The notes under the pieces were generated by a model. That model saw nothing but the letters and a program-made list of their open reading frames with translations. It made no database searches and was not told the DNA's origin. Source: a virus. From it: 50,063 nt of DNA. Where the stretch lies: the IMG/VR virus record IMGVR_UViG_3300048996_000074, positions 1 through 50,063 of that record, one strand, 5' to 3'. The position numbers and the translations under genes are program-made. This document shows positions 1 through 50,063 of the stretch, in pieces; within the stretch, counting starts at the first letter, position 1, and every line of letters begins with the position of its first letter.

Positions 1-95
1 AGCTCTATGAGTTCGGTGAGCGTCCCGAAGAACGCGATCGGATGGTCGCCGGCCAGCGCGGCTAGTGCGAGGTCGTGGTCACCGGCGACGGTCAT
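1..95 (-). CDS. 5' part of small leftward gene (duplicate of the gene at 49837-50031)
   Basis: The ATG lies at 95-93 and the frame runs off the left edge of the window. The same gene is complete at the right edge, with its start at 50031. On the circular map this is one gene, the first leftward gene after the hairpin at 127-158 and just upstream of the terminase small subunit. It should be counted once. Confidence 0.7.
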   Translation of the reverse strand, partial: MTVAGDHDLALAALAGDHPIAFFGTLTELIE

Positions 96-127
96 GCGCT
101 CACAGGCTACCGGTGGCCGTGGCGTTG
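1..127. repeat. Terminal direct repeat, left copy (identical to 49937-50063)
   Basis: The first 127 bases are identical to the last 127 bases of the window. A terminal identity of exactly 127 is the usual k-mer length at which short-read assemblers close circular contigs. I read it as evidence that the molecule is circular or circularly permuted, not as a biological long terminal repeat. The repeat carries the 5' part of a small leftward gene whose complete copy is at 49837-50031. Confidence 0.95.
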
Positions 128-158
128 CGAGCGCCCGCCGGGCAGGGCGGACGCTCGC
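127..158. terminator. Hairpin between early region and packaging operon
   Basis: Inverted repeat with outer arms GCGAGCG (127-133) and CGCTCGC (152-158), one C/A mismatch, inner arms CCGCC (135-139) and GGCGG (146-150), and a 6-nt loop. It lies in the 125-bp gap (96-220) between the last early gene and the first gene before the terminase. No T-run follows on either strand, so termination is inferred from the stem and position only. Nothing else was found in the gap. Confidence 0.5.
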
Positions 159-220
159 GTGTGTCGGGCCGGAGGCGGGGGGCTTGCGACCCGACGGCGG
201 TGGCATCGGCAGCAGGGATG

Positions 221-454
221 CTACGCGCCGGGCATGACATCGCGGACCGTTCCCGGGTAGATCGGTGCGGTGGCGTCCTCGAGCGCGCGGAGGTCAGCGG
301 GACGCACGAGCGGCCACGCAGCGCCATCCTGTCCGGGCTCGGCGTTGTCGATCACGTCGCGTGCCGCCCGGGCCAGTGCCATGACCGTGGGGAGCCCGGA
401 CACGTCGACCTGGACGCGCAGGGTCTGCGGCTCAGCCTCAAGCGGGTCAGGCAT
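221..454 (-). CDS. Hypothetical protein (77 aa)
   Basis: Small acidic protein beginning MPDPLEAEPQ. I chose the ATG at 454, which overlaps the end of the upstream DUF5131 gene by 8 bp and fits the tight spacing in this operon. An in-frame upstream Met exists but would overlap by over 40 bp. No domain is recognised. It is the last gene of the early leftward operon; the TAG at 221-223 is followed by the 125-bp gap with the hairpin at 127-158. Confidence 0.55.
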   Translation of the reverse strand: MPDPLEAEPQTLRVQVDVSGLPTVMALARAARDVIDNAEPGQDGAAWPLVRPADLRALEDATAPIYPGTVRDVMPGA

Positions 455-1328
455 GGGTGGCCGCCGCTGGTGTTGGGAACTCGCGGACACGCAGATCCTC
501 CGGCAGGTCCTCCAGCTTCGTACCCGGCCGCGCGCCGCCGAGCTGCTTCACGAACACCGCCGTAGCACCCTCGTCGTGAACGTTCCCGCACGCGTCCCGC
601 AGGTCGCGCGCCCACTCCAGCCGCATCGGCCTATGCCCCGGCCCGCTCTCCCCGCCGATGATAAGCCAGTCGATTTCGTCAAGGTCAAGCCCCAGGTTCT
701 CGTCTGTCGTCATGCCGTCCGCCCACGACAGCCGCCCGTACGTCGGCGCCGTGTCGATCAGCTCGACCGGCCCATCGGGAATCAGCGGCCCGAGCAGCGG
801 CTCCGCGCTGATGAACCGCACCGCCGCCGGCGTCTCGCGCAACACGTCCGCGCGCCCCACGAACCGGCGGTTCTCGATCGACACTCCGAGCCACACGTTC
901 GGCAACGGCAGGTCTTCCGCGATGTCCGTACTAAGGGGATCGCTCATCCACTCGATCATCTCTCGCATTCGCTCGGGACGCTTCGTCAGCACTTGGAACG
1001 TGTGCTGCGGCGCGAGCCGCATGATGTCGAAGACCTCCGCGATGTAGTCGTCGGGAATCAGTTCGTGGAAGAGATCGCTCATTGAGTTCACGAAGACCAT
1101 GCATGGCTTGTCCCACGGCTTTGCCTTCGACAGCGGCTCGCGCAGCTTGTGCGGCTTCAGCATCACGTTCTCGGCCGCGTTCGCCGGCGTCCATGGCCGC
1201 GTCGTGTGCCCGTGACGCAAACTCAGGGTCTCCGCGTAGCAATGCGCGCACCCCGGCGACACCTTCGAGCAGCCGTGCACCGGGTTCCAGCTGACGTCGG
1301 TCCATTCGATCTTCGTCGTCTGAGCCAT
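447..1328 (-). CDS. DUF5131 / phage Gp37-Gp68 family protein
   Basis: 293-aa protein opening MAQTTKIEWTDVSWNPVHGC, the characteristic start of the Gp37/Gp68 (DUF5131) family, which is widespread in actinophages and mobile elements. The N-terminal cysteine cluster (GCSKVSPGCAHCYAE) is radical-SAM-like but not a strict CX3CX2C, so an Fe-S/SAM role is plausible and unproven. Further family landmarks are the MVFVNSMSDLFHE, LTKRPERM, VWLGVSIEN and SAEPLLGP stretches and WLIIGGESG. The ATG overlaps the upstream stop as TGATG. The biochemical function of the family is not established to my knowledge. Identification is secure at family level. Confidence 0.9.
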   Translation of the reverse strand: MAQTTKIEWTDVSWNPVHGCSKVSPGCAHCYAETLSLRHGHTTRPWTPANAAENVMLKPHKLREPLSKAKPWDKPCMVFVNSMSDLFHELIPDDYIAEVFDIMRLAPQHTFQVLTKRPERMREMIEWMSDPLSTDIAEDLPLPNVWLGVSIENRRFVGRADVLRETPAAVRFISAEPLLGPLIPDGPVELIDTAPTYGRLSWADGMTTDENLGLDLDEIDWLIIGGESGPGHRPMRLEWARDLRDACGNVHDEGATAVFVKQLGGARPGTKLEDLPEDLRVREFPTPAAATHA

Positions 1329-1816
1329 CAGGTGTTGCTCCGTTCTCTCGCTTCGAGTTGTGCGCGCTGCCGCTCAGACAACGCGGCCCGCAACGCTTCC
1401 TTGATCAGGGCCTCGCCGTCCGGGAAGTGCCACAGGCGAGCGTGCAGCTCCTCGTACGCGCGGCCGTAGGCAACTTGGAGCCCGCTCGGCTTCGCGGGTC
1501 GCTGTGAGCCGTTCGCACGCCCGCCCCGGCCCTGCGCGTCATGGCGGCCGTACCGGGTGCGTTCCTTCCACGCGCGGCCCCTATGACGCTCGCTGCACGT
1601 CTTCGCGCCCCGAGCGACACGCACCGGATCCAGGACGCGCCGGCACTTACTCCAGTCGCAGGCGACGTAGACCGCAGCCTCTCCCGTGGCATGCGGGCAC
1701 GACGCAGCGTGAACGAGGATCGCCAGCTCACCCGCGGTGCCGTAGCCGCACGTGCCGCAGCGGTCTACGGTCCCGGTCGCGGGCTGCCCGACGATGCTGG
1801 CCGCCGCCTTCGTCAT
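1328..1816 (-). CDS. Cysteine-containing hypothetical protein (162 aa)
   Basis: The start at 1816 (MTKAAASIVG) is set by an ATGA overlap with the preceding gene. An N-terminal CGTCGYG cluster followed by SCPHAT and ACDWSKCRRVLDP suggests one or two small zinc-binding ribbons, resembling a nuclease-type or recycled zinc-finger protein. The C-terminal half is basic and then helical (SGLQVAYGRAYEELHARLWHF... LSERQRAQLEARE). I do not recognise the family. It sits between the VRR-NUC/resolvase region and DUF5131 and is probably co-transcribed with both. Confidence 0.7.
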   Translation of the reverse strand: MTKAAASIVGQPATGTVDRCGTCGYGTAGELAILVHAASCPHATGEAAVYVACDWSKCRRVLDPVRVARGAKTCSERHRGRAWKERTRYGRHDAQGRGGRANGSQRPAKPSGLQVAYGRAYEELHARLWHFPDGEALIKEALRAALSERQRAQLEARERSNT

Positions 1817-2034
1817 GTCGTGGACGGGCATCGCCGCTGCTCCCGTCGTTCCCAGGCGTCCGTGATCTCGTTCGCGACCCAATGCACCGCGCTCGTCGCT
1901 GCATCACGCACCGCGATGTCCCGGTCGGCGGCGAGCAGGTCCCATCCGTCGCGGTCCATCTGGTGCAGATCGACCCATTCCCCGCCGGAGGTGCCCACTT
2001 CAACAAATCGCTCGTACAGCTCGCGGCCGGTCAT
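1813..2034 (-). CDS. Hypothetical protein (73 aa)
   Basis: Small acidic, tryptophan-rich protein (MTGRELYERFVEVGTSGGEW...). Start and stop are both shared in 4-bp ATGA overlaps with its neighbours, which supports expression as part of the operon. It resembles small helical early phage proteins, but no family is recognised. Confidence 0.65.
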   Translation of the reverse strand: MTGRELYERFVEVGTSGGEWVDLHQMDRDGWDLLAADRDIAVRDAATSAVHWVANEITDAWERREQRRCPSTT

Positions 2035-2378
2035 CGCAGCGTCCTCTCGACTAGCGGCCAGTCCTCCGGCTTCCAGATGTGCGCCTGTACGCCAGCATCC
2101 TCACGCGCTAGGCCCGTGCGTGCTAGGTGGCCTTCGAGCAAATCAGCGATGCGCAGCAGATCGAACATCCAGTCCTCCTGAGCGCTGGTCAGCCGACCCT
2201 TCTGCGCCTTGAGTTCGGCAAAGACGATCCTGCTGCGCCTGACCATCACGAGGTCAGGGAACCCGGCGGCGGACTTGCGGCTATCAAACGTGTGGTACAC
2301 CCGCCAGCCGAACGCCCGGGCGGTGTCGACGACGGTCTGCTGCCACTCCTTCTCGGAGACCTTCGGCACGCTGGTCAT
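2031..2378 (-). CDS. VRR-NUC domain nuclease (Holliday-junction resolvase-like)
   Basis: 115-aa single-domain protein with the PD-(D/E)XK VRR-NUC signature: AGFPDL with Asp42, then IVFAELKAQKGRLTSAQEDW with Glu55 and Lys57. The preceding EKEWQQTVVDTARAFGWRVYHTF is the typical N-terminal helix and strand. Stand-alone VRR-NUC proteins in phages act as structure-specific nucleases on recombination or replication intermediates. The start at 2378 is fixed by an ATGA overlap with the secreted-protease gene. It is probably expressed early with the RecT/Cas4-like pair further upstream. Confidence 0.85.
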   Translation of the reverse strand: MTSVPKVSEKEWQQTVVDTARAFGWRVYHTFDSRKSAAGFPDLVMVRRSRIVFAELKAQKGRLTSAQEDWMFDLLRIADLLEGHLARTGLAREDAGVQAHIWKPEDWPLVERTLR

Positions 2379-2854
2379 CGCTGCCCCCGACTGTCGAACA
2401 CCGGGCCACGCAACACCCGGACACGACGCCGAACGACCGGGCAACCCCGGACCGCGACCCGCGAACGAGCCTGCGGAGACTCGGCCATGATCCCGCCCTC
2501 GCTGTGCTCGTGGCCGCCCATGTGCATGACCTCATGCGTCAGCGCGCGACGCCGGCCGCACGCGGTCAGGCGGGCCCACGCGGCGGGGTTCACGCGGACA
2601 ACGCACTCCAAGGGCTCGAGGCGGCCGTCCGCAAGGCGCTGCATCCACCCGGCGGGCGTGAGCACACCGACCGGTGCCGAGGCGAGCCCAAGCAGACCCG
2701 GGCGTGGCTGGACGATGATGTTCGCCTTGCACGGATGCCCGACGGGCAACACGGCTCGCGCGACCGTAAGATCCGACTGGACGGGGAACGCGCCAGCCAC
2801 CGCAGGCACCATCAGCGCGGCCAGCGCCGCGAGCAGACAGGCTCGGGCGGTCAT
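2375..2854 (-). CDS. Secreted metzincin-like zinc metalloprotease
   Basis: 159-aa protein with a clear signal peptide (MTARACLLAALAALMVPAVAGA, cleavage near residue 22). Residues 107-117, HEVMHMGGHEH, match the extended HExxHxxGxxH zinc-binding motif of metzincins (His107, Glu108, His111, Gly114, His117), with Met123 nearby as a possible Met-turn. Four cysteines (42, 84, 99 and one near the C-terminus) could form disulfides outside the cell. It is a minimal catalytic domain, shorter than most matrixins. The start at 2854 overlaps the preceding stop as ATGA. Its target is unknown: host envelope protein, competitor protein or a phage virion protein are possibilities. The motif is certain; activity is inferred. 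Confidence 0.75.
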   Translation of the reverse strand: MTARACLLAALAALMVPAVAGAFPVQSDLTVARAVLPVGHPCKANIIVQPRPGLLGLASAPVGVLTPAGWMQRLADGRLEPLECVVRVNPAAWARLTACGRRRALTHEVMHMGGHEHSEGGIMAESPQARSRVAVRGCPVVRRRVRVLRGPVFDSRGQR

Positions 2855-3084
2855 CGGATCACGACCCCGCCCGCTGCCGCGTTGCGATCCCACTCCGCCG
2901 TGTCGCCATGCTGCTCGCGCCACGCCTCCCGCAGAACGACGTTCATCACGTACTGCGGATCGGTCATCGCACGCCCGCGAAAGAAGTGCTCAACGCGAGC
3001 CTTCACGGCCGGACTGACCGTCTCGCACATCAGGTCTAGCCTCTCGCGCTTGGAGAGGTCGCTCCACTTCGCCTTGCTGGTCAT
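2851..3084 (-). CDS. Hypothetical protein (77 aa)
   Basis: Starts MTSKAKWSDLSKRERLDLMC at an ATGA overlap with the MazG-like gene. Mostly helical, with a central TVSPAVKARVEHFFRGRAM segment and a C-terminal WDRNAAAGGVVIR. No recognised family and no membrane segment. It sits directly upstream of the secreted metzincin and is translationally coupled to it. Confidence 0.65.
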   Translation of the reverse strand: MTSKAKWSDLSKRERLDLMCETVSPAVKARVEHFFRGRAMTDPQYVMNVVLREAWREQHGDTAEWDRNAAAGGVVIR

Positions 3085-3461
3085 GGCTGGCACACTCCCG
3101 GATGGCCCGCAGGCCGTATGCAGAGCGGATCGTAGGTGTCGGTGCCACGGCCGACGAGCACGCGCCCGCACGCCGACGTCGGCTGACCGTGCCAGCCGAG
3201 GAATCGTGCCCGCTTCCGGGCGCGACGAGTCTCAATCCGCTCACGGTCCAGTGGATTGACCATCACGACGAAATCACAGGCGGCCATCACGTCAGCGAGT
3301 TCGTCGTGCAGCCGCTCGGTGAGATTCGTCCCGTCGGGATGCGCTCCGTCAGGGTAGGCCGCGAGCTTGCCGATGACCTGTTGCAGCTCGCCGGTCTCCT
3401 CGAGCAGCTTTGCGAGGCCGGGCCAGATCGGCTGGCCGATCGATAGGGCGGGCAGGGTCAC
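3081..3461 (-). CDS. MazG-like nucleotide pyrophosphohydrolase
   Basis: 126-aa protein. The N-terminal half holds the MazG/all-alpha NTP-PPase signature: LLEETGELQQVIGKL (Glu21, Glu22, Glu25) and DELADVMAACDFVV (Glu54, Asp57), the EExxE...ExxD metal-binding layout. The C-terminal extension carries four Cys/His (TSACGRVL, DPLCIRPAGHPGVCQP), resembling a small zinc-binding tail. Phage MazG proteins hydrolyse (d)NTPs or alarmones to tune nucleotide pools. The GTG start at 3461 is supported by a GTGA overlap. Confidence 0.75.
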   Translation of the reverse strand: MTLPALSIGQPIWPGLAKLLEETGELQQVIGKLAAYPDGAHPDGTNLTERLHDELADVMAACDFVVMVNPLDRERIETRRARKRARFLGWHGQPTSACGRVLVGRGTDTYDPLCIRPAGHPGVCQP

Positions 3462-3772
3462 GGGTTCACCGCCGCGGGCAGCGTCCTGTCCGGGTCCTCC
3501 CGCGCCCCATCCTGCCAGCCCGCCAACACGATCTCCGCATGCGCCTCGCACAGGGCGTCCGCGAAATCCAGCGGCTCGTTGTTCAGCGCGACGCTGTACC
3601 CGTACGCGTACGGCACGAGCTCCAACGCCTCCTGGTCCGACAGGTCATGCAACCGGGCGACGGTCAGCGTCGCGAGCGGCCCATCCTTCCCGTGGCGGCC
3701 CGTCTGCCGGTCGCCGCGCATCAGGACACGCACGAGGGACCGCGGATCCGTTCGTTCCTCCGTGGCGGGCAT
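3458..3772 (-). CDS. Hypothetical protein (104 aa)
   Basis: Starts MPATEERTDPRSLVRVLMRG at 3772, 4 nt after the upstream stop; longer in-frame starts would overlap the upstream gene heavily. Contains LATLTVARLHDLSDQEALELVPYAYGYSVALNNEPLDFADALCEAH, a helical, probably cytoplasmic fold. No family recognised. It is coupled to the MazG-like gene by a GTGA overlap. Confidence 0.6.
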   Translation of the reverse strand: MPATEERTDPRSLVRVLMRGDRQTGRHGKDGPLATLTVARLHDLSDQEALELVPYAYGYSVALNNEPLDFADALCEAHAEIVLAGWQDGAREDPDRTLPAAVNP

Positions 3773-3776
3773 GGCT

Positions 3777-4214
3777 CTATCGCCCGCCGATGCGGCTGAC
3801 GGGGTTGATCTCCCAGACCGCGGGAACATCCTTCACGTACCCCGACGCCACCGACAGGACCGGGAACCACATGTCGACGTGCGCGGCGTACGTCAGCTGC
3901 ACGAGCCGCGCCCTGTCCGACGGCTTCGCGTCCGCGATCAGTTGCTCAACCGCGTCATCGCGCGACGTCGCGTCATATGACCCGAGGTGAATCAGGTCGT
4001 CAACGTCCACGCATCGCGGCAGCGCACCGACCGGCTCCCCCGTTTCGCTCGGGACCTCGTTCTCCGCCCACTTCTCGACAGCCATCAGCACCGCGCCGTT
4101 GGCGTACACCCGGAACGTCGTCTTCGTCCTGCGGCCTGTCGTGACCTCCGGCGGATCCTCGGGCGCCTCAGGCCCGGCGCCGTCCTGGTTCTCCTGTGTC
4201 TGCGTGATGCTCAT
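3777..4214 (-). CDS. Hypothetical protein (145 aa)
   Basis: Starts MSITQTQENQDGAGPEAPED, a flexible acidic N-terminus, followed by RRTKTTFRVYANGAVLMAVEKWAENE and a helical C-terminal half ending VKDVPAVWEINPVSRIGGR. The ATG at 4214 lies 2 nt after the HNH stop. No domain is recognised. Confidence 0.65.
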   Translation of the reverse strand: MSITQTQENQDGAGPEAPEDPPEVTTGRRTKTTFRVYANGAVLMAVEKWAENEVPSETGEPVGALPRCVDVDDLIHLGSYDATSRDDAVEQLIADAKPSDRARLVQLTYAAHVDMWFPVLSVASGYVKDVPAVWEINPVSRIGGR

Positions 4215-4216
4215 CG

Positions 4217-4630
4217 CTACCCCTCTCGATTGGTCTTCGGATACTTCACGGCGATCAAACGGGCCGCTCGGGCATCGACTAACGCCACGGCCGCCAGAAA
4301 CTCGCGACACGATGCGGGGATCGCCTCCCACGGCAACCTGTCGCTCGGCGAGAACTCGTGCTGCATGTGATGCCGAGCGCACAGCGCGACGACGTTCGGA
4401 ACGGCGTCGACGAACCCCGGCCACGTCTGTTTGGGCAACAGGTGATGCGGATGCTCAGCGGGGACCGTGCGCCTGTCGTGATCGCACCACACGCACCGGG
4501 CGCCATCGCGGAACAGCACGGCAGCCCACACGTACGGAGGCGTGCCCGTGCGCGCCGACGGGCGTGCCGGCTTGAACGTCGAGCCGCGCTCCAGCGACTT
4601 CGCGCCCACGGACAGCCGCGAGCGCTTCAC
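4217..4630 (-). CDS. HNH endonuclease-like protein
   Basis: 137 aa with a compact HNH core: VLFRDGARCVWCDHDRRTVPAEHPHHLLPKQTWPGFVDAVPNVVALCARHHMQHE. Cys-x2-Cys plus Cys-x2-H give the zinc ribbon, and the HHLLPK histidines match the HNH beta-beta-alpha fold. It lies inside the early operon on the coding strand, not next to the terminase, and is coupled by ATGA to the mIHF-like gene. It could be a homing nuclease or a regular phage HNH; the sequence does not say which. Confidence 0.8.
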   Translation of the reverse strand: MKRSRLSVGAKSLERGSTFKPARPSARTGTPPYVWAAVLFRDGARCVWCDHDRRTVPAEHPHHLLPKQTWPGFVDAVPNVVALCARHHMQHEFSPSDRLPWEAIPASCREFLAAVALVDARAARLIAVKYPKTNREG

Positions 4631-5106
4631 GAGTCCACCCCCGCCGCCGCCTCGAGCGCTGCGCGAGCCGCCGCAGCGACGACCGGTGACGCCACGAACG
4701 GCTGCAACGCCCTGGTCGCCGCCGCCAACCGGGCAGGCGACACCGCAAGCTCCCGCGCGACAATCGGCCGTGCGACCGCGCTCAGCCGGCCGACGGGCAT
4801 CATCACGGCCCGCGCGAGCTCCGCGCGCTGCCGCGGCGTCAACGACCGCACATGCTGATCGCTCAGCCCCGTGTGCGACATGATCCGCCGCGCCCGCTCA
4901 GGCCCGCAGCCCGGCAGCGCGACGAGCAGCCGCCGCACCCTGATCGTCATCACGTCCTCGTCGGGGTCCCGCAGCAGCGCCAGCAGGCGACTGCAGGCGT
5001 CCGCCTTATCGCGCGTCTTGAGGTCCGCCACGACAGCCGCTGACCTCGTTCGGCGCGCATTCGCGTTCTCCAGCGCCGCGGCGCGCTGCGCAACGCCCGC
5101 GTTCAT
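4627..5106 (-). CDS. Actinobacterial integration host factor (mIHF)-like protein
   Basis: 159 aa. Residues about 8-100 follow the mIHF layout: an N-terminal RAAALENANARRTRSA helix, LLALLRDPDEDVMTIRVRRLL, then the helix-two-turns-helix DNA-binding core LLVALPGCGPERARRIMSHTGL and the SLTPRQRAEL end motif. The pattern matches cellular mIHF, plus about 60 extra alanine-rich residues at the C-terminus. mIHF bends DNA and is needed for site-specific recombination by mycobacteriophage L5, so a phage copy may organise phage DNA for recombination, replication or packaging. The start at 5106 is coupled by ATGA to the winged-helix gene. Confident on family, uncertain on role. Confidence 0.8.
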   Translation of the reverse strand: MNAGVAQRAAALENANARRTRSAAVVADLKTRDKADACSRLLALLRDPDEDVMTIRVRRLLVALPGCGPERARRIMSHTGLSDQHVRSLTPRQRAELARAVMMPVGRLSAVARPIVARELAVSPARLAAATRALQPFVASPVVAAAARAALEAAAGVDS

Positions 5107-5456
5107 CGTCCCGCCCCGTTCACGAGCGCCGTGACCCGGTCTACAAGCTCGCGGCCCTCACCCGTCAACGACACCTTGGTCGTCACGCCGCCGCGGCGCC
5201 GGCCGCCGTCGACCGCGACACCGGTAGCGAGGCCTGCCGCGTACAGGTCGCGAAGCATCCGGGCGACATCGGACTGCTGCAGGTCGACATCCGCGTTGAG
5301 CTCCGTCGTCGTCGCGCGGCCCCCGCGGTCAGCGACAGCGACGAGAACGCGGATCGCGGCGGGACGCATCCCGAGCTCGCGGCCCACGGACCAGAATGCC
5401 CGGTTCGTGCTGGTATACCGCTGCGTCAGCGACGCGCGCCTGCGCTTCGGGCTCAC
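5103..5456 (-). CDS. MarR-like winged-helix regulator
   Basis: 117 aa. After a basic N-terminus (MSPKRRRASLTQRYTSTNRAFW) it has a MarR-type winged helix: GMRPAAIRVLVAVADRGGRATTTELNADVDLQQSDVARMLRDLYAAGLATGV..GGVTTKVSLTGEGRELVDRV, with the recognition helix around QQSDVARMLRDL and the wing VDGGRRRGGVTTKVSLT. The GTG start at 5456 follows a GTGA overlap. Directly upstream of the mIHF gene. Likely a DNA-binding regulator; ligand and operator unknown. Confidence 0.7.
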   Translation of the reverse strand: MSPKRRRASLTQRYTSTNRAFWSVGRELGMRPAAIRVLVAVADRGGRATTTELNADVDLQQSDVARMLRDLYAAGLATGVAVDGGRRRGGVTTKVSLTGEGRELVDRVTALVNGAGR

Positions 5457-5977
5457 GGACGCATCCCGGCGCCGTAGATGTCGCACGGGGCGGACGGATC
5501 GCACTTCGGGAACGGCGCGCAGCAACCATCCCAGCACTCCGGCGCCCGCGCCAGCCCCGCCTCCTGCCGCTCACGGGCACGCACCTTCTCGAGGCTGACC
5601 CTCAGCGCGGCCAGCAGGTCGGGCTCCTCGGGCTCAGAAGCCAGCGCAGCCGTCAACGCGGGGGACACCGGGTCACCATCCTCCGCCGGGGCGTACAGCT
5701 GCAGCTTGCTCGTCGCGCACCACGCCGTCGCCGGATCGCTGCCATCGGCCCTCGCGACGTGCCGTACCGAGAACTTGTTCGTTGCGTTCGCCTCAGCGAA
5801 CAGCCCGGATCCGCCGAGTGCCACGAAGTCCGCGATGAACGCCGCGTCCCGCTCTGCCTCCGGGTGATACGCGTAGTGCACCCCGAGCTCCAGATGCACC
5901 GCGGCAGGCAGCACCGACTCAGGCAGCCCGTCGACCGTGATCGTCACCGGCCCATGCTTGAAGGTGATCGTGCTCAT
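5453..5977 (-). CDS. Hypothetical protein with Cys-rich C-terminus (174 aa)
   Basis: The N-terminal 60 residues are beta-rich (MSTITFKHGPVTITVDGLPESVLPAAVHLELGVHYAYHPEAERDAAFI). The C-terminus ends ECWDGCCAPFPKCDPSAPCDIYGAGMRP with five cysteines, perhaps a zinc site. No family recognised. ATGA overlap at both ends; probably early expressed. Confidence 0.65.
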   Translation of the reverse strand: MSTITFKHGPVTITVDGLPESVLPAAVHLELGVHYAYHPEAERDAAFIADFVALGGSGLFAEANATNKFSVRHVARADGSDPATAWCATSKLQLYAPAEDGDPVSPALTAALASEPEEPDLLAALRVSLEKVRARERQEAGLARAPECWDGCCAPFPKCDPSAPCDIYGAGMRP

Positions 5978-6420
5978 GTCCGTTCTCCTGGCGCGTCCAC
6001 GAGGACATCGCCGTCCTCAAACGGCTGCCAGTTCCCGGTGCGACACCGAATCGTGCGACCCTCGACGGGCGGGTCGCCGCTGACGTAGCGCGTGACGTTT
6101 GAGATCAGGATCCGGTACTTGTCCGGGTTGCCCTCCGCAACGGCCAGCGCCCGCAGTTCGTCACAGGTGTAGACGGTCCCGCCGATGTAGTGCTTAGCGC
6201 TCTCGTTCTGCGGGATCGGAACGACCTTGAACAGTCCGGCGTCGAACTCAAAGTCGCAGATCGCGGTGTCGTACAGCACGAACGCGAACGCGCTCGCGGG
6301 TGCCCGCGATACCGCGGCATCGGTGCTGCGATCCGGCAGCTCGACGGCCGAGTCCTCCGCGAAGAACGATCCGGGGAGGTAGTACCTTGCCCAGTGCTTC
6401 ACTGCCGTTGTCGTGCTCAT
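5974..6420 (-). CDS. Hypothetical protein (148 aa)
   Basis: Starts MSTTTAVKHWARYYLPGSFF at 6420 (ATGA overlap). It reads like an alpha/beta domain with FAFVLYDTAICDFEFDAGLFKVVPIPQNESAKHYIGG, TCDELRALAVAEGNPDKYRILISNV and a final TIRCRTGNWQPFEDGD. The pattern is familiar from actinophage early regions, but I cannot name a function. Confidence 0.65.
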   Translation of the reverse strand: MSTTTAVKHWARYYLPGSFFAEDSAVELPDRSTDAAVSRAPASAFAFVLYDTAICDFEFDAGLFKVVPIPQNESAKHYIGGTVYTCDELRALAVAEGNPDKYRILISNVTRYVSGDPPVEGRTIRCRTGNWQPFEDGDVLVDAPGERT

Positions 6421-6638
6421 GGCCGCTCGCTTCCTGTCGTGTCGGTGTGTGCGTCCAGCGCCGCGGTGAACACGGCAAGCGCCACCGCCGCCGCGGACGC
6501 CGCCTTGCCCAGACGCCGATGCGTCGCAGCCGTTGCCGCGACCGCGCGGTGCAGTGATGCGAGCGCTCGGCCGCGCTGCGCCCGGCGGCGGATCTGGCGC
6601 CGTAGCGCCATGACGTCTTCCAGCGTGCGAGTTCTCAT
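6417..6638 (-). CDS. Small basic membrane-spanning protein (73 aa)
   Basis: Very basic N-terminus (MRTRTLEDVMALRRQIRRRAQRGRALASLHRAVAATAATHRRLGKA) followed by one hydrophobic stretch, ASAAAVALAVFTAALDA, then a short polar tail. ATGA overlaps with the nuclease gene upstream and the next gene downstream. No known family. Confidence 0.6.
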   Translation of the reverse strand: MRTRTLEDVMALRRQIRRRAQRGRALASLHRAVAATAATHRRLGKAASAAAVALAVFTAALDAHTDTTGSERP

Positions 6639-7711
6639 GTCTGCTCTCCTCCGTTGTTATCTGACAACGGCCACACGCCAAAATCGCGCCCGCCGTTCGG
6701 CTTGTCACGCCAGAACAGGCCGCGGCCATCCCCAACCTCGGGGGGGCGGCCAGTCTCCTCGTACACCGCTTTCAACGCGTCCCGCTGCTCCTGGCGAAGC
6801 GCATCGATGACGACGTACCGCGCCGCCTCGACGTCGGCGTCCGCGGCGTCCGCGATAGCACCCACGCCGCGCTGCTCCGCGGGGATCGGGCACGACCGCT
6901 TCACCGGGCACGCCCGCAAGCACTGGCGGCCCGGCCGCGGCTTCGCGAGCTTCCCATCGGGCCCCTCGGTGATCGCGCGGTCCAAGAGCATCATCTGCAC
7001 GGCGATCTCCCGCTCGACATGCTCAAGCTCATCACGGCCGAGCGTCGCTTCGCGGCGCTCACCGAACCGCAGCCACGCCTCACGCAACGTCACACGCTGC
7101 GCCGAGGGATACTCCCGCATCACCAGCAGGCCGTACACGTCCAGCTGGAAGGTGCCGCCGACCGACAGGTACTCGCGGCCAACGATCGGATCGTCCCCCA
7201 CCGGCATCTTCCGCGGCGACCGTCGCTCACCGCGGCCCGTCTTGAAGTCCACGCACACGATCCCGTCAGGCGGGTCGGAGACGAGCACATCCGGTGTCCC
7301 CGTCAGCGTCCGCGTCACGCCGTCCGGGCACACGATGTCCGTCGCGATTTGCCGCTCGAGCGCCATCGGTGGCCGCGGCCACTTGTAGTACGAGCAGAAC
7401 GTCAGCACGAACGCCCGCAGGTCATCACGCTCATCGGCGCCGAGCACCCAATCGCCGGCCGCCAGCACCTCGTACATGACCTCGACGCCTTCCTGCGTCG
7501 GCATCTGCTGCTCACCCGTCCGGTACAGCGTCCGCAGGATCTCCGCCGCCACCCCGTGAAACGCGTTGCCGAGCGCCGCGGACGCACCCACGTTCCCCGC
7601 CGACAGATCATCGTCCAGCGCGAGGCCGTGGATCGCGCGGCGCGGACACACCTCAAAGCTGCGAAGGAGACTCTGCCGGTACGTCGTCGGACGCGACGCC
7701 ACGGCCATCAC
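6635..7711 (-). CDS. PD-(D/E)XK exonuclease, Cas4/RecB-like
   Basis: 358 aa. Opens with YRQSLLRSFEVCPRRAIHGL (the CPRR helix typical of RecB/Cas4/AddB-type nucleases), then TGTPDVLVSDPPDGIVCVDFKTGRGERR giving the PD...DxK active site, and a C-terminal cysteine cluster (QCLRACPVKRSCPIP) that with the N-terminal Cys could bind a [4Fe-4S] cluster. It is translationally coupled (GTGA) to the RecT-like gene upstream. The pair forms a phage recombination system in which the exonuclease resects ends and the annealing protein pairs the exposed strands. The first codon may be GTG at 7711 or the ATG at 7708. Confidence 0.85.
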   Translation of the reverse strand: MMAVASRPTTYRQSLLRSFEVCPRRAIHGLALDDDLSAGNVGASAALGNAFHGVAAEILRTLYRTGEQQMPTQEGVEVMYEVLAAGDWVLGADERDDLRAFVLTFCSYYKWPRPPMALERQIATDIVCPDGVTRTLTGTPDVLVSDPPDGIVCVDFKTGRGERRSPRKMPVGDDPIVGREYLSVGGTFQLDVYGLLVMREYPSAQRVTLREAWLRFGERREATLGRDELEHVEREIAVQMMLLDRAITEGPDGKLAKPRPGRQCLRACPVKRSCPIPAEQRGVGAIADAADADVEAARYVVIDALRQEQRDALKAVYEETGRPPEVGDGRGLFWRDKPNGGRDFGVWPLSDNNGGEQT

Positions 7712-8787
7712 AGCCCCCCAAGCGTCGTCTGCCCAGTGTCCGCACGGTCGACGCGAGCCATGATCTGCTCCGCCTCCTCGCGCGCCTCGGCCGCATGCCT
7801 GTCGTCGCCTTCCTGATCGAACCCGTCCGCGTCCGCGAGGAGATCCAGCGCCCGGGCACGCAACGCCTCGATCACCTCGGCTGTGTCCGCCGCCGGCGTC
7901 TCGACCTGCTCGGGCTCGTCTTCGACGACCTCGGCGTCCGGTGGCTCCCCGCCGATCTCATCCAGCGCGGCGATCGCGTTGCGCACGAACTCCTGGAACT
8001 TCCACGGCGGCTGATCCCCGAGCTGCGTCTCGATCGATGCGCGGTCCGACAGGCCGGCGTGTCCGAGCTCGGTCGCGCGGGCGATGACCGCCTCGACCTC
8101 CGGGCCGAGATCAACGCCGCGCGCCTCACCCGTCCCCGTGCCCGCACCGATCTCGCCACGCACATTGTCCAGTTCGCCTTCGACGTAGACGGGGACGCCG
8201 CCGAGGAGATCGGGGCAATGGAACTTCACGCCATCCGACGCCGCCCGCCACAGCAACATGTTCCTGCGCGCGGTGAACCAGGCGCTGCCCTCCTTGACGT
8301 TGCCTTGCTTGCGGGCCATCGCCATCGTGAACGTGATGTCCGGCTCGAGCGCCTCCTTCGTGCCGTCCGGCTGGATCTGGAAGAACCGCAGCGTGGCGTG
8401 CTGCTTGTCCTCGTCCGCGTTGTCCCAGTCCAGCGACACGATCCGGTAGTCGTACGTCCGGGACTCCCGCACGAACGCGAGGAGCAGCACGCCGCGCATC
8501 TGGACATTGCCCTTCACGATGTCGATGCCCCCGAGTGCCCGCGTCGCGCTGATCCCGAGGTCTTGGCCGATCAGGACCTTCGCGAACGCGACCTCCGCCT
8601 GCCGCGCATCCTTGAACATCCCCGACGCCGCAAGCGCGGAAGACAGCCGCCACGTGCGGCGAATCTCGTCGTCAGACAGGACGTGCGGCCCGACCGCCGG
8701 CGGCAGCGGAACGCGCTTGACGAGCGCCATCGGCTCGCCCTGCAGCTCGTGCTCCGTGGGCAGTTCGGTGCCCGGTTCCTGGGCCAT
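7708..8787 (-). CDS. RecT-like single-strand annealing protein
   Basis: 359 aa. The core is DARQAEVAFAKVLIGQDLGISATRALGGIDIVKGNVQMRGVLLLAFVRESRTYDYRIVSLDWDN, then GSAWFTARRNMLLWRAASDGVKFHCPDLLGG, the pattern of actinophage RecT/Bet-family recombinases. The C-terminal third is acidic and ends DRADTGQTTLGGL, a tail reminiscent of protein-interaction tips seen on SSB-type proteins. Paired with the adjacent Cas4-like exonuclease. The ATG at 8787 lies 1 nt past the preceding stop. Confidence 0.85.
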   Translation of the reverse strand: MAQEPGTELPTEHELQGEPMALVKRVPLPPAVGPHVLSDDEIRRTWRLSSALAASGMFKDARQAEVAFAKVLIGQDLGISATRALGGIDIVKGNVQMRGVLLLAFVRESRTYDYRIVSLDWDNADEDKQHATLRFFQIQPDGTKEALEPDITFTMAMARKQGNVKEGSAWFTARRNMLLWRAASDGVKFHCPDLLGGVPVYVEGELDNVRGEIGAGTGTGEARGVDLGPEVEAVIARATELGHAGLSDRASIETQLGDQPPWKFQEFVRNAIAALDEIGGEPPDAEVVEDEPEQVETPAADTAEVIEALRARALDLLADADGFDQEGDDRHAAEAREEAEQIMARVDRADTGQTTLGGL

Positions 8788-8788
8788 G

Positions 8789-8989
8789 TCAGCTCCCTCT
8801 CAGTGCTGTGCGCTGATTGTCGATGCGGCTCGCGAGATCATCCGCGGCGTCCTTCAGATCACGGATGTGCGACACGCGGACGTACGGCTCGTGATTGTCG
8901 ACCGCGCCGAGCTCGGCGTCGCGCAGCGTCTCGTGCAGGCGCTCGGCGAGCGCGTACGCGTCGTCCAGCTCGGCAATCAGACTGCTCAC
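8789..8989 (-). CDS. Hypothetical helical protein (66 aa)
   Basis: GTG start in a GTGA overlap with the response-regulator gene. Sequence MSSLIAELDDAYALAERLHETLRDAELGAVDN... DLKDAADDLASRIDNQ is strongly helical, probably a two-helix coiled coil. Sits between the pseudo-response-regulator and the RecT-like gene. No family recognised; a small partner protein is possible. Confidence 0.6.
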   Translation of the reverse strand: MSSLIAELDDAYALAERLHETLRDAELGAVDNHEPYVRVSHIRDLKDAADDLASRIDNQRTALRGS

Positions 8990-9702
8990 GCGATCACGTC
9001 CTCGCGGGACCGCAACACGTACCCGACGCCATGCACGTTCGCGATCCAGCCGGGATCGCCGAGCTTGCGACGCAGCCGGCACGTCCACGAATCCAGCGTG
9101 CGGGTCGACCCGCCGCCATTCTTGATGCCCATCGCGACGACCAGCTCCCGCTTCGTCATCACCCGATCATTGGACGCGAGCGCCCACAACAACGCCCACT
9201 CCCGCCGCGTCAACGCCTCCACCGGCTCGCCGTCACGCGTCACCGTCCGGGAGCCAGCATCGATCACGAGCCCGTGCGTTCGGATGACGCGCGCCAACGC
9301 CGCCGGCGGGGCGTCCAGCTCGACGCGACGCAAGAGCGCCTGTGCTCTCGCGTACAGCACCGCGTAGCTGAACGGCCGGGCGAGGTAGTCGTCGGCCCCG
9401 GCGTCGAACGCGCGCAACGTGTCGATCTCGGGCCCGTCGCCGCCGACGAGGATCATCGGCAACCGGCGATCCACCCCGGCGTCGCCCTCCCGCACGAGCC
9501 GCGCGAAATCGCGGCCGGAGCCGCCGTTGACACCCACGATCGCGATGTCCGGCACCCGGAACGCAGCGACCTCGAGCCCCGCTGTGGCGGACGCGGCGAC
9601 GGTGACGTCGAAGCCATCGGCGGTCAGGTTGTCCCCGAGGAACGTGCGCGCCTGGTCGTCCTGCTCGACGACGAGCGCGACGGGATGATCACGACGCGTC
9701 AT
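8986..9702 (-). CDS. OmpR/PhoB-type regulator with degenerate (pseudo) receiver domain
   Basis: 238 aa. Receiver-like domain at 8-115, then a full Trans_reg_C winged helix at about 135-235 (ALTRREWALLWALASNDRVMTKRELV... RTLDSWTCRLRRKLGD... NVHGVGYVLR). Phosphorylation residues are missing: the acceptor Asp position in PDIAIVG is Gly57, the Thr/Ser switch is VGG (Gly87), the Lys is Arg109 (ARPF), and one acidic-pocket residue is Gln. It should therefore act without phosphorylation. No sensor kinase is nearby. The start at 9702 has an ATGA overlap. Orphan pseudo-receiver regulators control development genes in actinobacteria; here it may control phage gene expression or hijack host promoters. 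Confidence 0.88.
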   Translation of the reverse strand: MTRRDHPVALVVEQDDQARTFLGDNLTADGFDVTVAASATAGLEVAAFRVPDIAIVGVNGGSGRDFARLVREGDAGVDRRLPMILVGGDGPEIDTLRAFDAGADDYLARPFSYAVLYARAQALLRRVELDAPPAALARVIRTHGLVIDAGSRTVTRDGEPVEALTRREWALLWALASNDRVMTKRELVVAMGIKNGGGSTRTLDSWTCRLRRKLGDPGWIANVHGVGYVLRSREDVIA

Positions 9703-10082
9703 GTGTTGCATCCTCCGTTCGTGTTTCGGCGCCATTCCGCGAAGTACTTCGGCGACTCATACTCGCCGGGCTCCAGCGATGCCGTGTAGACGAGGATCTG
9801 AAGGACCGTCGCCATCTGCTTGTGCAGCTCGATCAACTCGCCATCAGGCGCGTCCGGGCGCCCTAGGATCTCGCGCATGTCGCCGTACAAATCACCGTTG
9901 CCGTAGGGCCTCTTCGGATCGACCTCCGGGGCGCCCCCCTCGGTCCACTCGTCATAGCCGATGTTCAAGCGCCGCAGCAACTTGCGATGGTCCTCGGTGA
10001 CCGTGAAGCGATCAGCGGGCCAGCGCTTCTCGCGACCCGCGTAGTCGTCGTACACCGGCCAGCCGTCAGATGACTGCCTCAT
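9699..10082 (-). CDS. Conserved actinophage protein of unknown function (127 aa)
   Basis: Contains RFTVTEDHRKLLRRLNIGYDEWTEGGAPEVDPKRPYGNGDLYGDMREILG, a phrase I have seen in many actinophage and host hypothetical proteins, followed by a helical LIELHKQMATVLQILVYTASLEPGEY. No biochemical function is known to me. ATGA overlaps on both sides place it firmly in the operon. Confidence 0.75.
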   Translation of the reverse strand: MRQSSDGWPVYDDYAGREKRWPADRFTVTEDHRKLLRRLNIGYDEWTEGGAPEVDPKRPYGNGDLYGDMREILGRPDAPDGELIELHKQMATVLQILVYTASLEPGEYESPKYFAEWRRNTNGGCNT

Positions 10083-10384
10083 GCGTTTCGTCCTCCGTTC
10101 GTGTGCTCCGCCACCATCGCCGCCTCAAGCCTCGTGTTCGAGCGCCGCACCTCGACGTCACAGATGAACACGCGCTCATGCGACCGCACCCAACGCGCCA
10201 CGAGCGCCACCGACGCCTTATCCGGGCCGCCGTGACGGACGATGTTCGTCTCCGCGGACTGCTCAACCGCCTCAGCGATCCCGCGCGCCTCAAGGGCTCG
10301 GGCGAGCCTGCGCTGCGCGGTCTGCAACACCGACAACGGACGCGGCGGTTGTGGTGCGGTTACTATGTGCGTGCCTTCGATCAC
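10079..10384 (-). CDS. Hypothetical protein (101 aa)
   Basis: GTG start at 10384 (MIEGTHIVTAPQPPRPLSVLQ). The middle is helical (TAQRRLARALEARGIAEAVEQSAE), and it ends with TRLEAAMVAEHTNGGRNA. It is the first gene after the 10420-10453 hairpin, so it probably starts a separate leftward transcript or depends on read-through. No family recognised. Confidence 0.55.
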   Translation of the reverse strand: MIEGTHIVTAPQPPRPLSVLQTAQRRLARALEARGIAEAVEQSAETNIVRHGGPDKASVALVARWVRSHERVFICDVEVRRSNTRLEAAMVAEHTNGGRNA

Positions 10385-10419
10385 GAGCCCTCGGTTCCCT
10401 GGTTGATGGAGTGGTTCTC

Positions 10420-10453
10420 CCGGCCCCCCGCCCTGCTCTGTGCGGGGGGCCGG
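10420..10453. terminator. Strong GC hairpin in 10385-10465 gap
   Basis: Perfect 12-bp stem CCGGCCCCCCGC (10420-10431) / GCGGGGGGCCGG (10442-10453) with a 10-nt loop. It lies in the 81-bp gap between the membrane-protein gene at 10466 and the gene starting at 10384. No U-tract on either strand, so it is either an actinobacterial U-less terminator or an RNA-stability element in the leftward transcript. On the minus strand it is followed by GGGAGAACCAC, a string also found near 11586. Confidence 0.6.
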
Positions 10454-10465
10454 TCTGCTATCCGG

Positions 10466-10666
10466 CTACGCGCCGCCCTGCAGCCAACGGCACACCACGG
10501 CACCGGCGACAACCGCGCCAACGAGCGCCGGGCCCGGCATGTCAGACTCCCGCACGCTCGTGACCATGCTCGCCTGCAGATCACGACGACGCTGATCCTC
10601 CGCATCAGAACGCGCCTGCTCAGCGGCATTCGTCGGCGGCAACCCGTACTTCCACGGCTTCGGCAT
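10466..10666 (-). CDS. Small protein with C-terminal membrane segment (66 aa)
   Basis: MPKPWKYGLPPTNAAEQARSDAEDQRRRDLQASMVTSVRE followed by a hydrophobic C-terminus, PALVGAVVAGAVVCRWLQGGA, likely one inner-membrane helix. The ATG at 10666 follows an excellent Shine-Dalgarno AGGAGGAG that overlaps the upstream TAG stop (TAGGAGGAG). It ends before the hairpin at 10420-10453. Function unknown. Confidence 0.65.
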   Translation of the reverse strand: MPKPWKYGLPPTNAAEQARSDAEDQRRRDLQASMVTSVRESDMPGPALVGAVVAGAVVCRWLQGGA

Positions 10667-10677
10667 AGCTTCTCCTC

Positions 10678-10941
10678 CTAAGACTGTGCGTCGTGGCCGG
10701 CGCGGCTGCGACGGTCGATGTCCGCGAGGTGGTCACGCATCTCGGCGGCGGTCGGCTCCGCGAACGTCGGCTTCAGCCACTTCGGCGGCGTGCCATGCGC
10801 GTGCTCAAGAATGTCGGCGATCCGGGCGAGCTGATCGCCGACGTAGATCGTGGCGAACGTCTGCGCGGCCATGCCCATTCCATCGGGCGCTCGAAGAGCG
10901 CCGTGCGCTGCAGAGATGCGCGGATCAAAGTCGTCGCTCAT
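10678..10941 (-). CDS. Hypothetical protein (87 aa)
   Basis: MSDDFDPRISAAHGALRAPDGMGMAAQTFATIYVGDQLARIADILEHAHG... ends EMRDHLADIDRRSRAGHDAQS. Helical. The IYVGDQLARIADIL phrase is common in small actinophage proteins, but no function is known. ATGA start; its TAG stop is embedded in the ribosome-binding site of the next gene. Confidence 0.6.
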   Translation of the reverse strand: MSDDFDPRISAAHGALRAPDGMGMAAQTFATIYVGDQLARIADILEHAHGTPPKWLKPTFAEPTAAEMRDHLADIDRRSRAGHDAQS

Positions 10942-11162
10942 CGCCGGTACTCCTCGTCGCTCGCGTCGACCAGCATCAGCGCCGGGACGTACTGCTCCAG
11001 CGCGACCCGCAACTCCTCGGGCTCCGGGCGCTCACCGGCGAACGCGCAAACGACAGCCGCGACATCGGTCGCGTGCACACCGATCTTCAGCGCGGACCGG
11101 ATCTCCCGGCGATACGCACGACGAGCGCGATCTCCCGGCTCCGTGACGGTGGGGGTCAGCAT
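10938..11162 (-). CDS. Hypothetical protein (74 aa)
   Basis: Start MLTPTVTEPGDRARRAYRREIRSALK at 11162 gives a 7-bp overlap with the upstream gene; an upstream in-frame start would add 5 residues. Helical: IGVHATDVAAVVCAFAGERPEPEELRVALEQYVPALMLVDASDEEYRR. Family unknown. Confidence 0.55.
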   Translation of the reverse strand: MLTPTVTEPGDRARRAYRREIRSALKIGVHATDVAAVVCAFAGERPEPEELRVALEQYVPALMLVDASDEEYRR

Positions 11163-11437
11163 GCGAACTCCGGCCACGCGACAGCCTCATCCCAGCCAGC
11201 CACGATCGGAGCAACACGGGTCACGTCGCCGTGACATCCCTCCCCGAGCCGTGCGGGCGCAGACGCTGCGCGCTTCGCGTCGCTCGGCGACCTCCCGAAC
11301 ACGATCGCGGTATCGGTGCGATGCAGACACGGGCTCTCGCGCTCGACCGCGAAGGCTCGCATCCCGCGACCGATCTGAAACTCGGCGCGGTCAGCGCCCT
11401 CACGAGCGCGCATCGCATCCCGGAGCGTGACGGTCAT
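11156..11437 (-). CDS. Hypothetical protein (93 aa)
   Basis: MTVTLRDAMRAREGADRAEFQIGRGMRAFAVERESPCLHRTDTAIVFGRSPSDAKRAAS... ending DEAVAWPEFAC. Possible small alpha/beta fold; three cysteines, no obvious metal motif. ATGA overlap with the gene upstream. Unknown function. Confidence 0.55.
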   Translation of the reverse strand: MTVTLRDAMRAREGADRAEFQIGRGMRAFAVERESPCLHRTDTAIVFGRSPSDAKRAASAPARLGEGCHGDVTRVAPIVAGWDEAVAWPEFAC

Positions 11438-11571
11438 CGCGTGACCTGGACCGGCATCGGCTGCTTGGCGTGGTCGCGCTGCGGCGCGTGAAACGCCTTC
11501 GCGGCGTGGTTGTACTGGCGCTGCGCGGCGGAGAACAGCGGCACGCGCTTACGAAGTCCCGGCTTGCTCAT
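11434..11571 (-). CDS. Small basic protein (45 aa)
   Basis: MSKPGLRKRVPLFSAAQRQYNHAAKAFHAPQRDHAKQPMPVQVTR, strongly basic. I chose the ATG at 11571, preceded by AAAGG at Shine-Dalgarno distance, over an upstream TTG at 11643 that almost coincides with the predicted transcription start. It is the first gene after the promoter at 11649-11677, with a leader of about 70 nt. Confidence 0.6.
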   Translation of the reverse strand: MSKPGLRKRVPLFSAAQRQYNHAAKAFHAPQRDHAKQPMPVQVTR

Positions 11572-11648
11572 TCTGCTGCCTTTCGCTGTGGTTCTCCCGC
11601 CCGGCTGGGGCGGCTGCTGCCGCATCCATCGTGGAGTAGGCAAAACAC

Positions 11649-11677
11649 ACTTTAGTGACCGGGGGGACCCGCGTCAA
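11649..11677 (-). promoter_or_regulatory. Leftward sigma70/SigA-type promoter
   Basis: On the minus strand, TTGACG (11677-11672), a 17-bp spacer and TAAAGT (11654-11649). Both boxes are near consensus and the spacing is optimal. The -35 box overlaps the end of the upstream winged-helix gene. The -10 lies in a TCACTAAAGTG sequence containing the inverted repeat CACT-AA-AGTG, whose plus-strand reading ACACTTTAGTGA recurs with one change at 25598-25609. It should drive the small genes from 11571 leftward. Confidence 0.7.
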
Positions 11678-11907
11678 CCCCGAACCGGAAACTTCGACCG
11701 GTCCAGCAACGCCGCCGGATCGCCCAGCTTGAACACGCCCTCCGCGTCGCACACCGCTGTCTTGTCGCGGAACACGAGGCCCGCAAGCACATTGCGGATC
11801 ACGGGCTCCGGGGAACCCAGCCGCTCCGACAGTTCGCGGGCGGTGAGCCCCGGACCACCATTCGTCGCGGCCAACGCCCTGGTCACGGCGCCGGCGAGAC
11901 CGGTCAT
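11674..11907 (-). CDS. Small winged-helix DNA-binding protein (77 aa)
   Basis: MTGLAGAVTRALAATNGGPGLTARELSERLGSPEPVIRNVLAGLVFRDKTAVCDAEGVFKLGDP: a single helix-turn-helix (LTARELSERLGSPEPVIRNVLAGL) plus wing, like small DprA/MarR-type phage modules. Start 11907 by ATGA overlap. Its last codons coincide with the -35 box of a leftward promoter, so it may regulate that promoter; this is inference from position. Confidence 0.65.
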   Translation of the reverse strand: MTGLAGAVTRALAATNGGPGLTARELSERLGSPEPVIRNVLAGLVFRDKTAVCDAEGVFKLGDPAALLDRSKFPVRG

Positions 11908-12086
11908 GCCTCGCGCTCCGGCGCCTGCTCCGACGACGGCACGAAGTGCGCTCGTCCAGTAGCTAGGAGATGCAACATCCCGTCGCCGATGACGAGCTCG
12001 AGATCCGGATCGCCGTGCACGGGACACTCCGGGTCCTGCGCGTAGCCAACGACGCAGCCATATCCGCATGTGGATGGCTCGCTCAT
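11904..12086 (-). CDS. Small Cys/His protein, possible zinc ribbon (60 aa)
   Basis: MSEPSTCGYGCVVGYAQDPECPVHGDPDLELV...: Cys-x3-Cys and Cys-x2-His near the N-terminus form a plausible zinc site; the remainder is acidic (PSSEQAPEREA). It is linked by ATGA overlaps to the helicase-loader-like gene and the winged-helix gene. Function unknown. Confidence 0.6.
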   Translation of the reverse strand: MSEPSTCGYGCVVGYAQDPECPVHGDPDLELVIGDGMLHLLATGRAHFVPSSEQAPEREA

Positions 12087-12640
12087 GCGCCGAGCTCCGG
12101 GCGCCCGCGGATCCCGAGCGCCGCGAGCGGATCGAGCCGCGTCAACGCATCGCCACCCGACCTGGCCGCCAACGCCACCGTCCCCCGCAGCTCGCACGCC
12201 CCCACGTGATCGGACCACTCCCGCTCGAGCTCCTGCTTGCGCCAGTGCCCATCATCCGGGTCGTGCACCGGCAGCTCCTTCAGCCGCTGGATGCCGGACC
12301 GCTCCGCGAACGAAGCGACGAGCGGATGCATGTCCGCGAGCCGATCCCGGGTGCCGTCGATGCCGCGGGCGGCCAGTGCGCCGCGGGTGCCGAACAGCAG
12401 CTCGAACATCTCCGCGAACGTCGGCTGGCCCGCGCGCTCCGGCGTCAGGACCGCGACGATCTCGCTTGCTGACGGCCGGAACTTCGATCGGCCCACCAGC
12501 GCCTTCAACGCCGCGAGCACATCCACCGCGGGAAAATCCTCCAGCAGAAAGAAGTACGCGGTCGCGTCCCCGTCGCTGAAGTCTCCCGGCCAGCCGCCGG
12601 CGAGCACTCTGCGCGGCGCCTCGAATTCGTCCTGGGTCAT
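12083..12640 (-). CDS. Helicase loader/replication accessory protein (probable)
   Basis: 185 aa. The N-terminal part, GDFSDGDATAYFFLLEDFPAVDVLAALKALVGRSKFRPSASEIVAVL, matches the pattern of phage replicative helicase loader/inhibitor-type proteins (SPP1 G39P-like), with the 'RSKFRPSASEI' motif common in actinophage copies. The C-terminal half is helical. It lies right after the initiator-like gene with an ATGA overlap, the usual initiator-then-loader order in phages that borrow the host replicative helicase. No helicase or polymerase gene is found, which supports that role. Confidence 0.6.
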   Translation of the reverse strand: MTQDEFEAPRRVLAGGWPGDFSDGDATAYFFLLEDFPAVDVLAALKALVGRSKFRPSASEIVAVLTPERAGQPTFAEMFELLFGTRGALAARGIDGTRDRLADMHPLVASFAERSGIQRLKELPVHDPDDGHWRKQELEREWSDHVGACELRGTVALAARSGGDALTRLDPLAALGIRGRPELGA

Positions 12641-13545
12641 AGCTCTGTCGCCTCTCCTTCGATGTCCGTTGGGTTCGGTTCGTTTCGATGTGCGGCCATC
12701 ACCCGTTCCAGCGCCTCGATACCGCGCTGCTCCTGCTCGCGCTTGTCGAGATACCGCAGCTCCGAGACCGTGCGAGGTTGAAGCTGATGCACGTTGCCGC
12801 CGCCGTTCGCCGGCAGGGATGCGCGGCTGATGAAGTCCTCGAGCTTCGCTCCGGTGCGGCAGATCAGCTCGACGTCATCGAAGCGCTTTCCGTTGTCGGG
12901 ACTCACGAACGCTGCCCGGGCGGCGCCGTCGATGGCTGTTCGGATCTGCTGCGGGGTGTAGCCGTCCTTCAGCCGCGCCTTGATCTTCGAGGTGCGCTCA
13001 GCGGTGGGGCGTGCCTGTGGATGCTCGCAGTGCTCCCGCCAGTAGTCGAAGAGAGCGGTGGCTTGATCGGTGGGAACGACATCAGCGCGCTCGCGCGCGG
13101 TCTCTTGCTGGTTGTCTCTTTCTTCCGTTACCTGAGCGTCCGTAGGACGCGAGGGACGCGCCCGCGCGACATCGTCCGAAATCGAACCATGTGCATCGTC
13201 CGATTTCGCACCATGCAAAGTGCGGTATTGAAGGGTGCGGTCCCAGGGCTTCAGCGGGTTGCAGCGCGACTCGACGAGGCCTTTGTCGTGCAGCACCTTT
13301 AGGGCGGTCCGGATCGCGGCTCGGCCGAACGCGCCGTACAGGTCGTCGTGGAGGTCGGTGAGCGACCGGTAGAACCACAGGTCGTTGCCTTCCTTGCCGC
13401 CGCTCTGCGCCTGCCGGTCGTTGTCGGAGCGGACCTGTGTCCAGTAGGCGAAGAGGTCAAGCAGGAGCGCGGCGCAGGCGTTGCCGTCGCACTGCGCGAG
13501 GTAGTCGGGTCGCAGCGCGCGGAACCCGTTGTACGGCTTGCTCAT
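12637..13545 (-). CDS. Replication initiator-like protein (winged helix + DnaD-like C-terminus)
   Basis: 302 aa. Residues 1-115 are a winged-helix initiator/regulator domain (MSKPYNGFRALRPDYLAQCDGNACAALLLDLFAYWT... DLHDDLYGAFGRAAIRTALKVLHDKGLVESR). A polar linker follows. The C-terminal DnaD-like helix bundle (ERTSKIKARLKDGYTPQQIRTAIDGAARAAFVSPDNGKRFDDVELICRTGAKLEDFIS) resembles origin-remodelling phage initiators, and the YTPQQIRTAID...F...NGKRF...LICR phrase is characteristic. The start at 13545 uses an ATGA overlap. In phages of this type the origin often lies inside the initiator gene. No iterons were identified by eye. Confidence 0.75.
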   Translation of the reverse strand: MSKPYNGFRALRPDYLAQCDGNACAALLLDLFAYWTQVRSDNDRQAQSGGKEGNDLWFYRSLTDLHDDLYGAFGRAAIRTALKVLHDKGLVESRCNPLKPWDRTLQYRTLHGAKSDDAHGSISDDVARARPSRPTDAQVTEERDNQQETARERADVVPTDQATALFDYWREHCEHPQARPTAERTSKIKARLKDGYTPQQIRTAIDGAARAAFVSPDNGKRFDDVELICRTGAKLEDFISRASLPANGGGNVHQLQPRTVSELRYLDKREQEQRGIEALERVMAAHRNEPNPTDIEGEATEL

Positions 13546-13817
13546 GTCGCCCAGCCTTCTTCGCGCCAATCAGCGACGAGTCCGTCACAGTCCTCCCGCG
13601 TAAGTCGGCGGTGCTTGAACGCGTTGGCAAGCCGACTGGCGTTGGCTGCTTGCTCGCGGAGCACCTTCGTCGCCATGACGTAGTGCGAGAGCCAGTGGTC
13701 ACCGTCCGGCTCATCCTCGGCGACCAGCAGAACGAAGCCGATGTACTCCGGGCGCACAGGTCTAACGGAACGGCAACGTGCATCGCCTGCGCATCGGGTA
13801 CTCTGAGGCAACGGCAT
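13542..13817 (-). CDS. Hypothetical protein, first gene of early operon (91 aa)
   Basis: MPLPQSTRCAGDARCRSVRPVRPEYIGFVLLVAEDEPDGDHWLSHYVMATKVLREQAANASRLANAFKHRRLTREDCDGLVADWREEGWAT. The ATG at 13817 is preceded by GGTGGAGG at good Shine-Dalgarno spacing. It is directly upstream of the initiator with an ATGA overlap and 30 bp downstream of the 13848-13871 inverted repeat. Function unknown. Confidence 0.7.
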   Translation of the reverse strand: MPLPQSTRCAGDARCRSVRPVRPEYIGFVLLVAEDEPDGDHWLSHYVMATKVLREQAANASRLANAFKHRRLTREDCDGLVADWREEGWAT

Positions 13818-13847
13818 CGCGAACCTCCACCTTCGTAGATGTCAGGT

Positions 13848-13871
13848 CCTGAGCGGCTCGAACCGCTCAGG
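13848..13871. promoter_or_regulatory. Perfect 9-bp inverted repeat upstream of early operon
   Basis: CCTGAGCGG (13848-13856) and CCGCTCAGG (13863-13871) with a 6-nt CTCGAA spacer. It sits about 30 bp upstream of the first early leftward ATG (13817) and downstream of the strong terminator at 13898-13932. It could be an operator for an early-operon regulator, a leader hairpin, or the second half of a tandem terminator. No clear -35/-10 pair was found around it. Confidence 0.5.
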
Positions 13872-13897
13872 CCAATCACGGAAGACTAACAGCGCTA

Positions 13898-13932
13898 GCA
13901 ACGGCCCGCCGACCCCTCCGGCGGGCCGTTGC
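13898..13932. terminator. Terminator-like hairpin between lysis and early operons
   Basis: Perfect 14-bp stem GCAACGGCCCGCCG (13898-13911) / CGGCGGGCCGTTGC (13919-13932), loop ACCCCTC. It lies just after the last leftward lysis-region gene (stop at 13966) and before the early operon, where a leftward terminator is expected. No poly-U tail, in common with many high-GC actinobacterial terminators. Confidence 0.75.
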
Positions 13933-13965
13933 CATTCAGGCTACGGGAGGCGTGCGAACGCCCGC

Positions 13966-14133
13966 CTACGGGTCGATCGGGGTGTCGTCCGCGTCCGTGT
14001 CAGGGTGGCGCCCCGCGACCGCTGTGAGCCGTTGAATCGCCTTGCGGTCCCGGGCCGTGTCGGCGGCGACCTCAGCGATCTCGCGGACGGATCGCTCCAG
14101 GGCCTTGACGCGCTGCTCGAGCGTGACGGGCAC
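13966..14133 (-). CDS. Small coiled-coil protein after endolysin (55 aa)
   Basis: GTG start at 14133, 4 nt after the endolysin stop. Translation MPVTLEQRVKALERSVREIAEVAADTARDRKAIQRLTAVAGRHPD... with an acidic tail ending DDTPIDP. Heptad-like leucine/valine spacing predicts a short coiled coil. It ends 33 bp before the strong hairpin at 13898-13932, so it is the last gene of the lysis operon. Function unknown. Confidence 0.6.
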   Translation of the reverse strand: MPVTLEQRVKALERSVREIAEVAADTARDRKAIQRLTAVAGRHPDTDADDTPIDP

Positions 14134-14137
14134 GACT

Positions 14138-15031
14138 TCAGGTCTTCCACGGTGGGCGGGCGAACCCGACGATGCGAAACGCGCTGGAGGACACGCGCTC
14201 GCGGCGGAACACGCCGCCGCCGTCGGACTGTGACCCGGACCCGCTCGAGGTGTTGCCTTCGATCGTGTCGACGTGCGTGGAGCTCATGGGCTTCTCGACC
14301 ATCCCGACGTGCACGGCGGGGTCGCCGCCCGGGGTGTCGAACAGGACGAGGTCGCCTTCGCGTGGCGTGCTGTGCCACGACCAGCCGCCCGTGCCATTGC
14401 GGGCGTGGGCGATGATCGCGGGGGTGTACCCGATCCATCCGGCGCCGGAGGGGATGCCGCCGGCCATGCACGCGGCGTTCGCGAAGCAGCCGCACCACGG
14501 GACCGGGCTTGTGTAGCCGGCGAGGCGGATCCACTGCTCGACTTTGCCGCCCCAGTTCGCGCCGGGTGGCCGCTCGGTCACGCCGAGTTGCGCGGCGGCG
14601 AACTTGAGTGCTGCCTGCGGGCCCTTGCCGTTCCCGACGCCTGACTGTTTCGCGAGGTCGTCGTAGTAGCGGGGGCCACGGTCGAGCTGGCCCTTGCGTT
14701 CGTTCGCGCGCTGCAGCTGCTCCTCGCTGCGGCGGTCGGGGTTGCGGATGATCGTCTGGGCGCCCTCCGTCGACAGGCCCCGGCGCTTGTCGGTCGCGAG
14801 GTACGTCGTGGACAGCAGGCCGGTGAAGTAGCCGGCTTCGACGGCGGCGACCCATGTGGCGTGCGTGAACTTCCCGTGCGTCGGGACCGGAACGTCGTCG
14901 GTGAGGCCGCGTGCCTTGAGGCGATCCTGGATCGCTCGCTGGAAGTTCGCGACGTCCCGCCCGGCCTGTGGCGGGTCCTGAACGATGAGCTCGCGATGGA
15001 CGTCGGGGTTCTCGGAGGCTGAGCGTTCCAT
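14138..15031 (-). CDS. Endolysin, CHAP amidase/peptidase with N-terminal binding-type domain
   Basis: 297 aa. Residues 20-100 (DVANFQRAIQDRLKARGL... GKFTHATWVAAVEAGYFTGL... LSTEGAQTIIRNPDRRS) resemble a peptidoglycan-binding module. The C-terminal CHAP domain has catalytic-type Cys in PWCGCFANAAC (Cys180/182) and His241 in AVHVGMVE, with WSWHSTPREGDLVLFD between. CHAP enzymes cut peptidoglycan stem peptides or amide bonds. No signal peptide, so export relies on the adjacent holin. The ATG overlaps the holin stop as TGATG. Confidence 0.85.
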   Translation of the reverse strand: MERSASENPDVHRELIVQDPPQAGRDVANFQRAIQDRLKARGLTDDVPVPTHGKFTHATWVAAVEAGYFTGLLSTTYLATDKRRGLSTEGAQTIIRNPDRRSEEQLQRANERKGQLDRGPRYYDDLAKQSGVGNGKGPQAALKFAAAQLGVTERPPGANWGGKVEQWIRLAGYTSPVPWCGCFANAACMAGGIPSGAGWIGYTPAIIAHARNGTGGWSWHSTPREGDLVLFDTPGGDPAVHVGMVEKPMSSTHVDTIEGNTSSGSGSQSDGGGVFRRERVSSSAFRIVGFARPPWKT

Positions 15032-15201
15032 CACGCGCCGCGCTTGAGGTAGCCCGCGCCGAACGTGAGGAGCGTGACGATCGCCGCCGCGACCTCCGGT
15101 GCGAGGTCGAGCCCGACCGCGCCGGCGACGGCGACGAGGATGATCCCCGCGGCGCCGCCCGCTCCTACGGCTTGGATCTTCGCGACTGGTTTGGCTGGCA
15201 A
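15031..15201 (-). CDS. Small holin-like membrane protein (56 aa)
   Basis: The TTG start at 15201 is preceded by GGGGGAGA at Shine-Dalgarno distance. Translation (M)PAKPVAKIQAVGAGGAAGIILVAVAGAVGLDLAPEVAAAIVTLLTFGAGYLKRGA. The PAKPVAK N-terminus, two hydrophobic helices separated by a short LDLAPE turn, and the FGAGYLKR tail match a common small actinophage holin type. It is placed immediately before the endolysin with overlapping codons. Such holins permeabilise the membrane to release the CHAP enzyme. Confidence 0.8.
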   Translation of the reverse strand: MPAKPVAKIQAVGAGGAAGIILVAVAGAVGLDLAPEVAAAIVTLLTFGAGYLKRGA

Positions 15202-15255
15202 TGGGTCTCCCCCGGTCTGTGGATACGGTCGCGTTCATCGTACGCGCGGTCACCG

Positions 15256-15915
15256 TCAGCACTTCGACGGTGTCAGCAGCCGACAGAGCCCGGTGACGAG
15301 CCGGTCGAGCACGTCAACGCGCGCCACGACGTTCTGGAGCTTCGTCTCGGCGCTGGCGATGCGGTCGACGAGGCCGGGGACCAGGTCCCCGGGGATCGCG
15401 TCCCGCCCGGGCTTCCCGTCGCGGCCGTCCTTCCCTGGCGCCCCGCGGGGCCCGGGGACGGGCCTACCTTGCACGACCGTCGTCCGGTCGGCCGGCGCCA
15501 GCGCGGCGGGCAGCGGCGGCATGGTGTCGGGCGCCTGCACGATGCGGTTGTTCGTGACGCGGACAACGCGGTTGATGAGCCGCACGATCCGTCCGTGGCA
15601 CGCGGGGGTCCTGAGGCACACCTTCAAGCGGTACACGACGGCGTCCGCGATCTCGGCGTCCGTGGGTGCCTGCGCTCGAGCATAGGCCTGCAGATCGCGC
15701 TTGAGATCCGCGACGTCGCTCTTCGTGACGGTGAACGCGAGCTGATCCGCGACGCGGTTCTCTCGCTGGTGTCGGAACTCATCCAGCGCGAGCGCGCCGA
15801 CGAGGATCGCGAACGCGCCGACGGTGCCGATCAGGACGCTCACGAGGACGTAGTGCCCGGCGGTCGGCGCGATCGGGCGGCGCATCCTGCGCCGGAACCC
15901 AGCGAAAAGGGTCAT
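15256..15915 (-). CDS. Membrane protein with collagen-like repeats
   Basis: 219 aa. Basic N-terminus, one membrane helix (HYVLVSVLIGTVGAFAILVGALALDEF), then a helical ectodomain with ACHG-type cysteines (VCLRTPACHG). A short collagen-like Gly-X-Y run follows (GPRGAPGKDGRDGKPGRDAIPGD, about residues 160-182), then a terminal coiled coil (LVDRIASAETKLQNVVARVDVLDRLVTGL) with Cys near the end. Topology is type II, outside-facing. It could be spanin-like or a trimeric surface exclusion factor; collagen repeats usually mean a homotrimer. The ATGA overlap places it in the lysis operon. Confidence 0.7.
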   Translation of the reverse strand: MTLFAGFRRRMRRPIAPTAGHYVLVSVLIGTVGAFAILVGALALDEFRHQRENRVADQLAFTVTKSDVADLKRDLQAYARAQAPTDAEIADAVVYRLKVCLRTPACHGRIVRLINRVVRVTNNRIVQAPDTMPPLPAALAPADRTTVVQGRPVPGPRGAPGKDGRDGKPGRDAIPGDLVPGLVDRIASAETKLQNVVARVDVLDRLVTGLCRLLTPSKC

Positions 15916-16106
15916 TTCCAGGGGTGCGTCGCGATGACCATTCCGGCGAGCGGGATGACGCACCCGGTGATGATCCACAGCCACGGCGGCCCCTTCTCCA
16001 TGCGGGCGCGCATGACGCCGACGACCCAGTCGACGTCGGCGCGGAGCTGGTCCCAGGCTTTGGGTCCCCATCCGCCGAGGTCGGGCTTGCGGTCCTGCTG
16101 TGGCAT
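15912..16106 (-). CDS. Small membrane protein, first leftward lysis gene (64 aa)
   Basis: MPQQDRKPDLGGWGPKAWDQLRADVDWVVGVMRARMEKGPPWLWIITGCVIPLAGMVIATHPWK: cytoplasmic helix then one membrane helix, PWLWIITGCVIPLAGMVIA. SD GAGAGGA 4 nt before the ATG. It is the start of the leftward lysis operon; a holin partner or pinholin is possible. It faces the divergent rightward operon beginning at 16283. Confidence 0.65.
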   Translation of the reverse strand: MPQQDRKPDLGGWGPKAWDQLRADVDWVVGVMRARMEKGPPWLWIITGCVIPLAGMVIATHPWK

Positions 16107-16282
16107 GCCTGTCCTCTCCGTGACGCGCCGGATAGTAGAGGCGTGAAGGGTACCGGGGGCACCCTGTCAGGTGCACGGAGGCGTTCATGGCCGGGGCGTC
16201 TGTCGCTGTGGTGTGGCCGTAGACTCGTGGGCTCATGGACGGCTCTTCGCGGACCCGGACGGGCGTAGATCGTCGGCTGTGA
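16107..16282. promoter_or_regulatory. Divergent intergenic region of lysis genes
   Basis: 176 bp between a leftward gene starting at 16106 and a rightward gene starting at 16283. The minus strand holds TACTAT (16137-16132), 25 bp upstream of the leftward ATG, a plausible -10 without a matching -35 at 16-18 bp. The plus strand holds TAGACT (16220-16225), also without a good -35. It must carry promoters for both directions or be crossed by read-through. No long hairpin was seen. Confidence 0.4.
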
Positions 16283-16504
16283 ATGGCCGAGCCCGGACAG
16301 CGCGGCCGGACAGGACGCTGGCTGGACGAATGGACCCCCAGGCTGCTGAAGATCCTTGGCCTGCTCGGAATGCTCCTCAGTCTCGTGGCGTACGTCATCA
16401 CGAAGCAGTTCGAGCCGATCCTATTCGGCGGCAGCCTGACCGCCGCCAGTGGCGGGTATCTCGGGGACGCCGTGAACGCCCTCAAGCAAGCGAAGCCCGG
16501 CTGA
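16283..16504 (+). CDS. Membrane protein, possible holin (73 aa)
   Basis: MAEPGQRGRTGRWLDEWTPRLLKILGLLGMLLSLVAYVITKQFEPILFGGSLTAASGGYLGDAVNALKQAKPG. One strong membrane helix (LKILGLLGMLLSLVAYVI) and a weaker FGGSLTAASGGYL segment. First of five rightward genes beside the lysis operon and coupled by TGATG to the next. Two-segment small membrane proteins beside an endolysin are often holins, but there is no direct evidence. Confidence 0.6.
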   Translation: MAEPGQRGRTGRWLDEWTPRLLKILGLLGMLLSLVAYVITKQFEPILFGGSLTAASGGYLGDAVNALKQAKPG

Positions 16505-16671
16505 TGCCAACGATGGTCCCTGCCGTCGTCGCGTTGTTCGTGAGCATGGCGTTCACGCTGTTCGCGATCGATCATCAGGAGGCCGCGAAGATCGCCGCGA
16601 TCCCGCTCGGGGTCATCGTCCTCGCGCTGCTCGCCGCCTCAGCCATCGCGGGGCGAGGCAAGACCCGCTGA
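16504..16671 (+). CDS. Two-helix membrane protein (55 aa)
   Basis: MPTMVPAVVALFVSMAFTLFAIDHQEAAKIAAIPLGVIVLALLAASAIAGRGKTR. Helices VPAVVALFVSMAFTLFAI and IAAIPLGVIVLALLAASAIAG with a charged DHQEAAK turn and a basic tail: a classic holin-like hairpin topology. TGATG coupling to genes on both sides. Either it or the preceding gene could be a second holin or antiholin. Confidence 0.65.
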   Translation: MPTMVPAVVALFVSMAFTLFAIDHQEAAKIAAIPLGVIVLALLAASAIAGRGKTR

Positions 16672-17075
16672 TGGAAACGCTCGACCCTCACGACCAGCAC
16701 GTCGCGCAGGTCGCCGCAGACCTCGCCGTCCGCAAGATCAGCCCCCTCATACACCGCGTCATCAGGGCCCTCGCGATCGGCGGTGTCCTGCTCGTCGGCG
16801 GCGTAACCGGCGGATGGCTCGTCGTGCAGGACCAGGCCCGAGCGATCCAAGACTCCAGGTTCAAGGCGTCGCGCGACAGCTGCCGGGCGCAGAACGGCCG
16901 CAACCACGAGACGTTGCTCGCGCTCGGGGAGGTCACCCCGGGCGTGAACACCAGCCGCATGTCCACGCGCGAGCGTGACCGGCAGATCGCGGCGACGACG
17001 TTCCTGATCAACAAGATCGTGCCGTATCGCCCCAACTGCGACGCGGTTGCCCGCAAGGCAGTCGCGACACCATGA
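16671..17075 (+). CDS. Single-pass membrane protein (134 aa)
   Basis: N-terminal cytoplasmic helix (DPHDQHVAQVAADLAVRK), one membrane helix (ALAIGGVLLVGGVTGGWLVV), then a soluble outside domain with two cysteines (RDSCRAQNGRNH... PYRPNCDAVAR) that may pair. Family unknown. In Gram-positive phages similar signal-anchor proteins near the lysin include spanin-like or exclusion proteins. Start TGATG, end ATGA with the next gene. Confidence 0.6.
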   Translation: METLDPHDQHVAQVAADLAVRKISPLIHRVIRALAIGGVLLVGGVTGGWLVVQDQARAIQDSRFKASRDSCRAQNGRNHETLLALGEVTPGVNTSRMSTRERDRQIAATTFLINKIVPYRPNCDAVARKAVATP

Positions 17076-17377
17076 TCGGCGTCGCGCTCGCCGCGGTCGC
17101 GTTCGCGGCATCAACGCCCGCGCTCCCGGTCCGTGTCGCCCGCCGCGAGGCACTACGCGCCGCGACCCGATCGGCTCGCGCGTTTCATCCGCGGCCCCGG
17201 GTGTCCGTCGGGTTCACCGGCTGCAAACGCCGCTCGCGCACCACGGTCGACTGCCTCGTGACGTTCACGTTCCCGCCGCCGCAAGACGGCCGCTGCACCC
17301 GCACATGGCGCGTCCGGTACCGCAGCGCGACGGACCGCCGGCTACGGACACGCCCTTTGGGCGATCCTTCCTGCTAG
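17072..17377 (+). CDS. Secreted cysteine-containing protein (101 aa)
   Basis: Signal peptide MIGVALAAVAFAASTPALPV, then a basic domain with three spaced Cys: FTGCKRRSRTTVDCLVTFTFPPPQDGRCTRTWRVRYR, plus a final Cys. The C-(x)-RRSRT-x-VDC-LV-F...C-R-W-RVR pattern recalls small secreted beta proteins of Thermoleophilia hosts (from memory). The role is unknown; possibly it modifies the cell surface during infection. Confidence 0.6.
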   Translation: MIGVALAAVAFAASTPALPVRVARREALRAATRSARAFHPRPRVSVGFTGCKRRSRTTVDCLVTFTFPPPQDGRCTRTWRVRYRSATDRRLRTRPLGDPSC

Positions 17378-17396
17378 CCCCCGCTAGGGTCAACGG

Positions 17397-17543
17397 ATGG
17401 CGCCCCTGTCGCGCGTATGGCGGTGCCTAACCCAGGACTGCCCGGTGCGTCTCTACCATCCCGGCCCGTTCTGCCCCCACTGCGGGCTGCACGGCACACG
17501 CGCCGCCGTGACGAAGCCGCTGCCGCGCCCGCCCGGTCGTTAG
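17397..17543 (+). CDS. Small zinc-ribbon protein (48 aa)
   Basis: MAPLSRVWRCLTQDCPVRLYHPGPFCPHCGLHGTRAAVTKPLPRPPGR. Cys-x4-Cys and Cys-x2-Cys spaced by 11 residues form a four-cysteine zinc ribbon. Its TAG overlaps the stop of the convergent tail gene (17540), leaving no terminator between them. It is the last gene of the rightward mini-operon. Confidence 0.55.
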   Translation: MAPLSRVWRCLTQDCPVRLYHPGPFCPHCGLHGTRAAVTKPLPRPPGR

Positions 17544-18703
17544 ACGCGCTCGAGCGCGCTCAGCCGGCGCAGCACGTCTCGCTGCTGCTGCACGTACCTG
17601 CGCGTCGATGATGTCGGCACGACGAACGACCCGACCGCCCCACCAGGGTCGATGCCGACGATGAGCTCGGAGACGTTGTCGCTGTCATCCAGCGCGAGGT
17701 CAACGGTCTGCACCCGCGTCTCAAGCTGCTGCTGCACGGCGCCGTCGTCGATATTGCAACGGATCGTGTCTCCGATCCAGAAGTCATCCCACGGCCGCGG
17801 GCACCTCGCGGGGTCCCCACGAAACCCGGTGACCATCACGGGGTCCGGCCGCAGCGCATCCAGCGCCTTGTCATCAAGCGTGGCCTGCTCGGATACATCG
17901 GTCGCGGACAAGACCTGCTGAAAGTAGTTGTAGCGCCCGGCGCTGTCCTCGTCGATCTGTTCGCTGTTGAGCGTCGAGGTGCCGAGCGCACGTACCGTGT
18001 TTACGGGCAGCCCGACGTCGAACGTGTAGGACCGGCAGTTCCCAAGGGTGCCCTCACCGAACTCGAAGCGGGCGCCGGGCCTGTCCGTGCCGTAGTGCGC
18101 GACGACGTTCAGCAGCATCGTGCGCCCAGGCTGCAGGCCCGCGATCGGGTCGAGGTACGTCGGGTACCAGTCAAAGCCGCCCTGAACCTCCGTCAACTCG
18201 ACGATCGCCTCGCTGATGATCTTGTGCTGATAGGAGCGGTCCCGGATCTTCGTCGGCTCATAGATGCCGTCGGTGGCGTCCATGTTCGTCGGGGCGTAGT
18301 GGAACTCGTTCGTGGTGATCAACTGTTGCGCGATCAGACCGGACTCTTCTGCGTAGTAGTCCTCGGTCGGGTTCTCCGTCAGCCGGTAATCCAGGTGCCC
18401 GAACGCGTCCTTCCAGATGATGTCGACGAACCCGGAGCCGTCCGTTTCGTTGCCGCCGCTCATGCCCGCCCAGTGCCCGCCGAACACGACGACCTGGTTG
18501 CGGTACACGATGAGCTCGGGTAGTGAGCTGAGGCGGATCGTGTCGAACACGGCTACGGCCCCGGGCTCGTGGAGACTGAGGCGGGTGCTGGCGGTCCCGG
18601 CGTGATTGCGGGTGAACGCGAGCTTTCGTTCCGTCAGCCCCTCGGAGCCGCGCAGCGGTAAGCCGTCCCCGTCGCGTAGTCCCCACGCCCACGCGTCAGG
18701 CAC
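17540..18703 (-). CDS. Tail hub/minor tail protein (Tal-like)
   Basis: 387 aa, beginning MPDAWAWGLRDGDGLPLRGSEGLTERKLAFTRNHAGTASTRLSLHEPG. Follows the Dit-region genes. Contains extended beta-rich sequence with GQ-like hub motifs (FVDIIWKDAFGHLDYRLTENPTEDYYAEESGLIAQQLI... LDDKALDALRPDPVMVTGFRGDPARCPRPWDDFWIGDTIRCNI), resembling siphovirus baseplate hub/tail-associated proteins of the gp37/DUF5047 type. The last 40 residues are helical with a QQQRDVLRRLSALER coiled coil. GTG start at 18703, overlapping the upstream stop by 8 bp. Confidence 0.65.
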   Translation of the reverse strand: MPDAWAWGLRDGDGLPLRGSEGLTERKLAFTRNHAGTASTRLSLHEPGAVAVFDTIRLSSLPELIVYRNQVVVFGGHWAGMSGGNETDGSGFVDIIWKDAFGHLDYRLTENPTEDYYAEESGLIAQQLITTNEFHYAPTNMDATDGIYEPTKIRDRSYQHKIISEAIVELTEVQGGFDWYPTYLDPIAGLQPGRTMLLNVVAHYGTDRPGARFEFGEGTLGNCRSYTFDVGLPVNTVRALGTSTLNSEQIDEDSAGRYNYFQQVLSATDVSEQATLDDKALDALRPDPVMVTGFRGDPARCPRPWDDFWIGDTIRCNIDDGAVQQQLETRVQTVDLALDDSDNVSELIVGIDPGGAVGSFVVPTSSTRRYVQQQRDVLRRLSALERV

Positions 18704-19067
18704 GCGCTGCTGCCGCCGCGATTCGTGCCCGTGCCGCGGTCAGCGCGCTCTTCGCGGTAGCGACCTGCGCCTTCCCGTTGTCGATGGCGTCCTGGAGCGC
18801 CTTGATGCGCGCCTGTAGCGCCGCGAGCGCAGCAGCGTCCTTCGTCGGTGACAGCGCCGCGGCCTGTGCCTGCAGCGAAGCGATCTCCGCGGCGCGGGCT
18901 GCGCGGACGGCGGCGGGATCGAACACGCTTGTGCCGTCGCGCTTCACGCCGCCGACGTCATCGAACAGGATGTCCGTCGCCGAGAAGTCCGCGGCGGCCG
19001 TTGCGACCTCCAGCGGTGTGCCGGCCATCAGCAGCTCACTCGTCACGCTGCATCGCATCTGCACCAT
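18696..19067 (-). CDS. Coiled-coil tail-region protein (123 aa)
   Basis: The N-terminal third is a small beta domain (MVQMRCSVTSELLMAGTPLEVATAAADFSATDILFDDVGGV). The C-terminal half is alanine-rich coiled coil (AARAAEIASLQAQAAALSPTKDAAALAALQARIKALQDAIDNGKAQVATAKSALTAARARIAAAAARA). Excellent SD: TAGGAGGAA before the ATG, with the upstream stop TAG inside it. Probably a minor tail or baseplate component by context. Confidence 0.65.
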   Translation of the reverse strand: MVQMRCSVTSELLMAGTPLEVATAAADFSATDILFDDVGGVKRDGTSVFDPAAVRAARAAEIASLQAQAAALSPTKDAAALAALQARIKALQDAIDNGKAQVATAKSALTAARARIAAAAARA

Positions 19068-19077
19068 CGGCTTCCTC

Positions 19078-20043
19078 CTACGTTGTCTGATCTACGTTTT
19101 GGCGGATGTCTTCGCGGACGGTGAATTGCATCCCGTTCGTGGAGTTCGCCCGGATCGTCAAGGTCCCGGACGTCGTCCTTACGGCGAGACCGATGAGGTG
19201 CGAGCCCGCGGCCGGCGCGGCGTCCCAGTTCGGATTGATGCCGGACAGGCGGTTGCCGCCCGGATCCCACGCCCATTCGGGCGCGGTCCCGAGGCCGCTC
19301 ATCACGGCAGCGTCGATGAACACCGCCCAGCGGCTGATGACGGCGGCGGAGTGCTCAACCTGCATGTGCGCCTTGCAGATCAGCGGCACGCCGGAGCACT
19401 CCAACCGGGGCTGCACGTTCGTCGCATCGACCAGCGCGAGTGATGTGCCGGTGACGGTGTAGTCGGCGGACACCCGGTTGATGATGCGCTGGGCGCCGGT
19501 CGCCCACGGCCTGCGGTCGCGGATGTTCGCAGCGAGGATCGAGGCGGCGGCGGCGGGCACGAGGACGTCAGCGAGCCGGATCGCGCTGGATGGCAACGCG
19601 GCGGCACCCGTCCGGTTGTCCAGCGTCGCGCCACCGGTCGCGGTCCCCGCGATGATGCGGGTGCGCGCAAGGTTCGAGCCGCCGCCGTCATGGTTGGCGT
19701 CCAGGATCTCGAGCACGACCATGTCGATGCGGGGCAGCGTCGCGTGCGCGGCCGTGACGGTTTCGAGGATCGCGGCGGAGTGCGGCGGCACGAAGTACAG
19801 GCCTTGCGCGCTGATCGTGTCGCCCTGCACGAGCGCCCCGTCGACCGTGGACGCGGCGATCGTGAGGATCATCCCGGACGACAGGGTCACCTTGTAGGAG
19901 CCGCCGCCGACGCCGAGAACGCCTTCCTGCAGCCCGGCGCCTGCGGCTCGCCGCAGGTCGATCGCGCCGTAGGAGGCGGATGCTCCGGGGCCGAGCTGCA
20001 GGAAGTCGGGGCTCTGCCCGGCGCTGGGCGCAATCGTCGTCAT
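19078..20043 (-). CDS. Tail/baseplate structural protein (321 aa)
   Basis: MTTIAPSAGQSPDFLQLGPGASASYGAIDLRRAAGAGLQEGVLGVGG... ILTIAASTVDGALVQGDTISAQGLYFVPPHSAAILETVTAAHATLPRIDMVVLEILDANHDGGGSNLARTRIIAGTATGGATLDNRTGAAALPSSAIRLADVLVP is the common actinophage baseplate/upper-fibre pattern. The C-terminal half is beta-rich (VPLICKAHMQVEHSAAVISRWAVFIDAAV), perhaps a carbohydrate-binding or receptor-contact domain. SD AGGAG before the ATG at 20043. Confidence 0.7.
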   Translation of the reverse strand: MTTIAPSAGQSPDFLQLGPGASASYGAIDLRRAAGAGLQEGVLGVGGGSYKVTLSSGMILTIAASTVDGALVQGDTISAQGLYFVPPHSAAILETVTAAHATLPRIDMVVLEILDANHDGGGSNLARTRIIAGTATGGATLDNRTGAAALPSSAIRLADVLVPAAAASILAANIRDRRPWATGAQRIINRVSADYTVTGTSLALVDATNVQPRLECSGVPLICKAHMQVEHSAAVISRWAVFIDAAVMSGLGTAPEWAWDPGGNRLSGINPNWDAAPAAGSHLIGLAVRTTSGTLTIRANSTNGMQFTVREDIRQNVDQTT

Positions 20044-20052
20044 CGGGTCTCC

Positions 20053-20919
20053 TTAGGCGTAGGCGGCACGGGCGCTCACATCCAGTCGGGCGGTGGCGTC
20101 CCATGCGGTCGCGAGCAGCTTGTAGGTGTCGCCCCCGGGTGGGATCAGGCCCGCTGTCCAGTCGGTCGCGGCGAAGTCGATGAGGTTCCCGCGGTCCGCG
20201 GTGCCGTCCAGCGTGACGGTGCGCGCCGCGGTGTCAACGGTCAGCGTCGACCCGGCCGCAAGATCGCCGGTGAGGACGATGAGCTTCCCGGTGGACTGCT
20301 GCTGGATCTGCGGGTTGCTGGCCTGCCCGAGGATCGTGAACGTCGCCGGGGTCTCGATCGTCCCGGCGTTCGCTGCCGCCACCGATCCGGAGCCGGATGG
20401 CGTGAAGCCGAACCCGAAGCCGAACGGAAACCCGAAGCCGCCGCCGACGTCACTGATCGACGCGCCGGTCCCGGTGCTCGCGGTCTGCGCGTAGTTGCGG
20501 GGGTCCTCCCGGTCAAACGTGAGCTGAAACGCGAGGACATGCCCCGCATCGCTGGCTCTGAGGACGGGGTCGAATGCGTCTCCGAGCTTCACCGCGGACT
20601 GCAGCAGCTTGCCGTCAGCCCGTGTCCACTTCAGCAGCCGTTCCGTGTCGACGGCGCCCCACAACGCCTTGAGGATCACGTCATATGCCGTCCATAGCGC
20701 GGATTCGTCGGCGGCGACGAGCATGCCGTTCCAGACGGGCTGCCGGGACGCGTAGTGCCGCGTCTCGTTGATCTCACCGTGCGCCCCCGGCCTCGTGCGC
20801 ACGATCCTGCGCGGCGCGGGCAGGCCGTGCAGGCCGTGGCTCTCGCCGAGCTTGTGCGTCGCGTCGAACAGCACGACGTCCACGCCGGCTGCGTCCTGGA
20901 TCGTGACGGCGGTGAACAC
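20053..20919 (-). CDS. Distal tail protein (Dit-like)
   Basis: 288 aa, directly downstream of the tape measure, the canonical Dit position. Pattern: VVLFDATHKLGESHGLHGLPAPRRIVRTRPGAHGEINETRHYASRQPVWNGMLVAADESALWTAYDVI... KWTRADGKLLQSAVKLGDAFDPVLRASDAGHVLAFQLTFDREDPRNYAQT, then a glycine/phenylalanine-rich linker (GGGFGFPFGFGFGF) and a galectin-like C-terminal beta domain. GTG start at 20919 adjoining the TAA of the tape measure. Links tail tube to baseplate. Confidence 0.75.
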   Translation of the reverse strand: MFTAVTIQDAAGVDVVLFDATHKLGESHGLHGLPAPRRIVRTRPGAHGEINETRHYASRQPVWNGMLVAADESALWTAYDVILKALWGAVDTERLLKWTRADGKLLQSAVKLGDAFDPVLRASDAGHVLAFQLTFDREDPRNYAQTASTGTGASISDVGGGFGFPFGFGFGFTPSGSGSVAAANAGTIETPATFTILGQASNPQIQQQSTGKLIVLTGDLAAGSTLTVDTAARTVTLDGTADRGNLIDFAATDWTAGLIPPGGDTYKLLATAWDATARLDVSARAAYA

Positions 20920-23900
20920 TTAGGCGGTGTCCATCAGCCACGCCAACCGGGCGGCTACGGCGTTGTCGTCGCGTTCCCCGACGACGTACCGATCGATGTT
21001 CTGCACGATCAACGGACCGGCACGGCCTGCGGGCGCCGCGGCGGGCCGGGCGGCCATAGCTCCGCCCGGCCCGGCCGGGACCATACCGGCGGTCGGCGGG
21101 GCGACGAGGCGGCCGAGCTCGCGTTGCGCTGTCGCGACCTGAGCGGCGACGCCCTGCGCGAATCCTTGGCCGGTGAACGCGCCGATCTCCATGAACACGC
21201 GGGACGGCGACCCGATGTGCAGCAGCTTCTTCGCGTGCTTCACCGCACCGGACACGACGTCCCCGATCGCGTCGATGACGCTGCTCGCGGCGTCCGTGAT
21301 GCCTTTCGCGATCCCGCGGACGATGTCCCCGCCGATGCTCACGAAGTCCCCGACGAGGCCCTTGACGGTCTCGAACGCTGCCTTCACGGCGCCGGTGATC
21401 GCGCCCTTGACGTCGCCCCAGACGTCCCGGGCCTTCTCGCTGATCGATCCCCATGCGTCGCTGAGCCAGTCGCGCAGCCCGCCGATGGCGTCCTTCACCG
21501 CGGTCGCGATAGCGGACGCGACACCCGTCACTGTCTCCTTGACGGCGTTCCAGACCGTTGATGTCGCGTTGCTGATCGTGTTCCACGCGCCGGTGACGGC
21601 GTCGCGGACGGCGCCGGCCGCGTCACCCGCCGCCGTCTTGATCCAGTCCCAGATCGATCCGAGAAAGTCCTTGATCGCGTTCCATGCGCTCGTCGTGGCG
21701 TCCTTGATCGCGTCCCAGTGCTTCACGATCGCGAGGACCGCGAGGCCGATCGGTCCGGTCAGGATCGCGAGAATCAGCGGCCAGTGCTCCCCGAGCCAAT
21801 CGATGAGATCCCCGACGGCCGTCTTGATCCAGTCCCACGCGGCTCCGAGCGCGTCCGTGACCGCATCCCAGTTGTCGATCAGCAGGTAGCCGGCGGCGAT
21901 GATGGCACCGATCGCGAGGACGACGAGACCGATCGGGTTGGCGGCCATCGCCGCGTTCAATGCCCAGAACGCCGTCACCCAACCGCCGGTGAGGAACGTC
22001 GAGATCGCGACCTGCGCGTTCCACGCGAGGACCGCGACCTTCCACGCCACGAACGCGACCGTCGCCTCATCGGCGAGCGGGCCGAGCACCCGCAGGATCG
22101 CGGTCAGCGGCAATGCCTTGAGCACGACGAACCCGAGGCCGCCGCCGACGCCGGTGAAGATCGGGATGAGCGCGGCGGCAAGCTCCTTCGTCTCGCGGAA
22201 GAAGTCCTTCAGCGCGGACTGGCCCTTCGCGCTGTTCGCCCACTCGTCGAAGCGGCCGGCGGCGCGGTCGATGCTCTTCCAGATCCCGTCACCGGTCTCC
22301 TTGCCTGCGTCTGCGACACCCAGCAGGCCGCGGCCGAGGTGCCCGAGCACCGATAGCAGACGTTTCGTGATCGCTTCTGTCTGCTCGAAGAAGTGCGCGA
22401 GCCTGCCTGTCTGCTCCCCAGCCTTCGCCGCCTCAGCCGCGTTCTTCGCCCAGCCGTTGACGAGGTCCGCGAGGTGCTGCGTCAACGGGCCTGCGGCAAG
22501 GAGCACATATCGCAGACCACTGACGACATGCCGCAGCGCTTCGCCGAGGGTGTCGAGCACCTTCGCGTTGCGCCCGCCGATCGTCTCGATATCCCGCCCG
22601 AACGCCGGCGACCCGACGAGCTCCCCACTCTTGCGGGCTGCTTCGCCGAGGACGGTCGCGGTCTCCCCGACCACCTTGTTGACACTGTCGAAGTTCTCCG
22701 CCGCTGCGTGCAGCCCCTCCGTGGCGCCGGGGAAGAATCCGGACGCTGCGGTGTCGCGCAGCTCGTCGAGCTTGGGCTTCATGTCCTGCAGTTCACGCAC
22801 GAACGCCTGCGCGGCGGGGGGGAGATCGTTGAACTTCTTATTGAGGTCTGCGGATGCCCCTGCGGCTTTCGCGGCGGACTCCGCTGCGGACAGCTGCGCG
22901 TCGGACAAGGCTTGCTGTGCCTGCTTGACGTTGCGAGACGCGTCCGTGACGCCGCGCTCCGCCTTCTCGACAGCGTCCATCGCGGCGACAACCTCCGGAG
23001 ATCGGTCGATCCCCGCGGCCTCAGCGGCACCCAGTTCGCGGCTCGCGCGCATCCGGTCGCGCTGCGCATCCCCGACCGCGTTCTCCGCCTCAGCGACCGC
23101 CTGCCTAGCCTTCGCGAGATCCAGCGCGCCCGCCGGCGACTCCACCTTCGCGAGATCCTGCCGCGCCGTCGTCGTGCCCTCGGCCGCCTTCTGGACGGCG
23201 TACTCCGCGTCGCTGACCCTGCGGCGCGCCTCCTCGACCGCTGCCTGCTCGGGGCCCGCCTCGAGCTTCGTCAGGTTGATGCGTGCATGCTCGCTGCCGC
23301 GGGCGGCGTCCCCGACGGCGTTCTCGGCATCCGCGAGATCAAGGCGGGCGCGCGCCTGCTCGTCACCGGTCGCAGCGGGGTCAGCGAGGACAGCGTTTGT
23401 CTTCGCGATCTGGTCGTTCAACCCGAGGCGAGCGCGCTCCTCATTGCGCACGGCGTCAGCGACAGCGTCCTGCGCATCAGCGACCGACAGGACATCTGGG
23501 GGCTTGAGGAGGTCGTTCAGCGCCTGGTAGGCATCGCGGAGACCCTGCACCGCGTCATCTTCGCCGCGGACGGCGTCCATGACGGCACGGTGCGCGTCCG
23601 CGAGCTCCCGCGGGTCTGCGCCATGCAGTAGCTCCGACAGGGCCTGGTGCGCGTCGACCGCGGCGATCTGTGCGCCGCGGAGGCTGATCGCGGCGTCCCT
23701 CGTCGCTTCCCGAAGGTCCGTGAGTCGCATCCTCGCCGCGGTGTACGCCGCCGGCAGCGCCTCGACGGCCTTGCGCTGCTCCTGCTCAGCGTCGGTCAGT
23801 GCCTGCGTCGCGGCGCGGACTCCTTCGTGGGCGCCTTGGATCGCTCGGGCGGCGGCGCGCTGCTGCCCCGCCTGATCGATCGCGGCGCCCCCCGCCTTGC

Positions 23901-24585
23901 TCTGGTTGTCCGTCTGCTCCTTCAGCGCGTCCACGACACCGAACGTCGCGAGCTTGAAGACGCCCATCCCCTGACCGGCCGCCGCAAGAGCGTTCCCGGC
24001 AGCAGCGGCAAGTCCGATGAGGGACACGAGGGACGCGCCGGCCGCGACCGCTGCGCCTCCGAACCCGATCGTGACGGGCACGAGCGCGGCGAGCGCGATG
24101 CGGAACCCGCCGAGCGTCGCGGTCGCCCCGCCGGCCGAGTTGGAGAACCCGTCCAGTGCGCGTTGCGTGTCGCGGATCCCGCCGCCACCGCCCCCGGCGG
24201 CCTTGTCGACGTCAGCGACCTTGTCGCCCGTCACCTTCACGCGAACGGTCGCGGTCTGCCCATTGAGCTTGTCGAGCTTTGCCTTGAATCGCTCCAGCTC
24301 GGCGGCGGCCTTCCCCGTCTGGATCGTGACCTCCGGGGATGGCTTCTGCCGCGCGAGATCATCCAGCTGCTGCCTGGCCTGCGCGATCTGAGCGCGCAGG
24401 CCCTCCGCTTGGAGCTCCACGAGCGGATGCGCGGTCGTGTGCCCCAACCGGTCGATCTTGTCCGTCGCGTCTGCGGCGGCACGCTCGGTGCGATGCAGCT
24501 TGTCCTCAGTCTCCCCGAGCGAACGGTTCGTCTCCGAGATCCCGCGGGCGCGGACGAGGACATCCAGGACGGCTACCGGATCCAC
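20920..24585 (-). CDS. Tail tape measure protein
   Basis: 1221 aa, the longest gene, in the standard place between tail chaperones and Dit. N-terminal 200 residues are helical/glycine-rich. Residues about 240-620 are a long alanine-rich coiled coil with repeated D-A-x-x-A-V-x-D-A blocks. Hydrophobic segments lie around 860-960 (ATVAFVAWKVAVLAWNAQ..., IGLVVLAIGAIIAAGYLLI). A tryptophan-rich repeat follows (WDAIKDATTSAWNAIKDFLG... WNTISNATSTVWNAVKE), then the typical HIGSPSRVFMEIGAFTGQGF motif near the C-terminus. At about 0.15 nm per residue the tail should be near 180 nm. GTG start 24585. Confidence 0.95.
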   Translation of the reverse strand: MDPVAVLDVLVRARGISETNRSLGETEDKLHRTERAAADATDKIDRLGHTTAHPLVELQAEGLRAQIAQARQQLDDLARQKPSPEVTIQTGKAAAELERFKAKLDKLNGQTATVRVKVTGDKVADVDKAAGGGGGGIRDTQRALDGFSNSAGGATATLGGFRIALAALVPVTIGFGGAAVAAGASLVSLIGLAAAAGNALAAAGQGMGVFKLATFGVVDALKEQTDNQSKAGGAAIDQAGQQRAAARAIQGAHEGVRAATQALTDAEQEQRKAVEALPAAYTAARMRLTDLREATRDAAISLRGAQIAAVDAHQALSELLHGADPRELADAHRAVMDAVRGEDDAVQGLRDAYQALNDLLKPPDVLSVADAQDAVADAVRNEERARLGLNDQIAKTNAVLADPAATGDEQARARLDLADAENAVGDAARGSEHARINLTKLEAGPEQAAVEEARRRVSDAEYAVQKAAEGTTTARQDLAKVESPAGALDLAKARQAVAEAENAVGDAQRDRMRASRELGAAEAAGIDRSPEVVAAMDAVEKAERGVTDASRNVKQAQQALSDAQLSAAESAAKAAGASADLNKKFNDLPPAAQAFVRELQDMKPKLDELRDTAASGFFPGATEGLHAAAENFDSVNKVVGETATVLGEAARKSGELVGSPAFGRDIETIGGRNAKVLDTLGEALRHVVSGLRYVLLAAGPLTQHLADLVNGWAKNAAEAAKAGEQTGRLAHFFEQTEAITKRLLSVLGHLGRGLLGVADAGKETGDGIWKSIDRAAGRFDEWANSAKGQSALKDFFRETKELAAALIPIFTGVGGGLGFVVLKALPLTAILRVLGPLADEATVAFVAWKVAVLAWNAQVAISTFLTGGWVTAFWALNAAMAANPIGLVVLAIGAIIAAGYLLIDNWDAVTDALGAAWDWIKTAVGDLIDWLGEHWPLILAILTGPIGLAVLAIVKHWDAIKDATTSAWNAIKDFLGSIWDWIKTAAGDAAGAVRDAVTGAWNTISNATSTVWNAVKETVTGVASAIATAVKDAIGGLRDWLSDAWGSISEKARDVWGDVKGAITGAVKAAFETVKGLVGDFVSIGGDIVRGIAKGITDAASSVIDAIGDVVSGAVKHAKKLLHIGSPSRVFMEIGAFTGQGFAQGVAAQVATAQRELGRLVAPPTAGMVPAGPGGAMAARPAAAPAGRAGPLIVQNIDRYVVGERDDNAVAARLAWLMDTA

Positions 24586-24589
24586 GCTC

Positions 24590-24694
24590 TCACCGCCCCT
24601 CAGCCTCTCGTTCGGCGTTCTCGATTATCGCCAGGGCCTGCCAGTCGACGTACTCCCGGTTGCTGATGCCATGCATGAGCTGCGCGACGGTCAT
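24590..24694 (-). CDS. Tail assembly chaperone extension (frameshift product or separate 34-aa ORF)
   Basis: In the +1 frame relative to the upstream chaperone, an open frame reads ...DKRFRHSLAERLGMTVAQLMHGISNREYVDWQALAIIENAEREAEGR and stops at 24590, 5 bp before the tape measure. The GMTVAQLMHGISNREYVDWQALAI stretch is the classic T-part of the lambda G/GT-type tail chaperone. Coordinates given are from the only ATG (24694), but the frame is open upstream past the end of the first chaperone (24729), so a programmed +1 or -2 shift near CCA GGA CCC GAC is the likely mode. Confidence 0.65.
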   Translation of the reverse strand: MTVAQLMHGISNREYVDWQALAIIENAEREAEGR

Positions 24695-24728
24695 GCCGAG
24701 GCGTTCCGCTAGCGAGTGCCGGAAGCGC

Positions 24729-25157
24729 TTATCGCTCGTCGGGTCCTGGAAAGTCCTTCTGCGCGTCGCGCAAAGCCTCCTTGTCCAGGGCGCTGATCCG
24801 GTCGATCTCCGCGATCACCCGCGCGAACGACCGGCCCGATGTGGCGTGCAGCGTGCGGACCTGATCGGCGTTGAAGGCGGGCATGATCACGCCGAGCTGG
24901 AACTGCTTGCGTTCCATGTCCGCCCACGTGATCTGCGGGTTCTTCCCGCGGGTGTCAACGGTGTGCTGGCGGACGACAGCGGTCTGCGCGGCCGTCAACG
25001 CACGGATGCGAACCCGGCCACCGAAGACGTCGTCGACATCGACCTCCTCCAGATCGGCGGGGGCGTTCGCAAGCGCGGCGTCAGCCGACAGGTACCCGGG
25101 GTCCGCGGGCGGCGACCCGTTCGCGGCCTGCGCTTCCTGCGTCGTGACGGGCGCCAT
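24729..25157 (-). CDS. Tail assembly chaperone (G-like)
   Basis: 142 aa, start MAPVTTQEAQAANGSPPADPGYLSADAALANAPADLEEVDVDDVFGGRVRIRALTAAQTAVVRQHTVDTRG at a TGATG overlap with the major tail protein. The VRIRALTAAQTAVVRQ... ITWADMERKQFQLGVIMPAFNADQVRTLHATSG... VIAEIDRISALD pattern matches phage tail assembly chaperone families between major tail protein and tape measure. Followed by the frameshift-type extension at 24590-24694. Confidence 0.85.
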   Translation of the reverse strand: MAPVTTQEAQAANGSPPADPGYLSADAALANAPADLEEVDVDDVFGGRVRIRALTAAQTAVVRQHTVDTRGKNPQITWADMERKQFQLGVIMPAFNADQVRTLHATSGRSFARVIAEIDRISALDKEALRDAQKDFPGPDER

Positions 25158-25576
25158 CAGGACGTCGCCCGGACAAGGCCGGTCGAGGAGGCGTTGCGGA
25201 CCACGACGGACGTCTTGGACAGGTCGCCCACGGACCCGTCCAGCGGGGTGTAGGAGAACAGGCGCCCCGTCATCGTGAACGTCGGGTTCGTCGCGCCGAC
25301 CGCCGCAGACGTCGGCTTCACGACGACGACGAACGACGTGCCAGCCGCCGCGAGCGGCCACAACGTAGCGTCGACCTCGCCGGCGGCGAAGTCCTGCTGC
25401 ATCCCGAACGTCAGCGTCGCGTCGCCCATCCCCTGCTCAAACGTCTTGAAGGCGTCCTGGAACGCCGTCGACTCAACCTCGTCGTAAGCGGTCTCCACGG
25501 TGCACGTGTCGATGTGGTCGCTCATGTCGACGCTGTTCATCACCACGCTCGTCGTTTTCATAACGTACTTTCCCAT
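25157..25576 (-). CDS. Major tail tube protein
   Basis: 139 aa, start MGKYVMKTTSVVMNSVDMSDHIDTCTVETAYDEVESTAFQDAFKTFEQGMGDATLTFGMQQDFAAGEVDATLWPLAAAGTSFVVVVKPTSAAVGATNPTFTMTGRLFSYTPLDGSVGDLSKTSVVVRNASSTGLVRATS, beta-rich with the typical tube-protein layout. Follows the head-tail connector genes and precedes the chaperone. The ATG could also be at 25561. The upstream 30 bp also serve the divergent HNH gene. Confidence 0.85.
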   Translation of the reverse strand: MGKYVMKTTSVVMNSVDMSDHIDTCTVETAYDEVESTAFQDAFKTFEQGMGDATLTFGMQQDFAAGEVDATLWPLAAAGTSFVVVVKPTSAAVGATNPTFTMTGRLFSYTPLDGSVGDLSKTSVVVRNASSTGLVRATS

Positions 25577-25596
25577 GGCTAAACCGCTTTCTGTAG

Positions 25597-25609
25597 TACA
25601 CTTTGGTGA
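25597..25609. promoter_or_regulatory. Shared control point for HNH (+) and tail (-) genes
   Basis: On the plus strand TACACT (25597-25602) ends six bases before the HNH ATG at 25609, the same geometry as the leaderless PadR promoter at 27984-27996, although no good -35 is visible. The 12-mer ACACTTTGGTGA (25598-25609) matches ACACTTTAGTGA in the promoter at 11647-11658 at 11 of 12 positions and forms a near-palindrome CAC-CAA-AGTG on the minus strand. It could be an operator for both sites. Confidence 0.4.
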
Positions 25610-26187
25610 TGGATGAACATCTGTGCGAGCACTGCCGCAAGCCGTTCCAGCCACGCCGCCAAGACGCCGGCCGCTTCTGCTCCCGGGCCTGCTACTTCGC
25701 CTTTGGCCCCGGCCCGACGCCGAAGGATCGATGCAAGAGGCCGCGCCAGCGAACGGCGCGAGGACATCCGCTGGCACCTCCGGGCGGGATCGTCGGCGTG
25801 GCCCGCCTCGTGCTGTACGACAAGATCGGCCCGGGAGAGCATCCCTGCCATTGGTGCCAGGCACCTGTCCGCTGGATCGTTGGCGGTGGTCCCGGAACCC
25901 CGGGCAGCCTTCTGGCTGATCATCTGGACTGGGACACGAACAACAACGTGCCCGAGAACCTCATCCCGAGCTGCAACCACTGCAACGCCCACCGGACTCA
26001 GAACGGCGGCCGGGCGCGTATTGAACTCGGCGACCTGACGATGTTGTGGAGCGGCACGCCGACGCGCGCCGTGCAACGCTCGTGCGCGCAATGCGGAGCG
26101 GAGTTCTTGACGATCCCCGCCGAGATTAGGAAGGGGAAGGGCTTGTATTGCTCTCGCTCCTGTGCTCGTCGTCGTCCACGCGGATGA
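25609..26187 (+). CDS. HNH endonuclease with flanking zinc fingers, inserted in tail operon
   Basis: 192 aa on the strand opposite its neighbours. N-terminal zinc finger CEHCRKPFQPRRQDAGRFCSRACYF, central HNH (CHWCQAPVRWIVGGGPGTPGSLLADHLDWDTNNNVPENLIPSCNHCNAHRTQN, with the DHLDWDTNNNVPENL core), and C-terminal zinc ribbon SCAQCGAEFLTIPAEIRKGKGLYCSRSCARRR. This HNH plus finger layout is typical of free-standing homing endonucleases of actinophages. The 3' end overlaps the leftward gene at 26126-26461 by 62 bp. The first ATG is at 25609; TTG or GTG just upstream are possible. Confidence 0.88.
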   Translation: MDEHLCEHCRKPFQPRRQDAGRFCSRACYFAFGPGPTPKDRCKRPRQRTARGHPLAPPGGIVGVARLVLYDKIGPGEHPCHWCQAPVRWIVGGGPGTPGSLLADHLDWDTNNNVPENLIPSCNHCNAHRTQNGGRARIELGDLTMLWSGTPTRAVQRSCAQCGAEFLTIPAEIRKGKGLYCSRSCARRRPRG

Positions 26188-26461
26188 TGTGCCCCGCTTC
26201 GACGAGGCTCGCTTCATGCTCCGCGGTCAGGGTCACCTTGAACGTGTCGCCGCGGGTGCGCCCGAGCACTTCGCGCGGCCCGACCACCCTGTACGTCTGC
26301 TCACCACGCGGAGGCGGCGGGTCTGGGGCGAGCGCCGGGTTCGGCCCCTCGATCGCCTGTGCGAGCGCCTGCTTGTTCGGCAGGTCCTCCGGGTCGGGGA
26401 CCCCGGCGTCCCGCGCGATGTCCTCCAGCTCGGGACGCGTCTTGTCGGTCAGATCGCTCAT
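26126..26461 (-). CDS. Hypothetical protein with Rho-N/SAP-like N-terminus (111 aa)
   Basis: Start MSDLTDKTRPELEDIARDAGVPDPEDLPNKQALAQAIEG (ATGA overlap): an HeH/SAP-like helix-extended-helix, often found as a small structural or DNA-contact module in phage connector clusters. A beta strand region follows (EQTYRVVGPREVLGRTRGDTFKVTLTAEHEASLVEAGHIIRVDDDEHR), then a serine tail. Its last 62 bp overlap the 3' end of the opposite HNH gene. Confidence 0.65.
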   Translation of the reverse strand: MSDLTDKTRPELEDIARDAGVPDPEDLPNKQALAQAIEGPNPALAPDPPPPRGEQTYRVVGPREVLGRTRGDTFKVTLTAEHEASLVEAGHIIRVDDDEHRSESNTSPSPS

Positions 26462-26799
26462 GGCTGCGCGAGCGCGAAAGCGCCGATCGTGAGCGACGTC
26501 ACACCGGAGTACGTGACCGCGGCGAGCCCCGTCGAGCTGTCCTGGTAGTGCTCGGCGGGGAACGGCCCGATCAACTTCTCCGCCCCGGCAGCGATAGCGA
26601 TCGCGTTGTCCGCGATCGCGTTGCCGATCGCATCGGTCCGGGCGGTCACGATCGTGACGGTGATCGACCCGCCCGACCCGTTCTTCGCGTGCAGCCACGT
26701 ATCCTTCGTTGGCGTGAACGCGTCGCCGCCGCCGGCCGCCGCCGCATACGACGGGACGACACCAGCGCGGGTGATGGATTGCGTTGCGAGCGTGGCCAA
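26458..26799 (-). CDS. Small structural protein in connector cluster (113 aa)
   Basis: TTG start at 26799 preceded by TAGGAGGCACC, with the TAG being the stop of the tail-terminator gene. Sequence MATLATQSITRAGVVPSYAAAAGGGDAFTPTKDTWLHAKNGSGGSITVTIVTARTDAIGN... EKLIGPFPAEHYQDSSTGLAAVTYSGVTSLTIGAFALAQP resembles the small beta-barrel virion proteins common in actinophage head/tail clusters. Structural role inferred from sequence type and place. Confidence 0.7.
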   Translation of the reverse strand: MATLATQSITRAGVVPSYAAAAGGGDAFTPTKDTWLHAKNGSGGSITVTIVTARTDAIGNAIADNAIAIAAGAEKLIGPFPAEHYQDSSTGLAAVTYSGVTSLTIGAFALAQP

Positions 26800-26808
26800 C
26801 GGTGCCTC

Positions 26809-27222
26809 CTAGGTGGGGATCAGCTCGAGCTCGTACATGCCGCCCGAGTACGTGAATTGCTCCGCGCCGTCGGGCTCGCCGTAGTCGACGAGGAGCCGTC
26901 TGGTGGGCTTGACGGTGCCGTAGCCGGTGACGGGAAGGTCGGCGTATTGCAGGCTGGCGTGAACCGCGCCCGCGATGTCTTCGGCTCGCGCGGCGAGGAA
27001 CGACCGGTCGACGGCTTTGATCACCCACAGGTCTTCGAGGAGGCCCCGCCCGTCGAACGTGTAGTCGCGGTCAAGGCCGGACTGGCGGTGGAAGATCACG
27101 AGGGGGTAGGCGGCGCCTTCGGGTGCGCGACGGTGGTAGATCGCGTTCGTGCCCGCGAGCTTCCCCGTGACGGCCGGGTCGCTGAGGAGCTTCGCCGCGA
27201 TGGCCTGACGCACCGGGTCCAT
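26809..27222 (-). CDS. Tail terminator protein (gpU-like)
   Basis: 137 aa. Start MDPVRQAIAAKLLSDPAVTGKLAGTNAIYHRRAPEGAAYPLVIFHRQSG at TGATG overlap; then TFDGRGLLEDLWVIKAVDRSFLAARAEDIAGAVHASLQYADLPVTG... RRLLVDYGEPDGAEQFTYSGGMYELEL. This matches the DUF3168/tail terminator fold, which caps the tube and joins it to the head. In the standard order connector, gp10-like, terminator, tube. Confidence 0.8.
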   Translation of the reverse strand: MDPVRQAIAAKLLSDPAVTGKLAGTNAIYHRRAPEGAAYPLVIFHRQSGLDRDYTFDGRGLLEDLWVIKAVDRSFLAARAEDIAGAVHASLQYADLPVTGYGTVKPTRRLLVDYGEPDGAEQFTYSGGMYELELIPT

Positions 27223-27542
27223 CAGCCGCCCCACGCGTCCGTGACCGCCCGCACGAACGGGATCCGCGCCTCGTGCGCGGCCGGGACAAGCATCGGCTGA
27301 GCCGCCATATGCACGGTCCCGAACTCGTTGAAAATGGTGTGCGCCGCGAGCCCCCGGACATGGCCTTCGTACTCGCCGGTCATGTCGCCCTGCAACCCGT
27401 TGCGCATCTCGCCGGTATCCACGCGGGCGCGCACCTTCGCGCCGGCCTCCACGCGGAACACGGTCGCCGCGACCGCGTCGTGCGTCTTGCGGGCACGCTC
27501 CGCCGCCCCGGACCGCAGGCCACTCGTTAGCTTGACGGGCAT
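27222..27542 (-). CDS. HK97 gp10-like tail completion/connector protein
   Basis: 106 aa: MPVKLTSGLRSGAAERARKTHDAVAATVFRVEAGAKVRARVDTGEMRNGLQGDM... AAHTIFNEFGTVHMAAQPMLVPAAHEARIPFVRAV. DTGxMRNGL, the NEFGT segment and xxMAAQPxLxPA are diagnostic for the HK97-gp10 family of connector/tail completion proteins. TGATG coupling on both sides. Confidence 0.9.
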   Translation of the reverse strand: MPVKLTSGLRSGAAERARKTHDAVAATVFRVEAGAKVRARVDTGEMRNGLQGDMTGEYEGHVRGLAAHTIFNEFGTVHMAAQPMLVPAAHEARIPFVRAVTDAWGG

Positions 27543-27904
27543 CAGGCCGGCGCCTCCCGCACCTCAACCCGGCGAACCATCTCAAGGCCCGGGCGCTTGC
27601 GGACAAGCGTCACCTCGTACATCGTGCCGTCGATATCGAGCCGGTCGGGCTCCTCGACCGTGGTGCCGGCGGGGAGCGTGACGATGTGCGTCGTGCGATC
27701 GTTGACGGCGCTGCCCTGGTCGGCGCGCTCGCCACCCGCGACCGGGGCGACCCGGGCCGCGACGGTCGCCGCGGCGGCGACGTAGCCGGAGCCGAAGCCC
27801 CCGGCGCCATCCGACACTTCGGTGCGGGTATGGCGCCGCGCGATCGATGGCAGCCACCGGTTGGCTTCAGCGCGAATTGCTGCGACTTCCGTGGCGGTCA
27901 GCAC
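27542..27904 (-). CDS. Head-tail adaptor/head closure-type protein
   Basis: 120 aa: MLTATEVAAIRAEANRWLPSIARRHTRTEVSDGAGGFGSGYVAAAATVAARVAPVAGGERADQGSAVNDRTTHIVTLPAGTTVEEPDRLDIDGTMYEVTLVRKRPGLEMVRRVEVREAPA. The arrangement IVTLPAGT..E..DRLDIDGTMYEV matches phage head closure/joining proteins (SPP1 gp16/HK97 gp7 type). It is the first leftward tail-region gene; its upstream neighbour is the rightward PadR island. Confidence 0.8.
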   Translation of the reverse strand: MLTATEVAAIRAEANRWLPSIARRHTRTEVSDGAGGFGSGYVAAAATVAARVAPVAGGERADQGSAVNDRTTHIVTLPAGTTVEEPDRLDIDGTMYEVTLVRKRPGLEMVRRVEVREAPA

Positions 27905-27959
27905 ACGCGCAGGGTACCGCCGGGTCGCATTCCACCCCGACGATTCGGTGTGTTTGGCC

Positions 27960-27989
27960 TTGACTTCTGCTCAGCCACCTGTGTAGAAT
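27960..27989 (+). promoter_or_regulatory. Promoter of rightward island, probably leaderless
   Basis: TTGACT (27960-27965), 18-bp spacer, TAGAAT (27984-27989). The PadR ATG begins at 27996, seven bases after the -10, exactly where transcription should start, so the mRNA is predicted to have no 5' UTR. Leaderless translation is common in actinobacteria. A 10-bp palindrome, ATGCATGCAT (27988-27997), spans the -10 end and the start codon and is a good candidate operator for autoregulation. Confidence 0.75.
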
Positions 27990-27995
27990 GCATGC

Positions 27996-28253
27996 ATGAA
28001 CTCCACGCACACGACACGACAGGTGCTAGCAGCCCTCCTCGCCAACGGCGGCGAGATGACCGGCTACGACATCGTCCAGGCAACCGGCCTTCAGAGCGGC
28101 ACCGTCTACCCGATCCTGCGCCGCTTCGATGACAACGGGCTCGTGGCCAGCCGCGACGATCGCTCACGTGGGCGGCTCCGTGTCCACTACCAGCTGACCG
28201 ACGACGGGCGGGCGGCAGCACAGAACGTCAACAAGGAGACCCCGAAGCCATGA
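27996..28253 (+). CDS. PadR-family transcriptional regulator
   Basis: 85 aa, short PadR (subfamily s) wing-helix: TTRQVLAALLANGGEMTGYDIVQATGLQSGTVYPILRRFDDNGLVASRDDRSRGRLRVHYQLTDDGRAAAQNV. TGYDI, SGTVYPIL and the R..YQLTDDG stretch are diagnostic. First gene of the 6-kb rightward island, leaderless start at 27996. By family it is likely an autorepressor binding an ATGC/GCAT palindrome; the site ATGCATGCAT over its own promoter fits. It may thus keep the island silent. Confidence 0.9.
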   Translation: MNSTHTTRQVLAALLANGGEMTGYDIVQATGLQSGTVYPILRRFDDNGLVASRDDRSRGRLRVHYQLTDDGRAAAQNVNKETPKP

Positions 28254-28453
28254 CGACCGACACATGCGATCTGTGCAGCACCGACGATTGGCCCGTCGGC
28301 ACGATCCTGACTGGCCCAGCGTTCGAGGATCACAAGCGCGCATGCCAGCCCTGCGCCGAGCAAGCGCAGCGGGCCGGGAGCATCGTGCTGTGGGACGACC
28401 CTTGGAGCAACCCGCACCACGAAGTCAACCAGCCGTTCGAAGCCCACCGATGA
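28250..28453 (+). CDS. Small zinc-binding protein (67 aa)
   Basis: MTTDTCDLCSTDDWPVGTILTGPAFEDHKRACQPCAEQAQRAGSIVLWDDPWSNPHHEVNQPFEAHR. Cys-x2-Cys plus Cys-x2-Cys make a four-cysteine zinc ribbon. ATGA overlap with the PadR gene. Function unknown. Confidence 0.65.
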   Translation: MTTDTCDLCSTDDWPVGTILTGPAFEDHKRACQPCAEQAQRAGSIVLWDDPWSNPHHEVNQPFEAHR

Positions 28454-28632
28454 CCGCGACGTCCTACAACTGGCCCGCGGCAGCCGCCCGCTTCGGCCTC
28501 GACGAGCCCGGCCACACGTTCGTTCCGCAGGGCCACGATTACGACTTCACGATCAGTGAGGAGCACGGTGCGGAGTTGCTTGTCGGCACGATCCGTGACC
28601 TGTACCCCCGCGCCCAATCACTAGGAAACTGA
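28450..28632 (+). CDS. Hypothetical protein (60 aa)
   Basis: MTATSYNWPAAAARFGLDEPGHTFVPQGHDYDFTISEEHGAELLVGTIRDLYPRAQSLGN at an ATGA overlap. Small alpha/beta, no recognisable motif. The next gene begins 3 nt later. Confidence 0.55.
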   Translation: MTATSYNWPAAAARFGLDEPGHTFVPQGHDYDFTISEEHGAELLVGTIRDLYPRAQSLGN

Positions 28633-28635
28633 GCC

Positions 28636-28806
28636 ATGAGCGTCGACGACCAGTACCCGAACTGTCCAGTGTGCGGCGCCGAAGTCGATGAGCCTTGTCG
28701 GCGTGGGCCTGGATTGACGGGCGACGGGGCCACATCGTGTGGAGACGGGTTGTCAAACATCGTCGTCACAGAGGCCACCCACACGGGGGAGATAGAGGCC
28801 CGATGA
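28636..28806 (+). CDS. Small zinc-finger protein (56 aa)
   Basis: MSVDDQYPNCPVCGAEVDEPCRRGPGLTGDGATSCGDGLSNIVVTEATHTGEIEAR. NCPVCGAEVDEPCRRGPG is the common phage 'CPxCGAxxxxPC' mini zinc finger, with a further Cys in TSCGD. End overlaps the next ATG. Confidence 0.6.
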   Translation: MSVDDQYPNCPVCGAEVDEPCRRGPGLTGDGATSCGDGLSNIVVTEATHTGEIEAR

Positions 28807-29078
28807 CCGTTCCGGATAAGCAGCGCGTCACGCCGCACATGGCCCGCAAAGGCCGCCGCCTCGTCGCGCAGGGCAAAGTGCGCTTCGTTCCGACCGGCCG
28901 CGTCTACGTTGTCGCCGGAGACCACGACACGTACATCGTCACCGTCGCTGGTGAACTGGCCGCATGCAGCTGCGCGGCGAACGGCACGTGCAGCCACATC
29001 CAGGCCGTCAGGATCGCGCGCCGCCACGGCACCGAGCCCGCGCACGTCCTGCCCGTCACGACCCCCACATCGACATGA
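28803..29078 (+). CDS. SWIM-type zinc-finger protein (91 aa)
   Basis: MTVPDKQRVTPHMARKGRRLVAQGKVRFVPTGRVYVVAGDHDTYIVTVAGELAACSCAANGTCSHIQAVRIARRHG... The strand-rich core ends in the SWIM motif C-x-C-x5-C-x-H (ACSCAANGTCSH). SWIM domains bind nucleic acid or proteins and occur in bacterial and plasmid proteins. Nearly the whole protein is one SWIM domain. ATGA coupled to its neighbours. Confidence 0.75.
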   Translation: MTVPDKQRVTPHMARKGRRLVAQGKVRFVPTGRVYVVAGDHDTYIVTVAGELAACSCAANGTCSHIQAVRIARRHGTEPAHVLPVTTPTST

Positions 29079-29347
29079 GCCATACGACCATCTGGAAGTT
29101 CGCGCTACCAATCGCAGACACCAGCTACGTGCCGCTACACGTCAATGCCGAAGTGCTCTCCGTCGCAGCGCAGAACGGGAGCGTGTGGATCTGGGCGCGA
29201 GTCGACACGACCGAGCCGACCGGGCATCGCACGTTCTACGTCCGAGGCACTGGCCACCCGCTCGGTGACGCCGCTGACGCCAGATTCGTCGGGACGGTGC
29301 ACGCCCTAGGCGGCGCGCTCGTCTGGCACGTATTCGAGGCGACATGA
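29075..29347 (+). CDS. DUF7352-like phage protein (90 aa)
   Basis: MSHTTIWKFALPIADTSYVPLHVNAEVLSVAAQNGSVWIWARVDTTEPTGHRTFYVRGTGHPLGDAADARFVGTVHALGGALVWHVFEAT. The WKF-PL-I, A-VLSV--QNG--WIWA-VD, RTF-V-GTGHPL and FVGT---GGALVWHVFE blocks are the well-known small DUF7352 pattern of phages and plasmids. Function unknown, beta-rich. Confidence 0.75.
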   Translation: MSHTTIWKFALPIADTSYVPLHVNAEVLSVAAQNGSVWIWARVDTTEPTGHRTFYVRGTGHPLGDAADARFVGTVHALGGALVWHVFEAT

Positions 29348-29393
29348 GCCTCCGTTGCATCACGACCCCCACCAGCACGTAGGAGAACCACCC

Positions 29394-29708
29394 ATGAGCA
29401 CCATCACGCCACGCGAGCAGCCCACGCTCACCACGCACACCGCCTGCACCGGCCACGAGTACGTCCGCTACACGGATCCGACCTGGGGCACCATCGAATT
29501 CGTCGGCATCGACGGGAGCGAAGGCGGAACGGACGGCGAGGTTGAAATCTTCAGCCGCGACAGCGACGGCGGGCTCGAGCGAGTCCACCAGATCCCGCGC
29601 GCCGACTGGGAGCACATCGTTCAGCACGTCAACGAGTCGATGCGCGGACCGCACCGCGTTCGTCGCTTCCGCGTTCCCCGCCGCTTCAAGCGACGCACGG
29701 GCCGATGA
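29394..29708 (+). CDS. Hypothetical protein with basic tail (104 aa)
   Basis: Start MSTITPREQPTLTTHTACTGHEYVRYTDPTWGTIEFVGIDGSEGGTDGEVEIFSRDSDGGLERVHQIPRADWEHIVQHVNESMRGPHRVRRFRVPRRFKRRTGR. The ATG at 29394 is preceded by AGGAGAACCACCC, a good SD. The basic C-terminus (RVPRRFKRRTGR) may touch nucleic acid or membrane. Family unknown. Confidence 0.6.
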   Translation: MSTITPREQPTLTTHTACTGHEYVRYTDPTWGTIEFVGIDGSEGGTDGEVEIFSRDSDGGLERVHQIPRADWEHIVQHVNESMRGPHRVRRFRVPRRFKRRTGR

Positions 29709-30097
29709 GTCTCCGCCGCATCTTCTTCGGCCGCGCCACGGAGAAGGACCCCGACCCGGAACGAGACCGCGACCCGCTCCGCAACCCAACCGGCGGCACC
29801 AGGCACAAGGAGGGACGCGGCCCACTCGCCTCGAGCCCGCCGCCGCCGCCGCGCGAGACCCGCAAGCCCACGAAGCCACCACGGCCCGCGAGAGCGAGCC
29901 GGCCAGCGGCAGCACGAACCACGAGCACGCCGCGCAAGTCGAAGGCCCGCAGCTCGCAACCCATCCTCGGCCGCGCCAACAACAGCAAACGCGGCCCCGC
30001 ATCCCGCAGCATCGTCGGACGCGGCCGATCACCACTCAGCGGCGGCAAGAAGATCACAGGACGCGGCGGCATGCCCAAAGGCAAGAAGATCCGCTGA
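29705..30097 (+). CDS. Basic low-complexity protein (130 aa)
   Basis: MSLRRIFFGRATEKDPDPERDRDPLRNPTGGTRHKEG... PPPPPRETRKPTKPPRPARASRPAAARTTSTPRKSKARSSQPILGRANNSKRGPASRSIVGRGRSPLSGGKKITGRGGMPKGKKIR. Entirely disordered, proline/arginine/lysine-rich, DNA- or RNA-binding by charge. ATGA start. Possibly a nucleoid-like or membrane-linked charged protein. Confidence 0.5.
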   Translation: MSLRRIFFGRATEKDPDPERDRDPLRNPTGGTRHKEGRGPLASSPPPPPRETRKPTKPPRPARASRPAAARTTSTPRKSKARSSQPILGRANNSKRGPASRSIVGRGRSPLSGGKKITGRGGMPKGKKIR

Positions 30098-30157
30098 GCG
30101 GCTGCCGCCCATCGTGATACCGTCTGCGTGCAATCGACCGCACACGATGGAGGCGCC

Positions 30158-30298
30158 ATGCACAACGACCTATTCACCCGCCGCGAGACACGCCGCTTCG
30201 CAGGCCTCGGGATCCTGTTCCTGATCCTCAACCTCGCGTTCTGGCTCGCACTGATCGCCGGCGGCCTGTACCTCCTCAAGGCCTTCGACGTCCTCTAG
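30158..30298 (+). CDS. Small membrane protein (46 aa)
   Basis: MHNDLFTRRETRRFAGLGILFLILNLAFWLALIAGGLYLLKAFDVL: charged N-terminus and one strong membrane helix. SD TGGAGG 5 nt before the ATG at 30158. No overlap with neighbours, in contrast to most genes. Confidence 0.6.
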   Translation: MHNDLFTRRETRRFAGLGILFLILNLAFWLALIAGGLYLLKAFDVL

Positions 30299-30300
30299 CC

Positions 30301-30513
30301 ATGCCGCAGATCACAGTCCGCCTCAGCGACGAGTTGCGGGAACGCATCGACACCGCACGCGGCGACATCCCACGCGAACGCTGGGTCCGCCGAGTCCTCG
30401 AGAACGCGCTCACGACCAGCGCCGACCCGCACGGCACAGACCGCGCCGCACAGGCCCTACCGGCCGGCGACCGCGCCGACGCATTCCGCGGCGCGACGCA
30501 GAGGACACCATGA
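30301..30513 (+). CDS. Ribbon-helix-helix DNA-binding protein (70 aa)
   Basis: MPQITVRLSDELRERIDTARGDIPRERWVRRVLENALTTSADPHG...: Ribbon PQITVRL, helix SDELRERIDTARG, helix PRERWVRRVLENAL, i.e. CopG/Arc/MetJ type. This fold commonly works as a plasmid or phage repressor/autoregulator or antitoxin; here there is no toxin beside it. Starts 2 nt after the preceding stop. Confidence 0.8.
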   Translation: MPQITVRLSDELRERIDTARGDIPRERWVRRVLENALTTSADPHGTDRAAQALPAGDRADAFRGATQRTP

Positions 30514-30689
30514 CCCTCCGCACGCCCGCCGAGCTCCAAGCCCGCTACCCCTGGCTCACCTACCACCACGGCCGCTACCACGTCGACCCGCGCATGCAAA
30601 TGAGCGCCACGACCCGCGAGCGCCGGCTAGCGATCGTCAAGGAACTCAACGCCCTGCGCGACGAAACCCGGAAAGGAGCAGCCGCATGA
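30510..30689 (+). CDS. Hypothetical basic protein (59 aa)
   Basis: MTLRTPAELQARYPWLTYHHGRYHVDPRMQMSATTRERRLAIVKELNALRDETRKGAAA. Basic, histidine- and tyrosine-containing N-terminus, helical C-terminus. ATGA overlaps. Function unknown. Confidence 0.55.
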   Translation: MTLRTPAELQARYPWLTYHHGRYHVDPRMQMSATTRERRLAIVKELNALRDETRKGAAA

Positions 30690-30913
30690 CCGAGCTGAGC
30701 ACCGACCACTTCACGCACTGCGCGCGGACCGTCAGGGGCGGCGCGCTCACCCGAGGCGGCTTCCCCGACCGACGGTCCGCGCAACGCTACGCCGACAAGC
30801 TGAACGAGACAGCCGCACGCATGGGCCTACACACGCGCTACGCCGCGCACCTAGCCATCGGCCGACCCGTCCCCCGCCCCGTCGCAGATCCCACCGAGGA
30901 GCCCCACGCATGA
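30686..30913 (+). CDS. Hypothetical protein (75 aa)
   Basis: MTELSTDHFTHCARTVRGGALTRGGFPDRRSAQRYADKLNETAARMGLHTRYAAHLAIGRPVPRPVADPTEEPHA. Pattern of strand-helix (GGFPDRRSAQRYADKLNETA) like small single-domain modulators. ATGA coupled. Family unknown. Confidence 0.55.
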   Translation: MTELSTDHFTHCARTVRGGALTRGGFPDRRSAQRYADKLNETAARMGLHTRYAAHLAIGRPVPRPVADPTEEPHA

Positions 30914-31137
30914 CCACCGAAGGCGAACACCCCGACCTCGCACCAGACCGCAAACCCCGCCGCCTACGAAACGAAAGCAACACCCCCACCGCACCCACCG
31001 AAACAGCGGTCGGTCGCGCGGCACGCCCCGCATCGCTAGCCTTTCCGCTTCGCCCGGCTAGCTCGCGGGGCGACCGCGGACCCCGGGCTTTTGTTCGTCG
31101 TGTGTTTGGGTTCTCCGGCTCATCGGATCTGCGATGA
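30910..31137 (+). CDS. Hypothetical basic protein (75 aa), low-confidence C-terminus
   Basis: MTTEGEHPDLAPDRKPRRLRNESNTPTAPTETAVGRAARPASLAFPLRPASSRGDRGPRAFVRRVFGFSGSSDLR. Polar, disordered. Codon pattern changes sharply inside the ORF at about 31040, where a hairpin with T-run (31052-31095) lies in the coding frame. It may be a real gene that reads through, or the true coding end may be earlier. The ATGA start and the overlap of its stop with the next ATG favour a real gene. Confidence 0.4.
   Translation: MTTEGEHPDLAPDRKPRRLRNESNTPTAPTETAVGRAARPASLAFPLRPASSRGDRGPRAFVRRVFGFSGSSDLR
31052..31095 (+). terminator. Hairpin plus T-run at GC-skew switch
   Basis: Outer arms GCCCGG (31052-31057) / CCGGGC (31083-31088), inner arms CGCGG (31064-31068) / CCGCG (31074-31078), then TTTTGTT (31089-31095). 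This is the best classical rho-independent terminator shape in the window, on the plus strand, even though it sits within the 30910-31137 frame. It coincides with the sharp change in G/C strand bias described in the findings. Confidence 0.55.
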
Positions 31138-31334
31138 GCACCACCGTCAGTAGACGTGCCGCGGTTGAGGCTGACGTCCGCGCGGTACTGGCTCTTGTGC
31201 GCAGGTCTGCGCGGGATGATTATCTTGGCTTCGCGCGAGCTGGCGACGACGCCATTGATCAGGCGACCGTGCAGTTGACGTCCATCATCGTCCGCCTCGT
31301 GGCGGAGGCGACCACGTTGCCGGGTGACCCATGA
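31134..31334 (+). CDS. Hypothetical protein (66 aa)
   Basis: MSTTVSRRAAVEADVRAVLALVRRSARDDYLGFARAGDDAIDQATVQLTSIIVRLVAEATTLPGDP. Helical; start ATGA with the previous frame and ATGA with the next. First gene of the G-rich half of the island. Function unknown. Confidence 0.6.
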   Translation: MSTTVSRRAAVEADVRAVLALVRRSARDDYLGFARAGDDAIDQATVQLTSIIVRLVAEATTLPGDP

Positions 31335-31699
31335 GCCGCCGCAAGGAGGATTTGGAGCCGCTGCACGGTGAGGTGGTTGAGCGTCCGGTGCCTGAGGCTC
31401 GCCCGGTTCCGGGGAAGAGCGGGATCGAGTTTCCGGGGCGGTTGCTTCGTGTGCCGTTTCGCGACGCCGATCGGCCGTTGGTCATCGTGTTGCCACCGGA
31501 CCGTCTTGTGGAGGATGAGCCGCCGCCGGAGCAGGGCATCCGGTGGGACAGGCTCGCGGCGTACGCGTTCGGGATCGTGATGCTGCTCGTGGTGTTGGGC
31601 ATCTTGATCGCGGGTGGCGTGCTGGATCTGAGTGCGTTGTCGCCGGATGTGGTGCAGTCGCATCGGCCGCCGCCTGATCTCGTGCACCCGAGCCGATGA
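31331..31699 (+). CDS. Single-pass membrane protein of transfer module (122 aa)
   Basis: Long cytoplasmic N-terminus (MSRRKEDLEPLHGEVVERPVPEARPVPGKSGIEFPGRLLRVPFRDADRPLVIVLPPDRLVEDEPPPEQGIRWDRLAAYA), then membrane helix FGIVMLLVVLGILIAGGVL and a short outside tail. Membrane proteins flanking TraB-like translocases in Streptomyces plasmids (Spd type) spread plasmids through mycelium; a comparable role is inference only. Confidence 0.6.
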   Translation: MSRRKEDLEPLHGEVVERPVPEARPVPGKSGIEFPGRLLRVPFRDADRPLVIVLPPDRLVEDEPPPEQGIRWDRLAAYAFGIVMLLVVLGILIAGGVLDLSALSPDVVQSHRPPPDLVHPSR

Positions 31700-31878
31700 G
31701 GGTCGCTGTGGAGTTGACGGAGAGAGAGGCGAATGAGCTTCAGCGTGCGGAGTTGCGACCTCGTTTCTCTCATTCGACGGAGAGCACCGCTCCGATCGCG
31801 CGGGAGTTGGAGTCGGCGCACAGGAAGCTAAGCGACGCGATCGATGCCGCCCGGTTCCTTGCTCGTGTGGGCGGCTGA
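31696..31878 (+). CDS. Hypothetical helical protein (60 aa)
   Basis: MRVAVELTEREANELQRAELRPRFSHSTESTAPIARELESAHRKLSDAIDAARFLARVGG: helical hairpin. Its TGA shares one base with the next ATG. Lies between two membrane-protein genes of the translocase cluster. Function unknown. Confidence 0.55.
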   Translation: MRVAVELTEREANELQRAELRPRFSHSTESTAPIARELESAHRKLSDAIDAARFLARVGG

Positions 31879-32216
31879 TGAGGCGTCCGTCGTTTTCGGG
31901 GGCGTTGCTGCCGCGTCTCGGGTGTCTCGGGTTCGTCGCGATGATCGCGTTCGTGTGGGCGTTCTCGGTGATCGGGGCGGTCGCGGTGATGCATCATGAG
32001 CAGCAGGGCTGCGACCGGCCACCCGGCATCGGGCGCGTGCTGGTGCCGCGGTCGAGCGTGACGTATGCGCGGGCGAATGGGTGGCCGCGGGTGCTCGTTG
32101 TGGGCGACAGGTTTGGGGGCCCGGTGCTGTATGACCACTCGCGGGAGGCTTCGCGGGTGCGTGCTGGGGCGGCTCGGTTCTGCGATGGCGTGCGGTACCG
32201 GATCGTGGCGCGCTGA
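31878..32216 (+). CDS. Membrane-anchored protein (112 aa)
   Basis: MRRPSFSGALLPRLGCLGFVAMIAFVWAFSVIGAVAVMHHEQQ (one membrane helix), then a compact outside domain with Cys (QGCDRPPGIGRVLVPRSSVTYARANGWPRVLVVGDRFGGPVLYDHSREASRVRAGAARFCDGVRYRIVAR). Overlap TGATG with the next gene. Probably part of the membrane complex around the translocase. Confidence 0.6.
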   Translation: MRRPSFSGALLPRLGCLGFVAMIAFVWAFSVIGAVAVMHHEQQGCDRPPGIGRVLVPRSSVTYARANGWPRVLVVGDRFGGPVLYDHSREASRVRAGAARFCDGVRYRIVAR

Positions 32217-32614
32217 TGCCAGCGGATGCCCAGGAGGCTCAGCAGCGTCGCGCTGAGCAGCATGAGGCACGCAGGGCGGCGGAGCGGAAGCGTCGCTGCG
32301 ACAAGGCCCGCCGGTCGGCCATCACGGCTCTGCACACGGCCAGGGCGGCGCTGGACAAGGCGCGGCTCGCTGCCCGCGGTGTGGACGGGGAGGACCCGGA
32401 CGACGACGCGCAGATGGAGATCGACACGGCGCTGGCGGCCGTGACCGCGGCGCACAAGCGGTGCGATACCGCGATGCGCAGGTGCGGCGCCGCGGCGTCC
32501 CGTGGCGTCGTCAGGGACGCTGAGCGGTACGCGGGGCAATGCGCCCGGGAAGCACGGACGGCCGGCGTGGAAGCACGCCGGGTGCAGCAGCTCGCGCGGG
32601 CCGCGGACGACTGA
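32216..32614 (+). CDS. Coiled-coil protein next to translocase (132 aa)
   Basis: MPADAQEAQQRRAEQHEARRAAERKRRCDKARRSAITALHTARAALDKARLAARGVDGEDPDDDAQMEIDTALAAVTAAHKRCDTAMRRCGAAASRGVVRDAERYAGQCAREARTAGVEARRVQQLARAADD. Almost fully helical, charged heptads. TGATG overlap with the FtsK gene suggests coupled synthesis, perhaps as a partner or regulator. Confidence 0.6.
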   Translation: MPADAQEAQQRRAEQHEARRAAERKRRCDKARRSAITALHTARAALDKARLAARGVDGEDPDDDAQMEIDTALAAVTAAHKRCDTAMRRCGAAASRGVVRDAERYAGQCAREARTAGVEARRVQQLARAADD

Positions 32615-34101
32615 TGGACGGCGCGTTCGTGATCCTGCAGCTTGCGCGGGACCTGGCCATCATCGCGGCGCAGACCGTGTTCATCTTGTGCGTCGCGGCG
32701 GTCCGCTTCCCGATCCGCGCCGCCTGCCTGGCGGGGTTCGTTGGGCTCGCGGTCGTGCTGGGTTTGCATGCCGCGGTCGGCGTCGTGTTCTACGGCGCGC
32801 TGACCCTGATCGCATGGAACGTCGCGGGGCGGGTGCTCGAGCGGGCGACGGGGAAGCTGTGGCTGATCGCTGCGTACCGTGGCCTTGTCGGCACGCGGCT
32901 ACGGTCGTCGTGGCGGCGCTGGCGGCTGTATGAGCGGCGATGGCAAAGGGTGCTCGCCGGCCAGCACCTGACCGTCCCGATCGACAACGGATACGACGAC
33001 GTCCCGAAGCTCGGCAGGGTGACGTGCACGCCGGCGGGTGACACGATCCGCGTGAAGGTGCTGCCGGGACAGACCACGGCGGAGTTCGTTGGGCATGAGG
33101 GGCAGACCGCCCGCAACCTCGCGAAGGCATTCAAGGCCCGGGAGTGCCGTGTGACGGACATCCCGCAGACGGATTACGTCACGCTGGAATTGCCGCGCGG
33201 GAAGGATTCGCTCGCTGCGGTCGTGCCGTTCCCCGGCATCCCGCGGACGACGGCTGAGGTGGATCTGCGGAGGATCCCGATCGGTGTCGACGAGCGCGGC
33301 CGAACGGTCACGGTGCCGATCCACGGGTCGCATGTCCTCGTCGCCGGGCAGACGGGCGCGGGCAAGGGCTCGGTGTTCTGGTCGATCATCCTGCACCTGC
33401 TCCCGTATATCCGGAAGGGGTCCGTCAGGTTGTGGGCCGTGGATCCGAAGCGCGGGATCGAGCTGAACCCGGGCCGCAACCTGTTCTATGCGTTCGCGGA
33501 CAACGAGGACGACATCCCCACGCTCCTCGCGCGCGCTGTGACGGTCATGGACGACAACGGCGACCACCTCAAGGCGCTGGTCGAGCGCAAGCTGACACCG
33601 ACCCCGGACCGTCCGCTGAACGTGATCTTCGTTGACGAGCTCGGTCGGCTCGCGGCGGATAAGAAGTGCCAGCAGTCGATTCGTACGCTCGTGAACGTCG
33701 GCCGCGCCCCGGGGTGTTCGGTGGTCGCGGCGACGCAGAACGCGACGAAGGAGATCGTGGCTGATCGTGACGAGATCCCCGTGAAGATTTGCCTGCGGAT
33801 GGAGAACCTCGACAGTGTCCGCAAGCTCCTAGGCCGCACCGCGTACGCCGCGGGCGCCCGAGCGGACGCGATCTCGCGGGCGACACCGGGCGTCGGATAC
33901 GTCGCGATCGACGAGCTGGCCGATGAGCTGGCGGACGTCGCGCCGTGGTGGTCGCGGTGGCTGCCGTGGAACCGCGGGTATGAGGACGCGACGAGCCGGC
34001 CTCCGGCGCGGTTCCGGGCGTTCCACGTCACCGACGAGATGATCGCTGAGGCGAACGCGAGCTTCGCGCCCGCCGACGAACCGGAGCCCGTCGCGGTCTA
34101 G
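32614..34101 (+). CDS. FtsK/SpoIIIE-type DNA translocase (TraB/TraSA-like)
   Basis: 495 aa. N-terminal region (about 1-75) has two or three membrane helices (FVILQLARDLAIIAAQTVFILCVAAV; ACLAGFVGLAVVLGLHAAVGVVFYGALTLI). The motor domain holds Walker A GQTGAGKG (245-252) followed by SVFWSIILHLLPYIRKGSVRLWAVDPKRG, then FADNEDDIPTLLARAVTVMDDN and Walker B NVIFVDELGRLAA; the C-terminus has VGYVAIDE. The order WAVDPKRG...FADNEDD matches plasmid TraB/AICE TraSA dsDNA pumps rather than long cell-division FtsK. No gamma domain is evident. Start TGATG. Transfers dsDNA between cells in actinobacterial plasmids; phage role unknown. Confidence 0.9.
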   Translation: MDGAFVILQLARDLAIIAAQTVFILCVAAVRFPIRAACLAGFVGLAVVLGLHAAVGVVFYGALTLIAWNVAGRVLERATGKLWLIAAYRGLVGTRLRSSWRRWRLYERRWQRVLAGQHLTVPIDNGYDDVPKLGRVTCTPAGDTIRVKVLPGQTTAEFVGHEGQTARNLAKAFKARECRVTDIPQTDYVTLELPRGKDSLAAVVPFPGIPRTTAEVDLRRIPIGVDERGRTVTVPIHGSHVLVAGQTGAGKGSVFWSIILHLLPYIRKGSVRLWAVDPKRGIELNPGRNLFYAFADNEDDIPTLLARAVTVMDDNGDHLKALVERKLTPTPDRPLNVIFVDELGRLAADKKCQQSIRTLVNVGRAPGCSVVAATQNATKEIVADRDEIPVKICLRMENLDSVRKLLGRTAYAAGARADAISRATPGVGYVAIDELADELADVAPWWSRWLPWNRGYEDATSRPPARFRAFHVTDEMIAEANASFAPADEPEPVAV

Positions 34102-34685
34102 GGCAGTGGTTCGTCCCAGACGAGGCGGACGGTCAGCAGCGCGGGCCCTAGGTGCTCGTCGAAGTCCATCGTGAGCAGCCAGTCGCGGTGCGTGTCGTCT
34201 GTCAGCCACCGTCCCTCATACGCGGCGCCGCGGTAGATAAGGATGTTGTGCGCGGGCCGGCGGTCTGCGCCGCGGCCTTTCCATTTCGGGCCGGTGAGTG
34301 CGTCCCCGAGCGCTTTGGACACGAGCACACGGAAGTTCTCGACGTCGCGGTGCGCCGGTTTCGCGAACCGCATGCGGGCGTGCGCCCACACGGGGGCCTT
34401 GCTGACACCGTCGGCGCCGACGCTCGGGATCGGTCGCGGCAGCAGGTAGTGCAGCCTGTGCAGTTCGCGCATGAGCTGACCCTGCAGCTCGGTCTTCAGG
34501 CGATCGAACGACATCGATCTGAGCGCCACATCATTGATCGACCCGGACCTCAGCGGTAGCGACACGCGCCGTTCGATCCGTTGGGTGCCGGGGGGTGGCG
34601 GGATCGCGCCGAGTTCCATTCCGATGCGGCGGAAGAGTTCGCCGAGCGCCCCTGCGGGCAACTGGGTTTCGGGTGGCGCGAGCAC
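34098..34685 (-). CDS. RusA-like Holliday junction resolvase (divergent)
   Basis: 195 aa. GTG start at 34685. Middle and C-terminal region HRDVENFRVLVSKALGDALTGPKWKGRGADRRPAHNILIYRGAAYEGRWLTDDTHRDWLLTMDFDEHLGPALLTVRL follows the RusA scheme D-x-x-N--K-x-x-D-A-L-x-G ... DDTxxDW...V. The extra N-terminal 60 residues are unusual. Its stop CTA overlaps the TAG of the convergent FtsK gene (34098-34101, CTAG), so no space separates the units. Confidence 0.55.
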   Translation of the reverse strand: MLAPPETQLPAGALGELFRRIGMELGAIPPPPGTQRIERRVSLPLRSGSINDVALRSMSFDRLKTELQGQLMRELHRLHYLLPRPIPSVGADGVSKAPVWAHARMRFAKPAHRDVENFRVLVSKALGDALTGPKWKGRGADRRPAHNILIYRGAAYEGRWLTDDTHRDWLLTMDFDEHLGPALLTVRLVWDEPLP

Positions 34686-34711
34686 GCCCGGATTGTGGAC
34701 GGCCGGGCGGA

Positions 34712-35149
34712 CTAGTGCGCGTGCGGGAGAACGGCGCCCGCGAGCGCGATCCCTGCGTAGGCGAACAGGAAGATCCCAACAGGGACGGTGAACGCGCGCC
34801 GCGCCTTGCTGCCGCGCCGTCGTCGCCTCCCGCGCGAGCGCTTGCGGGCGGGTGCGCGTGTGGTGCCGTTCGCAGCGCGTCGCTGCGCGTCAGCGAGCGC
34901 GTGGCAGCCGCCACGGCCACCGGCGCACAGCACCGTGAGGTCTTCGGGTCGTTCGTTGCCGAGGTTTGCGTAATCGTTGTGGTGCACTTCCAAATGTCGG
35001 CCGAGCCGGCGGAGCTTGGCTTTGGAGAGGCCGCAGAACGCGCAGCGGTATCCCGCGCGCTCAAGGGCGGCGCGCCGGATGCGTGCCCACTCCGGTGACC
35101 TGAGGTGCGCCTTGTACCGCGCGCTGTGCGTGGGACGCCTAGCGAACAT
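34712..35149 (-). CDS. HNH endonuclease with C-terminal membrane segment
   Basis: 145 aa from ATG 35149 (alternatives at 35170, 35206). HNH core: HLRSPEWARIRRAALERAGYRCAFCGLSKAKLRRLGRHLEVHHNDYANLGNERPEDLTVLCAGGRGGCHALADAQRR with Cys-x2-Cys, EVHH, and Cys-x5-CH. Then a very basic linker (APARKRSRGRRRRRGSKARRAF) and a hydrophobic C-terminus TVPVGIFLFAYAGIALAGAVLPHAH, a credible membrane helix. Membrane anchoring of an HNH domain is unusual; placed beside RusA-like and EEP nuclease genes. Confidence 0.75.
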   Translation of the reverse strand: MFARRPTHSARYKAHLRSPEWARIRRAALERAGYRCAFCGLSKAKLRRLGRHLEVHHNDYANLGNERPEDLTVLCAGGRGGCHALADAQRRAANGTTRAPARKRSRGRRRRRGSKARRAFTVPVGIFLFAYAGIALAGAVLPHAH

Positions 35150-35318
35150 CGGCGGTGGCCGAGGCTGCATCCAGTTCGTCCAGCAACGCTTCCGCGGCTG
35201 CCACAATCGGGGGAAAGCTCGGATCTTCGTGCGGGTTGATCCTTGCTTCGCCCATAAGCCCGTCGTGCATCACGTCTCGCTCCACCTGCGTGAATTTTGC
35301 GAAGCGGTTCTCGGGCAT
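35139..35318 (-). CDS. Hypothetical protein (59 aa)
   Basis: Start MPENRFAKFTQVERDVMHDGLMGEARINPHEDPSFPPIVAAAEALLDELDAASATADVR. The ATG at 35318 lies 5 nt after an AGGAGGG SD, so it is preferred to the ATG at 35345. Acidic, helical. Ends overlapping the HNH start by 11 bp. Function unknown. Confidence 0.6.
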   Translation of the reverse strand: MPENRFAKFTQVERDVMHDGLMGEARINPHEDPSFPPIVAAAEALLDELDAASATADVR

Positions 35319-35368
35319 CGCGCCCTCCTCTTGGTTCTCGGACACCGCGGGGTGTCCCTGCCCCCGGA

Positions 35369-36154
35369 TTATCCCACAGCCACAAGCGGCGCGGCGTAGT
35401 CCAGGACAGCTTCTTTGGGGAAGTGATCGCTCACCCTGACATCCCCGTGCAGACGGGCGCTAACCGCGACGAGGCCGGTCCCGAGGATCCAGTCGACAGG
35501 GGGCCGTTCAACGCTGACCGCGTTCCACGCGAGATCGACCAACGGCGGGAACAGCACCGACCGGATCGTGTCGTCCTCCGGCCGCTTGGATGTCGGGCGG
35601 AGATTGAGGTCCGCGAGCAGCAACGTCGGGGACCCCGCCTCGTGGACCATCGCGAACAGGTCCGTCGCCTGTCGCAAGCGGACACGCGCGTCGCCGCTGA
35701 GATGCGTCGTAAACACGTTCAGCCCGCGGCCCGTGGCGGTGTCGCGCAGAACCACGCTGATCCACATCCGCACCTCGAGCGCCTGGCGCCAGTTCGCGCG
35801 GTCGCGGTCGCGCGCGAGTTCCCCGACGACGCGTCCCATCGGCCGCCACAGGTACCCGGTGAGGCGGCCCAGCACATCGAAGCGCTGCGGGATCAGCAGC
35901 GCGTTGCCCTGCCCGGGCCGGCGAACGTGCAGCTGCTCGAAGTACGGTCGGCCGCGCTGGGTGTCTCGCCAGCCGCGTAGCGCGAGCAGCGAGTGCCGTA
36001 GGCGGGGGGAGACCTCCTGCAGCGCGACGACGGGTGCGTCGGGGTCGCCGTGGATGACGTCCGCGATCAGCGGTGTCGCGAGGATGTCCGCGGGGGTCGC
36101 GGTGCACGCGGGGTTTCCTCCGGCGACGTTGAACGTGACTGCCCGGAAGCTCAT
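35369..36154 (-). CDS. Endonuclease/exonuclease/phosphatase (EEP) family protein
   Basis: 261 aa. Complete EEP active site: TFNVAGG (Asn9), VVALQEVS (Glu47), VFTTHLSGD (His151), LLLADLNLRP (Asp182, Asn184), DWILGTG (Asp221) and VSDHFPKEA (Asp243, His244). EEP enzymes cut nucleic acids or hydrolyse lipids or sugars phosphates. No signal peptide. It is ATGA-coupled to the head-morphogenesis gene, inside the virion operon, so it may be made late or packaged in the head. Substrate cannot be told from sequence. Family certain, role open. Confidence 0.88.
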   Translation of the reverse strand: MSFRAVTFNVAGGNPACTATPADILATPLIADVIHGDPDAPVVALQEVSPRLRHSLLALRGWRDTQRGRPYFEQLHVRRPGQGNALLIPQRFDVLGRLTGYLWRPMGRVVGELARDRDRANWRQALEVRMWISVVLRDTATGRGLNVFTTHLSGDARVRLRQATDLFAMVHEAGSPTLLLADLNLRPTSKRPEDDTIRSVLFPPLVDLAWNAVSVERPPVDWILGTGLVAVSARLHGDVRVSDHFPKEAVLDYAAPLVAVG

Positions 36155-37185
36155 GCCGCGGCCCGCAGTTCGGTGACGGTCGCCTCACGCAAGCCTGGGC
36201 CCCACCGTCGGCTGTGTGTCTTGCGGACCATGTCCATCAGCGTCACTTCGCCCGATTCGAGGAGTACGAGCTTCGCGGGGCCGACCACCACAAGCTTTTC
36301 GTGGCGTGTGAGGCGTGCGAACGCCTCCTCACCGGTCTGGAGGACCGGCCTGTGGTCAGGGACCCCCGCGAACCCCAGATCCTCCCAGGACGGCACGACC
36401 GGAAGCTGGGTGCAACGACACGCCGGATGCGACGAGAGGGGCTCTGTGACGGGGTGCAGCGTGCCGTGCATCGCGAGACACACGACACAGGTGCGTTCCC
36501 CGATCGCGGCGTGCCAGCGCCATTGGCGGATGATCGTGGATTGCTGGTAGGCGACGTCCGTTGCGCGCCGGTACGCGCCTAGGGTCTCGGTGCGGTGCAG
36601 CGTCAGGGCTCGCGTCAGCGGCTCGTGCGCCTCCTGCTGCACCGCTTCGGTCAGGGCGTCGGGGTCAAGGCGGGTGCTGATCGCGTAGCGGAGGGTGTCG
36701 CGGGTCGCACGGGCACCTTCCAGCGCGACATCCAGCAGCAGCAGCCCGAGCGGCGTGCCGTCCGTCGCGCTGCCGGCGAGCTCCGTCGCGAGCGTGGGGG
36801 CCTGCGGCTCGAAGTGGCCATGCACCTCAAGGTCGCCGCCGGGTGGTCCGGGGCCGAGCGCTGCGATCGCAAGGGCATGCGCGTGCTCGTCGGCGAGCGG
36901 CACCGCCTCCGCCTGCGCTCCCGCGGTCCGGGCAGCAGCGGCACCGGCGAACACGGCGAGGTCTGTCTCGAGCTGCTCAAGCAGTTGGCGGTAGCGGTCT
37001 TGCCGGTCGAGCCATGCGGGTGTGACGCGTCCCGCTCGCGCGATGAGGTCGGTGAGCGCGGCCAGGTTCTCAGCGAGTCCGTCGATGACGGGCTGGTACG
37101 CCGCGGTGATCGCCAGCGCGGCGCGTTCCTCCACGGCGAGGAGTGCGCGGCGGGCTCGTTCGATCGCGCGTTCGTACGCGGTCAT
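36151..37185 (-). CDS. Phage head morphogenesis/minor capsid protein (SPP1 gp7-like)
   Basis: 344 aa, start MTAYERAIERARRALLAVEERAALAITAAYQPVIDGLAENLAALTDLIARAG at ATGA overlap. The C-terminal half has RTETLGAYRRATDVAYQQSTIIRQWRWHAAIGERTCVVCLAMHGTLHPVTEPLSSHPACRCTQLPVVPSW, including the CxxC and HPxCRC zinc-like signature of Mu gpF/SPP1 gp7 head morphogenesis proteins. Helical N-terminal half. Works with portal during capsid assembly or DNA ejection. Confidence 0.85.
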   Translation of the reverse strand: MTAYERAIERARRALLAVEERAALAITAAYQPVIDGLAENLAALTDLIARAGRVTPAWLDRQDRYRQLLEQLETDLAVFAGAAAARTAGAQAEAVPLADEHAHALAIAALGPGPPGGDLEVHGHFEPQAPTLATELAGSATDGTPLGLLLLDVALEGARATRDTLRYAISTRLDPDALTEAVQQEAHEPLTRALTLHRTETLGAYRRATDVAYQQSTIIRQWRWHAAIGERTCVVCLAMHGTLHPVTEPLSSHPACRCTQLPVVPSWEDLGFAGVPDHRPVLQTGEEAFARLTRHEKLVVVGPAKLVLLESGEVTLMDMVRKTHSRRWGPGLREATVTELRAAA

Positions 37186-37334
37186 GCGGCGAGCTGGAAG
37201 CGGCCGGCGTTCAGCTCGACCATCGTGAAGCGCCGCCACGCGAACGTCTCGGCACTGCCGCCGGCGTGCACGGTGTAGCGGCCGTCGCTCAGCGCCCGGA
37301 TCCACGGGTAGCGGCGGATGACGGTCGGGGTCAC
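37182..37334 (-). CDS. Small hypothetical protein (50 aa)
   Basis: GTG start at 37334 (GTGA). MTPTVIRRYPWIRALSDGRYTVHAGGSAETFAWRRFTMVELNAGRFQLAA: short beta-like protein, no homology recognised. Translationally coupled to the head-morphogenesis gene, whose ATG overlaps its TGA. Confidence 0.55.
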   Translation of the reverse strand: MTPTVIRRYPWIRALSDGRYTVHAGGSAETFAWRRFTMVELNAGRFQLAA

Positions 37335-37426
37335 AGCAGCGTGGCAATGGCGGCGGCAAGCACGACGATGATCGCGCCGACAGCGAACGTCAGCAGCAGC
37401 GCGCCGGGCCGTTGATTCAGCCGCAC
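37331..37426 (-). CDS. Tiny membrane peptide (31 aa)
   Basis: GTG start at 37426, inside the end of the preceding mini-gene. MRLNQRPGALLLTFAVGAIIVVLAAAIATLL is a basic head plus one pure membrane helix. GTGA overlap with the next gene. Very short; reality rests on the tight overlaps and amino-acid composition. Confidence 0.45.
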   Translation of the reverse strand: MRLNQRPGALLLTFAVGAIIVVLAAAIATLL

Positions 37427-37530
37427 CCGGGGAGCACTTGGCACGCTAGGTGCGCGAAGCCCGCGAGGAACTGGAAGAACAGCTCGGCGCCCTTCAGCGC
37501 CAGCGTCAGACCAACGTTCGCGGTGCCCAT
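37417..37530 (-). CDS. Tiny hydrophobic peptide (37 aa)
   Basis: ATG at 37530 overlaps the upstream TGA as TGATG. MGTANVGLTLALKGAELFFQFLAGFAHLACQVLPGCG: amphipathic/hydrophobic helix with two Cys near the end. Similar tiny coupled ORFs follow. Evidence is limited to coupling and composition. Confidence 0.45.
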   Translation of the reverse strand: MGTANVGLTLALKGAELFFQFLAGFAHLACQVLPGCG

Positions 37531-37733
37531 CACGCGGGCTTGACGAGCGACCGGATCCCGAGGCCCCCGGCGACCATCGCGACAAGCGTGATGCCCTTCT
37601 GGACCTTGTCGGGGATCTTGATGCCCATCGACGGGAGGACGTAGACGACGGTCGACAGGATCGTCATCGCTCCGGTCGCGAGCGCGACGGGCTCACGCTT
37701 GAGCAGGGACTTCGCTTCGGCGGGTGCAGCCAT
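37530..37733 (-). CDS. Small two-helix membrane protein (67 aa)
   Basis: MAAPAEAKSLLKREPVALATGAMTILSTVVYVLPSMGIKIPDKVQKGITLVAMVAGGLGIRSLVKPA. Two membrane helices (VALATGAMTILSTVVYVLPSMG and GITLVAMVAGGLGIRSLV) around an IPDKVQK turn; resembles the 'KREPVAL...' small holin-like/membrane proteins of actinophages. SD AGGAGAACG before the ATG. Located in the head gene region. Confidence 0.65.
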   Translation of the reverse strand: MAAPAEAKSLLKREPVALATGAMTILSTVVYVLPSMGIKIPDKVQKGITLVAMVAGGLGIRSLVKPA

Positions 37734-37775
37734 GATCGTTCTCCTCAGTTTCGGTGTCGTGGGGGAGGCTACCCG

Positions 37776-38201
37776 TCAGGCGGGGATGTCGTGGTCCGGG
37801 TCAAGGTCATAGCCGCACGGATCCCAGTCGCTTGAGCGGTTGACATCAGCGGCGGACGGGTGCGCCCTCGTGTCCTCGGCGCTGATCGTGTCGCTGTAGG
37901 CGTCCTGCCTCGTGACGTACTGCGTGGTGACGGCGGCGCCGGCGGTCGCGCGGAGCTCCTTCGCGCGGTCGGCGTACGCCTTGCTGGCCTGCGACAACTT
38001 GAACGACTGCCCGTCGATCGTGACGTCCGCCTTGCGGGCGTACTCGCGAGCCAAGGCCTCCAGGGCGTCGGCGACGGCGAGCGGCACACTTGCCTGCTGG
38101 TCGATGAACCATTGCGCCTCCACGTCGTTGTAGATCGGCGTCGCGGAGTCGCGGTCTCCGAGGAGGAGCCGGAACTCGTCAAGCGGGGTGGCGATGCTCA
38201 T
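37776..38201 (-). CDS. Head-tail connector/adaptor protein (gp6/gp15-like)
   Basis: 141 aa: MSIATPLDEFRLLLGDRDSATPIYNDVEAQWFIDQQASVPLAVADALEALAREYARKADVTIDGQSFKLSQASKAYADRAKELRATAG. The (F)RLLLGDRD...Y.D.E...(I)...A.. LA..EYARKADVTIDGQSFKLSQ... pattern is diagnostic of phage head-tail adaptors of the HK97 gp6 type. Follows the LamG gene. Confidence 0.85.
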   Translation of the reverse strand: MSIATPLDEFRLLLGDRDSATPIYNDVEAQWFIDQQASVPLAVADALEALAREYARKADVTIDGQSFKLSQASKAYADRAKELRATAGAAVTTQYVTRQDAYSDTISAEDTRAHPSAADVNRSSDWDPCGYDLDPDHDIPA

Positions 38202-38207
38202 GCGGGT

Positions 38208-39425
38208 TCAGTCTCCTCCGTACGTCCAGTCGGGGACATCATCGCCGCCGTAGGAGAACGCGGGCACGTCGTCGCCGCCGTAGGTCCAAGGGGTAGCGAT
38301 GATCGTTCCGCCGGTGAGCGTCGGCACAGGCGCCGTGAACGTCGCTACCGCGGCCGAGCTCGTGACAGTCGCCGCGAGCGCGGGGCCGACAGCGGAGAAC
38401 GTGGCCGCCGCGACCTGGGCCGTGACCGCCACCGTGGGGACAGGCGCCGCAGCCGAGAACGCGACTGATGCCGCGACGCTCGGGACGTCCGTCGTCAGCG
38501 CGGGCGCCGCCGCGGAGTACGTCACGGTGGCCGCCGCACCCGGGACGCCGACCGTCGGCGTCGGCACCGCGGCGCTGAACGTGACGACCGCGGGCGACGA
38601 GGCGACCTGCGCTGTCAACGCCGGGGCGGCGGCGGAGTACGTGACGACCGCGGCGACGGACGCGACGTCGACACGCAGAACGGGCGTGGCCGCTGAGAAT
38701 GTCGCTTCGGCTGCCACCGCGTTGACGGTCGTGCCGGCGACAGCAGTCGGCGTGAGCACGACGGGGGTCGCAGCGGGCTTGAACACCCGCGGATGCGGCA
38801 CGACGGTCGGCGCGGCGCCGGCCGCGCCGTACGGGAGTGTCAGGCCGCCGCGGATGTCGCGCTCGGGGTCGCCGCCACCGATCAGCGGGGCGTAGAACAC
38901 GAGCGACGCGGGCCTGATCAGCAGCGGACTGAACCCGGCGGCGAGCGCCGTGATCTCCGCGGCGTCCAAGGCGACGGACCAGATCGCGCATTCCGCGATG
39001 TCGCCCTGAGCGGTCGAGATCAGCGACCCATTGGACCGCAGCGCTCCGATCGTGACGCGGTCGCGGAACCCGCCCGACGGGCTGATCGACGCTGTATCCG
39101 TCGTGCCCGCGACGCCGTCCGCGTAGAAGATCCGAGACGTGTTGCTGGCAGACACGCCACCCAAGTGATGCCATGCGTTGTCGCTGAACGTGCCGGTCGC
39201 GAACGCGTCGCCGGTGCCGCCGCCGTTGACCTCGAGGAATCCCTGCCCGGTGAGGCCCATCCCCAGCGCGACGTACTGGCTGGTGCCGGATGAGCCGATG
39301 CCGAGGACGGTCCCTGCGTTCAGTGTCGTCGGGCGATACCACGCCGACACCGAGAACGCGGGGCCGACGTTCGGCGCCGACCCGGACTCGACGTACTGGC
39401 CGGCATCGACGACATGCAGCGCCAC
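38208..39425 (-). CDS. LamG-type protein with seven 20-aa repeats
   Basis: 405 aa. Residues 1-175 form a concanavalin A-like/LamG domain (FSVSAWYRPTTLNAGTVLGIGSSG... DNAWHHLGGVSASNTSRIFYADG... IGALRSNGSLISTAQGDIAECAIWSVALDAAEITALAAG), a sugar-binding or cell-contact fold. A linker follows, then seven 20-residue tandem repeats (233-372), ending with a YGGDDVPAFSYGGDDVPDWTYGGD tail. It probably decorates the virion surface and adheres to cells or substrates. No signal peptide. Located between capsid-associated genes and connector gene. Confidence 0.8.
   Translation of the reverse strand: MALHVVDAGQYVESGSAPNVGPAFSVSAWYRPTTLNAGTVLGIGSSGTSQYVALGMGLTGQGFLEVNGGGTGDAFATGTFSDNAWHHLGGVSASNTSRIFYADGVAGTTDTASISPSGGFRDRVTIGALRSNGSLISTAQGDIAECAIWSVALDAAEITALAAGFSPLLIRPASLVFYAPLIGGGDPERDIRGGLTLPYGAAGAAPTVVPHPRVFKPAATPVVLTPTAVAGTTVNAVAAEATFSAATPVLRVDVASVAAVVTYSAAAPALTAQVASSPAVVTFSAAVPTPTVGVPGAAATVTYSAAAPALTTDVPSVAASVAFSAAAPVPTVAVTAQVAAATFSAVGPALAATVTSSAAVATFTAPVPTLTGGTIIATPWTYGGDDVPAFSYGGDDVPDWTYGGD
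38310..38729 (-). repeat. Seven tandem 60-bp (20-aa) repeats in LamG protein gene
   Basis: Protein units of 20 residues, e.g. DVASVAAVVTYSAAAPALTA, QVASSPAVVTFSAAVPTPTV, GVPGAAATVTYSAAAPALTT and TVTSSAAVATFTAPVPTLTG, share x-V-x-x-x-x-A-x-x-T-F/Y-S-A-x-x-P-x-x-x-x. Seven units run from residue 233 to 372. Copy-number variation by slippage is expected for such an array. Confidence 0.85.
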
Positions 39426-39429
39426 GCGC

Positions 39430-39924
39430 CTATGCCTCGCGGAGTTCCACGCTGAACAGCTGCGCGTCCCCGGTCGCGGTGTCGTTCGCGACGTCCCTGC
39501 GGATGCGGACCCGGAAGAGGTCTCCGGCGGCGACGGAGTCTGTGCCCGTCGCCCCCGCGGTGCACGTCACGCTGGTAACGCTGGTCACGCCGCTCGTGCC
39601 GGACACGGTCGCTGCGGTGATCGTCTGCGCCGTCGCGAAGGAGTCCGCGTCCGTGTCCAGCGTGCCGGCGTCGACACGCTCCAGGGTGGCGTCCCATCCG
39701 ATCGTGCCCGATGTTGCGCTCGCTGCGGCCCAGCGGACGTGCACGACGATGTTGCCGCCCGCGTAGTGCTGTGGCATCACGCCCGACCAGATCGCGGTCT
39801 CCTGCGTCGTCGTGTCGAACTCCAGCACGGGATGCTGGTTGCGGACGTTCAGCGTCGCGTAGTTCGCGGCGGGTGGCTCGTAGGCCGCTGGGGGGAACGC
39901 GGCGAGGGTGTTCCCGGACGCCAT
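39430..39924 (-). CDS. Virion structural protein (164 aa)
   Basis: MASGNTLAAFPPAAYEPPAANYATLNVRNQHPVLEFDTTTQETAIWSGVMPQHYAGGNIVVHVRWAAASATSGTIGWDATLERVDAGTLDTDADSFATAQTIT... beta-sandwich-like. LAVFPP..EPP...YAT...RN.HPVLEFD....E.A.W.G.MP..Y.GG is a conserved phage minor structural pattern. Sits with other small virion proteins downstream of the capsid genes. Confidence 0.75.
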   Translation of the reverse strand: MASGNTLAAFPPAAYEPPAANYATLNVRNQHPVLEFDTTTQETAIWSGVMPQHYAGGNIVVHVRWAAASATSGTIGWDATLERVDAGTLDTDADSFATAQTITAATVSGTSGVTSVTSVTCTAGATGTDSVAAGDLFRVRIRRDVANDTATGDAQLFSVELREA

Positions 39925-39930
39925 CGGTGG

Positions 39931-40377
39931 CTAGCTTGCGACGGCCTTGAGGACCCCGTCGGCGTCCCACACGATCGTGAACGTCGCACCGGTGACAGTT
40001 TGGTCGCCGCCGAAGTCAACGTACCCGAGCAGTGGGCTTGTGCTCGCGGTGCCGGTGTCCTTGTAGACGATCGCGTAACGGGCTGTCAGCGTCGCGGTTG
40101 CCCACGCCACATCGGCGGCATCCAGCACGAGCTTGTTCGATGCCCCGGAGTAGACGACCGTCTTCGATGCGAGCGTCGCGCCCCCCGCCGTGTACCCGGT
40201 GCCGGACACCTCGTTTGTGACGTCGTTGAAGAAGTCGTGCGTATCCTGGTTCGGGGTGTAGGAGCTCGTGGCGAGAGCGACCTTGATCGTGTCGCCCACC
40301 CAATCGACGCGGCGGGCAGCGGTCGTGCCGTACTGCCCTTCGATCGCGGGCCCGTACCACAGTGCGGAGACTGCCAA
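39931..40377 (-). CDS. Virion-associated structural protein (148 aa)
   Basis: MAVSALWYGPAIEGQYGTTAARRVDWVGDTIKVALATSSYTPNQDTHDFFNDVTNEVSGTGYTAGGATLASKTVVYSGASNKLVLDAADVAWATATLTARYAIVYKDTGTASTSPLLGYVDFGGDQTVTGATFTIVWDADGV. The IKVAL.TSSYTP.QDTHDFF.DV.NEV.GTGYTAGG motif is very common among phage structural proteins of this neighbourhood. Function probably head or tail decoration. Confidence 0.8.
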   Translation of the reverse strand: MAVSALWYGPAIEGQYGTTAARRVDWVGDTIKVALATSSYTPNQDTHDFFNDVTNEVSGTGYTAGGATLASKTVVYSGASNKLVLDAADVAWATATLTARYAIVYKDTGTASTSPLLGYVDFGGDQTVTGATFTIVWDADGVLKAVAS

Positions 40378-40389
40378 CGCTCAGCCCTC

Positions 40390-40686
40390 CTACTCCGTCG
40401 GGACGTACATGAACGTGACGGCCTCACCATTCGTGACCGCATCCACCCAGATGTCCCCGAGCTCGTCGATGTCGCGCAGCAGCACCGGCGGATCGGTCGA
40501 CCTGATCGCGATGCCCTTGCGGGTGCCGACCGCCGCGACGACATCCGAGCCGCCGATCACGACGGGGTTCGTGTTCGCGGTCGCCGCCATCACCCAGACC
40601 CTGTCGACCGCGATGCTCGTGGCCGACAGGGTCTCAGCGGTCCCGCCAGCGGTGACCGCCTTGCGGCCGGACACGAGGCGGCCCAT
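40390..40686 (-). CDS. Small virion structural protein (98 aa)
   Basis: MGRLVSGRKAVTAGGTAETLSATSIAVDRVWVMAATANTNPVVIGGSDVVAAVGTRKGIAIRSTDPPVLLRDIDELGDIWVDAVTNGEAVTFMYVPTE. Beta-barrel-like pattern seen in many phage head/tail clusters (DIDELGDIWVD..TNGE.V...Y). TGATG coupled to the preceding gene. Confidence 0.7.
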   Translation of the reverse strand: MGRLVSGRKAVTAGGTAETLSATSIAVDRVWVMAATANTNPVVIGGSDVVAAVGTRKGIAIRSTDPPVLLRDIDELGDIWVDAVTNGEAVTFMYVPTE

Positions 40687-40880
40687 CAGGCCGCCTCGTC
40701 ATCCGATTGGAACTGTGGGGGCGCCTTGACCTTGTCGCCGTCGCGGACGGCGCCGCAGCCGCCGCACGTGTCGAGCAGCTGCATGTTGGAGTGGTCATCG
40801 AACGGGCACCACCACGCCGACAGGGTCTCCCGCTTGATCTCGCGTGTCACCGATCGTCTCGCCTGGGGCATCAGGGTCAC
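40686..40880 (-). CDS. Small zinc-ribbon-like protein (64 aa)
   Basis: GTG start at 40880 (GTGA); MTLMPQARRSVTREIKRETLSAWWCPFDDHSNMQLLDTCGGCGAVRDGDKVKAPPQFQSDDEAA. WCPFDDH... CGGCG supplies Cys/His ligands for zinc. Located between two virion protein genes, so it may be structural or regulatory. Confidence 0.6.
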   Translation of the reverse strand: MTLMPQARRSVTREIKRETLSAWWCPFDDHSNMQLLDTCGGCGAVRDGDKVKAPPQFQSDDEAA

Positions 40881-41422
40881 ACCTTCGTCGCAGCGCTGAT
40901 GTCCGCCGCGACCGGTGCGGACCAGATGACGGTCATGCGGGTGCGGCCCGCGGTCCCCGTCCCGACGGTCGTCACGATCCCGCTGATCGTTCTCGCCGTC
41001 GCCGAGTACCTGGGCGAGACCTGGCTGTTGGCGATGTACGCGCCGGCCTTGCCGCCCGCGAGCGCGAAGCTGATCGACTCGCCGGCCAGCAGGTCCGTCG
41101 CCTTGAGGTTCACGCCGGTGTAGTAGCCGTCGTCATCCGCGACGTCCCCGACCTTCAGCGTCGCGCTCGTGCCGGTGTCCCACAGGGCTACCGCGTTGAC
41201 GATGATGTCCTGGATCGTCGCGCCCGCGGGAACCGCGACGGAGCCGGTGTAGACCCCGGCCGTCGCGGTCTCCGTGAACGTGACCTCTTGCGCGACGAGC
41301 GGCGTGCCGGTCGCGCCCGCCATGCGATTGAGCTGCGCGGCGGTGGCGTCGACAGCGGTCCCGGCGAGCTTCAGCCCCCCGGTGTCGCTGACGTTCAGGG
41401 ATGTAAGCCGTGTGTCGGTCAC
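40877..41422 (-). CDS. Head-region structural protein (181 aa)
   Basis: GTG start at 41422 in a GTGA overlap with the capsid stop. MTDTRLTSLNVSDTGGLKLAGTAVDATAAQLNRMAGATGTPLVAQEVTFTETATAGVYTGSVAVPAGATIQDIIVNAVALWDTGTSATLKVGDVADDDGYYTGVNLKATDLLAGESISFALAGGKAGAYIANSQVSPRYSATARTISGIVTTVGTGTAGRTRMTVIWSAPV: a beta-rich capsid-associated protein; the TAAQLNRMAG phrase is frequent in phage head proteins. Confidence 0.75.
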   Translation of the reverse strand: MTDTRLTSLNVSDTGGLKLAGTAVDATAAQLNRMAGATGTPLVAQEVTFTETATAGVYTGSVAVPAGATIQDIIVNAVALWDTGTSATLKVGDVADDDGYYTGVNLKATDLLAGESISFALAGGKAGAYIANSQVSPRYSATARTISGIVTTVGTGTAGRTRMTVIWSAPVAADISAATKV

Positions 41423-42510
41423 GACGGCTCCGACCCGGCGATCCAGTTCCAGTGCGCCCACCCGCGGCTGAAGCGGTAGTACCCGCGGTACTTCGCGAAC
41501 ATCGTGTCGAAGTCGCGTTCCTGAGCGAACTCGGGGGCGATGCGGTTCAGCCACACGAGGTGCTGGCGCTTCTTCGCACTGTCGATCAGGAACCAGCGGT
41601 TCGTGTCCGTCAGCCACGGCCACACGACGATGTTGTACCGGCCCTTGTTCGGGTTGACGGCGTTGTTCGCCGACGTCGGGTCGAGGTCGCTGTTCATGAT
41701 GATCCGCGCCGTGTTCTCCAGCGCCGGGGGGATCAGCAGCGTGTCGGGCTCCGATGGTGCGAGGTGCCCGCGGTCGTCGGTCCATGCGTTCATCGCGAGG
41801 CGGACCGTGTCGAGGTTGTCGCCCGTCAAGCTCAGGGTGAACTCGTTGGATTGCGTCGTCGAGTCCGACGGCGAGCGCTTGTGCGCCGTCGAGATCAGCC
41901 CGACGCCGTCGGGGCCCGTCACGCTGAAGCCCTCGGCGTCGTTGCCGGTGTCCGTGAACGCGTTGTTGAACAGTGCCGCCGCCGACCGCTCGCGGTGAAG
42001 CGCCGCGGACCGGCCGAGTGCTTCGGCGCGGCTCGTGATGTCCCGCGGGATCGGCGCCTCCGGATACAGCAGGTCATCGACAAGTTCCCGCTCGACCATC
42101 ATGCCCATCGCGAACCGGCGATGCACGAGCTCATGCGGCCACAGGGGGCTGAATCCCTCGTAGGGGACGCGGCCGTCCTTATCGAACTGGTTCCACGCCT
42201 CCGACCCGAGCTCCCCGATGCCCTGGAACGTCTCCTTCGCCCGCGAAGAGGTGTCCATCGGGAATATCTGGGTGCGGCGGAACGTCGGGTCCTGCTCGGT
42301 GAGGCCGAGCGTCCAGACCTTCCGCAGCCCGGGCAGCAGCAGCGTCGGCCACGACTCCGAGATCGTGGGGACGATCGCGGCGTTCAACGGCGCCCCCGAT
42401 GCGTGCAGCGCGGCGAGGCGGTCCGCCCACTGCTGCTGCTCGAGCTGGGCGAGCGCATGGATGTCGGTGAGGACGCGGCCTGTGAGCTTCAAGTTGGTCA
42501 TGGTGCTCAC
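41419..42510 (-). CDS. Major capsid protein
   Basis: 363 aa (GTG at 42510, GTGA overlap; ATG at 42501 is an alternative). TNLKLTGRVLTDIHALAQLEQQQWADRLAALHASGAPLNAAIVPTISESWPTLLLPGLRKVWTLGLTEQDPTFRRTQIFPMDTSSRAKETFQGIGELGSEAWNQFDKDGRVPYEGFSPLWPHELVHRRFAMGMMVERELVDDLL is the actinophage major-capsid type with HK97 fold expected. Located between decoration and scaffold proteins as usual. Confidence 0.9.
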   Translation of the reverse strand: MSTMTNLKLTGRVLTDIHALAQLEQQQWADRLAALHASGAPLNAAIVPTISESWPTLLLPGLRKVWTLGLTEQDPTFRRTQIFPMDTSSRAKETFQGIGELGSEAWNQFDKDGRVPYEGFSPLWPHELVHRRFAMGMMVERELVDDLLYPEAPIPRDITSRAEALGRSAALHRERSAAALFNNAFTDTGNDAEGFSVTGPDGVGLISTAHKRSPSDSTTQSNEFTLSLTGDNLDTVRLAMNAWTDDRGHLAPSEPDTLLIPPALENTARIIMNSDLDPTSANNAVNPNKGRYNIVVWPWLTDTNRWFLIDSAKKRQHLVWLNRIAPEFAQERDFDTMFAKYRGYYRFSRGWAHWNWIAGSEPS

Positions 42511-42926
42511 TGGGCCTTGTTGTAGTGGTGCTTGCCGACGTTGAAACGCACAAGCGTCTGCTCGAGCGCGCTGGATTCCGTGTGCACGACGAACTCCTTG
42601 TTCGACGAGGCGGCGACGGTCTGCGCGCCGGTCGCCCCCGCGATGTCCAGCGTCGCGCCGTACAGCCTTGCGTTGGCGTCGTCGGTGGCGTAGATCGCGT
42701 CGGGGTCCGTGATGCATCGCACCCGCGTCGTCGAGTCGGTGCCCGCGACCGTCTCCAAGCAGACCCCGAGGAGGTTCGTGTCCGCGGTCGCGGCGAGATC
42801 AACCTCACCGGATTCGAGGTTGACCATGTCCCCCGCCGTCAGCGTCTCGGTGTCCTTCATGAGGATGTCGACGATCGTGGGCGGGGCGCCACATAGGCGC
42901 TTTCTGAACGTGAAACCGGCAGCCAT
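42507..42926 (-). CDS. Capsid decoration/stabilising protein (DUF2190-like)
   Basis: 139 aa: MAAGFTFRKRLCGAPPTIVDILMKDTETLTAGDMVNLESGEVDLAATADTNLLGVCLETVAGTDSTTRVRCITDPDAIYATDDANARLYGATLDIAGATGAQTVAASSNKEFVVHTES. Matches the small beta barrel of capsid decoration (DUF2190-like) proteins, with the GDMVNLESGEVDLAA..D..LLGV core. Upstream of the capsid gene and separated from it by a GTGA overlap. Confidence 0.7.
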   Translation of the reverse strand: MAAGFTFRKRLCGAPPTIVDILMKDTETLTAGDMVNLESGEVDLAATADTNLLGVCLETVAGTDSTTRVRCITDPDAIYATDDANARLYGATLDIAGATGAQTVAASSNKEFVVHTESSALEQTLVRFNVGKHHYNKAQ

Positions 42927-42979
42927 TCTGGTTGGCCTCCCTGGGGGTTAGAGGGGATGTACGGCCGCCGGCCGTGCCC

Positions 42980-43654
42980 CTACGTCTTCGCTGGCTCTGG
43001 CTTGTAGATGCCGCTCGGGTTGTCGCGGTAGAACGCGTACTCGTCTGGGCCCATCCCCGCGGACTTCGCCGCCGACAGCTCCTCGGCCGTCAACCTGGGT
43101 CCGCCCTCGCCGCCTTGGTCGCCGCCGCTGCCGCCGTTGATGTTCGCCGCCGGCCGACGGGTGGTTCGGATGACGTCCTCGCCGTAAGCGGTCTTCGCGG
43201 CCTTCACGGCATCGTCCAGGTTCGTCGGGGCGTGCGTCTCCTCGTCGTACTGCACGCCATCAAGCAGCCGGGCGGTCGCCGACGGATTCGCGTACCCCGC
43301 GGTACTCAAGGCCTGGGTGAGGTTCGCGGTCCGCACGAGCTGCTGCGCCTTCGCGAGCGCGCTCTCGGCGTCGGTGGCGCGCTTCTCCAGCTTCTCGGCG
43401 TCCGACAGCTTCTCGGCCTCGAGCGCGTCGGCTCGTGCCTTCTCGTCTTTCGCTTGCTTCTCGGCATCGCGCCGAAGCCTGCGTTCCGCGTCCAGCGCGG
43501 CCTTCCCGCCATCCCCGAGCTTGCCGTCGTCCTTCTTCGCAGCGGCGGCGGCGGCCTGGTCCTTCGCGGCCTGCGCCTGAGCTTCAGCGAGCGCCGTCGC
43601 GGCGTCCGCCTCGGCCTGTTCGCGTGCGGCCTTCTCCTCAGCAGTCTCCGGCAT
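42980..43654 (-). CDS. Capsid scaffolding protein
   Basis: 224 aa. The N-terminal 105 residues are a charged coiled coil (PETAEEKAAREQAEADAATALAEAQAQAAKDQAAAAAAKKDDGKLGDGGKAALDAERRLRRDAEKQAKDEKARADALEAEKLSDAEKLEKRATDAESALAKAQQ); then ALSTAGYANPSATARLLDG and a low-complexity Gly/Asn segment. Typical scaffold position between portal and capsid. SD AGGAGAGGA before the ATG. Confidence 0.85.
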   Translation of the reverse strand: MPETAEEKAAREQAEADAATALAEAQAQAAKDQAAAAAAKKDDGKLGDGGKAALDAERRLRRDAEKQAKDEKARADALEAEKLSDAEKLEKRATDAESALAKAQQLVRTANLTQALSTAGYANPSATARLLDGVQYDEETHAPTNLDDAVKAAKTAYGEDVIRTTRRPAANINGGSGGDQGGEGGPRLTAEELSAAKSAGMGPDEYAFYRDNPSGIYKPEPAKT

Positions 43655-43732
43655 CGCGCCGTCCTCTCCTGGTCGTCATCGGCTGATCGTGCATCCGCCG
43701 AAGCATAGGACCGGACGGCGAACCCACGCCTG

Positions 43733-45217
43733 TCAGCGCGCGGGCACGGGCGGCACAGTCGGCGGCAGCGGCCCGTTCTGCCCGGGGTTCGCGCCGGCGC
43801 CCCTGTTGAACGCGTCGACCATCGCCGCCGCCCCCGCCTCCGCCTCATCGCGGCGGCGCTGCGCCTCCTGCTCGGGGTCATAACCCATCTCACTGAGGAG
43901 CGTGAATTGCGACACCCCGAGCCGCTTCTTCGCCTCAGCGACATCCAGGTCACCCTTCTCATCCTTCGTCTCCGCCGACTCCCACGTCGCTTCCAACAGC
44001 AGGTCGTCGGGGACCTGGAACCGCGGGTCATGCAGCGTCTGCAGCCTGAGCGCGAGCAGATGCGCGTCGACCCACACGCCGCCGTAGCTCGTCTGCCGGT
44101 CCTTCGTCTTGTCCACCAACGGAGCCCGCGCAGCCTTCAGGGTCTCCCCGGACGGCTGGTTGCCGCCCGTCATCAACTGATGCAACGGCGTCTGCGACCG
44201 AGCCGCCATCCTCCGCAACGTCTGCTCGATCGCCTCGAGCACCCCCGCAGGGTTCGCGGGGTCGAACTGGCCGAAGCGCGCGTTCTCGTTCTCCGTCGTC
44301 CAGACCGTCCCTGCCGCACTCTTGTAGCTGCCGATCTTCACCCCGGTCGCCCACCTTTGCGCCGCGCCCTGATAGTCCAAGGTCTCCGCGAGATCGACGA
44401 GCTGCTTCGTGAGGTAGTTCTGCTGCGGGATCACCGACTTCAGCTCGGACCGGCCGTACGGCTTGCCCTTCGGCTTGTTGCGGAAGTGCAGCACCGCGAT
44501 CCCCAACGCCTCCCCCCGCTGATCAACCCACGCGACAGGCCACTCCTGATCGCCGGTGTCGCGATGCGGCGCCCAAATCGCTGTCTGCTCGCCCTTGGAC
44601 GGGTCGATCGCGCTCGTCGTGAACCACTTCTCGACGCGGTCCGGGAGGTACAGATTCAGGCGGCGGACCCGCACCCCCCGCGGATTCGTCTCAGCCGTCC
44701 TCGCCTCCGACCATGTCTTCGCTGCCAGCAGCATGCACCCGAGCTCGTCATAGACCGGTTTGATGACCTCCGGCCGGTTGAACGTGAACCGTGGCAGCTG
44801 CGTCTCGTCGTTCCAGTCCACGAGGACATACGCGTCGCCCTTCATCGGCACCTGGGTATGCACGACCCCTTGGAGATCATCGAAGCGGTTTGCCTGCCAG
44901 ACGTCCTTCTGCCATTGCGAGAACGCCTCGTTCTCTCCGACGACGTCGTTGAGCTCTAGGCATAGCGCGAGCGCGTCCACGATCGTTTCGCAGAAGTTCT
45001 CGACGTACGCGAACCCCTCCGCCTCCAGGTACGTCTTCAGCCGGCCGGTGAGCTTCGCGCCAACGTCGCCTTGGTAGTACGCCTCGTACTTCTCATAGCC
45101 GGTGTAGCGGGCGCCACGGAGGTCCGCGAGGTCGTTCAGGACGCGTTGACGGTCGCGCTCGGCTAAGGCGCCGGTGCCGGCGAGCACAATCGAATGGATG
45201 CTCTCCAAGAGGCCCAC
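43733..45217 (-). CDS. Portal protein (SPP1 gp6-like)
   Basis: 494 aa. RQRVLNDLADLRGARYTGYEKYEAYYQGDVGAKLTGRLKTYLEAEGFAYVENFCETIVDAL... is the classical actinophage portal N-terminus. Later YGRSELKSVIPQQNYLTKQLVDLAETLDYQGAAQRWATGVKIG, TPLHQLMTGGNQPSGETLKAARAPLVDKTKDRQTSYGGVWVDAHLLALRLQTL and a helical C-terminal end with VSQFTLLSEMGYDPEQEAQRRRDE. GTG start at 45217. Forms the dodecameric DNA entry channel. Confidence 0.92.
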   Translation of the reverse strand: MGLLESIHSIVLAGTGALAERDRQRVLNDLADLRGARYTGYEKYEAYYQGDVGAKLTGRLKTYLEAEGFAYVENFCETIVDALALCLELNDVVGENEAFSQWQKDVWQANRFDDLQGVVHTQVPMKGDAYVLVDWNDETQLPRFTFNRPEVIKPVYDELGCMLLAAKTWSEARTAETNPRGVRVRRLNLYLPDRVEKWFTTSAIDPSKGEQTAIWAPHRDTGDQEWPVAWVDQRGEALGIAVLHFRNKPKGKPYGRSELKSVIPQQNYLTKQLVDLAETLDYQGAAQRWATGVKIGSYKSAAGTVWTTENENARFGQFDPANPAGVLEAIEQTLRRMAARSQTPLHQLMTGGNQPSGETLKAARAPLVDKTKDRQTSYGGVWVDAHLLALRLQTLHDPRFQVPDDLLLEATWESAETKDEKGDLDVAEAKKRLGVSQFTLLSEMGYDPEQEAQRRRDEAEAGAAAMVDAFNRGAGANPGQNGPLPPTVPPVPAR

Positions 45218-45219
45218 GG

Positions 45220-45411
45220 TCAGCCCCGGAGGATCAGGTCTCGTTGCATCAGGTCGCGCACGACGGCGATCATCAGCTTACGATTGGCCTCTGGCACATC
45301 AGCCCACGGAACGGCGCTGGCCCGTCTCGTCTGGTAGCTGAAGGATGGCGCGAGCCGTTCGTATGCCTCATGGAAGGCCCGGGCGATCTCCTCAGAGTCG
45401 GCGTCCAACAC
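45220..45411 (-). CDS. Small RyR-domain-like protein (63 aa)
   Basis: (M)LDADSEEIARAFHEAYERLAPSFSYQTRRASAVPWADVPEANRKLMIAVVRDLMQRDLILRG; start taken at GTG 45411, downstream of the terminase stop. The IARAFHEAYE..PSFSYQTR..SAVPWADVPE.NR.LM pattern is a widespread phage mini-domain related to RyR (IPR-type) repeats. It lies between terminase large subunit and portal. A TTG at 45408 is another start option. Confidence 0.65.
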   Translation of the reverse strand: MLDADSEEIARAFHEAYERLAPSFSYQTRRASAVPWADVPEANRKLMIAVVRDLMQRDLILRG

Positions 45412-45421
45412 CGAACGGAGT

Positions 45422-46936
45422 CTAGGCCCGGTCGACGTATCGCTCCCCGCGCAACGCCAACTCGCCGTCCACGACGACGGGCTCCTCCCACTCCGAACGG
45501 TACGGCTGCTGCCCCACCCGCCGGTCCGGTTCCGTCGACAGCATCGTGAACGCGCCCGACAAGGCGTCGGGTATGTCGTCGTGCTCATCATCTGTGTCGG
45601 GGGGGAACGCCTCGACCGCGTCAAAGAACGCGCTGTTCCACGCCCCCCGGACGACGTTGACGAGACCCGCCTCGCTCTTGGACGCGACCGGCCTGGCCCG
45701 GATCGCCTTGCTGTCAGACGACGGGTAGCCCTTGACCGCGAACCCTGGGAGGACGTCGCGCTGCCAATGCATGATCAGCGCCTTGCCCGACGCGCCCGGC
45801 TCCTGCTCAACCCCGATGCTCACCCCTGGGCCATCCAGTGCGGCGGTGTGCTTCGCGAGCGCCTCCACCCGAGCCGAGCGCCAGCGACCGACGACGACAT
45901 CCTCGACGTACCACTCCCCCGCCTTCGCCCGCGCCAACTTCAGCCCCACCGTGTAGTCCGGATTGTCGTTACTGGGCCCCGGTTCCGTCGCCGCGAGATC
46001 CCAGTAGCGCACCCGATCGGCGCCCAACGGGACCGCATCGACGATCGTGAACCACTCGCGGCGGAACATCTCGCCGGGATCACGGGCGTCCCAGTCGCCG
46101 AGCCGCAGTTGCCGCCGTGTCGTCGGATCCAGATGCGCCAGGCTCCTGTCGTACGCGTCCTGATCAAGGTGCGGGTTATCCTCCAAGAGCGCGGGCACGA
46201 ACGCCCGGTTGTGCGCCGCAACCCACTCCGGGCGATGGCACAAACGGCGCAACGTCTTCGCGTTGATGCCCGCCGCCTCGGCTGCCCGGAGCTCGTCGCC
46301 GGGCACGTAGATCGCGAACCGCTCCTTCACCCACTCATGCCCCGCCGACCCCGGGTTCGATGCGGCACGCATCCGTAGCGGCACCCGCGACAGATTCTCA
46401 ATGATCTCGCGGCGCCACTCAGGCGTCTCCTCGTCGATGTCTGGCCGCCGAAGACGGCTGAACAGGTACCGGTACTGCTTCTCGCGAAAGTGCGTTAGCT
46501 CGTCAAAGCCGACGTACTGCCAGTTGGAGCCCTGGTAGCGCTCGTGATCGTGCGGGCCGTCGAGGTACCCGAACTGCAGGACGGCGCCGCGGCCTTCTCG
46601 GTGATCGCCGAATGTCCAGCGCTCTCCGCCGTCGTGCGGCTGCGCGTCCGTCGCGGCAAGCCACGTCCACGCGCGCTCGAGTAGGCCCCCCTCGAGCTCC
46701 AGCTGCTTGAACGTCTTGCGCAAGATCAGCGCCGAGTAGCCCGGCACGTCCACGAACTGCAGGGCGCCCATCAGCAGCCAATCGGACTTGCCACCCCCGC
46801 CGGCGCCGCCGTACAGGATCTCCTCTTGCGGAAGGATCAGTCCGACCTGCTGCTTCTCGGTCGGGGCGTGCGCGATGTACCGGTTCAGCCGCGGCCTGAG
46901 CAGATCGGCGAGCTGGGCGCGTTGCTGCTCGTTCAC
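45422..46936 (-). CDS. Terminase large subunit
   Basis: 504 aa. Walker A GGAGGGGKS (43-51), Walker B YVGFDE (141-146), coupling segment AASNPGS, then the RNase H-like nuclease domain: VRYWDLAATE (first Asp), VSIGVEQEPGASGK and the C-terminal DDEHDDIPDALSGAF. This is the packaging ATPase/nuclease, and its type cannot be told as cos or headful from sequence alone. The terminase small subunit is 2.4 kb upstream, separated by four other genes. Confidence 0.95.
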   Translation of the reverse strand: MNEQQRAQLADLLRPRLNRYIAHAPTEKQQVGLILPQEEILYGGAGGGGKSDWLLMGALQFVDVPGYSALILRKTFKQLELEGGLLERAWTWLAATDAQPHDGGERWTFGDHREGRGAVLQFGYLDGPHDHERYQGSNWQYVGFDELTHFREKQYRYLFSRLRRPDIDEETPEWRREIIENLSRVPLRMRAASNPGSAGHEWVKERFAIYVPGDELRAAEAAGINAKTLRRLCHRPEWVAAHNRAFVPALLEDNPHLDQDAYDRSLAHLDPTTRRQLRLGDWDARDPGEMFRREWFTIVDAVPLGADRVRYWDLAATEPGPSNDNPDYTVGLKLARAKAGEWYVEDVVVGRWRSARVEALAKHTAALDGPGVSIGVEQEPGASGKALIMHWQRDVLPGFAVKGYPSSDSKAIRARPVASKSEAGLVNVVRGAWNSAFFDAVEAFPPDTDDEHDDIPDALSGAFTMLSTEPDRRVGQQPYRSEWEEPVVVDGELALRGERYVDRA

Positions 46937-46951
46937 CGGGTCAGCGTATGG

Positions 46952-47317
46952 CTAGCAGTTCACCCAGGCGCCGAGGCCTTGCGACCCCTTGACCCTGCGG
47001 GCGACGCGTTCCTGCACGACTGGTCGCGCGAACTGCGGCAGCCCCCAACCACCATGCGCCCACCACGTACCCGTCAGGATCTGGAACTTCCCGCCGCCAG
47101 TGCCACCCGACACGTTCGGCTGCCGGTATCTGGCGAGCGACCATTCGCCGCGCCCGACGCCGCTCTCCGGGCCCCACGTGCACCACGGCATCGGCCTGCG
47201 CTTGTAGGTGCGCATCTCCACGCGCTCACGGCACGCACGGCGCCAGCACGGCGGACGCGGCGCCCTCGCCGGCTGACCGGGCAGTAGGAGCGCGGCCATG
47301 ACAGCGAGCGTGCTCAC
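46952..47317 (-). CDS. Secreted Rpf-like lytic transglycosylase
   Basis: 121 aa, GTG start at 47317 (GTGA overlap). Signal peptide-like N-terminus (MSTLAVMAALLLPGQPARA), then PMPWCTWGPESGVGRGEWSLARYRQPNVSGGTGGGKFQILTGTWWAHGGWGLPQFARPVVQERVARRVKGSQGLGAWVNC. GPESG gives the catalytic Glu; GGGKFQI, TWxxxGG and the QERVARRV...QG..AWVNC ending match the Rpf/transglycosylase-like fold of actinobacteria. Would cleave or remodel peptidoglycan glycan strands; a virion-associated or host-reviving role is open. Confidence 0.78.
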   Translation of the reverse strand: MSTLAVMAALLLPGQPARAPRPPCWRRACRERVEMRTYKRRPMPWCTWGPESGVGRGEWSLARYRQPNVSGGTGGGKFQILTGTWWAHGGWGLPQFARPVVQERVARRVKGSQGLGAWVNC

Positions 47318-48738
47318 GCGACCTCAAACAACGCTGCTTGCCCCGAGCCCTTGACCATGGCGCGCTCCTTCTCCGCCTCCACGCGCTTGACGAGCGTCAT
47401 CCCGTCCGGGTGCCGCGCCCACCACGCGCAACGTGCCTGCGCTATCGCGACGTACTCGGCCTCGCGTTCGATGCCGATGAAGTCGAAGCCCTCCAGTCCG
47501 GCCCCGATCCCTGTCGTGCCGCTGCCGGCGAACGGGTCGAGCACCGTCCCACCGGGTGGGGTGACGAGCCGCACAAGCCAGCGCATGAGCGCGATTGGCT
47601 TGACGGTCGGGTGGACGTTGCGGGCTTCCCTCGCGGTGCTTTCCGATTGAAAGGTGCCGGGATTCGCCTCTCCACTCGACCATGTTGGTTTGCGCTTCTC
47701 CTCGAATCCGTCGAGTCCCGCGTTGCGCTCGGCCGTCGAGCTCTTCGCGCAGTAGAACGCGCGTCGTTCCATGTCCTCATGCCGGTGGTCGAAGGTGGGG
47801 AAGAACCGGGATGCACCGCCCGAGTCACCGTAGTTCAACGCTGCGTCGCCATCCGCGATCCCACCGTCGTAAAGGTTGCGACCGCGGAGCGCCTCCCGCT
47901 CGTACGGCCGTGGACTCGTCAGCGTCCCCGTCATTGCGTCCAGGCACTCGGCGGCTTGTTCGTCCAGTACCACGTTCGCGGGCCAACGCCCGGCGGCATG
48001 TGGCGGTGCCTGCCGCCCCTCCGCTTCGTGGTAGTCGTAGGCAGTCGTCGTATGCGCCCGGTTGTCATTGCCGGGGTGCGCGTAGTCCCCTTCAGCAGCG
48101 CCGATCCGGCATCCGTCCACGTTCAGTGCCCCGGTCCCGTGCGCGAGGACACACGCGGCGACGGTCCCGCTCAGGGGTTTGCGAGCGACGACGATCGGCT
48201 CGTGCGCGGGCTTGAGAGCGGTCCCCCACCCTGACCAGCGTTCAGCTTCGGGGGTAGCGGGCGCGGTCAGCGATGGCCCTTTGCCGTGTGCTGGTTCATC
48301 TCCGTAGGTGTCGCCCGTCCAAGTGCCATTCACCTTGCGTGAGGCGAATGGTGATTCGCCCACGACCTTCCGTTCCGCGCCCGCGGCTCTGTCGATCGCT
48401 TTGCTCACGTCCAGCGATTTCGGGAACCCCGAGCCGTACAGCCAGGCGATGGTGTCGCGAATCTCAAACCCGGCGTCTTCGATGGCGCATGCGAGGCGGT
48501 GGTAGGTGCGTGTCCCGCCGAACGCGAGGAGATGTCCGCCGGGTTTGAGGACGCGGAGCGCTTCGCGCGCCCAGGCTCCGTGCATGGCTTGCGCCTCGGC
48601 TGGCGATGGTGCGTGATCCCAGGCGCGCCCCATGAACGAGAGCAGGTACGGCGGATCAGTGCAGATCGCGCCCACGCTCGCTTCGGGCATCGCGGCCATC
48701 ACTTCGATGCAGTCGCCGTGGATGACGCGCGCACTCAT
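47314..48738 (-). CDS. DNA adenine-type methyltransferase (beta class)
   Basis: 474 aa, start MSARVIHGDCIEVMAAMPE at the ATGA overlap (48738). Motif IV DPPY (28-31) comes before motif I, GGTVLDPFAGSGTTGIGA near residue 410, so the circular order is beta class, normally N6-adenine or N4-cytosine specific; DPPY favours N6-adenine. A long central target-recognition part (WSGWGTALKPAHEPIVVARKPL...) contains the KPAHEPI motif. A stand-alone modification enzyme would protect phage DNA from restriction or mark it. No endonuclease partner adjacent. Confidence 0.92.
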   Translation of the reverse strand: MSARVIHGDCIEVMAAMPEASVGAICTDPPYLLSFMGRAWDHAPSPAEAQAMHGAWAREALRVLKPGGHLLAFGGTRTYHRLACAIEDAGFEIRDTIAWLYGSGFPKSLDVSKAIDRAAGAERKVVGESPFASRKVNGTWTGDTYGDEPAHGKGPSLTAPATPEAERWSGWGTALKPAHEPIVVARKPLSGTVAACVLAHGTGALNVDGCRIGAAEGDYAHPGNDNRAHTTTAYDYHEAEGRQAPPHAAGRWPANVVLDEQAAECLDAMTGTLTSPRPYEREALRGRNLYDGGIADGDAALNYGDSGGASRFFPTFDHRHEDMERRAFYCAKSSTAERNAGLDGFEEKRKPTWSSGEANPGTFQSESTAREARNVHPTVKPIALMRWLVRLVTPPGGTVLDPFAGSGTTGIGAGLEGFDFIGIEREAEYVAIAQARCAWWARHPDGMTLVKRVEAEKERAMVKGSGQAALFEVA

Positions 48739-49169
48739 TCGCTTGCTCCCGCGCACACGTGCACGCGGTACGCACTGTCCCACGGGCCACCGAGCCGCTG
48801 CCAACGCCTACAGACGCCTGCATGTGTCATCACGACATGCGCCCGCGTCAGCAGCTCCCCGCGCTGCCCCGACCCTTTGCACTCGGGGCACGACGACATC
48901 GACCCTTTCGTGACCTTCCCCGCGAGATCCCCCGGGGTGCTCGCCGCGCGCCGGCCGCCCTGCGCGGGCTGAGCGATCATGCGGACACCCTTCCCCTTGC
49001 ACGCCGAGCACGGCGCTTTGCCGACGATGACCGGCATCGCGTCGAGCACGAACACCGTGCGGCCGTCAACGCCCAACGCGAGGACGAGTGGCTCCCGGCA
49101 CGTTCTGCAGCGTGTGAGTCTCGGCCACTCGACCTGTGTGAGCGGCGCGTCCGTGACCGCGGTTCCCAT
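48735..49169 (-). CDS. DnaJ-type zinc-finger protein (144 aa)
   Basis: MGTAVTDAPLTQVEWPRLTRCRTCREPLVLALGVDGRTVFVLDAMPVIVGKAPCSACKGKGVRMIAQPAQGGRRAAS... SCPECKGSGQRGELLTRAH. Contains CRTCREP and two CxxCxGxG knuckles (CSACKGKG, CPECKGSG), like the DnaJ cysteine-rich centre. No J domain. ATGA overlap with the methyltransferase; could bind DNA or assist protein folding. Confidence 0.7.
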   Translation of the reverse strand: MGTAVTDAPLTQVEWPRLTRCRTCREPLVLALGVDGRTVFVLDAMPVIVGKAPCSACKGKGVRMIAQPAQGGRRAASTPGDLAGKVTKGSMSSCPECKGSGQRGELLTRAHVVMTHAGVCRRWQRLGGPWDSAYRVHVCAGASE

Positions 49170-49206
49170 GCCCCGGGAGCGTACGCCGACCCGCGGCGGG
49201 ACCTGC

Positions 49207-49344
49207 TCAGCCGATCAGGCCGACCGCGGCAAGCGCAACGAAGCCGACCGCCACGACCGCCTTGATGGCGTGGCGCGGCATCCCCGCAGCGGCGCACACG
49301 AACACGACGGCCACGACCAGCCAAAACAGCACCATGAGGCTCAC
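49207..49344 (-). CDS. Small two-helix membrane protein (45 aa)
   Basis: GTG start at 49344 (GTGA overlap with the terminase small subunit stop). MSLMVLFWLVVAVVFVCAAAGMPRHAIKAVVAVGFVALAAVGLIG: two membrane helices separated by MPRHAIK. Unknown role; small membrane proteins beside terminase are rare. Confidence 0.6.
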   Translation of the reverse strand: MSLMVLFWLVVAVVFVCAAAGMPRHAIKAVVAVGFVALAAVGLIG

Positions 49345-49856
49345 GGGTGCGTCCCGTTGCCATTCGTGTGCCCGTTGCCACCCTCCGGCGCCGGAAGCGC
49401 TCCGATGTCACCCAGCATCCCGCCAACCGCGAGCAACCGGTCCTCGGTCTCAGCGACGACCGGGACCGACACGCGGAGTTCGCCGGCGTGGCGGATGTTG
49501 ATGTTCTCGCGGTACTTGTCGGGGCGCCCAGCCTTCAGGAGGAAGATCAGCAGCGTGTCGCTGTACTGCCGCTCCAGGCCGACCTCCATGCCCTGGTAGT
49601 AGACGGCGCGGTCGACGCCATCGACGGCGCGGCGGATCGCTTCGGCTTCCATCCGCTCGAGGGTCATCTCCGCGATGTCTCCCCACGCTGTGGCGAACGC
49701 TTCGTCGTGCTCGCGGGCGTGGTAGACGGTGCTGCGCGCGACCCCGGTATCGCGGGCTGCGCGGGTGACCATTCCGTGCTCACCGAGTGCCTCTAGGAAC
49801 GCTGGTTTCCAGTCCCCGGGGGCTTTAGGTGTCCGATCAGCGTCCGGATCGGCCAC
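49341..49856 (-). CDS. Terminase small subunit
   Basis: 171 aa. Helix-turn-helix WKPAFLEALGEHGMVTRAARDTGVARSTVYHAREHDEAFATAWGD and the typical second half EAEAIRRAVDGVDRAVYYQGMEVGLERQYSDTLLIFLLKAGRPDKYREN. The AAR.TGV.RSTVY.ARE.D..FA..W.D... RR..DGVD...YYQG...G...YSD.LL.FLLKA..PDKYR pattern is definitive. The GTG start at 49856 overlaps the upstream small gene by 20 bp. Recognises the packaging site and recruits the large subunit. Confidence 0.9.
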   Translation of the reverse strand: MADPDADRTPKAPGDWKPAFLEALGEHGMVTRAARDTGVARSTVYHAREHDEAFATAWGDIAEMTLERMEAEAIRRAVDGVDRAVYYQGMEVGLERQYSDTLLIFLLKAGRPDKYRENINIRHAGELRVSVPVVAETEDRLLAVGGMLGDIGALPAPEGGNGHTNGNGTHP

Positions 49857-50031
49857 TAGTTGCCTCCTGTTTGACGGCGGGGATCACGGTGCCGTGGACG
49901 TGCAGGTCGTCATGCGCGATCGTCGCGGCCCCGGCGAGCTCTATGAGTTCGGTGAGCGTCCCGAAGAACGCGATCGGATGGTCGCCGGCCAGCGCGGCTA
50001 GTGCGAGGTCGTGGTCACCGGCGACGGTCAT
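49837..50031 (-). CDS. Hypothetical protein upstream of terminase (64 aa)
   Basis: MTVAGDHDLALAALAGDHPIAFFGTLTELIELAGAATIAHDDLHVHGTVIPAVKQEATSGRSGR. Acidic helical N-terminus, no membrane segment. Complete copy of the gene truncated at 1-95; on the circular genome it is the first gene of the leftward packaging operon after the hairpin at 127-158. Function unknown. Confidence 0.65.
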   Translation of the reverse strand: MTVAGDHDLALAALAGDHPIAFFGTLTELIELAGAATIAHDDLHVHGTVIPAVKQEATSGRSGR

Positions 50032-50063
50032 GCGCTCACAGGCTACCGGTGGCCGTGGCGTTG
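49937..50063. repeat. Terminal direct repeat, right copy (identical to 1-127)
   Basis: Right copy of the 127-bp terminal identity. Joining the two ends over this repeat gives a 49,936-bp circle. The repeat holds the 5' part of the small gene upstream of the terminase small subunit. Confidence 0.95.

Follow-up and report, generated by a model that had tools for sequence, protein, structure and literature searches.

A predicted AICE-type membrane DNA translocase ends a coupled operon in a tailed phage

Double-stranded DNA translocases in conjugative elements and phages

Actinomycete integrative conjugative elements (AICEs) encode RepSA, RepAM or Prim-Pol together with an integrase. In these elements a single transfer protein, Tra, moves double-stranded DNA without a type IV secretion system (PMC3218068). 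The clade that includes the Tra of Micromonospora rosaria pMR2 (WP_011265188) is AICE-borne and associated with RepSA initiators (PMC3218068). TraB of the Streptomyces conjugative plasmids, exemplified by that of pSVH1 (NF041214), has an FtsK-like motor and a C-terminal winged-helix, gamma-like domain for recognition of 8-bp repeats, and is a proposed membrane pump for double-stranded DNA; its clt locus is made up of clustered direct 8-bp repeats (PMC5365140, PMC3218068). FtsK/HerA pumps that export DNA are also found beside a nuclease, as in Thermus TdtA (transjugation) and the NurA-HerA pairs (PMC5365140). In phages, genes for FtsK/SpoIIIE motors were already known from actinophages (PHROG 1358), including mycobacteriophages LittleE and Baka and Streptomyces phage Gilgamesh.

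The translocase described here is encoded by a tailed phage (Table 1) and is closest to the first of these groups. It resembles the pMR2-like Tra proteins in length class, N-terminal transmembrane (TM) segments, a GKGS P-loop, DPK and VDE motifs, a C-terminal VRA-x-xV-x-D stretch and the absence of a long C-terminal domain. However, identity is only 32-40%, the Rep, Xis, Int and regulator of that element were not found in the phage, and the phage operon has coiled-coil and membrane genes of its own. pSVH1 TraB shares the motor but has 772 residues, a canonical GKS and a long post-motor region, whereas the phage protein has no winged helix; against the NCBIfam model NF041214 the phage protein scores 34.5 bits with a cut-off of 800, which pSVH1 TraB itself, at only 41, does not approach. 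The FtsK-like proteins of LittleE, Baka and Gilgamesh match at 26-29% identity over about half of the protein and at most 66 bits, and that of Gilgamesh differs further in having 638 residues and GKS. Chromosomal FtsK/SpoIIIE has the same motor fold, but the phage protein is half the length, has no gamma domain and matches these proteins much more weakly in sequence than it does AICE Tra. The likeness to TdtA, drawn from its description, and to NurA-HerA concerns related phages in which a nuclease accompanies the pump, although that nuclease is of the NucA/NucB type with an N-terminal TM segment and not NurA.

The phage genome and its plus-strand operon

The window, the whole stretch of DNA that was analyzed, is a virus record of 50,063 bases, a whole circular-type contig with a 127-base direct terminal repeat. 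It carries terminase, portal, tape-measure and tail families and is the complete genome of a tailed phage (Caudoviricetes). Relatives of its portal are mostly from actinophages and the phage probably infects actinobacteria; neither megablast (20 kb) nor blastn (2 kb) returned a known phage relative. Genes were called with our own script and their starts are predicted.

Table 1. Features of the translocase operon and of the translocase, in window coordinates or residues
Feature	Position	Strand	Remarks
Promoter-like site TTGACT-N18-TAGAAT	27960..27989	+	head of the plus-strand cluster; 10/12 consensus letters
PadR-family regulator	27996..28253	+	first gene of cluster 27996-34101; PF03551 E=3.4e-13
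Small protein, 70 aa	30301..30513	+	first of ten coupled genes; ribbon-helix-helix-like by eye
Single-TM protein, 122 aa	31331..31699	+	coupled operon gene; 76% identity over 120 residues to G001
Small coupled operon gene, 60 aa	31696..31878	+	
Small membrane-anchored protein, 112 aa	31878..32216	+	two Cys; without the RDE core
Ala-rich coiled-coil protein, 132 aa	32216..32614	+	directly upstream; overlaps the translocase start
Translocase, 495 aa	32614..34101	+	predicted AICE-type membrane-anchored dsDNA translocase
N-terminal TM hairpin of translocase	residues 1-79		
Linker helix of translocase	residues 83-116		
Beta-rich FtsK-alpha-like region of translocase	residues about 120-235		
FtsK/HerA motor of translocase	P-loop 245-253; Walker B 340-342		GKGS P-loop; VDE Walker B
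C-terminus of translocase			short beta strand and helix; no winged helix
RusA-like protein (Holliday-junction-resolvase fold)	34098..34685	-	convergent; 4-base overlap with translocase

Apart chiefly from the plus-strand cluster that ends with the translocase, almost every gene is on the minus strand; three small plus-strand genes are also found at 16283-17075. The promoter-like site ends 6 bases ahead of the ATG of the PadR-type gene, a possible leaderless start, and two such sites were found as against 0.3 expected in shuffles. Ten consecutive genes of the cluster (30301-34101) overlap by 1-4 bases, with the translocase last. The first-pass annotation of this DNA had already placed membrane and coiled-coil genes ahead of the translocase in one coupled operon, which agrees with these results except that the operon is longer than was stated. 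The first protein of the ten gave no Pfam match above the cut-off. The cluster also encodes a very basic, Pro/Arg/Lys-rich protein of 130 residues (29705-30097), which has a homologue in the related phage G001 and looks DNA- or RNA-binding.

The model of the convergent RusA-like protein has 1q8r as its top PDB match by Foldseek (E=1.4e-3, probability 1.00). Its active-site Asp pattern is partly kept, and searches of Pfam and of PDB sequences gave no match. The window also encodes a replication initiator-like gene (12637-13545) and a PD-(D/E)XK nuclease (6635-7708).

A membrane-anchored FtsK/HerA-type motor

The translocase reading frame is complete and intact and ends in TAG. Mechanically it could begin at 32539, but the ATG at 32614 is favored because it overlaps the stop codon of the gene before it and because the homologue in G001 (contig L013), 70% identical, also has 495 residues. 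Two hydrophobic peaks are seen at the N-terminus (residues 14-32 and 41-59). The N-terminal helices and the motifs GQTGAGKG (245-252), WAVDPKRG, FADNEDD and VIFVDEL listed in the first-pass annotation are all present, with the correction that the P-loop, GQTGAGKGS, is non-canonical, its Lys being followed by Gly-Ser and not by Ser/Thr. GKGS is common to most AICE-type relatives and is a trait of this family, from which the Walker chemistry of the phage protein is presumed; pSVH1 TraB and the Gilgamesh protein have GKS.

The protein scores 29.6 bits against Pfam FtsK_SpoIIIE (cut-off 24) and matches PHROG 1358 at E=3e-26. Its AlphaFold2 model (pLDDT 89.5, pTM 0.83) has FtsK motors as the best solved matches by Foldseek (E 5e-16 to 1e-14; 2iut and 6t8b at about 1e-15), and the conjugation coupling protein TcpA (E 3e-14) and SIR2/HerA structures are also among the matches. 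No domain follows the last short strand and helix of the model, and the winged helix is absent. An FtsK_gamma HMM, for which FtsK of two actinobacterial genomes served as positive control, had no match in the window or in G001-G005. Sequence and model together predict a membrane-anchored motor of the FtsK/HerA superfamily with all core motifs. Between the window and G001 the gene has a dN/dS of 0.38 and is under purifying selection; its codon use is typical of the phage genome.

Sister phages share the operon arrangement

Relatives were found among viral contigs by alignment; pattern scans with single proteins, the translocase and the capsid protein, gave none. The collections searched are samples, mostly of metagenome contigs. 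Phage genes are present on G001, G002, G003 and G005, with terminase families in the first three and a head protease or tape measure in G002 and G005. The terminase PHROG families differ (979 in the window, 9/19179 in G001, 38 in G002 and 675 in G003), and terminal repeats of 139-141 bases are found in G002 and G003.

In all five phages (the window and these four) the translocase is the last gene of an operon that runs against its neighbors, and an Ala-rich coiled-coil gene lies upstream of it, directly before it in the window, G002, G003 and G005. Similarity between the coiled-coil proteins is clear only within the pairs window-G001 (43%, E 4e-21) and G003-G005 and is weak otherwise: from the window it reaches E 6e-5 with G002 and only E 0.02 with G005, with nothing usable for G003. 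Immediately beyond the translocase, G001 and G002 have a RusA-like homologue, as does G005 once a 55-aa gene is passed; in G003 the homologue is at another site. G001 also has two DNA-methylase genes (L013:7052-8830) between its coiled-coil gene and its translocase; the matching methylase of the window is at 47314-48738.

Two genes upstream of the translocase, G002, G003 and G005 encode a protein with an N-terminal TM segment and a NucA/NucB-type nuclease domain. The Pfam match is borderline for G002, and a profile of the three sequences matches NucB (5omt) at E=9.4e-8. RDEYP and N..QGASM are invariant in the three proteins (contigs L014, L015 and L017), so that the Arg-Asp-Glu and distal Asn of the NucB active site, its catalytic residues (PMC5758888), are kept. 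The NucA of Bacillus subtilis is membrane-anchored and faces outward (PMC8262900). At this place the window has a short two-Cys membrane protein, and G001 has one upstream instead; the nuclease core is absent from both in the alignment. By hhalign the window protein aligns with the nuclease in a C-terminal stretch only (14 columns, probability 55%); a NucA-like identity for this gene was dropped on that ground. Lacking the RDE core, the protein is not expected to be a nuclease.

Relatives outside phages

The best match of the translocase in the plasmid collection, in which pMR2 is among the matches, reaches 150 bits, as against 71 bits in the phage collection. On a matching M. avium plasmid the relative adjoins a replication initiator. 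Among the matches listed, the best 80 bacterial loci, on genome contigs, have about 32-40% identity and about 200 bits. Scanned with the pMR2 proteins as probes, 71/80 of these loci have an adjoining RepSA-type gene, 69/80 an integrase match and 69/80 the pMR2 regulator nearby; some bacterial relatives lie at loci without a detectable Rep or Int. In four actinobacterial genomes the phage translocase scores 160-193 bits (one more 116) against AICE-type Tra genes but only about 19-38 bits when compared with long FtsK-type proteins from those genomes. These scores bear out the earlier assignment to the plasmid/AICE kind of translocase and not to cell-division FtsK. The accompanying remark that FtsK-like genes occur in lytic phages too is correct, but such genes are far more distant from this one.

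In a tree of 42 proteins the translocases of the window, G001, G002, G003 and G005 form one clade (UFBoot/SH-aLRT 97/81). A second viral clade (100/99) is made up of seven other viral contigs, and bacterial AICE-type proteins lie between the two. A quick tree of 107 proteins agrees. The stem branch of the window-G001 pair is long (1.3), and its sister relation is therefore the weaker part of the tree. This topology suggests at least two captures by viruses. Genes of the second clade (L020, L023 and related contigs) sit elsewhere in other phage genomes, where most scanned neighbors have no Pfam match; one of the seven contigs (L019/G007) carries an integrase.

Judged from these alignments and trees, the translocase groups with actinomycete AICE Tra and not with host FtsK or the FtsK of isolated phages. 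We found no literature report of an AICE-type Tra in phages, which is not proof of absence. One record filed as viral, L018/G006 (IMGVR_UViG_2873330523_000001), was left out as a phage, having a RepSA-type Rep, an integrase and Tra together, and is probably a misfiled AICE. Another, L010 (CAKLQH020000030.1, "Acinetobacter phage MD-2021a"), carries minCDE, trxB, aat and a full-length ftsK and looks like a bacterial chromosome contig.

Plasmid and TraB traits

Searches for tyrosine and serine recombinases, ParA and ParB gave no match in the window and G001-G003, and in G005 ParB_N had one match below threshold. Homologues of the RepSA, Int and Xis of pMR2 were not found in the window or in G001-G005, a search of the window for WhiB gave none, and no Spd or AICE partner genes were detected for the translocase. 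A search for clt-like repeats had been proposed as a check; in the non-coding gaps of the window no 8-mer occurs in at least three copies within 150 bases, a search that degenerate repeats could escape; the few 8-mer clusters found lie outside these gaps and were rejected as clt candidates. A sample of 397 actinobacterial genomes, which offered no positive control, gave no relative at E<=1e-70.

The TraB/TraSA-type label in the first-pass annotation thus stands as kinship to AICE and plasmid Tra, but TraB sensu stricto is not supported, since there is neither a C-terminal winged helix or gamma domain nor, in the non-coding gaps, a clt-like repeat. "Phage-plasmid" is likewise not supported, since AICE Rep, integrase, ParA and ParB were not found in the genome.

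Possible roles of the pump

What would a phage do with a conjugation-type pump? In the reading that we prefer, a lineage of actinobacterial phages would have captured the single-protein double-stranded DNA translocase from an AICE-like element and retained it as the final gene in an opposed, translationally coupled operon of the phage. By family resemblance, a hexamer in the membrane would use ATP to pump double-stranded DNA across, needing no type IV secretion system, and would be aided by the coiled-coil and membrane-anchored products of the genes just upstream. In the sister phages the exported nuclease would have the task of processing DNA on the outer face. Less surely, the DNA moved during infection would most likely be that of the phage, passing across the envelope or cross-wall into neighboring cells or hyphal compartments, with the substrate chosen by something other than a TraB-type interaction of clt and winged helix. 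Movement of phage DNA is favored because the nearest relatives act in this way. Against it, an exported nuclease in three sister phages would hinder the passing of intact phage DNA, and the clt-like repeats, Spd or AICE partner genes and gamma or winged-helix domain were not detected. Taken whole, from capture by actinophages to action at the membrane or cross-wall on phage DNA, this account is tentative and has somewhat less than an even chance of being right. Its strongest form is doubtful: a phage/conjugation hybrid that forms virions and, besides lysis, pumps its double-stranded genome into neighbors through the captured translocase and its membrane partners, so that infection passes without virions or receptors.

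The pump could instead serve exclusion or host takeover. The membrane translocase and an exported partner would then move DNA at the membrane, in or out, so that superinfecting or host DNA is expelled and cut, the nuclease acting on the outer face in the sister phages and its nuclease part being lost, or never there, in the window. With its NucB residues kept and its gene placed second before the translocase, that exported nuclease makes exclusion, or else destruction, of other DNA a strong rival. FtsK/HerA ATPases also occur in anti-phage systems (the translocase matches PADLOC mad8 at E=2e-15, and SIR2/HerA is among the structural matches), and the operon has a promoter-like site and PadR-type regulator of its own. 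However, mad8 is matched over only a section of the motor, the close homologues serve as conjugation pumps and not in defence, and neither the window nor G001 has the nuclease core. NucA of Bacillus subtilis aids DNA uptake (PMC8262900), so that such a nuclease need not mean exclusion. Overall, exclusion or takeover is rather unlikely. The purpose of the AICE-type pump, whether to spread phage DNA or to exclude other DNA, is in either case inferred.

An improbable alternative is that the protein works as a small FtsK in internal DNA logistics: in packaging, in segregation or, together with the adjacent RusA-like protein, in resolving concatemers. The FtsK motor fold, the replication initiator-like gene, the PD-(D/E)XK nuclease and a convergent RusA-like gene directly beside or close to the translocase in 4/5 phages would fit such a role. 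The membrane anchor, the kinship to AICE Tra and the absence of a gamma domain for KOPS/Xer partners speak against it, and the RusA-like gene lies on the other strand, outside the operon, and elsewhere in G003. Since the terminase families differ among the window, G001, G002 and G003 while the translocase module is kept, the translocase is not part of one packaging module, and the packaging role that had been raised for it is unlikely. Identity as the packaging ATPase itself was rejected, the terminase gene being separate and its family varying between relatives.

There is only a slim chance that the phage persists as an extrachromosomal prophage and conjugates by means of a TraB-type protein, as the plasmid-prophage first suggested for this genome would. 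An AICE-type Tra, a circular-type contig and the terminal repeats of G002 and G003 would be expected of one, but such end repeats also arise when circularly permuted phage DNA is assembled, and the failure to find partition, recombination and AICE replication genes, clt-like repeats or a close relative in the sampled genomes counts against it. Hitch-hiking cargo, an AICE gene captured without function for the phage, would agree with the AICE origin, the mosaic genomes and the presence of duplication debris, but is very improbable given the dN/dS, a gene intact in five phages at a conserved operon place, the long stem branch and the phage-typical codon use. The debris in question is a short reading frame of G001 (L013:3625-3753) that resembles mid-translocase (ITNVGRAPGF...QSPKKEVV; 48% over 33 residues), possibly left by a duplicated translocase within the same operon.

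FtsK-like genes had been seen in actinophages, but those are distant from this translocase. The present data extend this to a conjugation-type pump that recurs across phages with different packaging modules and in two viral clades, and that in five phages lies within a conserved membrane operon, three of them with an exported nuclease. If the pump carries phage DNA from cell to cell, the boundary between phages and conjugative elements would become less sharp and infection through cross-walls would have an explanation; should it exclude DNA, it would represent an exclusion device of a new kind.

Other genes of the window

Two genes of the minus strand lie apart from this operon. The product of the first (8986-9702) is a response regulator of the OmpR type that looks complete (REC 1.6e-9, Trans_reg_C 5.5e-12); it is unusual in a phage and has a 56% homologue in G001. 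The second (447-1328) is a DUF5131 gene (Pfam E 1.9e-76), and both G002 and G005 carry homologues.
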